64,000 nucleotides of DNA from Pomacea canaliculata. Its lineage: Eukaryota > Mollusca > Gastropoda > Architaenioglossa > Ampullariidae. The DNA is taken from the NCBI RefSeq assembly GCF_003073045.1, contig NC_037590.1, positions 1,762,016 through 1,826,015 on the forward strand, given 5' to 3'. The notes beneath the pieces were generated by a model. The model saw nothing but the letters and a program-made list of their open reading frames with translations. It was not told the DNA's origin and did not search any database. A program made the translations under genes and the position numbers. Below are positions 1 through 64,000 of the stretch, one piece after another. The first letter of the stretch is position 1; every line of letters begins with the position of its first letter.

Positions 1-230
1 CATACAGGATCCCATGCGCAATAAAATGATTTGCTTACTATGAATGCGGTGTTGCTGTTAAATATTGATGTTGATGAAACAACGCTTGATAAATATTATT
101 GTGCGATTAATATCATAGCACAGGATCGGAGGGGTGTGTGTATGTGCGTGCGTGTGTGTGTGAGAAGATAAAAAAGAGGGGATAACTAAAACTTAAAAAA
201 AGAGTGAGAAGAATAAGAAAAGTAAAACCT

Positions 231-303
231 TGTTTCCGCTGGGTATCGAACCCAGGACCTTCCGCGTGTTAGGCGGATGTGATAACCACTACACTACGGA
301 AAC
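231..303 (-). tRNA. tRNA-Val (anticodon AAC)
   Basis: A 73-nt intact nuclear tRNA read on the minus strand. It starts GTTTCCG, which pairs with the CGGAAAC before the discriminator A. The anticodon loop reads CTAACAC (AAC, Val). Box A (TAGTGTAGTGG) and a B box (GGTTCGATACC) are both present, and a TTTT stop follows within 10 nt downstream. It lies 1.7 kb upstream of, and opposite to, the astacin gene. It is nearly identical to the AAC copy at 9654. Confidence 0.95.
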
Positions 304-2001
304 GGATGAAGGTTCAGGCATGTTTTATTGAAGTGTTCTGTAGACAGCAACTCTGTTTTCACTCCCTTTCCAGTTTCCTCGTCGTCGTCGTCGTTGTTGT
401 TGTTGTTGCTTTCGCTGCTGCCGACGTTATTGTGGCTGCTGTTGTACTTTCTGGTGGCGTAGGATGCTGCTCGGCTGTGGTGGAGGGAGGAGCGGGTTAA
501 CGTCATGCTGACAGTGAACGACGTTCACATTCTTGCCTCCTCAGTGTCTTTTATTGAGGGGTAGCTACCCCCTTGATCTCCACTCCTCCCACCCCCGGTC
601 CCTACGCCAATGCTTTCTGTTCTACTCTTTACCAATCGGATTTACCATGTCAGTGAAATATCTGGCGAATTTTTTTCGCCCCCGACTCTCCTAGTGAAGG
701 CCCCTCAGCTACCTACGCCACTGACTGATGCAGATGGAGGAAGACGTGAGCAAGATGAACAGTCGGGTGGAGACTCAATTAGCCGCCAGCTCCACACTTA
801 GTCTCTGACTAAAGCTGCTTAAAGCTGGACAGTGGGGATGGGGGGACAGCGGCAAGGTGGGGGGAGAAGTTTATTATTTTCACTTGACTAGAACACTATA
901 GTATAATATTGTTTACATCGAGTCTCTTTCACATCAGTAAAACATTGTTATTTATTTGCCGTGCACACGAAATACTGTTTTGTTTTGAGCGTGTCTACAC
1001 CCGGCTTGAATGTTATAATTGTTAATTAGCTACTATCATAGCAATATACATTCTTCTCTTTTGCATTCATGCATGCTGTCGCGGATAGTGCTTGTGGACC
1101 AGACTAGAAACGAACGAACAAACAACAAACAACAAACAAACAAACAAACAAACAAACAAACAAGTTCTAGTGAGTTGTTGACGAATTTGTCAGCGTTTCG
1201 TCATGATTAGAGGATCATGCCAACATACTCTCTGCTCTGTGTGTGTGGAGGGTGTGCTTGAGTGGCCCAGTGCATTGTGGATAAATCAAACGCCTGCACT
1301 AATTGTTGAAAAGCCTGTCTGGATGACCTATGCGGACTCCATCTCTTTGTTCTCACCCAGAAAACCTATTTCTGGCCACCAGAAATAATTCCATTTAAGG
1401 TGCCCTCAGCGTTCACCTGTGGTAATGATTTGACCAACGGCAATTACAGCACTTGGCATCAGCAAAGCCCGGCACCACACAGACCCTCCATGTCACCCTA
1501 GGTAGTCGTCCTGACCTGATATTTTGCCGGAGGCTACCTCCAAATGAGGTAACATTTTCTTCCCTTCTCTAATTATAAGTAATAGCCAGTCCCATCCTTT
1601 GTAATCATTGATATCTCTTCTCATTAACAAATTCCTTCATACATAATTATTAGACGCTGTTGACGATTGATCCAAATCACTAACTGTCAATTAACATGAC
1701 ATTTCCACACGTGCCAAAGTGCACAGCATTAACTCTGGTGCCAGAAAGAACAGAGTTAAGTACACGTGTGAGGTGAGGAAATGATTGAGCTCCAATGAAT
1801 TAATTTCTGGCGGCTGAAAGACAAGTCTTGTGGAATTGAGGTCTGGTGAGAACGAGGCGCCGGTGCCAGAGCCGTCAGTCAACGGCAGGGTGAGGACGGT
1901 GTTCGTGTCGTTGTCTCTGTCGTTGCGTGGGGGTCGACGCTGTTGTTTTGCTGACAGTTGATGAGTTGCTGATACAGTTCATAAGGATATCAAGAACAGT
2001 A
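304..2001. other. 5' flank of the astacin gene, no gene seen
   Basis: This stretch holds short simple repeats, a (GTC/GTT)n tract near 380-420 and an (AAAC)n tract at 1136-1162. Short open frames here show no recognisable domain. The promoter of the astacin gene should lie in its right-hand part, but I see no convincing TATA box. Confidence 0.5.
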
Positions 2002-5000
2002 ATGGCTGCTTTGTGCGTCTTTCTATTAATAACGGTGAGTATTCAAACAGGTGAGCACAGTTTAAACCCAGAAACATGTATCAAGCAGGTTGGCAAACAG
2101 GAAAAAGAGGTTCGAACATGATGATTTAATCCACTAATTTTATCGTTGATGAAAAGTAATACAGAATTGATAATTGGGGAGTATCAAGGAAGATGATAAT
2201 TAAATACATTAGTTTTAAAATGTTTGTATTTTTCTGTTCGATTATTCTCAGGCTACAGTGGTCGAGCTCAGCTCACTTACCTCTGCCACAACTATTGACT
2301 CCATCATAGCCGAAGCTGCTAATTCTAGTAAGTAACTAGGTGTTAGTGTGCTAGTAACTAGGTGTTAGTCTGCTAATCCACCCTGTGATGTAGTGAACCT
2401 GAAGCAGATACCTCGACATGATAGGGAGGGAAGTGGAGGAAATGTGCTTGAGGTACTACTCGAGGCAGCCGTCCAGCGTCCAATCTCCCAGGGGCGGCAA
2501 TCCCGAAGGCAGCTTTTAATGTTCAATACTGAATTACTTCCCCTGGACCGCTCAACACCAATCCATGGTTTCGGTAGTGGGGAAGGTGTGAGGGGTGGAG
2601 ACGAAGAACGAAAGCGATTCAGAAATAATAAGTTTTTATTCACCTTGATGACTTTGTTAGTGGCGTCTTAAATTTTTACGCTGTATTTTTACAAATTACT
2701 AATTCTTTGTAATAAATATCCATGCACTAAGCCCACATGGGGAAAGTTCATTCCAGCAAATATTTTCACTTTGACGTTTTTCAAGTCGTTGGGAAGTGAG
2801 GTGTTAGAGATCTTACTTTTCTCGGGGCCAGCTTTATGTGAGTACCATGTCCGTCTCCCCTCCATCGCTGCCTTACCTTCCCCAACCCTCTAATGAGTCA
2901 CTGGTCCCCAACCCCGACAGGCCGACTGGGGAAATTTGCTGTTGAACTCGGTTCAGATGGTAGTGCTTCCCTGTCATAGATATTCAACAGTGCTAAGCAC
3001 GGTATTGGCAAATGTACTTCACAAGATTGCATAATGAAAAACACTTCATGTTGTCATTTTTATAAAGCTCGATATACCAATTAAATGAATTACAATAATG
3101 CGTTTGTTCCTGGATTCACCTTTTCAACTGAACTTTTTTCGTTATCACCTGAATAAAGCAAAGAGAGAGAGAGAGAAGAAGAACTTGTATTGAATAGACC
3201 AGAGCCCACTAAATAGGTGGGAGAGAGAGCAGTAACATTACATCCCTGATATGCTTGCCATGCAGTTGACCAGAATGAAAACCAACACCTAGCCTACAGC
3301 AAAAATTCACTTTTAATGATTACAAAAACATGAAAAATTAATTTTATACACATTCCAACACATAAATCACATATCTTTCAACTGCTTTTCCAAATTTTTC
3401 TTTTTCAAGAGGAGGACCTCTTTTTCCAAGAGGAAGACCTCTTTTATCAGATCTAGGATTTCACAATTTTTTTTCGTCGTTTGCACTTCTGCCTTAATTA
3501 TTTCTAATTTCATACACAGATTTTCTTTTTCAATGGTTTGTCTTGCTATGTCTGCCTTAATTTTCTCTGTTTTTGCTTTGATTTGTTCTTCTTCTATACA
3601 TAGTCTTTCTTTTTTTCTGTTTTGTCTTGCTATGTCCACTGTGTCATATGTACATATAGTCCGCTTGTAACACCTTTTTTTTGACTGAGAAGTCAGTAGT
3701 GGTGTGCTGCACTGGCCAGTTGTTTTCTCATCAGAAGATGTCATGTCATTCTGTCCTTGGGGTGGTTGCATCTGTGCCTTAACAGCTGTAGTTGATATTG
3801 CTGGAGGATTTGAGCCTACACATCAAATAAAAAGTATATAATGTATAGAAGTCAATTTTTCATTGTCATTGCTGGTAAATTTGTTACAAGTCTTTGTTGA
3901 CTTTGCAACATTTTTATGTTAAAGTCTTTTGTAAAAAAATATGTGCATGGCCTTATGCATGTGGATTATTTGTAAATCAATTGCTTAGAAATGTACTTTA
4001 ATGTCACCATGTTCTCCAACACATATCCATTATTCCTGAGTGACAGGCAACTATAATATAAACTACTTACATTGTGCATTTCCCAGCTCTTCCAAAACCC
4101 CAGAGTCATCATAATCTTGTTCTACCACCATTACCTGAAACAAACAGAACTAATTAAATAATGCGATTTGAGTGAAAATAATAATAAAAAAAAAAACCAT
4201 GAAAAAAAGCAGAAGTTGTTGTAAACGCAATTCTTTCTTTATTTGTCCAAAATATAGCTGAAACAAGCCAACTCACCCAATTAGGACTGGCTTTGTTTCT
4301 CCATTTTTTATAGCACTGTCTTCCATACAACATTCATACCTACAAATATAAACTTAAATTACAAATTAACTGCAAGGTGCACTCTCTATATGCACACAAT
4401 ATTTTCTGCTAGGAGCTTTTTGAAGGAAGAATGATTTCCACCTACTACCTTCCTGTCCCCAGCAGGTGCTGAAAGAGTAAAGTGTATCCACATCCTTTTA
4501 TTCCAAAAGTCTCTTGCGATTTGTAGTTCTTGCACCTTTTTTTCTGTGTTTTTTTTAACTAAAGATATAAGCTTTTTAACGTTAGAATTTTGGTACCATG
4601 CAGCATAACAGACATATCGCACACTATGCACCAACCAATAAATGAATGCTGACTAATAATGACATGATCTAATACATATTCAACTATTAGGACCTATAAC
4701 TGACAAGCTGAATAATAAACAGGCAGAAGAAGTATGGTAGTTTTAACAGAGTGTTTAAATATTTTTTTTTAGTAACTGATGTGATGGAAGAGAAAGAAAA
4801 TTTAACTTCCCTCCATCTGAAAGGTTTTTCCCCCACCACTACCCCAGTTCAATATCATTGAAAATTTGATTATTAATTCCAAACACATCTAGGATTACTT
4901 AACGTAATCAATTCTGCGATCTGGGGTTGTGGACCTCCTCATGTACAGGGATATTTTTTTGCTGTGGGCATTTTTTTTTTTTTTGGGTGAGGGGGCTAAG

Positions 5001-8000
5001 ATACAAATAAAGTCTTTCCATTTCTTCTTCACTTGAGAATAATAAAACAATTATCAGTGTCAGCCAGAGGGATACTTTACTTTTCAGATTGATTTCACAT
5101 AACCAAATAACTATTATGTTACCTTTGCGGTTGTTTACAGGCAAAAAAAATTCTTAAACATTTATTCAGTTCATCCAACGATCGCTCAGCCGACGATTGA
5201 GCAGATATCATACTCACCACATCTTTCATCGCCTGCTTTTCTCTCTTGGTGTCCATTGAGCTAAATGTTCATAGGAGCAACATCTGATTTGAAGCAACTG
5301 CCTCTGTCAAAGAACATTCTTCGGATTTTGAGCGACTCGACTTTCTCACACGTGCTGGGTCAGCCATTTTGTACATAAGAGTGATCTCCCCTGTACAAAA
5401 GTTCGTTTCGTTGTGGAAGCCAGTGAAAGTTTTTGTAAAACCAACAGTCCGTGACTACTAGCTCGGACATGGGTAGCTGCTAGCAGTGCAACCGGATGGC
5501 GAGACTAGTCGGGTATAGCAGTGTCTAGTCCGCACTAGGGGGACTGAGCGAGGCAGCCGGACCTGCGCACAGGGCCGGCGCTAGGCTGTGTTGCGCCCTA
5601 GGCGAAAGAAAAATTCTGCGCCCCCCCTCCCCCACCTCACAAAAAGTGAACCATGTTATATCATTTATTTACCGCTATGTATATATCCCCCCCTCCCCAT
5701 GTCAAAATGACTCTATGAGTCACTGACATTACAGATCTCGTACTCGTATTGGAATAAATATACGTTTAATTCTATTTTTATCAGAAATTTCAAAGAAAGC
5801 TAGGCTTAAGTATCACCAGTAATGATTGCGGCGGTCTGTCTCAGAACTCAACTCGCTTGTGATGTGCTAAAGACCACAAGACTGTCACGGACCCGTTTGA
5901 TCAATGAAAAGTTTTGCAAAAAGTGACACCACCGCTATCGCAACCCGTTGCATCCACACAATCAAAATAAGCACCATAAGAAATAAGGAAATTAAATTAA
6001 TGTAAAGAAAGACATAAATCGTGTTAATAAAATATATACAGCTATGTCACAGTGTATAAAATTCATGCGAACTTATCTGTACAAACTCTCATGAAGTGGC
6101 TGTAGACAGCAGCACTGTTCAGTCTTGCATGGCTAAATGCAGTTCACAACCTTTACTGACTCAGCTGTGGAAGGATGATAGCTCCAAGCACCCGAACAGA
6201 CGATTACAAAGTCAATTCAAACAGCAGCACGAGATGTCTGCAGTCGCTCAGACAAGTGAGGTTTTCACATCGTCCAGTGGGTTTTAAGTTCAAAGTTCAA
6301 ACTACCTCTTTCCTCAGTCTCGGCTGTCCAGCCCTGGTAATGTGATCTGACTGTCTTTAAAGTGGTAGAGATTTATCTCTACCCTTCTCCACTAAGCCAC
6401 CCCACTTTCTCTCTTCTCTCTTTCTCCTCTCACGGACAACTATCAAGTAACATCGCACCACCTTTGTCCAGTCTTCTAATCTGATCCGACTGGTCATTAA
6501 CTGTGACAGATTTATCGCTACCTGTGGGCCTGTCCACCTATAGCACCTCCATCGGCAAGTCCTTTCAATCGTTCTCTTCTTTCTCATCTTACAGACGAAC
6601 TAAGAAGTAAAACCCAACTGACTACATGCTTGCTGCTTAAAAATAGTAGAAAAGCGGTTTTCTACAAGAACTCATTACGACCAGAGGCGTTAGAACCCAG
6701 AAGTGTCAAAGAATGGCTTATTAAAATTAAATCTTTTTCGAGAATTTTCCGTCAGATTTGATTAATAACTTATAAGTAAGAACTACTTTTTGTCAAGAAA
6801 AAGTACGTCTGTTTTTCAATTGCAGGCTAGCATCATACACATATGGATACTTGCATGCCTCCTAAATCAGACCTACACTTATGAGTAGGGGATTTCAAAC
6901 ACTCGTGTAAAAGGTTTTATGGAGTGCACACTGATGGAGACAAGAAATGTGTAGCACCTTACTCTGGTCTTATTTTGCTGTGTGGTCTAAAACTCAAGCT
7001 ATCACAGCTTCCAGCATCTAGACCACCCTGATAGCAGCTATATTGTTCCCATCCAAAGTCACACCTCACAGCGAGTCACAGGTGGGCGGGCAATGAGAGA
7101 GTCTGTCAAGAGAGAGTCTTCTGGACACTAACAATGCAAAGTTGTAAATCATGGTGTCAGCTCCCCAAACACAGTCCAGGGATCAACACTGCGTGGTGTC
7201 CAGCATAGGGTTTGTTGAAAACAAGAGAAGTATACAGTATATAGACTGTAGGTCTTAATACGCATTATCTCTTAATAACCAATTTCAAATATTCTGTCAA
7301 TGGAGCATAACAACAAGCTATCAATTTCAACTGTAGACAAACAGATGCACTTTAGATAATAAAGATAAACATTACAATTTGGCAACTAAATTAAGCGTAA
7401 TACACCAATTGAACAGAAATTTAATAATTAATAAGAAAGTTAAATATTCACGACCATGAGTCACAACAGTAAGTACAAGACTATAGGCCATCAGTGTCAG
7501 TAAATAGATATGCTATAAACTTCAAATGGCTCTACCTTGATGTTTGTCTGCTAAAGACTTTAATACTCTTATTAACTAAGAACGCGTTCGTGACATTAGC
7601 TAAGTTCCTTCGGGTTGAAAGTTCGTAAGTGTAAACAATACTGAGCGTAAAACTGTTGTCATAACCAAAGAGAAATTCGCGTAGCAAATTCAAGTCAGTG
7701 TTGCTGTCCCTGATCTCACCTGCAGTGTTTTCAATGCATAAGTGTGGAACCTCTTCTAAAGTAGGATAAAAGAAAGAAAGGTGAGGTTGGTATTAGTGGA
7801 ATGTGGTCCACTCCATCGTAGGGGTCCGCACTGAGTCCCATCCACCAACCCGCCCCTCCGCTGTCTATCCTCCGCGCCCTCCGCCCTCTTCTTCCCCGCT
7901 GGTTAGCTGGTCACTTCAAGTGCGCCCTGTAATAATGGGTTTTGCTGTACTACATCACTACATGAACTGGCAAACTCGTGGTGAAGTCAACCTACAAGCT

Positions 8001-11000
8001 GAGGAAAAGGTGCCTTTCACCTTTGGTCCTTTGCCTTCCTTTGCCTTCCACCAACGCCGCCCCTCTCAGCGCCCTTCCCCGCCCCTCTCCCCCCCCTCTA
8101 CTTGCCTGCCGGTTAGCTGTGGTCACTGCAGGTGCGCCCTGGGATAATGCGATAATGGGGTTTTCCTGTCATACATGTACTGAGAAACTAGCATGGTGAT
8201 CAGTCTACAAGCAGAGGAAAAGTGTCCTGCTAATTTCATTTTGTTAAAATGATATTTTTCCATAAAATTATTCATCTTAAAAAAAAAACCAAAAAAACAG
8301 CAGGCCATTTTTTCCGCCCCCCTCGGTCGCTGCGCCCTAGGCAGTTGCCTAGTTCGCCTAATAGGTAGAACCGGGCCTGCCTGCGCACATCTTAGTCCAA
8401 TAGTTTCTGTAAATTTATCTTAAGTACAATCTTAATTGGTGTTTATTTAATTAAGGTATGAATACACACTTTCTATTCACACACACACACTAAAGGATAT
8501 CTTTTTAACGCACGCAGCATGTGATGAGCTTTAGGGTGCGAAGTCATGTAATTATCATGTCACGTGTTGCTGTCAGGTCGCGAGTTCGAGTTTTTCTACG
8601 ACGTGGGCAACGGTGACGTCAAAGTAGAGATGGACATGCTGTACAGCCGCGAACAGTGGAACGCCATTCAGAGCGCCATGTAAGTATAAACAATAAACAC
8701 TGGAACGCTATTCAGAGCGCCATGTAAGTATAAACAATAAACACTGGAACGCCATTCAGAGCGCCATGTAAGTATAAACAACGGATCGATCATAATTCAG
8801 GATTGTTACAAGATGTATAGGGTCTCTGTCCCAGCCGTCTATCTGTAGACGATAATAGACGCACTGAATAGTACCCGTATGTTCTGATACAATAACTGTA
8901 TATAGAGAACATTTAATGTACTAGCCAATGTCTGCGATACTAGCTATGTATTGTCTACATAACAATGTACTGTAAACGGCAATGTCTACTGAAAACATTT
9001 TGTGTGATGGAAGATGGACAGTCGACAGCGGAGTTTATTAACACGTGTGTAGTATTTTCATGCAGCACACTGTCCACTGTGTTAATTAATTAGTGTCATC
9101 TACTCTTCACTTTGTGCAATGTAGGTTCCATACAGTAAGGGCAGTAATATCGTGTGGATAGTATTAATTAAAATGTTCAAATACATATTTAATCTAGTGT
9201 CAGTTTGTGTCGTGTAGAGAGTGTAGACAAAGCATGTATAGTACACGAATACCTGCAGTGGGTGAGGTGAGAGCTGTACAGTGTTCACTGTCATTATGTG
9301 AACAGCGCCGCTGCAAGTTCAGGGTCAGGCAAGCGGGAGGCGATCAAGGAGGGGGCGGGTGGACGGCGCTGGACTGACCGGGTGGTGCCCTACGAGATCG
9401 CCCCCTACACCTTCTGTAAGTGCTGCTTGCACTCAGTCAGTCTCCTCCACAGGTCACATCACTTCATCGCCTTTCATGCAGTCCCACGTTGTTCCTCCAT
9501 CTTTCTTTTGCACTGCATGTTAGATAAGAGAGCAAACTGACAGACATCGGACATTTGTTAATGTAACTGGGACACTTCAGCCTCAACCTACAACTGAGTT
9601 TAGGGCTACTGATTGTGATTAATAACCACAGGGCAGCGCTGGGCTCGCAAAGTGTTTCCGTAGTGTAGTGGTTATCACATCCGCCTAACACGCGGAAGGT
9701 CCTGGGTTCGAGCCCCAGCGGAAACATATTTTTTTTTTCATTTTATTTTTATTTGCAGGGGTTGGATGAATATTCACATATGAAGACCAATAGAAATTCA
9801 TTTACTTAGTGAAATCAGGAGGGCCACACAGTCGATTGCTACCGAGCAACCCCAAAATATGTGAAGGTCCAAGGAAAACAGAAAACATTGTAGGTTGTAT
9901 GTTGATAATCTTGAGCTCTAAGAGAACCGAGCACTCGTCGATGAAGCGAAAAGAAGTAATACAACAACGATGCAACCAAAATTAAATAAGCTCTTGATTA
10001 CAAGAATTTTCATTCTGCCCTTCCCACAACCTCTTGCTAATGGCGCTAATGGCGCTCTAACATAGGCTACAGTGTTGTCATAATTACATAACCAGCAATT
10101 AGCAATCGTCTGCATGGAAATAATCAGAAATGCAATTTAGGTCTATTAGCTCCACATAACCGGTGTCATAATTATTTAGCCATAGAGAGATAATGACATC
10201 ATCATCGTCGTCGTCGTCGTCGTCGTCGTCGTCATCTGTAATAGTAATAGCAAGAGAACACCTAAGAATAATTGCTTTGTGCTTGCTGCCATGACAGGCG
10301 GTCGTAGTAAACTCAAGAACAGCCATCTTCACGAGAGAGGTTTCCGTAGTGTAGTGGTTATCACGTCTGCTTCACACGCGGAAGGTCCTGGGTTCAAACC
10401 CCAGCGGAAACACATGTGCTCTTTTGCCTAATGTTGGATTCACTTTTATTTGAGACAACAGCAGATTGTTGCTGTGTTTGTAACAACAGCAGATTGTTGC
10501 TTGTCTACACAGCCCCAGGTGAGGTGTCTCAGATAGACGAGGCGCTGCGGGACTGGAGCCGCTACACCTGTCTCACCTTTCGGCGCGCCAGTGCCAGCGA
10601 CAGGAACAGACTTCGCTTTGAGAACGGGGGAGGGTGAGTGAGGAAGTGGGGGAGCGGGGAAAAAGTCTTGGAATTCTCTTAGTGATGTTGAGACTCAATC
10701 ACAGTGGTGTAGGAAACAGGAGGGTAAGAGGGTGGGAGGGGGCAGTGATACCGAGGAGGCAAGAATGTGAACATCGTTCACAGTCAACCTGGAGTTTGCT
10801 CACCCACCCAGTGTGCATCTTCCTTCACCACTGAAGCATCACCAACTTCAGAATTATTTTAAGCGATTGATCGCCTGACCGATCACAAATTTAGTTTATA
10901 AACATATAAGTGTATATTTAGTTGACCTACCTACATTTTCTTTATTTTGTTATTTCTTTCTTTATTTGTGTTTTCACTCGCTCATTCTTTTTTCTTTCTT

Positions 11001-14000
11001 TCATATCTCCAGCAGCTCAATCTTTCGGGGATTGTTTGTTTGTTTGTCTCCTAACTTTTTGTTTATTTTGAAAAAGAAGCGATAGATAAAGCTAACAAGA
11101 ATATGGTCATTACGTTCGTCTGTCTGCCTGTATTCTTCCATCAACCTCGTCATGAATGTATATAAAATGTACGCTCGTGTTTCAACAGCTGCTACTCGCG
11201 CGTGGGGATGGTTGGCGGCACACAGGAAGTGGGTCTGGCTGCTGGATGCCGTGTGGTGAGTCTCCCTCTCTCCCTCCCATACACCTACCCACACACTCAC
11301 CCACCCACACACTCACCCACCCACCCTGGTGTTGTCTCCTTCAGCTCGTGACGTCATCATCCAATCAGCAGACGACAGCGTGTCAGCCGCTCCACAAGCT
11401 AATGAGAGCAGTTATCACATTCCTGATGTCAGCGCCAACTAATTGCATCTCGGTGTCTCACAGTACACCACGTGACATGCAGAACTACAGGCACGATTTG
11501 TACTGGGACATATTGGACAACATGAGGACAGAATTAGCATAACTTAGCATAATTAGCATAACAGCTTAATTAGCATAACTTAGCATAATTAGATGGCTGA
11601 ACCTTGTGCCACGGTGTGTCACATACTTGGTCGGAGAGTTGTGTGTCAGCTCTAATGCCAGCATATCTCCATCTTCGTGTTCATGAGAAAAAAAGCACGT
11701 GTCAACTTGAAAAATATTGTTTTTTTCAGCACAGAGAAATACAGCACGCGCGCGCACACACACACACAGACATGCAATACATTTCTCTCCATTTTCACTC
11801 CTTCTCTTCTCGTGTTTCTCGCTTCCTCCCTTCCTCCTTTCTCTCTCTCCCTCCAAATAGCATTTTTGTTTTTCCTGAGACTGCTTAGCTCTAGGTTTAG
11901 GTTATGTGTCTTGTGATTGTCTATCGACATACGTTACTCTGTGGTCACGTGGTTGCAGAAGAAGATCGTCATCCACGAGGTGGGCCACGCGCTGGGTTTG
12001 AACCACGAGCAGACGAGGCCCGACCGTGACACCTACGTGACTGTCGTCCGCGGCAACATCTCGCCCAGCATGTACTTCAACTTCCAGAAGTATACGTGGA
12101 CTGTCATCGAGAACTACAACATCCCCTACGACTACTACAGCATCATGCACTACGGCAAGACAGTGAGTGACCGGTGACTGGACGCACACACACAAACTCA
12201 CAAACACTCGCATACAAACTCGCTGACAGAGAACTACAGCGAGCATGAGAGAGAGAGAGGAATGAAGTAACACAGAGAGAAAACCATTTCAACATCATAA
12301 TAAAACCTTAAAGAATAAAACTGCAGAAAAGAGTACAGAGACACACTAATGCCACTAATGTAAATAGTACAGAGACACACTAATGCCACTAATGTAAATA
12401 GTACAGACACACTATTGCCACTAATGTAAATAGTACAGAGACACACTAATGCCACTAATGTAAATAGTACAGACACACTAATGCCACTAATGTATTTCCG
12501 CCTGCCAGGCATTCTCCATCAACGGCGGCATCACCATCAAAACCAGCGACGTGCAGTACCAGGACATCATCGGCAACCAGAACGGACTGAGTTTCCGGGA
12601 CATCAAGAACATGAACAAAATGTACCCGTGCGTCAAGGGTAGGCACACACCAACAGACGCACACGCAACACACACGTACAGATTTTTAAACAAGATTTTT
12701 AATGGTTCTTTTAAATAACAGGAATTTGAGATAATATCCTGACATAGCACATCGACTGGTGTGTATGGAAACATGCACTTTGGTGTCAAATCCTGTCATT
12801 TAGAATTGAGAATAAAATCCTGTCACTTAAATTATGTACACGCACACACTTCTCCAACATTCCCACTGGTGAGACTAGCACTAACGAACCACTCCTCTGT
12901 TCTCATGTCTTGAACCCTGTAGCCCCCAACTGCACCAGGCGGGACACCGACTGTCCAGGTGAGGGCTTTGTGGGCAAGGACTGCAGGTGCTGGTGTCCCG
13001 GCTCGCCCTACAAACTGTGCAACGGGACTGGCGGCACCGGCACTGGTCCTGGAGTGGGCGAGGTCACCGGTAGGATTTCATTCCTCTACAGCATGGTATT
13101 GAGTGACACGCTAGTCAATGTCCATGTTATTTAGTAAACCTGAGGACCACTCACAACACTATTTGCCGTAGGGTACTCAGGTCCGTTTCACATGTGGAAG
13201 GTCTTCGGTTCGACCCCCAGTAGAAACAGAGTCTTGGCTATTGTTTTTTTGTTCTACAATCTATTTTATTGTAAAAAAAAGTACTTGGATCGGAAGATAT
13301 AGGTTTATTGGAATAAATATTTTCTGTTTCTACTGTACATGTGTGGAAATGAATTCCCATTTGTAGAAATTTTTGTTGCAGCGTGTGTCGACCGCAACAA
13401 GCAGTGCGCCTCGTGGGCCGCCGCTGGGGAGTGCGAGAAGAACCCCGACTACATGCTGCCGTACTGCAAGAAGTCCTGCAACAAGTGCGCAGGTAAACCA
13501 CAACATCAACAGAAATAGCGATAGCTCTGACAAAGCTGACAAATGAACTGGATCAGATAATAGAAGCAAGGACCGATGAAAGTAACAGCACAGATAAATA
13601 TCAGACGACTGACAGTCTAGTCTTTTCTTGTCCTCCTCAAAACATATGTGTGTGTGAGAGAGAGAAGGGGGGAGTTGTGTATTCTTGCGCGAACTTGACA
13701 GAGAGTAAAATCAAGTGAGTGCAAATCATGAGCACAAGGGAGACTACTATCTACTACTGATGTACAGGATCGTCTCAAAACAAGACTGGCCTCCCCCAGT
13801 GCCAGGACCTTGACACATCCGGGAGCTGCGGCGTGTGGGCCTCTCAGGGGGAGTGTGTCGTGAACCCCGACTACATGTTGGTGTACTGCAAGAGGTCCTG
13901 CAGCGTGTGCACAGGATCCTCCACGGCGCCGCCGCCGCCAGCCTGTCAGGACCTGGACACTTCCGGTAATTGCGCCGCCTGGGCTAGACAAGGGGAGTGC

Positions 14001-14201
14001 ACTCGCAACCCCAACTACATGCTGTCGCACTGCAAGCTGTCCTGCCAGGTGTGTGGACCGGTGTCCTCTCGGTTGTCCGCCTGTCAGGACCAGGACACCA
14101 GCGGCAACTGCGCCACCTGGGCTCAACTAGGGGAGTGCACCTCCAATCCGCGCTACATGAGGCTTTACTGCGCGAGGTCGTGTAACGCATGCACTGGATA
14201 A
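2002..14201 (+). CDS. Secreted astacin-family (M12A) metalloprotease with four ShK domains, 11 exons
   Basis: Exons: 2002-2034, 2252-2327, 8577-8679, 9306-9415, 10513-10633, 11189-11255, 11959-12162, 12509-12638, 12923-13069, 13382-13492, 13768-14201. All junctions are GT/AG, all phases agree, and the sum is 1536 nt (511 aa). Residues 1-20 look like a signal peptide, followed by a propeptide to about 90. The catalytic domain (about 91-281) opens with RRWTDRVVPYEI. It has the zinc motif HEVGHALGLNHEQTRPDRD at 176-194 with the three His and catalytic Glu177, and the Met-turn SIMHY near 231-235. A Cys-rich linker (282-330) follows, then four ShK six-Cys modules, one in exon 10 and three in exon 11. 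Astacins are extracellular zinc endopeptidases that digest matrix or process ligands; ShK tails are common in invertebrate members. No frame defect is seen. The least certain part is exon 1 (11 codons), chosen because it supplies a hydrophobic start in phase. Confidence 0.9.
3367..4339 (-). CDS. Putative coiled-coil protein, three-exon gene model nested antisense in astacin intron 2
   Basis: Exons on the minus strand are 4339-4277, 4134-4071 and 3815-3367. All have GT/AG junctions with matching phases and give about 189 aa from an ATG at 4333. The first coding part has QCYKKWRNK, reminiscent of a Myb/SANT or trihelix end. The middle is acidic. The C-terminal 100 residues are a Lys/Glu-rich heptad-like coil ending KNLEKQLKDM. 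I do not recognise the family. An ORF at 4634-4386 and a start-like segment at 5366-5160 could be upstream exons, but the frame just before the chosen ATG has a TGA. It may be a host gene or a Harbinger-type accessory Myb protein left by a transposon; no transposase is visible. Confidence 0.4.
4386..4634 (-). CDS. Possible upstream exon of the antisense coiled-coil gene
   Basis: An 82-codon minus-strand frame, moderately basic, with a Lys-rich segment (SLVKKNTEKKVQELQ). A donor-like AAG/GTAGTA lies within it near 4440. Its frame does not join cleanly to the next exon at 4339, so it may be untranslated, belong to another isoform, or be spurious. No domain recognised. Confidence 0.2.
   Translation of the reverse strand: MVHSVRYVCYAAWYQNSNVKKLISLVKKNTEKKVQELQIARDFWNKRMWIHFTLSAPAGDRKVVGGNHSSFKKLLAENIVCI
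5160..5366 (-). pseudogene. Start-like segment MADPARVRKSSRSKSEE with one in-frame TGA
   Basis: Reading from an ATG near 5366 on the minus strand gives a basic, Ser-rich N-terminus of 32 codons. A TGA follows, and then the same frame stays open through MDTKREKQAMKDVVSM to a possible donor near 5122. The context suggests the original 5' coding exon of the antisense gene at 3367-4339, now interrupted. It could also be a separate relic. Confidence 0.25.
5570..8379. mobile_element. Non-autonomous hAT-like DNA transposon, 2810 bp
   Basis: The left end is CAGGGCCGGCGCTAGG. The right end, read inward on the other strand, is CAGGCCCGGTTCTACC, so the terminal 9 bp match with one mismatch. Exact 8-bp target-site duplications CCTGCGCA lie at 5562-5569 and 8380-8387. 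Both terminal regions also carry the word GCGCCCTAGGC. An 8-bp duplication and CAGGG-type ends are typical of hAT elements. No transposase frame is recognisable inside, so it was probably mobilised in trans. It sits wholly within astacin intron 2. The perfect duplications suggest a fairly recent insertion. Confidence 0.85.
7900..8222. repeat. Direct duplication inside the hAT-like element
   Basis: A segment of about 110 bp at 7900-8012 recurs with divergence at 8107-8222. Shared words include GTTAGCTG, GTGCGCCCTG, ATAATG and CTACAAGC followed by GAGGAAAAG. The two copies are separated by a C-rich tract. Confidence 0.7.
8657..8781 (+). repeat. 44-bp tandem triplication spanning the exon 3 splice donor
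   Basis: Three copies begin at 8657, 8701 and 8745 with one internal base change (GCC/GCT). Each contains the last 23 bases of astacin exon 3 and the donor ATGTAAGTATAAAC. The first donor (GT at 8680) joins in phase to exon 4. The other two are identical in sequence. Confidence 0.95.
9654..9726 (+). tRNA. tRNA-Val (anticodon AAC)
   Basis: A 73-nt intact cloverleaf with GTTTCCG / CGGAAAC acceptor arms, box A TAGTGTAGTGG, anticodon loop CTAACAC and B box GGTTCGAGCCC. A run of T follows immediately as the Pol III terminator. It sits in the sense orientation in astacin intron 4. Confidence 0.95.
10199..10236 (+). repeat. (TCG/TCA)n trinucleotide microsatellite
   Basis: About twelve near-perfect trinucleotides, mostly TCG, within astacin intron 4 between the two tRNA genes. 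The open frames across it (poly-Asp on the opposite strand) are artefacts. Confidence 0.9.
10340..10412 (+). tRNA. tRNA-Val (anticodon CAC)
   Basis: A 73-nt intact cloverleaf with the same arms and box A as the neighbouring AAC gene. The anticodon loop is TTCACAC (CAC, Val) and the B box is GGTTCAAACCC. CTTTTG within 13 nt can serve as terminator. It lies 614 bp after the AAC gene in the same astacin intron and orientation, which suggests a local duplication followed by anticodon change. Confidence 0.95.
11531..11592 (+). repeat. AT-rich short tandem repeat (TTAGCATAA core)
   Basis: Five to six imperfect copies of AATTAGCATAACTTAGCAT-like units in astacin intron 6. Confidence 0.8.
12331..12495 (+). 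repeat. 34-bp minisatellite in astacin intron 7
   Basis: About five copies of a unit built from ACAGAGACACACTAATGCC plus CTAATGTAAATAGT, some missing GAG. It ends 13 bp before the acceptor of exon 8, so it occupies the branch-point region. Confidence 0.9.
13161..13228 (+). pseudogene. Degenerate tRNA-Val(CAC) copy
   Basis: A 68-nt stretch aligns to the CAC gene at 10340. The anticodon arm (TTTCACATG), GGAAGGTC, a B box-like GGTTCGACCCC and a 3' AGAAACA end are retained. The acceptor stem no longer pairs and the D arm has lost about five bases with box A. It lies in astacin intron 9. Confidence 0.75.
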
Positions 14202-14968
14202 TGGAGACTGACTGACAAAAGCTCTGATACTCTAATGTTCGCATTCTTACAACAATTTTTGTGAACCTGTCGTAATGTTAAGAAAGTGTAACCAGCATAA
14301 AAAATTAATTTTGACCTCCATTTGTCTACACTTATGTCTGTCCTCTATACCAAATGTTTTACAGGTGTGCAGTGTGTATTTTATATTCAGAACTATTTTA
14401 CAATAATATTGTTTGTCGCTTATTTAATCAAATTTTGTTGGCATGCTTTATATTAAAAATCTGGGTTTTTAAAAGCATCTCACACGTACCTGTTTGAAAA
14501 CAACTTAATTTTAGTGTAAATTTAAAGGCAAATTTGAAAAAAGAAAAATATTTTGTGAACAGAAATAATTCAGGCTGTCCTATGTATTATTGGGTGACAT
14601 CAAAAGAAATGCTGTGTGCGCGCGTGGACAACAATCACAGAAATCTGCCATGTTTAGGACAATCCAATGTAAGTGCGTGCCTGTATGTAAATGGAGTTCT
14701 GGCTGGCAGGTCAGCGGATTTAATAATGATTAAGACCTGAACTCTTACATGTACATATGAATGCCATGTTCCTCTTTTGTAATCTGTGTCTTGGCTCATT
14801 AAAAAACACAAGTTCTGTCACGTGGTGCGTTGGACTGTGTTTCTGCATGACTAAGACTGGGTTTGACATGTATGCTTGTGTGTAACTAGGGTCACAGCCG
14901 TGACCTCTGCTTGATTCTTTCAAGACAGTCAACCGAGTATCTTCTTCATACTGGTTAAACCTTATTCG
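14202..14968 (+). other. 3' flank of the astacin gene
   Basis: AT-rich DNA with no recognisable gene. An ATTAAA variant poly(A) signal at 14452-14457, about 250 nt after the stop, is the best candidate for transcript end. Confidence 0.4.
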
Positions 14969-15262
14969 CATGTATCACACATCTCATACACATGTAACAC
15001 ACATCTCATACACATGTAACACACATCTCACACACATCTTACCCACAGGTAACACACATCTTACCCACAGGTAACACACATCTTACCCACAGGTAACACA
15101 CATCTTACACACATGTAACACACATCTTACACACATCTTACACACAGGTAACACACATCTTACACACAGGTAACACACATCTTACACACATGTAGCACAC
15201 ATCTCACACACATCTTACACACAGGTAACACACACCACACTCATGTAACACACACACACAAT
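14969..15262 (+). repeat. 22-bp CA-rich minisatellite
   Basis: About 12 imperfect copies of a unit ACATGTAACACACATCTCAT-like, varying between ATGTAAC and AGGTAAC and between CTCATA, CTTACC and CTTACA. Confidence 0.9.
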
Positions 15263-15302
15263 GTTGCTCTTTTTCTGGATATTGTACGTTTGGCCGTTGT
15301 AC

Positions 15303-15440
15303 TACAATCAAAATCAAATCAAATCAAATCAGACATTATTGTCTGTCGAGGATACCCAAGACAGAAATTTTTCTTTTGCTCACAAGGGCAGGCATACATA
15401 CTCATACAGGCATTTACACACAGTTATATATATATAGCTA
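15303..15440 (-). mobile_element. 3' tail of a truncated non-LTR retroelement (candidate)
   Basis: On the minus strand the segment ends in repeated TTTGA units after GACAATAATGTCTGATT. This resembles 3' tails of many invertebrate LINE/SINE copies that end in short tandem words. No coding part is left. Confidence 0.4.
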
Positions 15441-16120
15441 TAGCTAAATACAAAAACGTAAAGCAAATCATTTGGGATGTGAGTTTATGTAATGCCATTC
15501 ATAAACAGGTTCACTTTAGAAAGAACAATTTTTTCAATACTGTGGCTGTCATATTTTGTATGTATTCACTTACAGTCTGGTCCTAGTTAACTATAAAGAT
15601 GAAAGTACAAAACTAATAACCCGAAATATGCGACATCTTTAGGGACAAGATGACGAAATAATACTGAAATAATCACAGAAAGCATAGTAACAATAGTTCT
15701 TATTAACTATGTCTGTAATGGACAACACCAAACGTCTGTAGACTTAATGTCAGGTGTAAACATCATCTCATAAACATCAGTGAGTAGCTTACTACTGCAC
15801 GTGTCTCCATGGTTGTCTGAACTTCGAACTTAGGAGGGTATCTATTTAAAAAAAACGACAAAGAAGAATGGGAAAAGACAATAAGAAATAAGAAAAATAG
15901 AAAATCTCTTTTTCTCTACTCACTTAACAATTTCTGGTATGTAAAGTCGATAAACGTTAAATTTTACGATCACAGTTCGGTTACTGTATTATCATTGTTG
16001 TTATTATTATCATTCCTTGAGTTATATTGCTGATGTCAAATCAGAAGGGCAAAGCGTCCTGTCATGATGTCATGTACATAAATAGACCCCAGGTAGCTGG
16101 GCTGCCCCTAACCTCCGGGG

Positions 16121-17062
16121 TTAGCGGATGACGTAAACAAAGCCCTGCTGACTCTGGGCGTTGCTGGCGGTGTGGTCGTTGCGGGAACACCCGGCGGCGT
16201 CAGCGCGCGTCAGCAAACGGTCCTCCGCCATCTTCATGTTGGTGGTGGGCGCGAAGTACATGGTGCGGCCGCTGTGGTAGGCGTGGGAGCTCTCATATTT
16301 GTACTCCCCACACCGTCTGCCCACATCGTTGGTGGCGCCCACACGGAGCAGAGTGTTCCTCGCCATCATCTTGTGGAGCTGGGCTTGAGTTCGTTGTTGT
16401 GTCCTCATGGTTCTCACTTGTTACAGACTGTGGAGGACGAGTTGTATAAATTATCTCATCTCGCGAACAATCACACAAAATAGTACACACACGCCTATAT
16501 ATACATAGCACATCCATACACACATACACACACTTAAGATTCCTTAAAGGAATATTACAAATATTATTTAGCTGGTGCGATTGGAAATAAAAATAGATTG
16601 TTTGTCCGAAGTTTCCTGATCACAAACAGACCCACTAACCCACCAGATCCACAGAAATGCAGACTGGCACGTGTGGCGTTTATTTACAATAATCCTTGTC
16701 ATCTGTCAACAAAGGACACAGAGAGCTGTGTGTTTGTGTGTGTGTGTGAATGTAGAGAGTGGGGACAGGAAGGCATGTAGAGAAATACACATGTAATGCA
16801 TGTAACAGCGATAATATGAATGCAAATGATTATTTGTTTTCATGGCATTTCAACCCTTCTTTTCCAGAAAAGCTGAACTCTGCATCACATATTGTTAATG
16901 TGTTAAAATGAGAGTAGGAGACGGACATCACACACCAGTGAATGAAGAGTACTTGGACTGTAAACCGTCCTTACCTTTCCTTGCGACTGGACTGTATTGT
17001 TGATATGAGTTGAGCTGTAGGTAGCCTCCCTCTGTGGCTGCCAGGTGTGTCTCTGGCTTTTA
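16121..17062 (-). CDS. Small permuted GIY-YIG-like protein A (95 aa); coding 16408-16121
   Basis: The minus-strand coding frame 16408-16121 gives 95 aa and is intact. A TATA-like TTTAAAAG at 17066-17057, a non-coding exon ending at 16975 (donor GTAAGG) and an acceptor at 16428 complete a two-exon gene. The protein has LRVGATNDVGRRCGEY at 21-36, MYFAPTTN followed by AEDRLL in the middle, and GFVYVIR at the C-terminus. These resemble the YIG strand with its Thr and Arg, the helix with catalytic Glu, and the GIY strand of GIY-YIG nucleases, but in the order 2-3-1. There is no signal peptide or membrane segment. The function is unknown; nuclease fold and permutation are inference from motifs only. 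Paralogues lie at 19123, 22899 and 29180. Confidence 0.7.
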
Positions 17063-17216
17063 AAGCCTGACAGCCGTCAGTCAAGTCTGTGGACCTCACG
17101 ATACCCGACTGTAGAGCTCGTCACACCATCCTCCGGGTCTCCCCGTTCCTCAGAAGCCACGCCCTCTTTCTCATGATTCGATGTTTACTGAGAAATGATT
17201 GGTTAATAGAAAGCAG

Positions 17217-17390
17217 CCTCGACACTTTCCTTTCTGTGAGAGAGAGAGGGAGAAGGAGCGCTCGCCAGCTAGAAAACGATTTTTCTGAGAAAAGACCAGT
17301 AAATAGCAAGAAGCTCGACACTTTCCTTTCTGCATGAGAGAGGGAGAGAGAGCCCACACCAGCTAAAAACCATTTTTCTGAGAAACGCAC
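17217..17390 (-). repeat. Two tandem ~93-bp units in the upstream region of gene A
   Basis: Each unit contains CGACACTTTCCTTTCTG, a GA-rich run and CCAGCTA followed by a TTTTTCTGAGAAA box. The unit recurs once upstream of gene B (20600-20660). Confidence 0.75.
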
Positions 17391-17402
17391 AGTTCTAGGG
17401 AA
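17283..17402 (-). promoter_or_regulatory. TTCN3-4GAA (STAT/GAS-like) sites upstream of gene A
   Basis: TTCTGAGAA at 17283-17291 and 17376-17384, and TTCTAGGGAA at 17393-17402, lie 220-340 bp upstream of the TATA box of gene A. TTCN3GAA and TTCN4GAA are STAT consensus forms. A related block upstream of gene B keeps TTCGCAGGAA (20673-20682), and TTCTGAGAA recurs at 25028-25036 on the gene D side. Function is inferred from motif and placement only. Confidence 0.4.
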
Positions 17403-17643
17403 GCAGCCTGCTGAGCTACACACTATTTTTTTCTTTGTCCCGCTCTTTGTCTTCCTACCCCCCATCTTTCATTCTCCTCTCTCCCTATCTATATGAATGA
17501 TTTGTTTCAAGGCTATGGATCTTGAATAGTTCAATTTAAGACATACATAAAGATAACCGTAAAAAGTTAATGATCAACATTCAAATATCAGTCCACACGT
17601 CCTTTGCTTTGTTAATCCACTAAGTATGCAGATCAGGCTAATT
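17334..17643 (-). repeat. Conserved upstream block, copy 1 (gene A)
   Basis: About 310 bp align with 20603-20923 upstream of gene B at roughly 90% or better. The right-hand 165 bp (from CTATCTATATGAATG to GGCTAAT) differ at about ten places. Both blocks have the same orientation relative to their minus-strand gene. Confidence 0.9.
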
Positions 17644-17939
17644 AAAATAACGAGTTCAAAATTGAAAAAAGTGTGAATGGCAAGTGTTTGTGTTATTGTG
17701 TGCGGTTTTCTACTCTGGTGCATGTGTAGCTGTCTGAATCCGGTAGAATGGGTAGATGATAATTATGTATGTGTGTTTTTGTGCAGTCATCGTCTGCTGT
17801 CTCACCCGTCTAAAGGTTACATTCTCTCATCGATAAGTGTTGTCTGTAACACTTCACTGGGGCTGTTTGAGCATCACAGCCGTTAGGTGTCAATTGATAA
17901 CAGGATGAGTCACGTGTTAATTAATTCAAGGCTTCTAGT

Positions 17940-18110
17940 AAGGCTAAATTCTTTGGGGTCCCAGGGACCCCTTCTTCAGATTTTTAAGGGGTCACTGTTC
18001 TTCGCCCAAATTTGAAGGGGACCCCATTGACGACAATTGAAGGAGTCCTCCAAACTTTTAATGCGTACTGTTCGCAATTTTTTGCGTAAGCAGAAGCCCT
18101 GTTAATTAAT
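17940..18110. repeat. Short palindromic interspersed repeat (candidate)
   Basis: Contains the inverted pair GGGGTCCC / GGGACCCC around 17957-17975 and further GGGGTC/GACCCC words. It looks like a small MITE-like or retroposed fragment, but ends and target duplication are not clear. Confidence 0.3.
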
Positions 18111-18284
18111 AACACGGCAACTGCAGCTGACAACATTTTCCTCGAGGAGGAGAAGCTGGTGCCTTGGGGTTAGTAGGGTTGCACCCTACTCCCTGACACT
18201 GGGGTTGATATCATGAAGAGGGCAGAGGGTTGACTACTACCTGAGCTGTTGATAAACAAACCCCCAAATACCTCCATCCCTCCC

Positions 18285-18675
18285 CAACACACACACACAC
18301 ATTACACACACAACCCCCCCCCCACACACACACACACACACAACCCACACACACAGACAAATCACACCCAAACACACACAACCCACACACACACACACAT
18401 ACAATACACACACATGCAATACACACACACAACCCCTCCCACACACACACATACAACACACACATACATGCAATACACACACACAGCCGACCACACACAC
18501 ATACAATACACACACATACAATACACACACAACCCCCTCCCATACACACACACACACAACCCACACACACATACAATACACACACACAACTCACACCCGA
18601 ACACACACAATCCACACACATACAATACACACACACAACTCACACACACATACAATACACACACAACACACACAA
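18285..18675 (+). repeat. Compound (CA)n low-complexity tract
   Basis: About 390 bp of ACACAC interrupted by ACCC, ATACA and ATGCA words, followed by a T-rich run to 18718. Long open frames on both strands here are repeat artefacts. Confidence 0.95.
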
Positions 18676-18841
18676 TACTCTTTCTTTCTTTGTTTTCTCT
18701 TTTTTTTTTTTTTTTTTCACATCACATCACCATGAGGGTGATGTCGTACAGATGTCAATGAACGAGTTTAAGTTCGGGTCCCTCTCACTCATTTCTTTAC
18801 TCATTCTCTAAAACTAGGCAAAATAGGACTGTTTCATGAAG

Positions 18842-20518
18842 TTTATTTCCAGAATTTGATGCAACAATGGTTTTAACTTCATTATTTTTTAGGCTTGAAA
18901 TACGCTGAGTACAAAGAAAGACAAATGACAGATGAAGTCTTATTCTGAGTGTTTACTGTGTGCACAAAAGTTACACATTTAGTAGGAATCTACTTATTTA
19001 AGAATTATTTATAGATATCCAGGATATTGTTTACAAGTTTTGTAATCGTGTCGGATTCCATGTTACAGTGAACGAAGAAAAGCTAAGAGTCGTTTATCAG
19101 CGCCATTGGTAAGACACGGAGTTTACAGGATGACATAAACATATCCTGGAGCTTCCGTATTGTTGCTGACATGTTGATCATTTTCAGGGCATGCCCCGAA
19201 TTGTTGGCATTTCTGGAGCAGCCTGGTTTCTTGCCACTTCATGTTCTGGGTGTCCGCATACAGCATCCAGCGATGATTGTATACTTGAGGATTTTCACGA
19301 CAGTACTGAGACTGTCGGTTCTGCAGGTCGACCGTAGAGCCCACCCGTATCGCGAGCTTCATCACGATCAGGTACTCTAAAAAATCGGTAGACACTTTCT
19401 GGGAATTCATTTTCTGGAAAAAGATAGTGATTTGAAATTATGTCTCTTTCTTTCTTTCTCTTCTTTTCTCTCTTTATTTCTCTCTTTCTCCCTTTCGCTC
19501 CCTCCTTCTCTTTCTTTTTCTTTCTCTGTTTTCTCTCTTTCTTTCTCTCGCTCTCGCTCGTTCGCTTTCTCACTTTCTCTCACTCTCTCTTTCTTTCTCC
19601 CTCTTTTTCTCTCTCTCTCTCTTTCTATTTCTCTCTTTCTATTTCTCTCTTTCTCTCTCTTCCTCATACAGTCTATTTTTGTCTGCAGTACAGACACATT
19701 ATCAAAAACCCTGTCATCTAATTATAATATTCAAAGAAGAATTCAATAATAGACCTCCTTTACTTTCATTCGCAAACAAATATGTCTTTTCATGGTTAGT
19801 GTCATTTAATTTAAACCTGACGGATAGTCTGTTGTAACTACTACACCAGCTAAGCTGATAGCTGGTGGTAGATGAAAAACCCACAACAACGGGTAGTTGA
19901 GATTGGGTGACTAACTTCCAACACTATTAAGTCTACAAAACACTTTCCAAAGAAGGCACGAAACAGATTAAAATCGCTTCTATAGCAAATATAAGAAAGC
20001 AAAGTTTTAAGCCACACGAAATAAGTGACAGCATCGTAAGAGGTAAATATGGAGTAGAAACGTGACCGATGATTTTTTTCCACTCAAGTATCGAAAACCG
20101 GTTACAAAAATGGACATTGTTCATGTCAGGCACAAACCATAAAACAGTACCAATACAAGATTGAAATGTTACCACAGTCTTTACAACCTGTCTCGTGATC
20201 ACTCTACTCACAATACACAGCTTAAAGCACATTCAAACATTCATCCCCCAAAGTCTCTTGCGCAAAACAATTTTTAAAATTTGCTTTCATCTCAAATAGT
20301 TTAGTTGAAAAGTATGTAATTTATTAAGTGCGTCCTCAAGTTGAAAAATCTTTGAGTCATTAATAAATTGAAATAATCTTACCTTGTAAAACAAGCGTGT
20401 AGACGAGTGCCTATGTAACCCAGTGGACAGTGGTAGGGTGTTGTATGATGTGAGATGTGAACTCTCTCCCAGTCACCCGGCGAGACGCATGACTACCCTT
20501 GTGACCTCCTCCTTTATA
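18842..20518 (-). CDS. Small permuted GIY-YIG-like protein B (95 aa); coding 19410-19123
   Basis: The minus-strand frame 19410-19123 gives 95 aa and is intact. The gene has a TATA box (TATAAA at 20518-20513), a non-coding exon of about 100 nt ending at 20383 with donor GTAAGA, an intron of about 970 bp, an acceptor at 19414, and a poly(A) signal AATAAA at 18847-18842. The protein has IRVGSTVDLQNRQSQY near 21-37, WMLYADTQNMK with QETRLLQKC, CPENDQHVSN, and GYVYVIL at the end. Invariant positions match proteins A, C and D. It is closest to D. The same GIY-YIG-like reading in permuted order applies; biochemical function is not known. The intron ends in a long purine-rich tract on this strand. 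Confidence 0.7.
19437..19668 (+). repeat. Polypyrimidine (CTTT/CTCT)n tract
   Basis: About 230 bp of almost pure C/T on +, purine-only on the transcribed strand of gene B, ending about 25 bp before its coding-exon acceptor. Open frames on both strands are compositional. Confidence 0.95.
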
Positions 20519-20602
20519 CACACCTCCTATGACTCAGCTACCTGCTTCATTCATCGCTGTTAACCAATGGCTGCCGAACACGCGTTTGGCGCCGAGGAGG
20601 AA

Positions 20603-20923
20603 GAGAGGGAGAGAGAGGGAGGTAAAGAGAGACCACACCAGCTAAAAAACGATTTTTCTGAAAAATGCAAAGTTCGCAGGAAGCAGCCTGCTGGGGTCCA
20701 CAATATTTTTTTCTTTGTCCCGTTCCTTGTCTTCCTACCCTCCACCTTTCCTTCTCCCGTCTCTCTCTATCTATATGAATGATTTGTTTCAAGACTCTGG
20801 ATCTTGAATAGTTCAATTTAAAGACATACATAAAAATGACCGTAAAAAAGTTAATGATCAACATTCAAATATCAGTCCACACGTGCTTTGCTTTGTTAAC
20901 CCACTAAGTATGCAGATCCGGCT
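20603..20923 (-). repeat. Conserved upstream block, copy 2 (gene B)
   Basis: Homologous to 17334-17643. It keeps TTCGCAGGAA at 20673-20682 while the TTCTGAGAA site has become TTCTGAAAA (20656-20664). It lies about 90-400 bp upstream of the TATA box of gene B. Confidence 0.9.
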
Positions 20924-21109
20924 AATATAAGAAAGCAATAATAAAGCGATAATATTATATCATTTAATCTCAGCAAAGGGCAAGGAGATTTTTTTAAATG
21001 AAAGAAAATTTAATAAATGAAAAGGAGAAAGTCAATTCTATATTACAAATGGTGGTAGAGTAATCAAAACATGCTTTTATTCACCTCGCCCTTTGTGAAG
21101 GAAGAATAA

Positions 21110-21860
21110 GCAAAGTAGTTAACGAATTACTAAAAAAAATAAATAGTAATCATAAAATATGTCATCAAAAGAGAGCGCAAGATGAATATGTACAAAACTA
21201 GTGGTTAGAACAGATATTTACAATGGTCCTAGAGTCGGGAAGTATCTCTCAGACTTGATTTTAAGAAGGTCTACTCAAGGAATAGGAATATTAAGTTCAA
21301 AGAAGTTCTAGTGTTATTGTAGGAAAATAGGAAAGTTAGTCTGGGAGACAGTATACCAGTAAGTATTTTATAAATGAAAATACATTTGTTGAATTTTAGT
21401 CTGTTGGTTAGGGAAAGGACGCACAAAGAGGTGAAATCATTTGACTGTGTTTTTGGTTTTAGTAAAACTACTGAATTTCTCGCATTTCAACAGTTGCTAG
21501 AGGTTTTATGGAACCTCCCACTTGCAGAGTACCAGAGGGTGGAGGTGCAGTCAAGGGTCGACTGAATATGAGTTGTATAAAAGAGTTTTCTCGCGTGAGG
21601 GTCTAGGAAAAGTTTGATTCTTGACAGCTTGAAGGTTTTTGTGTCAGAGATGTGGTGACTGTACTTCCAATATTTACTGAGTGCCGATAAGATACTTGGA
21701 AATAGGGTGGTTAAGTTTCTTTTTCTGTTTGGTTGTTAGAAGCAGACTTCAGTTTTCTGGAGGTTGAGTGACATGTGGTTTGAATCAGTCCAAGCCTGAA
21801 GCTCTTCGGTGCTCAGTTGTAGGAGGGAAGCAGGAGGCTCAGTCTGTTGTTGGGGTGGTA
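21110..21860 (-). mobile_element. Degenerate LINE fragment (RT C-terminal part and 3' end)
   Basis: Minus-strand frames read like the tail of a CR1/Jockey-type reverse transcriptase: LQAWTDSNHMSLNLQKTE from about 21800, then a later segment with LTNRLKFNKCIFIYKILTG near 21410-21370. Several stops and frame changes are present. The 3' half (about 21190-21480) is homologous to 57990-58450. Confidence 0.6.
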
Positions 21861-22260
21861 ATAATATCTTTCCTTTCTTTGACGGATAACCAGTGAGGTG
21901 GATGCAAAAGTGGGTTTTGCTGCATAGCTAGATAGATGGAGATGGACACACTGACGGTCATTCATAAATAAGGAGTCAATTGTATAAAAAGTACCCATCT
22001 AATCATACTAGTGACAATGTATCCTCGTGCGCGAGAAAAGTATATCCTTAAAGTGACCAGTATTAACCTATCCTCCCCTCCACCTCCTACACACTTTATA
22101 ATTGCAACTCTTACACAGTAACAGGTGTATCATTCGTATTGTGCAATCCATTTTCTTAACGAAAGTAGCGAGGGTGTGACTCCAGGAATCGAGATAGGAA
22201 ATGTAGGTCAATGGAATATTCACAGAGTGAATAGATTACTGGGAATTCTTAGTCGGCGAG
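21861..22260. other. Spacer between LINE fragment and gene C promoter
   Basis: No gene or repeat recognised. The right end is the promoter-proximal flank of gene C. Confidence 0.3.
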
Positions 22261-23514
22261 TATAAAAGAAATGTTGAGTTGAGATACAGGTGAAACAACC
22301 TGACGACGCGAGACGAGGGAGTGAGCTCGGCAGGTCTGCGACACACAAGAAGCTATTGCACTCGGACAATCTTCGGACTCTTGTTGCTAGGTAAGAACGA
22401 ATTTTTGATGACAAATAAGACAATTTTCTTTCCATTACAGGATATAAAGTACAAGATAATAAATAAGCTGCTGAATATGACAACTCTCTATCAAGAGGAA
22501 AATTATCATGAGGAAAGACTTTGTTGAGCCACTAATGGGGTAGAGCATGCAGAGCACTTAAGTGAATTTTATTTTTTACCATCAATCTGTGTGTGTGGGT
22601 TTTTTTTATCAGCTAGATTTTAAGAAAAGTTATAGGTTGTATATAATGAATGAAAGAAGGGGGAAACAACAAAAAATGGATATTAATGGATGATGCATTC
22701 CATTTAAGAAAAGAATTCATGAAACGAGAGATGATAATCGAGTTCAACAATTACCTGCACGCGCTACAAGAGTTTAGTGTGTGTGAGACTGGATGTGCGG
22801 TCAGGAGGGAGGAAGTGAAGCAGAAAGACGCCAATAAACAGCGGATGAGTTGAATTTTATTTTTGACATTTCAGTTTTGTTTCAGCGAAAACATTTCAAT
22901 GCGTACAGAAAAGACAAGACAAGCCGAGCTGAAACTAATGATCAGGAGGAAAGCTGTCCTGCGCGTGGGCTCTACTGATGACGTGGAGAGTCGATGAGCC
23001 GCGTACGAGAATGAAAATGCTTATGCATATCACAGCAACCGCTGCATGTTTTATGCTCCGACTACAAACAAACAGAGGGCTGAAAACAAGTTGTTGAACC
23101 TGTGCGTGAAAAAGAAGAACTGCAGTAGGAATGACCAAATGCAAAGCAACGCACAACCCACACCAGGGTGGGTCTACGCCATTGTGTGAGCAGATGACTG
23201 CCATTGCTACCAGTCTTCTTGTGGTTTCTGACACAAGTCCACCACAAACCCCTCGAATACCTTGTAATTCGTGTAGCCTTCCTTTCGTACGGTTTCAATA
23301 TAAAATGAAGTCATCATGAATGTATTTACTACCTTAACATTTATAAAAGCTTTAAATGCAAGAGATATGTTCACCATTAGTGTATGCTATATTCGTACAA
23401 ATTAAACAATCCCTAATACAATCGTTGAAAACAAATGATTGTTTGTTTAGTGAAAATGAAATGAGAAGTCAACAACAGAAAAATTGGTCGTCAATAACTT
23501 TTTGATAAAATAAA
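22261..23514 (+). CDS. Small permuted GIY-YIG-like protein C; coding 22899-23189 with in-frame TGA at codon 33
   Basis: TATA box TATAAAAG at 22261-22268, a non-coding exon ending at 22390 (donor GTAAGA), an acceptor at 22884-22885, and a frame 22899-23189 of 96 codons plus stop. A poly(A) signal AATAAA is at 23509-23514. The frame is open throughout except for TGA at codon 33 (22995-22997), the position of Cys33 in paralogue A. Flanking motifs are kept: LRVGSTDDVESR before it, then MFYAPTTN, AENKLLN and GWVYAIV at the end. Either this copy carries one nonsense change, or the TGA is read through or recoded. I see no clear SECIS element in the 3' flank. The rest of the frame shows no decay. Confidence 0.6.
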
Positions 23515-23694
23515 TCAATATTCGCTGATGCTTTTATGAAGCCATTTCTTTGTCTATGCGATGTTGTGTGTGTGTGATTGTGTGTGTGTACGCTGCACTA
23601 CAAAGACTCACGAAACCTTGCCGTAGATGTCTCAAGTGTAGACGAGTTCTCAGACAAGTCTAAACCCTAAAACTGTTCTGTTGTTTCCTATATA

Positions 23695-24526
23695 CAGTGG
23701 AACCTCGGTTAGCGAACGCCTCGGATAGCGAATATTTCGGTTAACGAACAAAAATTTCGTTAAAAATTTGTCTCGGATAGCGAACAAAATTTCGGATAAC
23801 AAACAGCCACATGAACCACACGTGACCGACCAGCATGTCATCATTCGCGCTCGAGACACAGTTATGATCGGTCGTTCCTTATCTATGCGCATCCTTCTTA
23901 TTTAGTGATTGTTGTGCTTTATTTTAATAAGATAATCCTCAATCGTGGCTCCAAAGAAGATTAAGAGCAATTAATAGTAGTGAGGTAATGACAAGGAAGC
24001 GGCCAACAAATGAATTGAAAAAGGAAATGATTTCAAAGTATGAAGGTGGCATGCGTCTGTCGGATCTGTGATGTCGTCTTACTGAAGAGTTTTACAAAAA
24101 GGCAGAAGGAACAGAAACTGGACAAGTTTTTTCTTTAACCTCAAAGCTACAGAAAAGGGAAGTCACCCCCGATTTTATAATGTCACGTGTGCTCATGGAG
24201 GGGGAATCAAAGCAGTACTTCCACCCCTTCCTCCCCACACCTCCATCCACTCACGTCGTCAAGACGACGAGTTTTCTGATGTTAAATGCTTTCGTTAATG
24301 TTTTTATGTTTATTTAACTCCATTTATATTGCATTATAACTGTTCTCATTAAAACAAATACCTTTATAGCCTGTAACTTTCAAATATTAGCGAGTCAACA
24401 GGGACTGGGAACCAATTAAATCTATTTCCTTTATTTCTTATGGAAAACATTGTTTCGGATAACGAACATTTCGGATAACGAACAGCTTTCCAGAACGGAT
24501 TCAGTTCGTTAACCGAGGTTCCACTG
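23695..24526 (+). mobile_element. pogo/Tigger-type Tc1-mariner element, 832 bp, internally deleted
   Basis: Inverted ends CAGTGGAACCTCGGTTA are flanked by TA duplications (23693-23694, 24527-24528). Subterminal repeats of TTCGGATAACGAAC occur at both ends. Inside, near 23945-24071, are remnants of a CENP-B-like N-terminal transposase domain (MTRKRPTNELKKEMISKYEG) with stops; the catalytic DDE part is missing. These ends and TA duplication identify the pogo/Tigger group. Confidence 0.9.
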
Positions 24527-24926
24527 TACCTGAGAAATTGTTTTGTTAATTACTGCACCGTCATCGTCTGATGTTTCCTCTCTCACGGGTTTCACGATTA
24601 CATTGTAGTTGTTATCGAGAAATAATTTGTCTACAACTAGAGGTCACGTGATAACAGCAGGGGTCATCCTTTGGAAAAATAAATAGCAGTTATATTCATC
24701 TCTTGGACACAAAGACTGTCGTCGCTGACGAGACATTTTGGAGAGAAGAAAATGATCACTGTCACGAATGCGAGTGTTGCCTGCTGCCTCAACACCTGTC
24801 TCTCAAATTACTTACCAAAAAAGTACGACAGATTGTAAAAATACCTGACAAAACTTGGTGGTTTAAGGGTAAAGCCTGATTCGTTGACGATCTCACTTCT
24901 TTGGACGACCGTGTAGTTGTGGAGAG

Positions 24927-25040
24927 CCAGTTTTGAGAAAACGAGTTATTCTAGAAGTATATAATAAACACAAACTGAAACTGTTCTACATCTATGGAGG
25001 GGCGTCATGAATACCTAGAAAACGAATTTCTGAGAAATGC
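24927..25040 (+). promoter_or_regulatory. Heat-shock-element-like and GAS-like sites
   Basis: TTCTAGAA at 24949-24956 fits the inverted GAA pair of a heat-shock element and is followed by TATATAATA. TTCTGAGAA at 25028-25036 lies in AAACGAATTTCTGAGAAATG, the same context as the upstream boxes of genes A and B. This may mark the promoter side of gene D, but a TATA box and first exon for D were not found with confidence. Confidence 0.3.
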
Positions 25041-26349
25041 TCAACACACAGCAAAACTGCTTTTCTTGACACAGTGTGTTTGATTGCTCTTTCTTTTCTC
25101 ATTCTCTCCCACTCTCTCCTACTTTCTTCCTCTCCCTCCCTCACTTGAACGAACTGGCTTTAATGCTGTCTGCAAGTCATAAATATTTTATTAGAATATA
25201 GATATAATAAGCGTGTGGAAACTATCCGCGAAAAACGTTATTTTCTAACATTCACCAATTTTCCTCCACCTTTCGTTACCCTGGAAACAAACATCTAGTG
25301 GAGACCTAGACACTGACGGCCTGTTGGGATTCACCTGCACAGAGCTGTAGTCGGCCTCCTGTAGCTTTCCGCGTCTGACAGCGGGAATACCCGCCGCTAT
25401 TTTTAGACGTGACGAAAACCCGATGGTCGTCTCCGAAGTGTCACCTACTTATTTAGCAACTCATTGCCTCAGTGTGAGGTATCTAATTCTGTTGTAGTCG
25501 AGGTGCAGGTGTGAGGCAGCGATCTCTCACCTTGCTGTGTTTGCGTGGATACCAGCGGAGACAAAGAATAAGGAAATAAACAAAGATCAATGATCTTATA
25601 CTTCACATAGGCAATAGTGTTCAAACTGTTCCTATCATGGACAGACATGCACAGCGTTTTGTATGTTTAACCAGTGCTTGTATTTGTGGGCATTTGATTT
25701 TATAACCTTTTATTAAAAAAATTCTGGAAGAAATATTTTGTGTAATGTAGCACTACTTGTTCATTCCTTACATCATCATCCATGCACTTAGTTCATGTTT
25801 TTCAGAGTGTCATCAGTTTGTGAAGCTTATGATTCAAGAAATTTTTTTTCACCCATTCAAAGGTATTGAGATATTCAAAATATACATATATTCACATGCA
25901 TTACTGTATATCTTCTATGCAATCTACGTCATTCACACACATTCACTACTCAGTTTGAAACACAATAGACAACAGTGGGGGACACTGTCAGCTGCCGCGT
26001 CTTTCCCTGTGATCCCCCCAACCACAGGTGGGGTCACGTGACTGACTGTTGATCTACTGCGCGGCGGACTTCAAGTGCTTGCTTCCCTCTTGTATCTGTG
26101 TTATGACCTTTCAGGAATTAGTGGATTTATTTTTTTCATCTATGACCACAGAAATGCTACGTTTGTCACATTCTAGTATGACATGATGGCTATTTGACTG
26201 GGTGCTGCAAAGTTAGAACATTTCATCAGAAGATGTTTTATTGAAAAATGCAGTTTTACCTTTGACAAAGCACAGCCACCTTTTACCTCTTTTACTTTAG
26301 TTTGATCGCTCTGTTCATTTTGTACGGTTAATTAAACGATAGAATCCTG

Positions 26350-29300
26350 CGAGCTGAAGGTAAAATTAGACAGTTTGTTTTATAATCTTCTCTTAGTTCC
26401 TCACTTCTCTACCTTTATGCCTCGCTGCCTACCCTTCTGTCTCTGTCTCTCTGTCTCTGTTTGTGTGTGTGTGTCTGAAGTAATTTAAACGATAATGAGA
26501 AACACCACTTAGAAAATCGTCACATTATCCTCTTTACCAAATTACTAAAATAGAATGCTTTGCGATATTAAAAGTTATTGTTTATCACACATATCGTATT
26601 GTTTATCACACATGTATCTCAATTGAGAATAATGTTTGTATGTGCTTCAAGCTGTGTATTGTGACTAGCACAAACGGAAAAGGTTGCAAAGCACAGAGTT
26701 ACATATGGACTGTACATATCAACATGTTGACTGTTCACACAAACAGCTTTATTACTAAAAATTATTTTCAAGGAAATGCTCACTGTTGGTACAAACACGA
26801 TTAATAAAAAATAAAGGAAATACGAAGGCGGCCTTTGTGTTGTTTTTAGCAGTATAGTAAAAACAAAATACTCTCCAGGCTTGAAATATTGTCTGAGAAA
26901 CTGGATACTGAGTGAGGCTTACACGATGGGAGAGAAAAAGACTACTGTTAATATATATTGCTGATTTGGTTAACTGTTTTACTTCACCACCACTCCTTCC
27001 GTTAATGAAGTTTGAGTTGGAATTCTTTGTCTTTCTCACTCACGCACGCATGAAGAACTAAAGACAGTGGAGACACAGAGGTAACGGAAACTAACGACGA
27101 CGATAGAAGTAAAATAATAATCACCAAAGGATATCAATCAACAGGACAGACTACAAGAGATGTAAAAGGCGGGAGGGGGACAGGTTAGTAGCGGACTTGT
27201 TGAGGAGCAGTGTTCACGGACAAGATGTGTTTTCAAGCTCGTTTAAAAGAGTCGATGGTGGGTACATGGGGGATACTACAGGGAGGAGAGCTTCACTGCT
27301 TTGTTGCATCATAGCTTTGAAAAACCCGATGATCTTGATGAACCTTGCCAGAAGGAAGACAAACGAGATGGCGGATGGCACTAATCTTACGGAGCTCGTA
27401 GTGAGCAGACTATCTGCAATCTCTTTGTCTGATGTCAGCAGTGACGATGAAGCCAAGATTCCTCACAGACGACAGGAAGATAACATCGGCCTCACCAGCA
27501 TTTAACGGTGTTGTGTGTTGTGCAGTGCCATAGACGAAAGTTACTTTTGTCGTTTCCTGACGAGAAGAGCTTGTGTTTTCTCCTAGGTGCGTTACATCAA
27601 CGATGTCGATAAGTTTCATACTTAAAGTAAAAATAATCGTTTACATCTTTCTACTCCCCTGTATGTAACCCTGTGTGCTTCTCTCCTGCAATTCTGTCAG
27701 ATTTTTCGTATGGGTCCAAAACATTGCTTTGTTATATTTGTTATACCGTCGGTATAGTCTGTTCTGCTTTGTTTTGTGCTTTCTTGGGTAAGTGTTTTGT
27801 GGACTTTGTTCTGCCAGCTGGACTTTTCTCAGAAATACTGCTTTGTTTTTTTGGGGGTGCTTGTTTGTTTGTTTGTTTGTTTGTTTGTTTGTTTGTTTGT
27901 TTGTTTGTTTCATTTGTGCATCGCTATGGGCTGATTTATAGACAAAGTACCTGTAAACTCCGAATCAAACTGATATAATGTGACAAAGATAGATATGTTA
28001 TAATGGAGACACATTAGTCCAGTCCAGCATGGCTTGTAAAGCTGGATACAGGTGGTAAAGTAAAGATATCATCGAAAGTAGTTGTTGCCATGCGATGCTT
28101 GCATAAATAAAGGGACTCGAGCCGTCCAGTCGACATGATATATTAGATATATTTGATATATTTGACGGTATATTTTTAAATGCCTGCCAATCTCTTGTAC
28201 AGGTGCCACCCGGATAGAGAAAGTGGCGCCACCCAGGGCCGCTAGACACCCGGCACCAACATGACCACCAGTGCCAAGACAAGCCACAAACACAGATGCG
28301 AGGTGCACGCAGATCATAATGTAAGCTTCTGATGCACGTGATATTATCATGTGGAGGATTCGTCAGATGATAATAATTCATGTCAGGTTATCATGGGATT
28401 TAGCGAACACATTTTACTGGTTAACAGGAAAAATAAGGAAATTTCTAATTTATGGCGGACTTCCCTTTATCTGCCCCCGGAATGTAATCTGTATGTTAAT
28501 TTATAGGGTTTGGGACAAAGCTGTTTAATAGCATTTGCATGCATATCACGATGTGCGCATCTTCTGCCTCATTATCGATGATCCACCCGTTGATTGTGGT
28601 GCCGGTTGACGACCACCTGTACTGTTCCGTCTGTACCCGTAATGGGAGATCAGGGGAGGGGATGATGGATGGATGCAGCGGCCTACAAGGCTAACCACTG
28701 TAGCAACTGTCACCTGTGGCCTTGTGTTCACTGGACCATTCAGTGACATTGTTAGAGTTCTTGTCACGTGCGCTCACAGCACCTGAACAGTTACGGATTC
28801 TCATTTTGTTAACCACAAAATCTGTTTTTGAACATCTGGTGGGATGTAGATGGGGCCACCTCTAAAACTAACTTCTGCACCAAATTTGATTTACTAAGCT
28901 TTATGCAATTACTGATGTTTTTAAGTTTTAAAAAAAGGTGAAATTTTGGTATAGCAATTTATGTGTATGTGCCACCACATCTATTATTTATCTTTCCATT
29001 CATGGAACGAAAACGATCCTGTACTTGAAGTCGATGCAACCAATCTCTTGTGGTCATCTTAAGGTGTGTGTAACTTGATGAACTGGTGGGTTTGGGGAAA
29101 ATACAATTATGTGTCTATAAAATAAATGAATTCTATCATCGAATTTTTCTTTGAACATTATAATACTTTATTCCAGAAAAGGAATATCCAGAAAGTGTGT
29201 CTTGGTTTTCTGGAATACCTGATCGAGAAGCAGCATGTGTTACGGGTGGGCTCTACCCACGACCCCGAGCGGCGACACGCCGACTACTGCCACAAGGAAC

Positions 29301-29797
29301 CTGAAAAATACAATCAACACTGGATGCTGTATGCTGACACCCAGAACATGAAGAGGCAAGAAACCAGGCTGCTTCAGAAATGCCAAGAATGTGGGACATG
29401 CCCTCTAAATTATCAACATGTCAGCAATCAAAGTGAAGATAAAGGATATGTTTATGTCTTCATGTAAACTCCGTGTCTTACGAGTGCCACTAGCCTGATA
29501 AACGATCTTAGCTTTGCTTCATTCACTGTAACACTGAATCCGACACGATTAAACCTTGAAAAGAATATTTTGGACATTTATAAATATTTTTAGTAGATTC
29601 CTACTTAAGGTGTAAGTTTTGTGCACACACACACACAAAAACCGCTCAGAATAAGAAAGTAAAAAAATTAACCTTTAACTCCTATCGGGACTTCATCTCT
29701 ATCACTTGTCCCTCTTTGTGCTCAGTGTAATCCATAGAAAACAAGTCTGAGGTATGATGAAGTTAGCATTAAGGTTGTATCAAGTCACGGAAATAAA
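26350..29797 (+). pseudogene. Small permuted GIY-YIG-like protein D; coding exon 29177-29467, ATG replaced by AGG
   Basis: The coding exon after the acceptor at 29175-29176 aligns codon for codon with gene B: 95 codons plus stop at 29465-29467, no stop or frame change. The initiator is AGG (29180-29182). Motifs LRVGSTHDPERRHADY, WMLYADTQNMK, QETRLLQKC and GYVYVFM are all intact. Upstream, 26630-26700 and 27690-27830 match the intron of gene B, and a donor-like AAG/GTAAAA lies near 26357. Downstream, the 3' flank to AATAAA (29792-29797) also matches gene B. So this is an inverted segmental duplicate. Loss of the start codon argues for a pseudogene, but the undamaged frame leaves room for an upstream or non-AUG start. 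Confidence 0.55.
27860..27912 (+). repeat. (GTTT)n microsatellite
   Basis: About twelve perfect GTTT units inside the intron of gene D. Confidence 0.95.
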
Positions 29798-30237
29798 ACT
29801 CATGAAGCTGTCATTTCCTTTTTTGTCTGTCAAAGTGAGAGTGAGTGAGTGAGTGAATGAATGAATAAGACATGGTGGGAGAAAAGAAAAGGGAGGAAGA
29901 TGAAAGAGTGCAGAGGAGAGAGTAAATTAGAACTCCGATGCACCCAAGTGTGAGTGGAAGTGATGGGCTCAATGACACTGTCAAGAAAATGACATTTCAC
30001 TGATGACTGTCACCCTTTCACATTTGTCCGTCGTTATACTACGACCTCAAAAAGTATGGGTGAGTGCCAGCATATGGCATCACACACACAGTCTGCTACA
30101 CATCAAACTGGGTATGTGCGCACTGAGAGGGTGGATTTGATATTTGATGGTGTTTGATTCCATCTTCATAAAGAGAAGCAACTCCTGCCCACTTTAACAA
30201 CCAGGCAATCGCTACAATGTAATTGCTTCCCTTGTTT

Positions 30238-31178
30238 TGTCTCGCATTGTCAGTAGTCTACACTGTCAGTAGCCCTCACTGTCAGTAGTCTTCACTGTCA
30301 GTAGTCTACACTGTCAGTAGTCTACACTGTCAGTAGTCCTCACTGTCAGTAGTCTACACTGTCAGTAGTCCTACACTGTCAGTAGTCCTACACTCTCACT
30401 GTCAGTAGTCTACACTGTCAGTAGCCCTCACTGTCAGTAGTCCACACTGTCAGTAGTCCACACTGTCAGTAGCCCTCACTGTCAGTAGTCCACACTGTCA
30501 GTAGTTCCACACTGTCAGTAGTCCTACACTGTCAGTAGCCCTCACTGTCAGTACCCTACACTGTCAGTAGTCTACACTGTCAGAAGCCCTCACTGTCAGT
30601 AGCCTACACTGTCAGTAGCCTACACTCACTGTCACTGTCAGTAGGTCAGTAGCCCTCACCTGTCAGTAGCCTACACTGTCAGTAGTCCCTCACTGTCAGT
30701 CAGTCAGTTGTCAGTAGTCTACACTGTCAGTAGCCCTCACTGTCAGTAGTCACTAGTCAGTAGTCAGTACACTGTCAGTAGCCTATACTGTCAGTAGCCT
30801 CACTGTCAGTAGTCACACTGTCAGTAGCTGTCACACTGTCAGTAGTCCCTGTCACTGTCAGTAGTCTACACTGTCAGTAACACTGTCATGTCACTGTCAG
30901 TAGTCACACTGTCAGTCAGTAGCCCTACTGTCAGTAGCCCTCACTGTCAGTAGCCCTGTCAGTAGCCCTCACTGTCAGTAGCCTCACTGTCAGTAGCCTA
31001 CACTGTCAGTAGCCTACACTGTCAGTAGCCCTCACTGTCAGTAGCCTACTGTCAGTAGCCCTCACTGTCAGTAGTCCCTCACTGTCAGTAGCCATCAGTC
31101 ACTGTAGAAGCCTCAGTGTCAGTAGTCTAAGTCAGTCAGTACTGTCACTGTCAGTTACAGTTCAGGATTCACTGTCAG
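30238..31178 (+). repeat. Minisatellite, 14-16 bp unit CACTGTCAGTAG(T/C)C
   Basis: About 60 imperfect copies over 0.94 kb. The core CACTGTCAGTAG is nearly constant, followed by TCTA, CCCT or CCTA. Short deletions at the right end give truncated copies such as TGTCAGTCAGT. No coding frame runs through it. Confidence 0.95.
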
Positions 31179-33366
31179 TGGTCAGTTTGATTGATGGATT
31201 GACGGAAACAAGTGCACTGAAGGAATTAGAGAATCTTCGTCAAATTATTATCTTATGTTTACTAATAAGATGCATGTGTATGTTTGTATATTTCAGCAAG
31301 GCAAAAAAAAATCAGCTGTTCGAAAAGATAAACAAATATTATTTAATGCTATTACTATGTTAATTAATAATTTTAATTTATTCGATTTACCTTGAAGCCA
31401 TACACTAAACCTTTGCTATGAACACAAACGCGGTGAGTCTTCTGTCTCTCCACCCTCCTCTTGTTCTCTCTTCTTTCTGACATCCAGGTAAGCAGCACCG
31501 CGCCAGGTACTTTCTCCGCCAACCTTACCATGCCGGTGATGGCTTCATTAAAGTTTTGCATTTGTATTTTCCTTCTGTGAGCCTGTGAAACATCATGTTT
31601 AAACGGTTAAACAGCATAATGTGTGTGCTGGTCATCAGCATGCATGAGATGATGTAGTTAATGGATGTCAGCTGATTGATTCGCGTGTGGAAGTGAATAA
31701 TTATGCAGAAAACGACTGACAGAGGGCAGTAATCATCATGAAACATTTTTTTTTTTTGTTTGTTCATTTAGCTCCTCAAATGAAATGCGAAGACAATAAT
31801 TATAACCAGTACATCACAGTAAAATTACTTGTCTAATCACCAATTCGTGGTCTGTGGCCTTCTATTACTCCTCTGACTACAGTAATGACAACAATGCCAC
31901 ATCTTGTTCATTCAATGGAAATCTAGGGAGTAAGCACCTCTAGTGAACACTTGTCTCGCACACACTCCACGCTCTCCTTTACTTGTACACACAGGTACAC
32001 ACTCACAGACAAGCAAATGAACTGTATTCCTGAGAATAATTGAAGCATTGAGATTGTCATCTTCAATGTTTTAACCGTTTAGAACCACTCGGCGCTCACC
32101 TGCAGGTCCACCGTCAGTCGTACCTGACAACCTCATCATCACTACAGTCACCGGGGCTATCTTCTCACTTTATCTCAACATGCTCATCTTCTGTTTCAAT
32201 TCATCATCGTCCATCTGTTAGTTGATTTGACGGTAAATGTTTTAAATGGTCCATTTTGTTTAAGAGGGAGGGATTTTTCAACGCCTTGTCGCACATTCAC
32301 ATCCACACACGGTCTGCATGCAACCATCGAATTTAGAATCGCTTTCAAACACTACAAAGACAGTTAAAAATGTGTTTGTAGGGTGTGGACGTGTGCCTTA
32401 ATCAAAGTAAGGAAACCACAAGGCCTCATTATGCTATGACAGTAGATTGAACTTTGTTTCCCGTGTAATCATACGCGCGCGCACGTGTACACACAGTAAT
32501 GGCGCCATTGAAATCACACGTGAAACCAAAAGCAAAGTACACACACGCGGATGATTACTTTTTAGCAGAACAATAAAACCAGGGTTAAAATGCAGGCTTA
32601 TTCAACACACAGCTAACTGAATGTTTGCTGCTAATATACAATTTCATGTTTGTGATGAGCTTAAAGCAACAGGAAATTAGTTGTTTGCGGTCGATCTAGC
32701 ATGAATTATTATTCTCTCTCTCTCACACACACACATACACAAAACAAACACACACAATTTTGTTAAATTTACAAAACACTTTGCTTTAATGAAAATATCA
32801 GTTACCCAGACACTCGCTCAGGCTGTTAGAGAATTTTCTACTGAAAGTGGATATTGGTGGTCTGTTCTAGAGAAAAGGGTGGACGTGGGGGTAGCCCACC
32901 CCCTTACCTCCTACATTTCAACATCTATAAATTTAAAAGATTGGTTTGCTTTAGTAATTCCAGGACACACACTGGTTTGGACATGGTGATCTGTGGAATT
33001 CTCACTCGCACGGCTGACAGGCAGGACAGCCTCGAAAGCTCGCACTGATGACTAGTTCTTCGCAGCCAGGACATCTCGGGAGTCAGGCACCCACACCTGC
33101 CTCAGCTGGGAGAGGTGACCTGTGGCACCCGGGTATCGAAACAACTGTCACACACATTCAGGTTCGGCTGCGTTTCTCTAACCACTAGGTGTGTATAGTA
33201 GTCAGGATTCAGGCAGAAAAACGGACATAGATGTTGCTGTAGAAGGACCGGAATGTTGCAACTCCAGCTCAGCATGCACATGATGAACAAAATCTTGTAA
33301 ATGAAGTTCATGTCTTTCAGGTCTGCGTTTGCTCTTCAAACATAGATAGGTAATACCATTTGAAAA
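31179..33366. other. Intergenic stretch before the receptor array
   Basis: No gene recognised. A minus-strand frame at 31561-31373 has a donor-like ATG/GTAAGG near 31529 but no recognisable domain. Short CA-rich runs occur near 32480 and 32720. Confidence 0.3.
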
Positions 33367-36300
33367 ATGAATCCCGCGTCTAACAAGACTGCACGTGCTC
33401 TTCAAATTCCATTTGCAAACAAGCAGATGATGAGCGTGCTAATGGCTGCCCTCATGTTTATTTTACCGTCTGGGACGAGCGCTTGGAATAGTTCCAGTAT
33501 CAGTTTTCTCGATCCACCTGAGACTGAGTTCGACTTTTCTTATTCGCCTCGTGATGATGTTTACACGTCTGCAAAGACTGTTCCAGATTATCTCACGGTG
33601 ATACAAGCAACGACACCAACAGTGAAACCAAAATCTAGAACTTTGAACCTGACGACCGGGGACATTATTCAGTGTCTCTTAGTCAACGGTACTTTGGTCT
33701 CGACTGCGGATGAAGGGAGCATCGTGTTTGATGGGATAGTCAAAGGGACAGAAAGTATGTCTTCATGTCAGATTCGTCTGGTAGCAGCAGCGGGCCTGGT
33801 TGTCCGACTCTGGGACCTACACAAGCCAAACTGCGGCGTCCTCAGCATCGTCATCACGGACACTGGGGTGAACCGCATTCTCTTTAAGGAGAGTTGTATT
33901 GCTCAGTCGTACTCCGAGATGTTCAGCCTCTCCGAGTCTGTTGTCATTCGACTGGTAAGTGATAAGAAATTGAAGACAGAGGCCGGGCTCTTGCTCCTTC
34001 GTTTCGCGGCCGTGCCGTCATCTGAGAGACCCAAGCTGGAGCTCAGGTTTACCTCTCCAACGGCAGGTGAGAACCAGGAGTATTAGGAGTAGTCCTTGGC
34101 GGGGCTTTAGACAAAGTAATCAGGCCAAGTGTTGTCCCTCTTAATCTGTCATGATATTCCAAGATTAAGGTGGTAGTCATGCTGCGGGAAGTTAAAACCT
34201 TCAGGTCCAGAAGATCATTGCGAGTTTTATCACCGTTAAAAATCAGTAAACAAAGTACACATTTTATCCGATGCTTAATAGTGGTTTTTTATATATATTA
34301 AAATAATATTAGGAATAATAATGATGATAGTAATATGTTTAGTGGGTTATTTGTTGACGGTGTTCACAGTACACTTCCCCTTCTTTATATTCCATTTCGG
34401 AATCACTCGGATTCTAGTTCACTGTCCAGCTAAGACAGGGGTGTCAAACTCAATTACCCAGGGGGCCAAATCTCACATCGTACACAAGGTGGCGGGCCGA
34501 AGGTTATTGTTTAAACTGATAACTTTTTATTCAACAGTAGGACACTAAAGTTTTTGTTATTAATTTTGTGTAAACAAAATCATACATTAAAACAAAATTA
34601 AAGTAGTAACAAACCAAGGCTTAGCAGTTTTTCTTCTTAATTTATTTTGTCAGAAGTGGACGTTTGACATCTTTTCTTGACAACAAGTTCGTTTATGTTT
34701 GGAGTAAGTTTCTGTGTTGTGGAGATTCTCAGGATGGACTGCAAGTGTGCATCAGTAAGACGACTCCTGTGTGATGTTTTGTTGATCTTCATCACAGAGA
34801 AAAGTTGTTAACACAGATATAAGTACTGCCAAACATGCTCAAGATTTGAGCCTAGGCACCCTTTGATCTCGGACCGATTCAGGGAAGTTAACAGGTACTA
34901 AAAATCTTCGACCCGCGGCCCGTGTTGAGGGCAGGGTGTCGCGTGTCAAAGGTCAGATTTATGAGCCCCGCCTTGACCCTCCCTTCAGGTCATCAACAGG
35001 AGCGGTGGTACCTTGACCAGTGCACTGTTGGTGGTCTGTACAAACTTCACTAAACTCATCCCATCTCTTGCTGTCCTCGACGGGAACTTTTCTGTTGTTT
35101 GCCTTTTGCTTGTCGCTGGGCCATTAACAATGATTTAATTAAACTTCTTTCGCGGGCCAGGTAAAATTTCATGGCGGGCCGGATGTGGCCCGCGGGCCGG
35201 GTGTTTGACACCCCTGAGCTAAGATATACATACTTAGTTGTTTAACAGTCACCACTTGTCTCGTAGTGAAATACGTTTGAAAATAAGATACATGTATTTC
35301 CAAACACACTAGCATGCAAAGTGAAAAGTAAATGCTTATAATCGTTTCAAGATAGACCCCGAGAATCTGGTAAAGCTGAGGTAAAAGAGCGTTCTTGTTC
35401 CTAAGTTTATACTAAAATTTTTCCTGCATTCTTCCGTCCTGTACCGACTTGGCTGACACTAATTCAATCAGATTAATTAATATCCTTTCCACTAAACCAT
35501 TTTTATTGTCATGCCAACATGTATGAAGCAGCCAGTGCACCAATAATGAATAAACGGCGACACATGTCCGTGGGTTCCCAGCTTACAACACACTCAAAGT
35601 CCATGTTAAGATGTACAATGACCAAAGATAACAATCTGGCGTATGTTGGTGTGATGTAATCTTAGGGTACTTACAAACGCCCGGATGGGAAAACGAGAAG
35701 TCAACGTACCCTCCACTCATGAACAGCTCAGTGGACTTACGGGTGCCTGCTAACCACTCGGTGATGATCAGCTTCGAGGCTCTGACCTTGACCTCTTGTT
35801 CCGCTTATGATGAGAACTTTGCTTTTCTGGAGATCAGAAATGGCTCGGGTAAGCGCATGACCACAATATGTGGCTTTTCGACCCCTTCACAGACAGTATA
35901 CCACATTCCGGTTGTCAAGTTCCATTTTACCTCTGGATCAGACAGACAGGCGGGTAGAGGATTCAGGATGCGCTTTTCTTTCCACGAGCGAGAGGACTTG
36001 CCAGAGAAGCTAAATGACGGTCGGTGGAACTGCTCCTCAGTCAAGGACTGGAGCCCCTACCAGCAGCACTTCCCCTGTAACCTGTCCTCCGAGTGTCTGG
36101 ACATGAAAGACGAGTCTGTGTGTCCCTACACGACTGAAGAGTGTGGTCCCGGCTTTTTCGCCGCAGGAAACAGTTGTCTGACCTTTTCTGCAGCCAGCAG
36201 CCAGGTGTGGGACGATGCTAACATGCTGTGCACATCGCGGGGTCTTAAGGCTGCGGCTCTTCAGAAACGTGGACAAAATCGTCGCAGTTTCGAACGTTCT

Positions 36301-39300
36301 GGAAAGAGGACAGTGGCCACTGGCTGGCCCACTTTTTTTCACCAGCTTGCGTGGTTTGAGCAATTTACCCTACATGTAAGTATGTTGTTAGTATAGTCAC
36401 TGCTGTCTGTTCAGTTTGTTAACTGATCATATATATTAGAAGTTTTTATGATAGGTATCCTAATAGCATGGCAACCGCTAGTTGATTAAAACGGATACCA
36501 GACAGTACTAAAGTACAAAAGCACATGAAAAGGTTTACATCCAAGGTTGACAATAACGTTACAGTAGATCTTTGACCTAGCTAGAAAATGCACCTACTGT
36601 CACACCTGTCAGAAAGACATAATCAGGATAAGGTTGAAGCCGTGCATGTCAGTAACTGACAAAATAAGTGTGGTTCAAATGAGACAGAAGCTAACAATAA
36701 GCTCTCAATTAGTAGAGTTTGTGGGAGAAATTAACCCCGGGTAGGCGGTTTCACAACCACAGAGAAGTAACCATGCGAGAAACATAATTTGTTGTGTGAT
36801 GTTCACTGCGACAGTTCGTGGGAGAAACCAACAACAGATAACTTTTCTCTTCACCAATAAATACACCATAAAAATAAAACAAAAAAAATGTCCAGTAACC
36901 TATCAACAGACAGCTGAATCATAATCTACTTTTCTTGATGATAATAGACAGAATTTAATAAAGCTCTGTCAAACTATTTTGGATATATCCAAAGGTGTCA
37001 GGAATACTTCGTTGTGCATTTTGATGACAGGTACCGAGACGCCTACGTGTGGAGCGATGGCACTGTTGTGTTCGTTGACGTTGAGAAGGTGGCCTCTAAG
37101 AACGAACAAGCGCAGTGTACTCTGTGGTATCCCAAGACACATGACGTAATGCCGCAAACATGTGAAAAGACATCTCCTCAAACATATGTTCTCTGTGAAA
37201 AGGACAAAGTCAGTGATTTAAAATCTCATCTACAAACTCCAGAAATATCCGCTCCCACAAACACGATGTGGACAAACCTCAGCTTAAGCTTGGTGGACTG
37301 CCCTCTACAGCACGTGACACACAGATTTCTGGCCTGTGACCCCAGCAGTGCATGTTGGGCTAAAGGTTACGACCCACAGACATGCGTCGTGCCTTTCCAA
37401 ACACCTCCACCTTCCTACAGGTGCGACAGTCAGATGGAGCACGTGCCATACACACTGGTGTGTGACCACCGGGCTGACTGTAGAGACAACAGTGACGAGG
37501 ACTTCTGTCACTTTGACCCCTGCGGTTCCGACAGACCTTTTGACTGCGGCAATGGACAGGTGAGGAGAAAAGCTCAAAATCAGTTCTTTGTGTTTTTTCC
37601 AAATTAGGATTGTTTTGTATTTTCCAGATATTGAAATTGTTTAAGAGTATGAAAACACTTGCTTTATTGTGTGTTGCAGTGTATCCTTAGTTCTCAGAAG
37701 TGTAATGGACAGCAAGACTGTACAAATGAAGCAGACGAGTTCTGTGTATCAACATCAATAAACAAAACTTTTCGCCTATCTTGGGTTATGTCGGGTGATG
37801 TTACATTAAACTACCAAGGAAAGTTGACGCTGAAACCTTTTTCTATAAACCAAAACTCGACAAACCCTCCTTGTAACGACACTCACTTCCGGTGCCCTCA
37901 GTCTGACGTCACGTACTGCCTGCCCGTCTTCCTGCGCTGTAACGGGCTGTACGACTGTCCTGGTCACGGGGACGAGGCGGCGTGTGACAGCTACACGTGT
38001 CCAGACTTCTACCGCTGCCGCAACTCCCGGGTGTGTGTCCATCCCACACACCTGTGTGACGGCCTGTATCAGTGTCCGCAGCACGATGACGAGCTGCTGT
38101 GTGACCTCACCTGTCCTGACCCCTGTGTGTGTCACGGCCTCGCCTTCTTCTGTTCTCGACCTTTTCTCGCCCACAAGTTTCCCAGGCTGAGATTTCTGGA
38201 TGCAAGCGGCACTGGCATGACCCCAGCTGATGTCAAGAACAACAGACTGTTGATACACCTTGCTCTAGCCGCCTGCAATCTCACACAACTTGGACAATGG
38301 TCGCTCCCTAACCTACGCAGCCTTGATTTGACAAACAACCTCATTAGTGCTCTTTCAGAAAACGATTTTAAGAAAATAACTAATTTGAAAGAGATTAATC
38401 TCGCTGGAAATCCCCTTTCATCTTTTCTTACCATCAAGGCTGCCTGGTCCAGCGCGTTCTCCTCTCTAATTAGACTAGACATTTCTAATATTGTAATGCA
38501 AGAGGTCTATATCAGTAATATTTATTGTTTGTTTCCTAATCTTCAATTCTTGAACATGTCTAACTGTAACATAGACAGAGTACTTGGAGATGGTTTCAAA
38601 AGTTTAACAAGCTTGCGAACTCTGGATGTCCGTGGGTGTTCTCTGACAGAGTTCGGTCCAGACATTCTGAGTGAGTTACACAGTCTAGAGAGTGTAGACG
38701 CCGACAACTACAAGCTGTGTTGTCCAGCCAATCTACCCACAGGTTTCAATCCGGGCAACTGCAGGGCTCCGGCAGACCACACATCGTCCTGTGATAACTT
38801 GCTGAGTTTAACCCTTTATCGCATTTTCTTGTCAGTCACCGCCTTCTTGGCATTGATGGGAAACGCAGCGAGTTTAACATATCGTTTATTCTTCCTGAAG
38901 ATGAACTCTAATCTTGGCTTTGACATTTTGTAACTAACTTGTGTTTATCGGATTTCTTGATGGGGGTGTACCTGGCCATTATAGGAATAACTGACCGTGT
39001 CTACATGGGTGTCTATTTGTGGAAAGACCTAGAATGGAAGAGGAGTGCAATGTGTCAGATGGCTGGATTTCTGGCTTTTCTGTCCACTGAGGTGTCGGCT
39101 TTTATCATCTCCCTCATCACATTGGATCGTTTCCTGGTCCTGCACTTTCCTTTTCGTCGATTTTACTTTAGCAAGCGTTCTGCGCTGGTGGCGTCAGGTG
39201 TGGCGTGGACCGTTGGTGCCACTATTGCTGCGGTGCCACTGGTTCCTGCCATGTCCCACTGGAAGTTCTACGGTCAAAGTGGCATCTGTATTCCTCTTCC

Positions 39301-39757
39301 CATCAATCCTAGCAACGATGACGGTCACGGCTACTCGTTCGGCGTCATCATCGTCCTTAACTTCGTCCTCTTTCTTGTCGTCGCCGTGGGCCAGGCTTTC
39401 ATCTTCTGGTCAGTCCGCACTAACACCATGTCGGCCTGCGACACTTCCAAGAAGAACAAGAACCTGACAGTCGCTCGTCGTCTCATTTCGGTAGCCGTCT
39501 GCAACTTTGTCTGTTGGTTTCCCATCGGTCTGCTGGGTCTGATGGCGTCCAGTGGCGTTGTGGTGTCAGAAGAGGTCAACGTAGCCATGGCGATTTTTGT
39601 CCTTCCCATCAACTCTGCTCTTAACCCGTTCCTGTACACTGTTAACCTGCTGCTGGAGCGCAGGAAGCGAGCGCAGGAGCTGCGTTTGATGGAAAAGATT
39701 AAACGTGACCTGCAGACTTCAGTCGTGTCCACCCGATACACCAGCAGCAAACGTTAG
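33367..39757 (+). CDS. GRL101/relaxin-receptor-like LGR, copy 1 (CUB-LDLa-CTLD-LRR-7TM)
   Basis: Exons 33367-34066, 35666-36375, 37031-37559, 37680-39757, all GT/AG, about 1338 aa. In order: signal peptide (cleaner from Met21, 33427), CUB-like 1 (to 233), CUB-like 2, LDLa, C-type lectin-like domain split over exons 2-3, four LDLa (with CDHRADCRDNSDEDFC and similar acidic calcium sites), Cys-rich LRR cap, about six LRRs, hinge ending CDNLLS, and 7TM (about 1025-1300). TM2 reads LSDFLMGVYL, TM3 STEVSAF to LDRF, TM7 NSALNPFLYT, as in RXFP/GRL101 receptors, which couple to G proteins at the plasma membrane; the ligand is unknown. Two frame breaks relative to its paralogues: one extra base near 36250 (lectin exon) and one missing base near 38932 (after TM1). 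Exons 1 and 3 are intact. Confidence 0.85.
34436..35216 (-). mobile_element. hAT element remnant, 781 bp, in intron 1 of receptor copy 1
   Basis: Ends CAGGGGTGTCAAACTC and, inverted, CAGGGGTGTCAAACAC, with perfect 8-bp duplications AGCTAAGA at 34428-34435 and 35217-35224. The minus strand (about 34815-34640) encodes the end of a hAT transposase dimerisation region: LFSVMKINKTSHRSRLTDAH and following residues to a natural stop, with one stop just before it. The rest of the transposase is missing. Confidence 0.9.
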
Positions 39758-40569
39758 ATGATGACATTCCATGAGTCTTGCATTGAGAATGAAGTCACGC
39801 ACCGGTCACATGACAGCTACACACGTCTACACTACATTGAAGTAAGAGGCGTGTATAACCAAGTGGTACAAGGCAATTGTCAAACAAAGGCGAGCTTATG
39901 AACGATGTGTGCAACCGCTTTTTTACGTTGAATTGACAATGACTACACGTTTATTATTATCATTATTAATAATGGTCGCCGATAATACCTTACTAACAGG
40001 AAGCACATTTCAAAATGAAAAAAGGGGGTTGGCGCTGATACAATTAGAGGTTCTAACTCATAAACAGCTGAGTTTTCAGCTCCTTAGTGGGAGACTGCTG
40101 CTCACTTTGCCTGTGATACATTTGCCGACACATTTTACTTCGTCAAACATGGAGGGCTATAATTAATATAGTTATTTAATTTCTCGAGTTCCCCAAATGC
40201 AGTAACGTGACTCACTCAACAGGTAAGAAATGCCACCATGTTTAAGTATTTGACATTTTTATTATTAGTGCTATATGTATAATGTCCGCATTGTTGTGCG
40301 GAGGAGGACATCACGGCCATCAACGGTCTGTGCACCACCAACTCTTCTACGACCATAGGGAGGGCTCTCGGAGTCGCAAGAGACACTCGTGTACACAGCT
40401 ACGTCACGGATGAATAAGTGAGTGCAGTGTGCGGTGTGTGTTAATTAAGGGCTGGAGCTGAGTCACTTTTTATCTGGATTACAAAGAAATAGAGAGAGAA
40501 GATTAACAAAATCTAGAGAACTAGCTGACAAAGTTTTGATTTGTTAGGTTTTTTTTGTAAATATTTCTC

Positions 40570-40720
40570 AAAGCTCTTAATAATAATAATGGGAATTTAT
40601 AATGCGCAATATATCAGCCAAAGGTGGGCTCACTGCGCTGAACAAGGATCGCACAATAGTAAAAAATGTAGAACAAGATAACAAAATAATAACAAAGATG
40701 TAGAGAACAACGCCAGGACT
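40570..40720 (-). mobile_element. 3' end of a retroposon (candidate)
   Basis: On the minus strand the segment runs from AGCGCAGTGAGCCCACC through TTGCGCATTATAAATTCCC to an (ATT)n tail, the form of many invertebrate LINE/SINE 3' ends. No coding part remains. Confidence 0.4.
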
Positions 40721-41295
40721 CGCTGCGTTCCGACAGTAAAGGGAGGTCACTGTATACTTAACAGTAACGACTCCAGAGAATAAGCTCATTGACATCAGGA
40801 GAATACTGGGATGATATTGAGTAATCTTGAGAATATGAAGAAATGTTATCACATTATCACAAGAGGGCGATCATCACGTCAGTTTACTCAATGTAGCTCA
40901 AGGTCGCTACCGAAGCGAGTGAAGCAGACGGAGAGGAATCCCGCAATAGATCCAAACAGTTCAAAATAACATTTTATACATCATATACGTTATATACATT
41001 ATACATACACATATATACAAACCTGTTGCAAGCCAGAAGACGAAGAAAACACAGCAGAAGCTCATGTAAACATAAAGGTCCAACACTTTTATCCAAATCA
41101 AAGCACGACAACAAAATATAAACAAAATCAAGGGGAGGCCATCCCCACAGCCTGTTAGGGCCAAGGGACAGAACTCTTACATTAACACTCGTATTAACAA
41201 CTTTTAAATTACACTTAACTGCGTTGTGTTGTTTATCGGAAGACGAACGCTGGTGGTATAGACTCAGGTGTGAGAACAGTAGATAGCACTTTAGT

Positions 41296-41352
41296 GTGTG
41301 TACTGTGTACTGTGTACTTTGTACTGTGTACTGTGTACTGTGTACTGTGTAC
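41296..41352 (+). repeat. Short tandem repeat TGTGTACTG
   Basis: About six imperfect copies of TACTGTG/TGTGTAC words. Confidence 0.85.
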
Positions 41353-41725
41353 ACGCACGTGTCGGACGGGTGGAAGAGAATTCGCGATAAAAATTAGCAT
41401 CAATGACAGTGACAATTCGTTATTTACGAAGGGTAAAGTAAGCAGCAGAGCGCTTTTTCCCATTTAGCCCTCGCCCTTTACAGGAAAGGAAATTAACTAC
41501 ATAAATGAAGTAATTTAAGCATTATATACAAAATTAAAACATAAAGAAGGGTGGACACAAGGGCACAGTAACGATATTCTGTCCATTCCTCGCGGTTGTT
41601 TCCACGGAGTTCCCCCAAAACACTTAATAACATTATTTTTAATAACATTAAAATACATTTATGTACTCAGTTATTTATCATTTTTGTGTTTTTGTGTGAG
41701 GGCGTGTTGTTATTTGTAGGAGTGC

Positions 41726-41962
41726 GTGATTAGTACACAACACACAGAACATCCACTCACCCATCTACTGACCTGTGCGCTTGTTTTTCTGACTTCTTTA
41801 TTGGTCTGTCACGGTGGATTAAAAGCAGGTGTGTCTAGTTCTAGTACCCGTTACTCGTTCCGCGATCCTACACGTGCATCGTCGCTGATGAAGTTTGACT
41901 ACTCACCTTGCCAGTCCTCCACACCGCGAGCTCGGTGGACTGTTGGGTGGGACAGAAGCTAA
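41726..41962 (+). other. Possible alternative or relic N-terminal exon of receptor copy 2
   Basis: After an acceptor-like TTTGTAG the frame reads HLLTCALVFLTSLLVC, a signal-peptide-like stretch, then SSSSTRYSFRDPT and FDYSP. This resembles the N-terminus of copy 1 (NSSSISFLDPPET and FSYSPRD). Unit 3 has a decayed counterpart near 49970-50120. It may be an older first exon made redundant by the start at 43501. Confidence 0.3.
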
Positions 41963-43500
41963 GGTCTGATGTTTGTATCCGTTCTTTGTGCAAATTTTAT
42001 GTTTGACACGTTCAAAACAATTAGACATTAAGGCACGAGAAGCCCTTGTTAGACTGATGTCTTTAATGAGCCAACAAACGTGTGAACGATATTTGCATCA
42101 CAAAATCAAATTTCTTTCCTACAAGCAATAATCTCAAACCCCGGACACCAGGTCCCGATCCCGAAGTAGACACGTGTAATCAATAACGAAGAACCAAAGT
42201 TTAACACTTATCTTGCTTCCTCACTAATTATACAAATCGTAAATGTCACGGTGCGAGATACAAGCTATTAGTCATGACAAGAAAGAAAAATCTTCCTTCG
42301 TCTACTTCACTGACGAGACCGATGTTCACACCTATCATTAAAAGTAGGGGAAAACCTTCCGGCAAGTATTGTAGGAACTTTAAAGATTTTTTTTATCAAA
42401 AAGAAAATTGAATTGCTGGAGTTTTGAAGAGTCAATGTTTAAAATGAAAAAAAATAAGAAAATTCCACACAATGACCTTACAGATCACACTGTAATTTGT
42501 GTACTTACAACACACACGTGAAATGTTGGTTCCACACACGCGCTCACGAGCTATGACCCTCTTATCAATGCCCTTTCACGCACACACAGATGTAGCCACA
42601 CACACACACACAAAAGAAGTCGAGGGAAAAAAATCTGTTTCCACAAACCAAAAAATATTCGTAGGTCCACAAGTCAAAGGTGATATGATAATATCACAAT
42701 TCTAAAGATTCTAATTGCTTTTTACGACCAAGGAAAGTTCAGATCATCTTTCTGGCAGACTATAAATACATTCAGGTATGGCATCACACACACACACACA
42801 CACACAGGGAGGAGCACGGTGCCACGTAAAGCACAGCTGAAGCAACCTGAGGACACACAGGTACACCCACTACAGGAGGAGTCTCCTCTCAAAACTCGTG
42901 TTGAGCACTCAGTCCTAGGTGGGAGGAGTGTAGCAATCGTGTGACAAGCAGATGTAGGAGGGTTGAGGCTTTGCCAAGGGGTGAGAGATGTTGTGTGTCG
43001 TGGTGTCACTCACGGACTTGGGGCAATTTTTATGAAAATTTTAAACCCTTCGAATACATCTGTATGTCCCAACATCCATCGCGCCAGCTCGTCGTTCTTT
43101 AGACAACATCAGCAGGGTAAGACTTCATTACAAAGATGCAAGCTTCTCGGTGTCTTTGCCGCTTTTCCTGTGTGACGATCGCAGTCTGTCCGTCTCAAAC
43201 ACAAGTGTGTGATGTCAGTTCAAGTTTGTAGACGACTGTGTTATCATCCATCAGTTCGCTCTGTCTTAGATTACCAAATACTCAGCCTCAAGAGTCTGAG
43301 ACAAGAGAAGTATAATTCTAAGACATAGTGAAAGATTAATAAGAAATACTGAAGCTTTTAGGAAATATTGCGGTATCTGTGAACATTACCAAAGTTCCGA
43401 AAGACATAGTGAAGTAAAAGATGGACGTTATTTGAAGCAGCTGAAGTCTCTCATATCGTAATTAATAAATCCAATGTGTAAGGAATAAATACTGCGGACA

Positions 43501-46500
43501 ATGCACTTAAACGTTTTCATCATTATCGGGATTATATCTAGACAGATTAAAACCACTTACCCTCAGTCAGTAAGCGCGGGAATGGAGTACACACTCAATC
43601 GTCACGTGACATCCAGTGTCCCACACAACACCAACACCAGCCTGCAACCCACGCCCAACGTCGTCACTGTCTGTGATGAGGTCGTCACACTGACAGACAA
43701 CTGCAGCTCATCGACATCAAGCACTCAGCCTCTGCACCTCACGACCTCGGACATCAAAAGCTGTCTTCACACTAACGGTACACTCAGGTCGGCAGCGAGC
43801 GAAGGGCTTCTGGAACTGAACGGTATGGAAATTGTATCGGCATCATCATACACCTGCCTCATTCACCTTTATGTGGCACCTAACAAGGTTTTGAAGTTCA
43901 CCGACATCAAGTCACAGGGCTGCGGGATCCAGCTTGTCATTACAGACACCGGAAGCAACAGAAGGCTTCTGCGTAAGACCTGTCTTGTGAAGTTTTATTG
44001 GCCAATATTTAGCTTCACTAATTCTGCTTCCATTCGACTGCAAACTGATGTTCAAATGATCAGTGACGTTGGCTTCCTAACGCTTCGTTTCACAGCTGTC
44101 TCGCCATCAGAGAAGCCGCAGCTGGAGCTGAACTATACTTCCTCCACAGCTGGTGAGCATTAGTGGAACTGAAGCTCGTTCTGTATAGTTTATCTCACTC
44201 CTATGATGCTCTGGCGTTCGTAAACATTTACGGCAGGAAATATAGTCAGCGGAAATATAGTATATATAGTATTTGTGATAATCATGGATTTATAATGAAT
44301 CACACAGAAAGGATGAGTTTCCCGGTTGATGTCCCTTCGCCTGACAGGCTGTCAGCGCTCAGTGCTCGCGACTCAGATCAAAGGGATGTGGAGCTGTGGG
44401 CATTCCGTTTTCTGGGAAGATAAATAATTTCCTTTTTTTTTAACCAGAGCTTTTTTATTTGGACCCACCAATTAAATAACAGTTCAAATAAATATTTAAG
44501 AATCTAACTATATGAACTGAACAAGGCTACAGCTTTCCCATCAACAAAAGGAACACTGTTGCAAATTTTTATTTGGGATAAGATTAACTACAATAGGTAC
44601 TTTCAGTGATTTATCATTTTTAAATCCATGATTATCAAATACAGTTCCACTCAGTTTAAAATATCGTTTAATACAGACCTTTGTTTAACTGTGAAATAAT
44701 GACCTGAAATACTTACTTGCTAAACAATCGTGATGTATTTAATGATCACATACAAGACTGAGAGAGGTTATAACCTTCAGTATTTGTTCTGTCAGGTTTT
44801 CTGCAGCCACCGGGATGGGGCAGCGAGACTTATATTCCATATTTTATGGACAGTTGGGTCAAGCTTCAGGTTCCTCTTAACCACTCTGTGATGGTCAGTT
44901 TTGTGGAAGTGGGTTTGCAAAGTTGCGGGGACAACACATTTTACGATCCATTATACTTAGAGATATACCACACTAGCACAGCACCCAGCAATCTGCTGGC
45001 AAGGTTATGTGGTGTCATTATTCCTTCGGTAACTATTTTCACCACTCATGTTCTTTACTTCCACTTCGTGTCGGAAAAGACGTGGTTTACAAGGCAGGTT
45101 TCAAACTGTTGTTTTCTTTCCACGATTCCTCTAACTTACCAAAAAAGCTGTCATCTGTCAGTGACTGGAGCTCCTACCAGCAGCACTTCCCGTGTAACCT
45201 GTACCCGGAGTGTCTGGACAAGAAAGACGAGTCTGTGTGTCCCTACACGACTGACAGGTGTGGTCCAGACTTCTTCACAGTCGAGGGCAGCTGCTTCCTG
45301 CTCGTCAAGGCCAGTGCCAAAGGGTGGGACGAGGCCAACATGATGTGTGCAGCTCTGGAGCTGACCACAGGTCGACTGACCACCTTGCTGAAGATCGACT
45401 CCATGTCCAAGATGCTGGAAGCCAAAGATCAACGGTCTTCAATTTTCAATGTCTTTGTCGGTCCTGCGCGGACGCACCTCCTTGTCTTACATGTAGGTAT
45501 TTTGACAACAACAACACAAAATGATCGCAGAGCCGTCTATAGGACTCCTTAAACCATCAACCACCTGTAGAAGTCTAGATATATTTATATCCTGACATCT
45601 TACTACCTAACACTTGTATCAAAGTGCACAAGTAATAATGTCTTTAGAAGTCTAATACCTATCTCTGGAGACAGCTAAAAGTATTTACACCAACAGACAT
45701 TTAGATATGCTACTGAACATCTTTAATTGCTTATACCTAAATATATCAATCCGCAGTCACACCCGTAGACATCTAGAAGTACCAAACAACTTCATTTTCA
45801 ATTATGGAACAGGTTTACCCCTCCGAAAATTTCTATATGAACGTGACGATGATGTTAACGAATAGATGTTATTGTACTGATGTCGATGTAAATAATTGTT
45901 TTCAATCGCTTTTCTTTGCTTTTGTGTTCGTGTGATAAGCAAAATCCTTTCTGCATAGTCACTGAGGAATTTATTTTCCGTAAGTAGGAGACATGAGAAA
46001 TAGTCCTATAAAAGTTTCTTTTTCCATTCCTATAAACTTGATTACCACAGGTATCGAAACACCTACCTGTGGGGAGATGGCACCGTTCTCTTTGTACAAG
46101 CTGAGAAAGTCTTCAACCAACATGAAAAATCACAGTGCACGTCGTGGTACCCGATACAACCACCCATCATCACCCACGACTGTGACAGGTCCTTCTCTAA
46201 CACTTATGTCCTTTGTGAGCGGGATGTCACCGATAGTCAGGACACTGACCCCAGTCTCCAGGGGCCGGACATGCCTGGTCTTGCAAGTCCCCAGTGGACA
46301 TCCCTCAACATAAGCTTAGTGCAGTGTCCCTCACATCATGTCACTCATATTTCTTTTGCTTGTGACCCCAGTAGTGCATGTTGGGCTAAAGGTTACGACT
46401 CCCCCACCTGCGCTGCACCTGGCCAACGACCTTCACCTCACTACCGATGCGACAGTCAGATGGAGCACGTGCCGTACACACTGGTGTGTGACCACCGGGT

Positions 46501-48895
46501 TGACTGTAGAGACAACAGTGACGAGGACTTTTGTCACTTTGACCCCTGTGGTTCCGACAGACCTTTTGACTGCGGCAATGGACAGGTGAGCATGATAACA
46601 AAACTAATAGTTGGAATTTCTAGACAGGTGCACGAAATAACAAACCTTTTAACTGCAATAATGTACCAATTTCTCCTGTTTTATTAAGTGAATAATTTTT
46701 ATTGGATTACAGGTAAACTATGCAATTTCCCCATGCGAGTTCTGTTACTGGTCAAAAATACAATTTTCTCATAAAAACTGTTTATATATTCAAATAATAC
46801 GGCTCATTGTGTGTTGCAGTGTATTTCTAAAACTCAGAAGTGTAACGGTCAGCTCGATTGTATAAATGGAGCGGATGAGCAGTGTTCATCCACAGCACGA
46901 AACGCAACTTTCCGACTCCCTCCTCTTGTGTCAGGTGTCGTCATCCTAGACTCTGCAGGCAGGTTGACAGTCAAACCTTTACTCGTCAACCAAAGCTTGA
47001 CAAACCCTCCTTGTAACGACACTCACTTCCGGTGCCCTCAGTCTGACGTCACGTACTGCCTGCCCGTCTTCCTGCGCTGTAACGGGCTGTACGACTGTCC
47101 TGGTCACGGGGACGAGGCGGCGTGTGACAGCTACACGTGTCCGGCTTCTACCGCTGCCGCAACTCCGGTGTGTGTGTCCATCCCACACACCTGTGTGACG
47201 GCCTGTACCAGTGTCCGCACCACGATGATGAGCTGCTGTGTGACCTCACCTGTCCTGACCCCTGTGTGTGTCACGGCCTCGCCTTCTTCTGTTCTCGACC
47301 TTTTCTCGTCCACAAGTTTCCCACTTTGCGATTTCTGGATGCAAGTGGCACTGGCATGACCCCAGCTGATGTGAAGAACAACAGACTGTTGATACACCTT
47401 GCTCTAGCCGCCTGCAATCTCACACAACTGGGACAATGGTCGCTCCCGAACCTGCGCAGCCTTGATTTGACTAACAACCTCATTAGTGCTCTTGCACGAA
47501 AACGATTTTAAGAAAATAACTAATTTGAAAGAATTAATCTCGCTGGAAATCCCCTTTCTTATTTTCTTACCATCAAGGCTGCCTGGTCCAGCGCGTTCTC
47601 CTCTCTTATTAGACTGGACATTTCTAATATTGTAATGCAAGAGGTCGATATCAGTAATATTTATTGTTTGTTTCCTAATATTCAATTCTTGAACATGTCT
47701 AACTGTAACATAGACAGAGTACTTGGAGATGGTTTCAAAAGTTTAACAAGCTTGCGAACTGTGGATGTCCGTGGGTGCTCTATGACAGAGTTCGGTCCAG
47801 ACATTCTGAGTGAGTTGCACAGTCTAGAGAGTGTAGACGCCGACAACTACAAGCTGTGCTGTCCAGCCAGTCTACCCCCAGGCTTCAATCCGGGCAACTG
47901 CAGGGCTCCGGCAGACCAGACATCGTCCTGTGATAACTTGCTGAGTTTAACCCTTTATCGCATTTTCTTGTCAGTCACCGCCTTCTTGGCATTGATGGGA
48001 AACGCAGCAAGTTTAACATATCGTATATTCTTCCTGAAGATGAACTCTAATCCTGGCTTTGACATCTTTGTAACTAACTTGTGTTTATCGGATTTCTTGA
48101 TGGGGGTGTACCTGGCCATTATAGGAATAACTGACCGTGTCTACACGGGTGTCTATTTGTGGAAAGACCTAGAATGGAAGAGGAGTGCAATGTGTCATTT
48201 GGCTGGATTTCTGGCTTTTCTGTCCACTGAGGTGTCGGCTTTCATCATCTCCCTCATCACATTGGATCGTTTCCTGGTCCTGCACTTTCCTTTTCGTCGA
48301 TTTTACTTTAGCAAGCGTTCTGCGCTGGTGGCGTCAGGTGTGGCGTGGACCGTTGGTGCCACTATTGCTGCGGTGCCATTGGTTCCTGCCATGGCACACT
48401 GGAAGTTCTACGGTCAAAGTGGCATCTGTATTCCTCTTCCCATCAATCCTAGCAACCAGGAAGGTCACGGCTACTCTTTCGGCGTCATCATCGTCCTTAA
48501 CTTCGTCCTCTTCCTTGTCGTCGCCGTGGGTCAGGCTTTCATCTTCTGGTCAGTCCGCACTAACACCATGTCGGCCTGCGACACTTCCAAGAAGAACAAG
48601 AACCTGACAGTCGCTCGTCGTCTCATTTCTGTCGCAGTTTGCTACTTTGTCTGTTGGTTTCCCATCGGTCTGCTGGGTCTGATGGCGTCCAGTGGCGTTG
48701 TGGTGTCAGAAGAGGTCAACGTAGCCATGGCAATTTTTGTCCTTCCCATCAACTCTGCTCTTAACCCGTTCCTGTACACTGTTAACCTGCTGCTGGAGCG
48801 CAGAAAGCGAGTACAGGAGCTGCGCTTTGATGGAAAAGATCAAGCGTGACCTGCAGACAGTCGTGTCCACCCACATCGCCAGCAGCAAACGTTAG
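43501..48895 (+). CDS. GRL101/relaxin-receptor-like LGR, copy 2
   Basis: Exons 43501-44152, 44796-45492, 46051-46585, 46820-48895; junctions and phases as in copy 1. It starts with a hydrophobic MHLNVFIIIGIIS signal-like segment, then the same CUB, CUB, LDLa, lectin-like, LDLa, LRR and 7TM order. Exons 1 and 3 are intact. Relative to the other copies, exon 2 has one missing base near 45075, one extra base near 45465 and a 21-nt in-frame deletion near 45158 that removes seven residues including the first Cys of LDLa 1. Exon 4 has single-base changes near 47143 (missing), 47503 (extra), 47530 (missing) and 48826 (extra). They cancel pairwise, so most of the frame is kept. Either a decaying gene or assembly error in a near-identical repeat. 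The 7TM frame 47635-48820 is open. Confidence 0.8.
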
Positions 48896-49860
48896 ATGAT
48901 GACATTCGATGAGTCTTGCATCGAGAAAAGTCACTCATCGGTCACATGACAGCTACACATGTCTAATAGACTACACTGGCAACAGGACTTCACAACCAAT
49001 GGCAAACAAGGGCAAGTTTATGAACGATTGGTATTAAATAGCTTTAAGTCCTATTCTTCGTGTGTTTAATTACCAATGACGATTATAATTATTACTATCA
49101 AAAGCAGTAAATCCTGCAATGTGATTTTGTCGATTGAACAGATGCTAATTACTTGAGGAGGAAGTGAATATGAAGCAAGCTGGGAGGAGTTTAATAATGG
49201 GAAACGAAACATTGTAATGTTGACAAGAGCGGGTCGCACTGGTGCTGCTGATGCCTTTAACGGTTTTAACTATCAGAAGGTTGAGTCTTCCGCCGCTTGT
49301 GGGACTGTTGCGAACTTTGCCTGTTATACATTCGTAGACACTTTATTTGGTGAAGCAGGGACGGAGGACTATAATTAATATCATGATCGTCATTTCTCGG
49401 ATTCTCTCTGATCCCCAAGTGCAGTAACTTGACTCTTCATGATCTAGCTCTACCTCACCAGGTAACAAGTGCCATTTGTTTGATCATTCGGCATTATTGT
49501 GATTGTTGCTAATATATATATAATCTCTGTATCCTAGTTTTGAATACCTTGGGAAGAAGTTTTTATACCAAACATGTTTCAGACATGTCACCACATATTC
49601 TATGTCGTACAAAATTAAGGAATAATATTCCTGTAAACTTATCGTGCATTTATTATTTCTTTGAATATGTTTATATTTTATAACACGTCAACACGCGAAG
49701 TTACTTATATCTTACTTTAATAAATTAATATAATTAACGTTCTAATTATTGATCTTTAATTTGTCATGAACAAAGTACCATTTCATACACAAAGAGCAAA
49801 ATATTACACATGCTAGTCTATATTTTTCGCATCGCTTACTAAAGTTAATAATATTAAAGT
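48896..49860. other. 3' spacer of receptor unit 2
   Basis: Homologous in its first 620 bp to the spacer after copy 1, including GGACTATAATTAATAT and a donor-like CACCAG/GTAACA near 49461. AT-rich after that; no gene seen. Confidence 0.5.
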
Positions 49861-50629
49861 ATTTTCACGTGGTCATACTATGTGCGTTCGCGTGTGTGTT
49901 TGTATTGTAGGAGTGCGTGCGTCTATGCGTACATTCGTAAACCAAATTTACCAGGATATACTCATCCATTGACCTATGCCTTTGTTTCCCTGTCTGCCTT
50001 GTTGGTCTGTCACATGACATCAGAAATAGTTGTGTATAATTCGTACATTGTAACCCGTTCCTTATCCACCAACACTCCATCTGCATCAGTCGCTGATAGA
50101 CATTCACTGGTTACCTTGCAAGTGCTCCAGTGCGCGTGCTTCCATAGAATGTCGGCTTGGGGCAGACTAAAGTTCATGTCTTCTGTGTAAGTTCTTTGAG
50201 TGCCTGAGAAATTCTTTTAAAAAAAGTAAAATAAACATGAAAGTACGAGAATCCTTTCACAGACTGACGACTTTAATGAGCCAATAATCGCGCGAAGGAT
50301 ATTTGCAGGACATCATCAAGTTTCTTTCACGACGGTCTCAGACCCCGGACACGAGATCTTGACACAAGTAGGAAGGTGTGATCAATAATGAACAAATGAA
50401 GATTGGAATACATTGAGTTTCCTAATGAGACAAAACGTAAATGTCGCGAGGTTAGGTATAAGGCATACAATACGCCGTGAGAATAAAGAAAGATACTCCA
50501 TCTGTCCTTCGCTGACTACAGGAATGTTCTCACCAATCTGCAGAGGCAGGAAAAACCTTCCGGCAACTGTTTTAATGAGCTTTAAAAGTTTTAGACATAA
50601 GAAAGATGAAAGCACAAAATTGAGTCCGA

Positions 50630-51350
50630 CTTTCTAGCGAAAACGGCAGACGATACCACGTGTACCGATACGGGTATCAGAGATAAAAATAGCCCGGCTT
50701 TGACCTCGGCGACCCTCCGCCGCAGTGTCCGTGCCACCAACCAGTGAGAAACAGCGCGGCACCACTGTATGACGTTCATTCTAACGTCATTTTCATGCTG
50801 TATGACGTTCATTTTGACGTCACTTTCACAGCAAGTAGTGATTGGCGCACTGGTAGAATCGCTGGTGTCGTTGACTCTCATTGTGGTGACGTTGTACCAC
50901 TCGAGGGATCAGCTGACAAGCTGAACAGAACACCAGCTCGTGCACAGCAGAGCTCTAAGACCTTTTTGCGCGGAGAGAGATCCAGAGCTTACGAAATTAA
51001 ACCAGAACTGACCAGAATAAACCAGAACTGACCAGAATAAACCAGAACTGACCAGCCTCCTCTGACCACGTTGACAACGCCGGCAGTAAAGTTTGACCGA
51101 GTGGTCACGAGGAGAGACGAGCAAGTGTCGCAGAATATCAAGATGGAGCCGTCTACTTGCCCGCTTAGACATCGACGCTCTATTGAGAACGTTGATCTCC
51201 TTAAGGTCGGCGAAAGTCCAGAGTCGTCACGGAACAGCAATAAAACTCTCTGTCTATTGATGTCCTCTAATTAACGAAAATTGCAAACATTGCATCGCAT
51301 TTGTACAGATCATTCAATTTCTTTGAGCTACGTGACAAACTGGATTCCAC
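50630..51350. mobile_element. Insertion of unknown class in unit 3
   Basis: Unit 2 runs straight through where unit 3 has about 720 extra bases. Both sides carry AAATTGA (near 50620 and 51355), a possible target duplication. Inside are two CRE-like half sites and a full TGACGTCA (50815-50822), a 20-bp repeat (50999-51053), and AATAAA near 51239. It could be a lone terminal repeat of a retroelement, old and without coding parts, or another non-autonomous element. Confidence 0.35.
50999..51055 (+). repeat. 20-bp tandem repeat
   Basis: Nearly three copies of CCAGAACTGACCAGAATAAA. Confidence 0.9.
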
Positions 51351-52404
51351 CCAAGAAATTGATAATTGGGTGTGTGATATTATTGTAAAGTCAATGTTTG
51401 TTTTCGAGTAAATATAAGACAAGCCCATACAATGACCTTACAAATCAGTGGTGTAATTTGTTTACTTACAATCCACACGTTTAAAAATGTAGGTTCCACA
51501 CACACACACACACTGACACAGGAAGTCTGGCTAAGAAGAAACCTGTTTCTACAAGTCATAGTATATTCACAGAAGCCTACAGTTTAAAGGTAATATCTTA
51601 ATAGCTTTTATTTCTACATGAAATATTTGTAATTGCATTTCACAATCGACAAAAGTTTAGATAATCTTTCTGGCAGGCTTTAAAAACATTCAGGTATAGT
51701 ATCACACACACACACACAGGGAGGAGCTTGCGAGGCCACTTAAAGCACACTCAAGGATTGTCTTCTCACAAATCGTTTTAAGAACTTATGACTAGGTAGG
51801 AATCGTGTGACAGGCAGATGTAGGATGGTTGAGGCTTTGCGAAGGTGTGAGAGATGTTGTGTGAGTCGTGGTGTCACTGACGGACTCGGGTCAATTTTAT
51901 GAAAATTTAAAACCGCTCGAATACATCTGTATGTTCCAACATCCATCCCTCCAGCTCGTCGTTTATGGAGGTTTCCTTATTCATGGTAACAACAGAGGTG
52001 CAATCTTTCTTTTGGCAATACAAGAACTGCTAAGGACTGGCATCAGTTAGTGGCTTCTGAATCTGTTGGTCATAACTGGAGTCTTTACCGAGCGCAAGCT
52101 TCTGGTGCATCACGGGTATTTGCTCTTTTCCCTTTATGGCAGTTCCAGTCTGTCCGTCCCAAACGCAAAAGTGATGGCGTCCGATCAAAATATTTGTCGA
52201 CAATTCTAATATTATACAACAGTGATCTCTTAACTGGCACTACATTACCAAAAACTCAACCTCGAGTCTGAGACAAAAGAGCTATATGCTAAAAGACACT
52301 AATAAATAAGAAAAAGTAAAAAAGATATATACTAAGCTATTTAAAGTGGCCGAAGTCTCTCATATGTTGATAATCCAATATTTAAGGAATAAATACTGAG
52401 GACA

Positions 52405-55400
52405 ATGCACTTAAACGTTTTCATCATTATCGGGATTATATCTAGAGAGATTAAAACCACTTACCCTCAGTCAGTAAGCGCGGGAATGGAGTACACACTC
52501 AATCGTCACGTGACATCCAGTGTCGCACACAACACCACCAACACCAGCCTACAACCCACGCCCAACGTCGCCATGGTCTGTGATGAGGTCGTCACAGCGA
52601 CAGACAACTGCAGCTCATCGACATCAAGCACTCAGCCTCTGCACCTCACGACCTCGGACATCAAAAGCTGTCTTCACACTAACGGTACACTCAGGTCGGC
52701 AGCGAGCGAAGGGCTTCTGGAACTGAACGGTATGGAAATTGTATCGGCATCATCATACACCTGCCTCATTCACCTTTATGTGGCACCTAACAAGGTTTTG
52801 AAGTTCACCGACATACAGTCACAGAGCTGCGGGATCCACATTACCATTACAGACTCCGGAACCAACAGAACGCTTCACGATCGCACCTGTCCACTGATGA
52901 TTTCTTGGCCAATGTTTACCTTCACTAATTCTGTTTTTTCGACTGGAAACTGATGCTGAATTGATCAAAAGAATTGTGTCGTTCACACTTCGTTTCACAG
53001 CTGTCTCGCCCTCAGAGAAGCCGCAGCTGGAGATTAACTATACTTCCCCTACAACAGGTGAGCACACCTTCACAGTTCACTTCTTTCTTTGTATGGTGAA
53101 ACCTCCTTCACAGACATTGACGGTAAGGGCGGTCAGCGGGAGATGTAGTGTGGTCAATAAGTGTGGATTATAAGTAATATATTGCACAGTAACATACAGT
53201 TACAAATGATGCGTTTCCCGGGTGATGCAGTTCCTGACACCTGACAGGCTGTCAGCGCTCAGTGCGGAACTGGGGATGCACTGTAGTCCGTTTCTAACGA
53301 AGGAAAGATAAATGGCATCGATTATAATTCTGATATGATTATCCTCTAATTAGCGAAGCTATTTTTATGTTGAAAAATAATTTAATGATCACATATGATG
53401 CCAGGAGAAAAATTAGAAACATGTGGGATTATACTCATGAAGATGCGTTATGTCAGGTTTTTTGCAGACACCAAAATGGGGCACTGATGCTATGCTTCCA
53501 TATTTTATGGACAGTTGGGTAGAGGTGCCAGTTCCTGTCAACCGTTCTGTCATGGTTAGTTATGTGGATGCGAGCTTCGAGAGATGCACGTGGGAATTTT
53601 CAGACGCCTCGTACTTAGAGATATACCACACTAGCACAGCACCCAGCAATCTGCTGGCCAGAGAATGTGGTTCTGTTCTTCCTCCAGTAGCTGTTATACT
53701 GCTCCTGTTCTTTACTTCCACTTCGTGTCTGGAGAAGGCTACTTTTTAAAGAAAGGTTTCAAACTGTTATTTTCTTTCCACGATTCCTCTAACTTACCAA
53801 AAAAGCTGTCATCTGGCAGATGGAACTGTTCCTCTGTCAGTGACTGGAGCCCCTACCAGCAGCACTTCCCGTGTAACCTGTACCCGGAGTGTCTGGACAA
53901 GAAAGACGAGTCTGTGTGTCCCTACACCACTGACAGGTGTGGTCCAGACTTCTTCACAGTCGAGGGCAGCTGCTTCCTGCTCGTCAAGGCCAGTGCCAAA
54001 GGGTGGGACGAGGCCAACATGATGTGTGCAGCTCTGGAGCTGACCACAGGTCGACTGACCACCTTGCTGAAGATCGACTCCATGTCCAAGCTGCTAAAAC
54101 CAAAGATCAACGGTCTTCAATTTTCAATGTCTTTGTCGGCCTGCGCGGACGCACCTCCTTGTCTTACATGTAGGTATTTTGACAACAACAACACAAAATG
54201 ATCGCAGAGCCGTCTATATGACTCCTTAAACTATCTGTAGATGTCTATATATATGTATATCCTGACACCTCACTACCTAATACGTGTACTTACAGTGCAC
54301 AAGTAATACTGTCTTTAGACATGTAGAAGTACTAAGAACTATCGCTGAAGACAGCTAAAAGTATTTACACCAACAGACATTTAGATGTACTAATGGACAT
54401 CATTAATTACTGATATCTTAAGATGTCTATACGCACTCACACCTGTAGACATCTAGAAGTACCGACAAAGTTCATTTTCAATTATGGGAAATATTTATCC
54501 TTCCGAGTACTTCTTTATGAACATGACGATGATGTGAACGAAAAGATGTGATTGAACTGAGTTTAATTGTACTGATGTAAATGTAAATAATTGTTTCCAA
54601 TCGCTTTTCTTTGCTTTTGTTTTGGTGTGCTTTGTCGTAGATATTGTGTATTATGTAGATATCTCTAAAAAAAGGACGTGAGATCTGTGATTCTTATATA
54701 AAATATTAATCAAGAAAATCACTCTATAAGCTTCAAGAGGAACACCTTCTAACAAGCTTCTATCATCAATTGAGTAATTTATTTTCCGTAAATAGAAGAC
54801 ATTGAGAAATGGCCCTATTAAACTTCCTTTTTCCATTCCTGTAAGCTTGATTGTCCACAGGTATCGAAACACCTACCTGTGGGGAGATGGCACCGTTCTC
54901 TTTGTACAAGCTGAGAAAGTCTTCAACCAACATGAAAAATCACAGTGCACGTCGTGGTACCCGATACAACGCACCATCATCACCGACGACTGTGACAGGT
55001 CCTTCTCTAACACTTATGTCCTTTGTGAGCGGGATGTCACCGATAGTCAGGACACTAACCCCGGTGTCCAGGGGCCGGACATGCCTGGTCTCGCAAATAC
55101 CCAGTGGACATCCCTCAACATAAGCTTAGTGCAGTGTCCCTCACATCATGTCACTCATATTTCTTCGGCTTGTGACCCCAGTAGTGCATGTTGGGCTAAA
55201 GGTTACGACTCACTCACCTGCGCTGCACCTGGCCAGCGACCTTCACCTCACTACCGATGCGACAGTCAGATGGAGCACGTGCCGTACACACTGGTGTGTG
55301 ACCACCGGGCTGACTGTAGGACAACAGTGACGAGGACTTTTGTCACTTTGACCCCTGTGGTTCCGACAGACCTTTTGACTGCGGCAATGGACAGGTGAGC

Positions 55401-57700
55401 ACGATAACAAAACTAATACATGTATTTGGAATTTGTAGAAAGCTACACGAAATAGCTGGCTTTTTAACTGCAGCAATATACCAATCTCTCCTGTTTTATT
55501 AAATGCGATAATTTATATTGTATTACATGTATAGGTAAAATATACAATTTCCTCCTAAAAACTGTTTATGTATTTCAAATAATACGGCTCATTGTGTGTT
55601 TCAGTGTATTTCTAAAACTCAGAAGTGTAATGGTCAGCTCGATTGTGTAAATGGAGCGGATGAGCAGTGTTCATCCACAGCACGAAACGCAACTTTCCGA
55701 CTCCCTCCTCTTGTGTCAGGTGTCGTCATCCTAGACTCTGCAGGCAGGTTGACAGTCAAACCTTTACTCGTCAACCAAAGCTCGACAAACCCTCCTTGTA
55801 ACGACACTCACTTCCGGTGCCCTCAGTCTGACGTCACGTACTGCCTGCCCGTCTTCCTGCGCTGTAACGGGCTGTACGACTGTCCTGGTCACGGGGACGA
55901 GGCGGCGTGTGACAGCTACACGTGTCCCGGCTTCTACCGCTGCCGCAACTCCCGGGTGTGTGTCCATCCCACACACCTGTGTGACGGCCTGTATCAGTGT
56001 CCGCACCACGATGACGAGCTGCTGTGTGACCTCACCTGTCCTGACCCCTGTGTGTGTCACGGCCTCGCCTTCTTCTGTTCTCGACCTTTTCTCGCCCACA
56101 AGTTTCCCAGCCTGAGATTTCTGGATGCAAGTGGCACTGGCATGACTCCAGCTGATGTGAAGAACAACAGACTGTTGATACACCTTGCTCTAGCCGCCTG
56201 TAATCTCACACAACTTGGACAATGGTCGCTCCCTAACCTACGCAGCCTTGATTTGACTAACAACCTCATTAGTGCTCTTGCAGAAAATGATTTTAAGAAA
56301 TTAACTAATTTGAAAGAGATTAATCTCGCTGGAAATCCCCTTTCGTCTTTTCTTACCATCAGGGCTGCCTGGTCCAGCGCGTTCTCCTCTCTAATTAGAC
56401 TGGACATTTCTAATATTGTAATGCAAGAGGTCGATATCAGTAATATTTATTGTTTGTTTCCTAATCTTCAATTCTTGAACATCTCTAGCTGTAACATAGA
56501 CAGAGTACTTGGAGATGGTTTCAAAAGTTTAACAAGCTTGCGAACTCTGGATGTCCGTGGGTGTTCTATGACAGAGTTCGGTCCAGACATTCTGAGTGAG
56601 TTACACAGTCTAGAGAGTGTAGACGCCGACAACTACAAGCTGTGTTGTCCAGCCAATCTACCCAAAGGCTTCAATCCGGGCAACTGCAGGGCTCCGGCAG
56701 ACCACACATCGTCCTGTGATAACTTGCTGAGTTTAACCCTTTATCGCATTTTCTTGTCAGTCACCGCCTTCTTGGCATTGATGGGAAACGCAGCAAGTTT
56801 AACATATCGTATATTCTTCCTGAAGATGAACTCTAATCTTGGCTTTGACATCTTTGTAACTAACTTGTGTTTATCGGATTTCTTGATGGGTGTGTACCTG
56901 GCCATTATAGGAATAACTGACCGTGTCTACATGGGTGTCTATTTGTGGAAAGACCTAGAATGGAAGAGAGTGCAATGTGTCAGATGGCTGGATTTCTGGC
57001 TTTTCTGTCCACTGAGGTGTCGGCTTTCATCATCTCCCTCATCACATTGGATCGTTTCCTGGTCCTGCACTTTCCTTTTCGTCGATTTTACTTTAGCAAG
57101 CGTTCTGCGCTGGTGGCGTCAGGTGTGGCGTGGACCGTTGGTGCCACTATTGCTGCGGTGCCATTTGTTCCTGCCATGGCCCACTGGAAGTTCTACGGTC
57201 AAAGTGGCATCTGTATTCCTCTTCCCATCAATCCTAGCAACCATGAAGGTCACGGCTACTCGTTCGGCGTCATCATCGTCCTTAACTTCGTCCTCTTCCT
57301 TGTCGTCGCCGTGGGTCAGGCTTTCATCTTCTGGTCAGTCCGCACTAACACCATGTCGGCCTGCGACACTTCCAAGAAGAACAAGAACCTGACAGTCGCT
57401 CGTCGTCTCATTTCTGTCGCCGTCTGCTACTTTGTCTGTTGGTTTCCCATCGGTCTGCTGGGTCTGATGGCGTCCAATGGCGTTGTGGTGTCAGAAGAGG
57501 TCAACGTAGCCATGGCAATTTTTGTCCTTCCCATCAACTCTGCTCTTAACCCGTTCCTGTACACTGTTAACCTGCTGCTGGAGCGCAGGAAGCGAGCACA
57601 GGAGCTGCGTTTGATGGAAAAGATCAAACGTGACCTGCAGACTTCAGTCACGTATGCTAGAGGCAAGGACAGCAAATCTTCTCACCTTAAATACCCCTAA
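52405..57700 (+). CDS. GRL101/relaxin-receptor-like LGR, copy 3
   Basis: Exons 52405-53057, 53457-54169, 54861-55394, 55605-57700, with the same junctions as copies 1 and 2. Domain order is the same. Relative to the paralogues it has a two-base loss near 52935 (CUB 1), single-base losses near 53690 (CUB 2) and 54095 (lectin-like), one near 55319 (LDLa 2, where CRDNSDE is disrupted) and one near 56966 (before TM3). Otherwise LDLa, LRR and 7TM sequences are nearly identical to copies 1 and 2. The C-terminus ends in its own tail, TYARGKDSKSSHLKYP, instead of the VSTRYTSSKR-type tail. As for copy 2, decay and assembly error cannot be told apart here. Confidence 0.75.
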
Positions 57701-57985
57701 CTGCCTGCAATCCTTTTCTTTTACTTCTTGTCCTTGTGCTTTAGAAAAAAAAGAGTTTACGTCAAATTATTATCTTCCCTTATTTCTTTTAAATCGCTAT
57801 GCGAATAAAGTTGTTCTTGCTTTAATTTGCAGGTAAAATCTAGTTGCTAACCAGTCAATAATCGCAGAATCGCACATAAAAAGTTTTAGGACAATGACAA
57901 TTTTCCTATTAACGAATGGCACAATAACCAATACTTTTTCCGTTTGTCCTTCGCCCTTTTCGGGGAAAAGTAAGCTAAAGAATTA
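57701..57985. other. 3' flank of receptor copy 3
   Basis: AT-rich, no gene. Not homologous to the 3' flanks of copies 1 and 2. Confidence 0.4.
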
Positions 57986-58450
57986 ATTAAATATTAAAAG
58001 AATAAGTAGTAATAAATATTATGATATCGGAAGAGTGAACAGATATTGACAATGGTCCTGGAGTTGGAGATTATCTCTTTATGTTTTATTGTTTAGCAAT
58101 CCTTTGTTGGAGGAGGCCTCATCAAATTTTCCTACATTTTAGTATTTGTATTTTAGTAACTGGCGTCGAAGCAGTTAAGGGAGTTGAATTGCTTAAGATG
58201 GAGAGGGAAACAAAGGCTCCCTGAGTATTTTAAACTTGAATTTGAAATCTATTCAAGGAATGGGAATATTAAGTTCAGAGAAGTTGGAGTGCAATTGGTG
58301 AATAGTAGCAAAGAGAGTCTAGCAGACAGTTTACCCGTCAGTATTTTGTAACTGAAGATGCATATGTTGAATTTTAGTTTGTCAGAGGAAGGACTCCCAA
58401 AGAGGCGAAATTATTTGGCTGTATTTTCAGTTTTAGTAAAACTGCTTTAA
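57985..58450 (-). mobile_element. Degenerate LINE 3' fragment
   Basis: Homologous to 21190-21480. The minus strand retains LNIPIPSIDFKFK-like and DHCQYLF-like segments with many stops. It is broken on its right side next to the hAT element at 58467. Confidence 0.55.
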
Positions 58451-58466
58451 TTGATAGCAATATCAA

Positions 58467-58825
58467 CAGGGTTGTCCATGGGACATATTTTTCTATCCCG
58501 TCCCATCCCGTCCCATGGCAATTTATGCCTGTCCCATCCCGTCCCATCCCACGGGATGTTTCCCATGGGATTCCCATGGTATTAACAATCCTATGGACAA
58601 CACTGAAAACACTTTTCGGCTTTTGTTTATAATTCCTGCTACTTCACATACAATAGATGATTCAGAGGAAAGATTTAAATCTTGATGAATGAAATAACAG
58701 TAAATTTATTTTGCAAATATCGACTACCATGGGAAATACAAATGTGTGCTGTCCCATCCCATCCCGTCCCATGGGACGTTTCCCATGGGATTCCCATGGG
58801 ATTCCCATTCCTATGGACAACACTG
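58467..58825. mobile_element. hAT MITE, 359 bp
   Basis: Left end CAGGGTTGTCCATGGGAC; right end inverted CAGTGTTGTCCATAGGA. Perfect 8-bp duplications AATATCAA lie at 58459-58466 and 58826-58833. The interior has two arrays of CCCATCCCGTCCCATGGGA words that can fold into hairpins, and an internal copy of the right end (GGACAACACTG near 58594-58604). No coding sequence. Confidence 0.9.
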
Positions 58826-59049
58826 AATATCAAAGCATTACTTTATTGGTTATCTGGGTATTATTTTGCATTGAACAGCTGAGAAAAATTTATGCTTGTG
58901 CTCAATGTACAGCTTAAACTATAGTCTTCAATAGTGCTAACTGTAGTTTCAAACTAGTCCACATGCGGTCTTATGAATGATACGTATATGTCCAGTTACA
59001 GGTAGAAAGGGTGGGGCACTGGGGCAGGGTCGAACTGTGCCCATGGACC

Positions 59050-59110
59050 GACTGTTGTGTGTCAAGGCCTCACTTTCGTCTGTTCTCAACTTTTTAAACG
59101 ACACGAACTC
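59050..59110 (+). pseudogene. Possible relic of a fourth receptor copy (LRR cap region)
   Basis: About 60 bp resemble exon 4 of the receptors where they encode the Cys-rich LRR cap: shared words are GTGTGTCA, GGCCTC and TCTGTTCTC in the right order and spacing. No more of the gene is recognisable around it. Confidence 0.35.
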
Positions 59111-61600
59111 GAGGCTCGAGGTAGCGGCAGGCTGTGGAGAATAGTACCATGTACTGAAAAAAAGTATCCAATTTATAAATATTATTTGTGATAGTTTCGA
59201 TAAGTATTGTCATAAGTTTAAGTCATGTTAATGCAGTACAAACAATTATAACATCTTTTCCGTCCTTAAGTATCATTACTAGGCTTTCCTCTTATATCAC
59301 ACACTCTGATATTTACGTTTATTCTGTGTACATCTATTCAAGCTTTATATGAGGAAATTCTATGGGTGAACTGGTAATTGTGTATAATTCCTTTTCTTCA
59401 AGGGGTAACTGAATAAAAAATATCTGATGCTTACCTCCTCTGATGTTTGTATTCAAATCTGTGATGACTGTGATATCACACAGCCATCAGGGCGAAAGAT
59501 ACAACATTGTATTAATTGTCTTTAATCTTCGTTTCCTCTGTCTGTCGACTTTGTTCTATCCACTGATGACATTTTTCTATAGAAGCGCTTCGAATAGTTT
59601 GATCTTGCTTACACATTTCCCCTCATTTACTAACCACTCACGTGTACGCAGCTCCTAAATGTTCATCTCAAGCAGGGGTGTAGTTTGTAGCTTGGGTGCA
59701 CCTTCCCTAACGTTTGCTGTCTTACATTACTCAGCAAAATGTAAATATTGTCAGCAGAATTGTAACTTGTAAACATACTGTTATTACTGGACAAATGATA
59801 AATGATTACAATTAATAATTAATGCAAGAGGGCCCGTAAAGGTCGTCTGACCCCCTGGAGATGGGTGCGAGCGCGCGCTGGTTGGAAAGAGGTGTGGTCG
59901 TCTGATTCAAGGGAAGTAACAAAGGAACCTATTTTTCCCCTCTAGCCAGAGTAGCTTCCCTTCTCCAGTCCATCACTCGCATCACAGCGCTTCTTGAGCT
60001 CAACTCCCGAACTACACGAAGAAAATGAGGCTACCGGCATGCTGACTGTAGAACTACCTTAATCATCTGATTATTAGATACGCTCTGAATATGAACGTTT
60101 GCTCTTCTCAGTAAATTTGCTTTGGACAGTCGGGTGTCTTTATGAGGGACATTTTATATTTATACTGGAATGAGGATTCTAATGCGCAGAACGCAAGATT
60201 TAAAATAAAAGTCAAAATTCAGATAATCTATGAGCTTCCGAGACAAAAATGCATTTCCATCCAAAATTTAAATATGACCAGACAGATAGCGAGCATATGC
60301 ATAGTGCTCGAAAACACACACAAGTTCACACTTGCATACATCTATTTTGGAGTTCGTATACTTTTATATATATAGATTCATATCTGGATTTGAGTTCCCG
60401 GCTCGGCCCATCGGAGACGATGTCCTCTTGTGTCATAGTTACAGGACGGCTCGAGTAGGGTGTGTTGTTGTGTTGATAAACAGAACTTGTTTACAGCTTT
60501 AACGCGTGCGAATGACGTCAAACGAGTTTATAGAAACCGCCGTGTGCCTTGTGGGTAATTAGACAAGTCATCGTGTGACCTTCCTGGCCAATCCTGTATC
60601 TGCTCACAAGGTCGCTTGTTCGTGCTTTTGCCTCTGTGTGTGTGTGTGTGTGTGTGTGCCTGTGTGTGTATGTGTGTGTCTGTGAGGCTTTTGGCTTGCA
60701 AACGACTCTGTGTCTGGATGTTAAAAGACTCACTGATCGGTAACTGAGACAGCGCTGACTGGAAACAAACGTAAATCGAGGTAAATAAATAATGAGGTCA
60801 CACATTAGTACAACATCAAACAACTTTAATTACCTGCTACAACAGTTATACTTTATCAGAACATATCTTTTTTTACCAGCCGTCTCCCCTCTTCCTTCCC
60901 CCCGAACAGCGCGGACTCCCAAAAGCCTGTTTGTGAATTTGTGAATGAATAATTTGTCCGGGGTGGAGTTACACTGCTACCCACTCATGTCGGGTGTCGT
61001 CGTCCACTCACAGATAGCTTGGAGTGAGGAGGCACATACGTCATGGCTATCGTCATGGGTACTTATCTCTCTCTCACACACACATCGTTATCAGTAATGT
61101 TACAAGCGAGGGATCAAGCAGTGGGGGACGTGTTGATCGTAAACAAGTCGCTAAGTCACTGTGATGCACCAACTGATGAAAGCGACAAGTAAACACGCTT
61201 TCTCTCTACATTCAGATTAACTTGAAACCTCTTGTCAATTGTCCTGATCATTTCAAGTGAGTCACAACTGCCACACTTTACGGAAATTTCCAACTGACTT
61301 TTACCTAACATTGACGATGACACTACGTTTTAATTTCCTCTCCTCGAAATTTCTCTCTCCTCTCTCTCTCACACACACACAGATCGACTAGTCTAGAAAG
61401 ACCCACTGACACTACATCGCCACATTATATTAGTGTGCGAGCCAATGTGTTTCACAAACTGTGTTCAGTTCCTTCATGATTTTGACAGTTTGTGCGAGTT
61501 TTGATCTCCTACGTCATCAGGGCTCAGGTAAAGGTAGTGTCATGTCGCTACAGTCGTAGGGGAGCGAAATCGTGAAGCATCCCCATCCCCATCCTACCAG
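59111..61600. other. Intergenic, no gene seen
   Basis: AT-rich DNA with short (TG)n and (CA)n runs (60637-60680, 61073-61083, 61370-61380). Open frames here are short and without recognisable domains. Confidence 0.4.
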
Positions 61601-61604
61601 CGTC

Positions 61605-61960
61605 ATGTCAGTGACAGTGCCTACCAGTTCCATGTCAGTGACAGTGCTACCAGTTTCATGTCAGTGACAGTGCTACCAGTTCCATGTCAGTGACAGTGCT
61701 ACCAGTTCCATGTCAGTGACAGTGCTACCAGTTCCATGTCAGTCACAGTCCTACTAGTTCCATGTCAGTGACAGTGCTACTACTAGTTCCATGTCAGTAA
61801 CAGTGCTACTAGTTCCATGTCAGTGACAGTGCTACCAGTTCCATGTCAGTGACAGTGCTACTAGTTCCATGTCAGTAACAGTGCTACCAGTTCCATGTCA
61901 GTGACAGTGCTACCAGTTCCATGTCAGTGACAGTGCTACCAGTTCCCTGTCAGTAACGGC
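61605..61960 (+). repeat. 26-bp minisatellite
   Basis: About 13 copies of a unit made of AGTTCCATGTCAGTGACAGT plus GCTACC, with GTCACAGTCC, GTAACAG and TACTAC variants. The part GTCAGTGACAGTG is itself nearly palindromic. A (GTGACA)n run follows at 62047-62090. Confidence 0.95.
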
Positions 61961-62239
61961 TTACCAACGCCATGTTGCTGGCTGTTTGGTTGTCGGACGA
62001 CGTTAGGAGCGTTATCTTAGCTGCGTCGCTTGTTAGTACCACTATGTGTCAGTGTCAGTGACAGTGACAGTGACAGTGACAGTGACACAGTACCGTGTCT
62101 AGATGACAGCGCATTCCTTGATGTCGATATCATCTCAATTGTTAATCGAACCTTTACATAGGGGCGATATTGATGCTCGTCTAGATGACGACTGAACATC
62201 ATGGTCAACACAGAAACTGCTCGGGCTATGCGTGTGTAG

Positions 62240-62325
62240 TGCCGGTGGGCGTGCGCGTGCGTGCGTGCATGCATATGTGTGTGTGTGTGCGTGCGTGCAT
62301 GTGTGTGTGTACACGCGCGCGCTCG
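62240..62325 (+). repeat. (TG)n / (GTGC)n low-complexity tract
   Basis: Alternating purine-pyrimidine DNA (GTGCGTGC, TGTGTG, CGCGCG), a potential Z-DNA former. Frames across it are artefacts. Confidence 0.85.
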
Positions 62326-63200
62326 ACTCATGAGAGCAAACAGAAACGTAAGAGCCGCTCAAAAAGTTCAGTGTTGCGCTGTTTTCTTTCAAGAGATGAT
62401 TGCAAACTGATATTGTCGGAATCAATGTTAATGAGGACAACGGAGATTTCTACACGTCTTCGGCTAATATCATTAGCAGACGTTTGTCGTTTTCTTTTTT
62501 CTCCAACATTCTTTTCCTACCCTTTTCTTCTTCTCTAACATACCACGCACGCACACACGCACACACACACACTTTCTAACTCACTCATAGATAGAGAAGA
62601 TAGAGAAACATGAGTAAAATGACAAGAATAAGACCAAGAAGAGAACAAACAACAACAGCCCAATATTTTTTCTCATTGTGTAGTGACAAGCCGACAGAGA
62701 AGCTGTGCTGAACTCATTCAGTCGGCGCTTCATCCTGCTCATTCGGTCCAACATCATCTAGATGAAACAAGACCAACACCATTTTCAATGCAATAGCTTT
62801 TAGTTCAGGACCTAGGTTGTGTTTGACCTTTGACATCAAGCACGTGATCTGTTTACGTTCACTAAAACGTTAATAAACAGATGCTGACCAAATAAATAGG
62901 ACTTTTGTAAAGGGAGGTGTTCAGAACTCCTAGAATTGATATTCTCGCCAAAAGACAAGACTCTCTCAAGATTTGATTCTGATGACAAGGAACACACACA
63001 CACACACGAAATCCACACATACACACGCACGCGCGCACACCTACATGCACTATGCGATCAGTCGCTTGTTTTTAAAGTTTTTTCCCAGTTAATCTGAGAT
63101 AATGAACCAACAAGACATTTTGCCGACTGCTGTTTGTTCAAGATTTGCAATTAGTGTTTTTCTCGCAAATATATTCCTAGTGCCACGATAAGACAGTATA

Positions 63201-63262
63201 ATTTTCACGCCGCTAGGGGGCAGCCTGTGCAAGATGGCTGCGCAGAAGGTCAGTGGTAACGA
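63201..63262 (+). promoter_or_regulatory. CTCF-like site followed by YY1-like start context
   Basis: CCGCTAGGGGGCAG at 63210-63223 fits the CTCF core consensus. Eight bases on, AAGATGGCTGC (63231-63241) fits the YY1 initiator motif that often overlaps start codons of housekeeping genes. Confidence 0.4.
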
Positions 63263-63845
63263 GAGTACAGGTGATGCTTGCATAATGAATGAAGAAAAGT
63301 GGATTATTTTCTGACAGTGAAATGTACCCCGCGTGTTATGATGTATAAAACAAGGGCCACAATCAGGTTGTCTTCAGTCATCTCAGGAGTGTCCGCGTAG
63401 TGTGCGCATGCGTGTAGTTCTCCGAGATGTGCGTTAATTCAAAGAGACTTCTAACGGGCTGAGATGTCGATGTGCATGCATGCTTTGATGTATGTTAAAC
63501 ATGCTTTGATGTATGCTAAACATGTTTTGATGTATGCTAAACATGTTTTGATGTATGCTAAACATGCTTTGATGTATGCTAAACATGTTTTGATGTATGC
63601 TAAACATGTTATGCGCATGATAAACATGTTCTGCACATAATACACACATGCTCTGTGCGAGGTTGACGTGCAGCAAAGGTGTTTTCGACACGATTAGGTC
63701 TGATGGCTCTCCTCTCTGTACAAACTATAGTATTTTATACTTTGTATTTTACCTGCATGTTGTTGCTCCATTTTTCCAGAAAGTCCTCTAACCTAAACGT
63801 TGTCAGCCTCTGTACTGCTGCAGGAGCTTTATAAGCCTTCATCAG
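63234..63845 (+). CDS. Possible 5' coding exons of a gene running off the window
   Basis: ATG at 63234 gives MAAQK and then a donor AAG/GTCAGT (GT at 63249). A short in-phase exon at 63824-63845 (acceptor GCTGCAG, donor CAG/GTACTT) would add ELYKPSS. The model rests on start context and splice signals only; no domain can be recognised from 12 residues. Confidence 0.25.
63470..63610 (+). repeat. 21-bp minisatellite
   Basis: Six to seven copies of CATGTTTTGATGTATGCTAA plus A. The unit is a multiple of three, so open frames on the minus strand are repeat artefacts. Confidence 0.95.
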
Positions 63846-64000
63846 GTACTTGTGTGATTTATTCAGAATGTTTATACTGCACCTACTATTAAAGCATTCA
63901 ATAAACTTAAGACTATATTTTGCTGTTTAACGACATATTTTGCTGTTTTGCTGATTGTTTCTTTATTGTTTTCTTCATTTATTTACTTTCCGGCTTCATT

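Follow-up and report, generated by a model that had tools for sequence, protein, structure and literature searches.

The window, a stretch of 64,000 nt of Pomacea canaliculata DNA (GCF_003073045.1, NC_037590.1:1,762,016-1,826,015, forward strand), contains four homologous frames of 95 or 96 codons, as a preliminary description of its sequence had proposed. Copies 1 (P0001; 16121..16408) and 2 (P0002; 19123..19410) lie on the reverse strand, and copies 3 (22899..23189) and 4 (P0003; 29180..29467) lie on the forward strand. Their alignment has 23 invariant columns out of 96, and tblastn within the window links all six copy pairs, with E-values from 3e-10 to 5e-36; chance resemblance among the four frames was ruled out by these E-values and by the database relatives described below. 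No fifth copy was found by tblastn inside the 64-kb window, and a search of the assembly detected two further copies, 77-80 kb outside it. All six places of the family found in the assembly are carried by one contig, which bears out the proposed local expansion, although damage is seen in two of the four copies within the window. The assembly to which the window belongs comprises 24 contigs and 440 Mb, which bears out the view that the family is host-encoded.

Only copies 1 and 2 are intact as read, because copy 3, a 96-codon paralogue, is interrupted at codon 33 by an in-frame TGA (22995-22997; the assembly search likewise shows one TGA) and copy 4 has AGG at the position where the other copies have ATG. 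Copy 4 shares 62% identity with copy 2, and P0004, a near relative of copy 4, has Arg instead of Met at the start position of its protein sequence. Copy 1, an intact frame for a putative permuted GIY-YIG-like protein, has an in-frame TAA five codons 5′ of its ATG, which supports the claim that its 95 residues make up the whole protein. For copy 1, a candidate donor, AAAG|GTAAGG, is read at 16975..16978 (reverse strand) and may mark the end of a first exon that is non-coding, and in copy 2, an intact 95-residue paralogue, an acceptor-like TTTTTCCAG is located 3 bases before the ATG.

Relatives and distribution

Thirty database relatives of the window family were found, including proteins from a rotifer and a Sigynarchaeota MAG, and together with the four window copies they form an alignment of 34 rows, in which P0026 is an incomplete sequence that misses the region of the C-terminal strand. 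None of the 30 carried a precomputed Pfam domain and none of the 34 members was matched by PADLOC; the family consists of uncatalogued stand-alone proteins of ~95 residues. The tree, built from 32 of the 34 rows (P0026 and P0030 dropped), is weakly supported at depth, and thus does not fix the direction of any transfer. Viral contigs scanned with A2, P0009, P0010, P0031 and P0029 yielded no relatives for any of these queries, and none were found there with E. coli YhbQ either. Phages and plasmids gave no tblastn match to P0009, and phages gave none to P0029; the phage search with P0031 returned three records, with one capsid-gene match (E 0.4). One viral-contig match (L002) was rejected, since by eye it had little in common with the family beyond one eight-residue word.

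Element order and conserved residues

The GIY-YIG domains constitute an ancient nuclease superfamily, whose members are identified by two motifs that follow each other in a fixed order. In the present family, the YIG-like strand is followed by the Glu helix and then by a C-terminal GIY-like strand in 33 of the 34 rows, the remaining row being the incomplete P0026, and the order YIG, Glu, GIY proposed from the window copies thus extends to the family. The hairpin of GIY then YIG in native chain order, by which the superfamily is defined, is absent, the G-x-V-Y-type strand being C-terminal. Five GIY-YIG active-site positions nonetheless map onto the family with matching spacing; that the RVG-T motif arose by chance in an unrelated alpha/beta fold, such as an L7Ae/L30e-like one, is highly improbable.

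For SLX1, the accessible text of PMC8287910 lists the second Tyr29, Arg39 ten residues beyond it, His43 a further four beyond, and Glu82, and describes the GIY Tyr, Arg and Glu as invariant across the superfamily. In copy 1, with all features on the reverse strand, the YIG-strand equivalent is RVGAT (16331..16345), whose column range hhalign pairs with the canonical YIG; G24 and T26 are present in 34/34 rows. R32 (16313..16315), which corresponds to Arg39 of SLX1, the catalytic Arg in the helix, lies ten residues beyond the YIG Tyr position and is conserved in 31 rows. Position 36 (16301..16303), four beyond the Arg and equivalent to SLX1 His43, is Tyr/His in the superfamily and here Tyr in 27 rows, His in 6 and Leu in 1. 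E62 (16223..16225) in the helix that comes next, equivalent to SLX1 Glu82 and a putative metal ligand, is found in every row. The C-terminal GFVYVIR (16124..16144) is the GIY-strand equivalent, with G89 in 34/34 rows and Y92, at its permuted place, in 32/34 (one row has Phe and one is incomplete). The conservation of Tyr, Arg and Glu on which the preliminary description had staked its reading is therefore found (Glu 34/34, Arg 31/34, Tyr/His 33/34, GIY Tyr 32/34), and of the motifs it had listed as shared, the wider family keeps RVG-T, the R, Y/H, E and S positions and G-x-V-Y at the C-terminus, but not CxxN. The divergent members P0027, whose YIG half reads YVGATDDPHRRRTEH, and P0028 have, as judged from their sequences, a textbook YIG half, and P0028 shares 48% identity over 25 residues with E. 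coli YhbQ (pairwise E 1e-5).

The position of the second Tyr in the YIG strand (R22 in copy 1) departs from the superfamily, being Arg in 30 of the 34 rows and Tyr in the other four. This substitution would suit a permuted but catalytically dead GIY-YIG fold whose remaining role is to bind nucleic acid or a partner, and a nuclease-inactive GIY-YIG-like domain of animals has been reported in ANKLE2 (Unc-1 domain; accessible text of PMC13179284). We regard this reading as possible, but doubtful: the superfamily-invariant GIY Tyr, Arg and Glu are retained at the frequencies given above, four members keep the second Tyr itself, and Hpy188I, a reported exception, carries Lys in place of the second Tyr (PMC8287910, in the portion available), which implies that activity is not necessarily lost when this residue is basic.

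Comparisons in native and rotated order

Profile comparisons were made with the proteins in native order and after rotation, in which the C-terminal strand was moved in front. With Pfam in native order, copies 1 and 2 had no match, and copies 3 and 4 matched T5orf172 (PF10544) from profile position 13-15, past the GIY strand, at 12.9-14.4 bits; the rotated copies 1, 2 and 4 (copy 3 absent) matched it from profile position 1 or 2 at 14.6-17.8 bits, all below the gathering threshold of 20. The curated Pfam cut-off was reached by no score given in either order, scores being given for the window copies and best E-values alone for the other rows. T5orf172 and GIY-YIG were the Pfam families with the most members matched at E<=10, and the number of matches rose upon rotation from 12/34 to 17/34 for the former and from 6/34 to 9/34 for the latter, with no better best E in either case. 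NCBIfam returned eight families with a single member each (best E 0.029).

The hhalign comparison of 31 of the 34 rows (P0004, P0026 and P0030 dropped) with 13 canonical proteins gave a score of 31.6 over 20 columns starting past GIY in native order, versus 36.0 over 27 columns with GIY included after rotation, and 38.5 when the new N-terminus was removed from the rotated rows. In each design, one of 300 shuffled-tail controls was as good as the real rotation, and global alignment covered 19 columns natively versus 72 when rotated. The gain was seen with cut points that place the C-terminal strand ahead of an intact YIG part. Such a check in both orders had been suggested beforehand, and its outcome supports the permutation.

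Both AlphaFold2 models, of copy 2 (pLDDT 92, pTM 0.83) and P0028 (pLDDT 95, pTM 0.85), are confident and have the arrangement strand-helix-strand-helix-strand-helix-strand, with a strand at the site equivalent to GFVYVIR and an N-terminal strand at E2-5 and E3-7, respectively. This N-terminal strand would also be present in a GIY-YIG remnant that lost its GIY strand and filled the place in the sheet with a new one, the C-terminal G-x-V-Y being an unrelated addition; consistent with such a history, the native-order matches for which ranges are given span the YIG half onward only. We consider the remnant unlikely, however, since L11 is the sole near-invariant residue of the N-terminal strand and helix, which have no conserved Gly or Tyr, and since the canonical profile misses this strand in native order, whereas the C-terminal strand, with its invariant Gly and near-invariant Tyr, aligns to GIY once moved.

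Order-dependent structure searches of the PDB did not match GIY-YIG (copy 2 being the sole query of the plain Foldseek search), and it was also absent from the rows of VIA-align, which re-aligns only Foldseek's own list; L30e/L7Ae matches were discarded as noise. Against viral models, a Yasminevirus GIY-YIG protein ranked second (E 0.023) and first (E 0.018) in two Foldseek searches. A second structure alignment had 32 rows, with copy 3 and P0030 left out and P0007 in place of P0008. PDB sequence searches gave no significant lead, returning leucyl-tRNA synthetase for A1 (E 0.057), STN1 (E 0.35) and SLX1 (E 0.78) for A5, and STN1 (E 0.27) and no SLX1 for A6.

Proposed permutation, mechanism and known systems

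The proposal that the window family is a naturally circularly permuted GIY-YIG domain, the domain being the whole ~95-residue protein, is quite probably correct, and the preliminary description was largely right in this: element order, residue conservation and the hhalign gain on rotation all support it. The chain would have been opened in the GIY-YIG strand hairpin and the old ends joined via the variable loop that holds SN, which would yield the permuted order of a new N-terminal strand and helix, the RVG-T strand, the helix with Arg and Tyr/His, a strand, the Glu helix, the loop and the G-x-V-Y strand. Such a protein is probably a nuclease, as far as its residues suggest, and its mechanism would most likely be that of GIY-YIG nucleases, in which the Glu would be the ligand of a divalent metal ion, phosphate and water would be bound and oriented by the Arg together with the Arg/Tyr/His residues, and the C-terminal Tyr would complete the active site. 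Since the chain lacks an additional DNA-binding domain, its action would be directed at nucleic-acid structure, or be general, and not at a long sequence. The fullest version of this proposal, an active permuted 95-residue nuclease with Arg in the role of the second Tyr, spread horizontally among mollusc, rotifer and Promethearchaeati archaeon and clustered as a family in the mollusc, is put forward tentatively, its chances falling somewhat short of even.

If true, a permutation found in nature with the active-site set preserved would reveal which connections are dispensable for fold and catalysis, would explain why Pfam and NCBIfam models miss a family of animals and an archaeal assembly, and would provide animal genomes with a minimal nuclease candidate. 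No circularly permuted GIY-YIG was reported in the titles and abstract openings of the openly accessible papers retrieved. Permutation is not mentioned in the 2006 superfamily analysis (PMC1564403) or in the accessible text of the ANKLE2 paper (PMC13179284), no mention of a permuted GIY-YIG was found in that of PMC3482391, and PMC3846280, PMC5751168 and PMC1829167 deal, in the parts available, with other subject matter.

Among known systems, T5orf172 resembles the family from the YIG strand through the next helix and strand, in equal relative order, but its GIY strand is N-terminal, whereas that of the window family is C-terminal; by name, T5orf172 was not seen in two T5 stretches. SLX1, UvrC and ANKLE1 have the five catalytic positions in common with the family, and the YIG-Arg-His spacing is that of SLX1 (accessible text of PMC8287910), but their element order differs, and the family is a 95-residue chain without a further domain, whereas SLX1 carries a RING and UvrC additional domains (PMC9071465, in the part available). 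The ANKLE2 Unc-1 domain is likewise a GIY-YIG-like fold of animals that was recognised by structure, reportedly without clear GIY and YIG motifs or nuclease activity (PMC13179284, same text). The stand-alone nucleases of the UPF0213/YhbQ type, of ~100 residues, are also proteins in which the domain is the whole chain, and the YhbQ segment YxGIT-D-ERR---H resembles P0028; the window family differs from them in its element order, in having mostly Arg for the second Tyr and in its extra N-terminal strand and helix. E. coli YhbQ is annotated as a DNA damage response nuclease in NC_000913.3.

Window copies and their gene structure

The four homologous reading frames claimed in the preliminary description are present at 16408-16121 (copy 1, minus strand), 19410-19123 (copy 2, minus strand), 22899-23189 (copy 3, plus strand) and 29180-29467 (copy 4, plus strand), with 23 invariant positions in 96 aligned columns. 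They recovered one another by tblastn within the window (E 3e-10 to 5e-36), which yielded no fifth copy inside the 64 kb. Copies 1 and 2 are open from ATG to stop, codon 33 of copy 3 is an in-frame TGA, and copy 4 carries AGG at the position of the ATG in the other copies; P0004, a near relative of copy 4 available as protein sequence only, also has Arg at the start position. When copy 1 was used as the single query against its own assembly (440 Mb, 24 contigs), at least six places were found as a lower bound of the genomic copy number: the four window copies and two more, located ~77-80 kb past the window end on the same contig (L024, C1:1902810-1903043; L025, C1:1906469-1906705). The matched parts of the latter keep the order (M/I)-R-I-G-(A/S)-T ... 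R ... Y ... E ... G-F-V-Y-V-I; here RIG replaces RVG and is nearer to the canonical YIG. In NG86 estimates, copies 2 and 4 gave dN/dS values of 0.25/0.36, and the other five pairs gave dN of 0.43-0.75, with dS at 1.70-2.00 for three of them and beyond calculation for the remaining two, pointing to likely, though weakly measured, constraint on the paralogues.

The claim that the domain is the whole protein is supported for copy 1 by sequence signals, rather than transcripts: an in-frame TAA lies five codons 5′ of the ATG. This TAA is directly preceded by the acceptor-like CCTCCACAG, and a donor AAAG|GTAAGG occurs upstream (16975/16974); these signals fit a non-coding first exon followed by a single coding exon. 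TTCCAG stands directly 5′ of AAA-ATG in copy 2 and of AAA-AGG in copy 4. AATAAA was found 275, 319 and 324 bases 3′ of copies 2, 3 and 4, respectively, and none was found in the 1200 bases 3′ of copy 1. Upstream of copies 1 and 2 lies a ~310-base element (17336-17642 and 20611-20926, both in minus-strand orientation; 89% identity between the two places), with a partial third copy of 59 bases at 17242-17300. It may be repetitive sequence or a regulatory region that the two genes have in common.

Relatives in databases and an archaeal genome

The first database search returned three close relatives. When contigs of bacterial and archaeal genomes were scanned, a single locus emerged. It belongs to a Candidatus Sigynarchaeota MAG (kingdom Promethearchaeati), shows 39% identity in a stretch covering query residues 5-94 (E 9e-11 among candidates) and has the C-terminus GKIYVIK. 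With this archaeal member added, searches returned six and then 29 entries, two of them named Brachionus calyciflorus. The permutation reading discussed below is extended by 30 database sequences, including rotifer and archaeal MAG sequences. The MAG contig may be misassigned, yet the archaeal protein is listed from four sources; the tree leaves its placement unsettled. Its gene (L001:2974-3297) marks the point where G+C content drops from 54% to 36 and 31% in the two kilobases that follow, a stretch that looks as if newly acquired, and a GNAT gene and a radical-SAM gene are nearby.

No precomputed Pfam domain was shown for the 29 entries or the archaeal protein. Among the 34 aligned members (four window copies, the archaeal protein and 29 entries), none was matched by PADLOC, NCBIfam gave eight families with one member each, and PHROGs gave only phrog_5032 (function unknown; weak matches in 9/34, best E 0.0033), which may be a related phage family.

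Rotation of the element order

The reading of the family as a circularly permuted GIY-YIG domain, running from a YIG-like strand through the Arg and Glu helices to a C-terminal GIY-like strand, survives the proposed sequence tests with modest individual scores; rotation here moves this last strand in front. In native order, copies 1 and 2 had no Pfam match, and T5orf172 was matched by copy 3 (E 0.057, from profile position 15; also DUF7732, 0.037, and MUG113, 0.15) and copy 4 (E 0.088, from position 13). Rotated copies 1, 2 and 4 matched it from profile position 1 or 2 (E 0.012-0.048; 0.0049-0.043 without the N-terminal extension); no single-protein match of the window copies, native or rotated, reached the curated cut-off. 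Across the 34 rows (E up to 10), matched members rose from 12 to 17 for T5orf172 and from 6 to 9 for GIY-YIG, with no improvement in the best E (native/rotated, 0.0038/0.0043 and 0.00067/0.00076, respectively).

For an hhalign comparison, a canonical profile was built from 13 UPF0213-type proteins, namely E. coli YhbQ plus twelve fetched regions, and set against 31 of the 34 rows, with the rotation point shifted three columns at a time. Scores were ~31.6 for cuts leaving the C-terminal strand behind and 35.2-36.1 for the tested cuts placing it before an intact YIG-helix part, and dropped for cuts within that part. Among 300 tail-column shuffles (mean 31.7), 36.0 was reached once, as was 38.5 for the shortened version (mean 31.3); the global alignment spanned 72 columns rotated versus 19 native. 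Single-sequence HMM scores were mostly low and the gain small, their sum increasing from 147.0 to 151.0 (19/34 improved) versus 141.8 for rotated rows with shuffled tails (s.d. 2.2, maximum 147.2 in 100). Counter to permutation, phrog_5032 matches fell to 7/34 on rotation; the rotated archaeal protein matched no Pfam family; a weak SLX1 match in a PDB sequence search was present with the native profile and lost with the rotated one.

Putative active-site residues and activity

The excerpted text of PMC8287910 places the SLX1 site at Tyr17 (GIY), Tyr29 (YIG), Arg39, His43 and Glu82, terming Tyr17, Arg39 and Glu82 invariant across the superfamily, Tyr29 highly conserved (Lys in Hpy188I) and His43 readily replaced by Tyr. 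In the 34-row alignment, the C-terminal-strand Tyr occurs in 32 rows (one F, one row cut short), Arg at the Arg39 position in 31 and Glu in all 34; the His43 position holds Y in 27, H in six and L in one, and the Tyr29 position R in 30 and Y in four. Spacing is identical to that in SLX1 as given there, with Arg at +10 from the Tyr29 position and Tyr/His a further four residues on. The four Tyr-type members (P0024, P0025, P0027 and P0028) look most canonical, and YAGITKDPERRCGEH of P0028 aligns with YTGITTDVERRYQQH of YhbQ. The N-terminal strand contains no conserved Gly or Tyr in these 34 rows. Since it departs from the defining element order, the family is not a canonical GIY-YIG member and is best classified as a permuted GIY-YIG variant.

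Most likely, the conserved residue set implies a metal-dependent GIY-YIG-type site. An inactive binder is a real alternative, for which the replacement of the second Tyr mostly by Arg argues, and for which another animal GIY-YIG-like domain, ANKLE2 Unc-1, serves as a precedent by analogy (PMC13179284, in the portion consulted). If the protein is a nuclease, a general or structure-selective activity would be more likely than a site-specific one, because it has no other domain; to assign it to DNA repair, or to conflict with mobile DNA, would be speculative.

Elsewhere in the window, open frames judged by eye show a receptor-like gene that occurs three times in succession (33364-39757, 43489-48849 and 52393-57700), with what we take to be CUB/LDLa-like, leucine-rich and seven-transmembrane-like stretches. 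Further open frames at 11917-14201 carry a HEVGHALGLNHEQTRP motif, presumably astacin-like, followed by cysteine repeats that we assume to be ShK-like.
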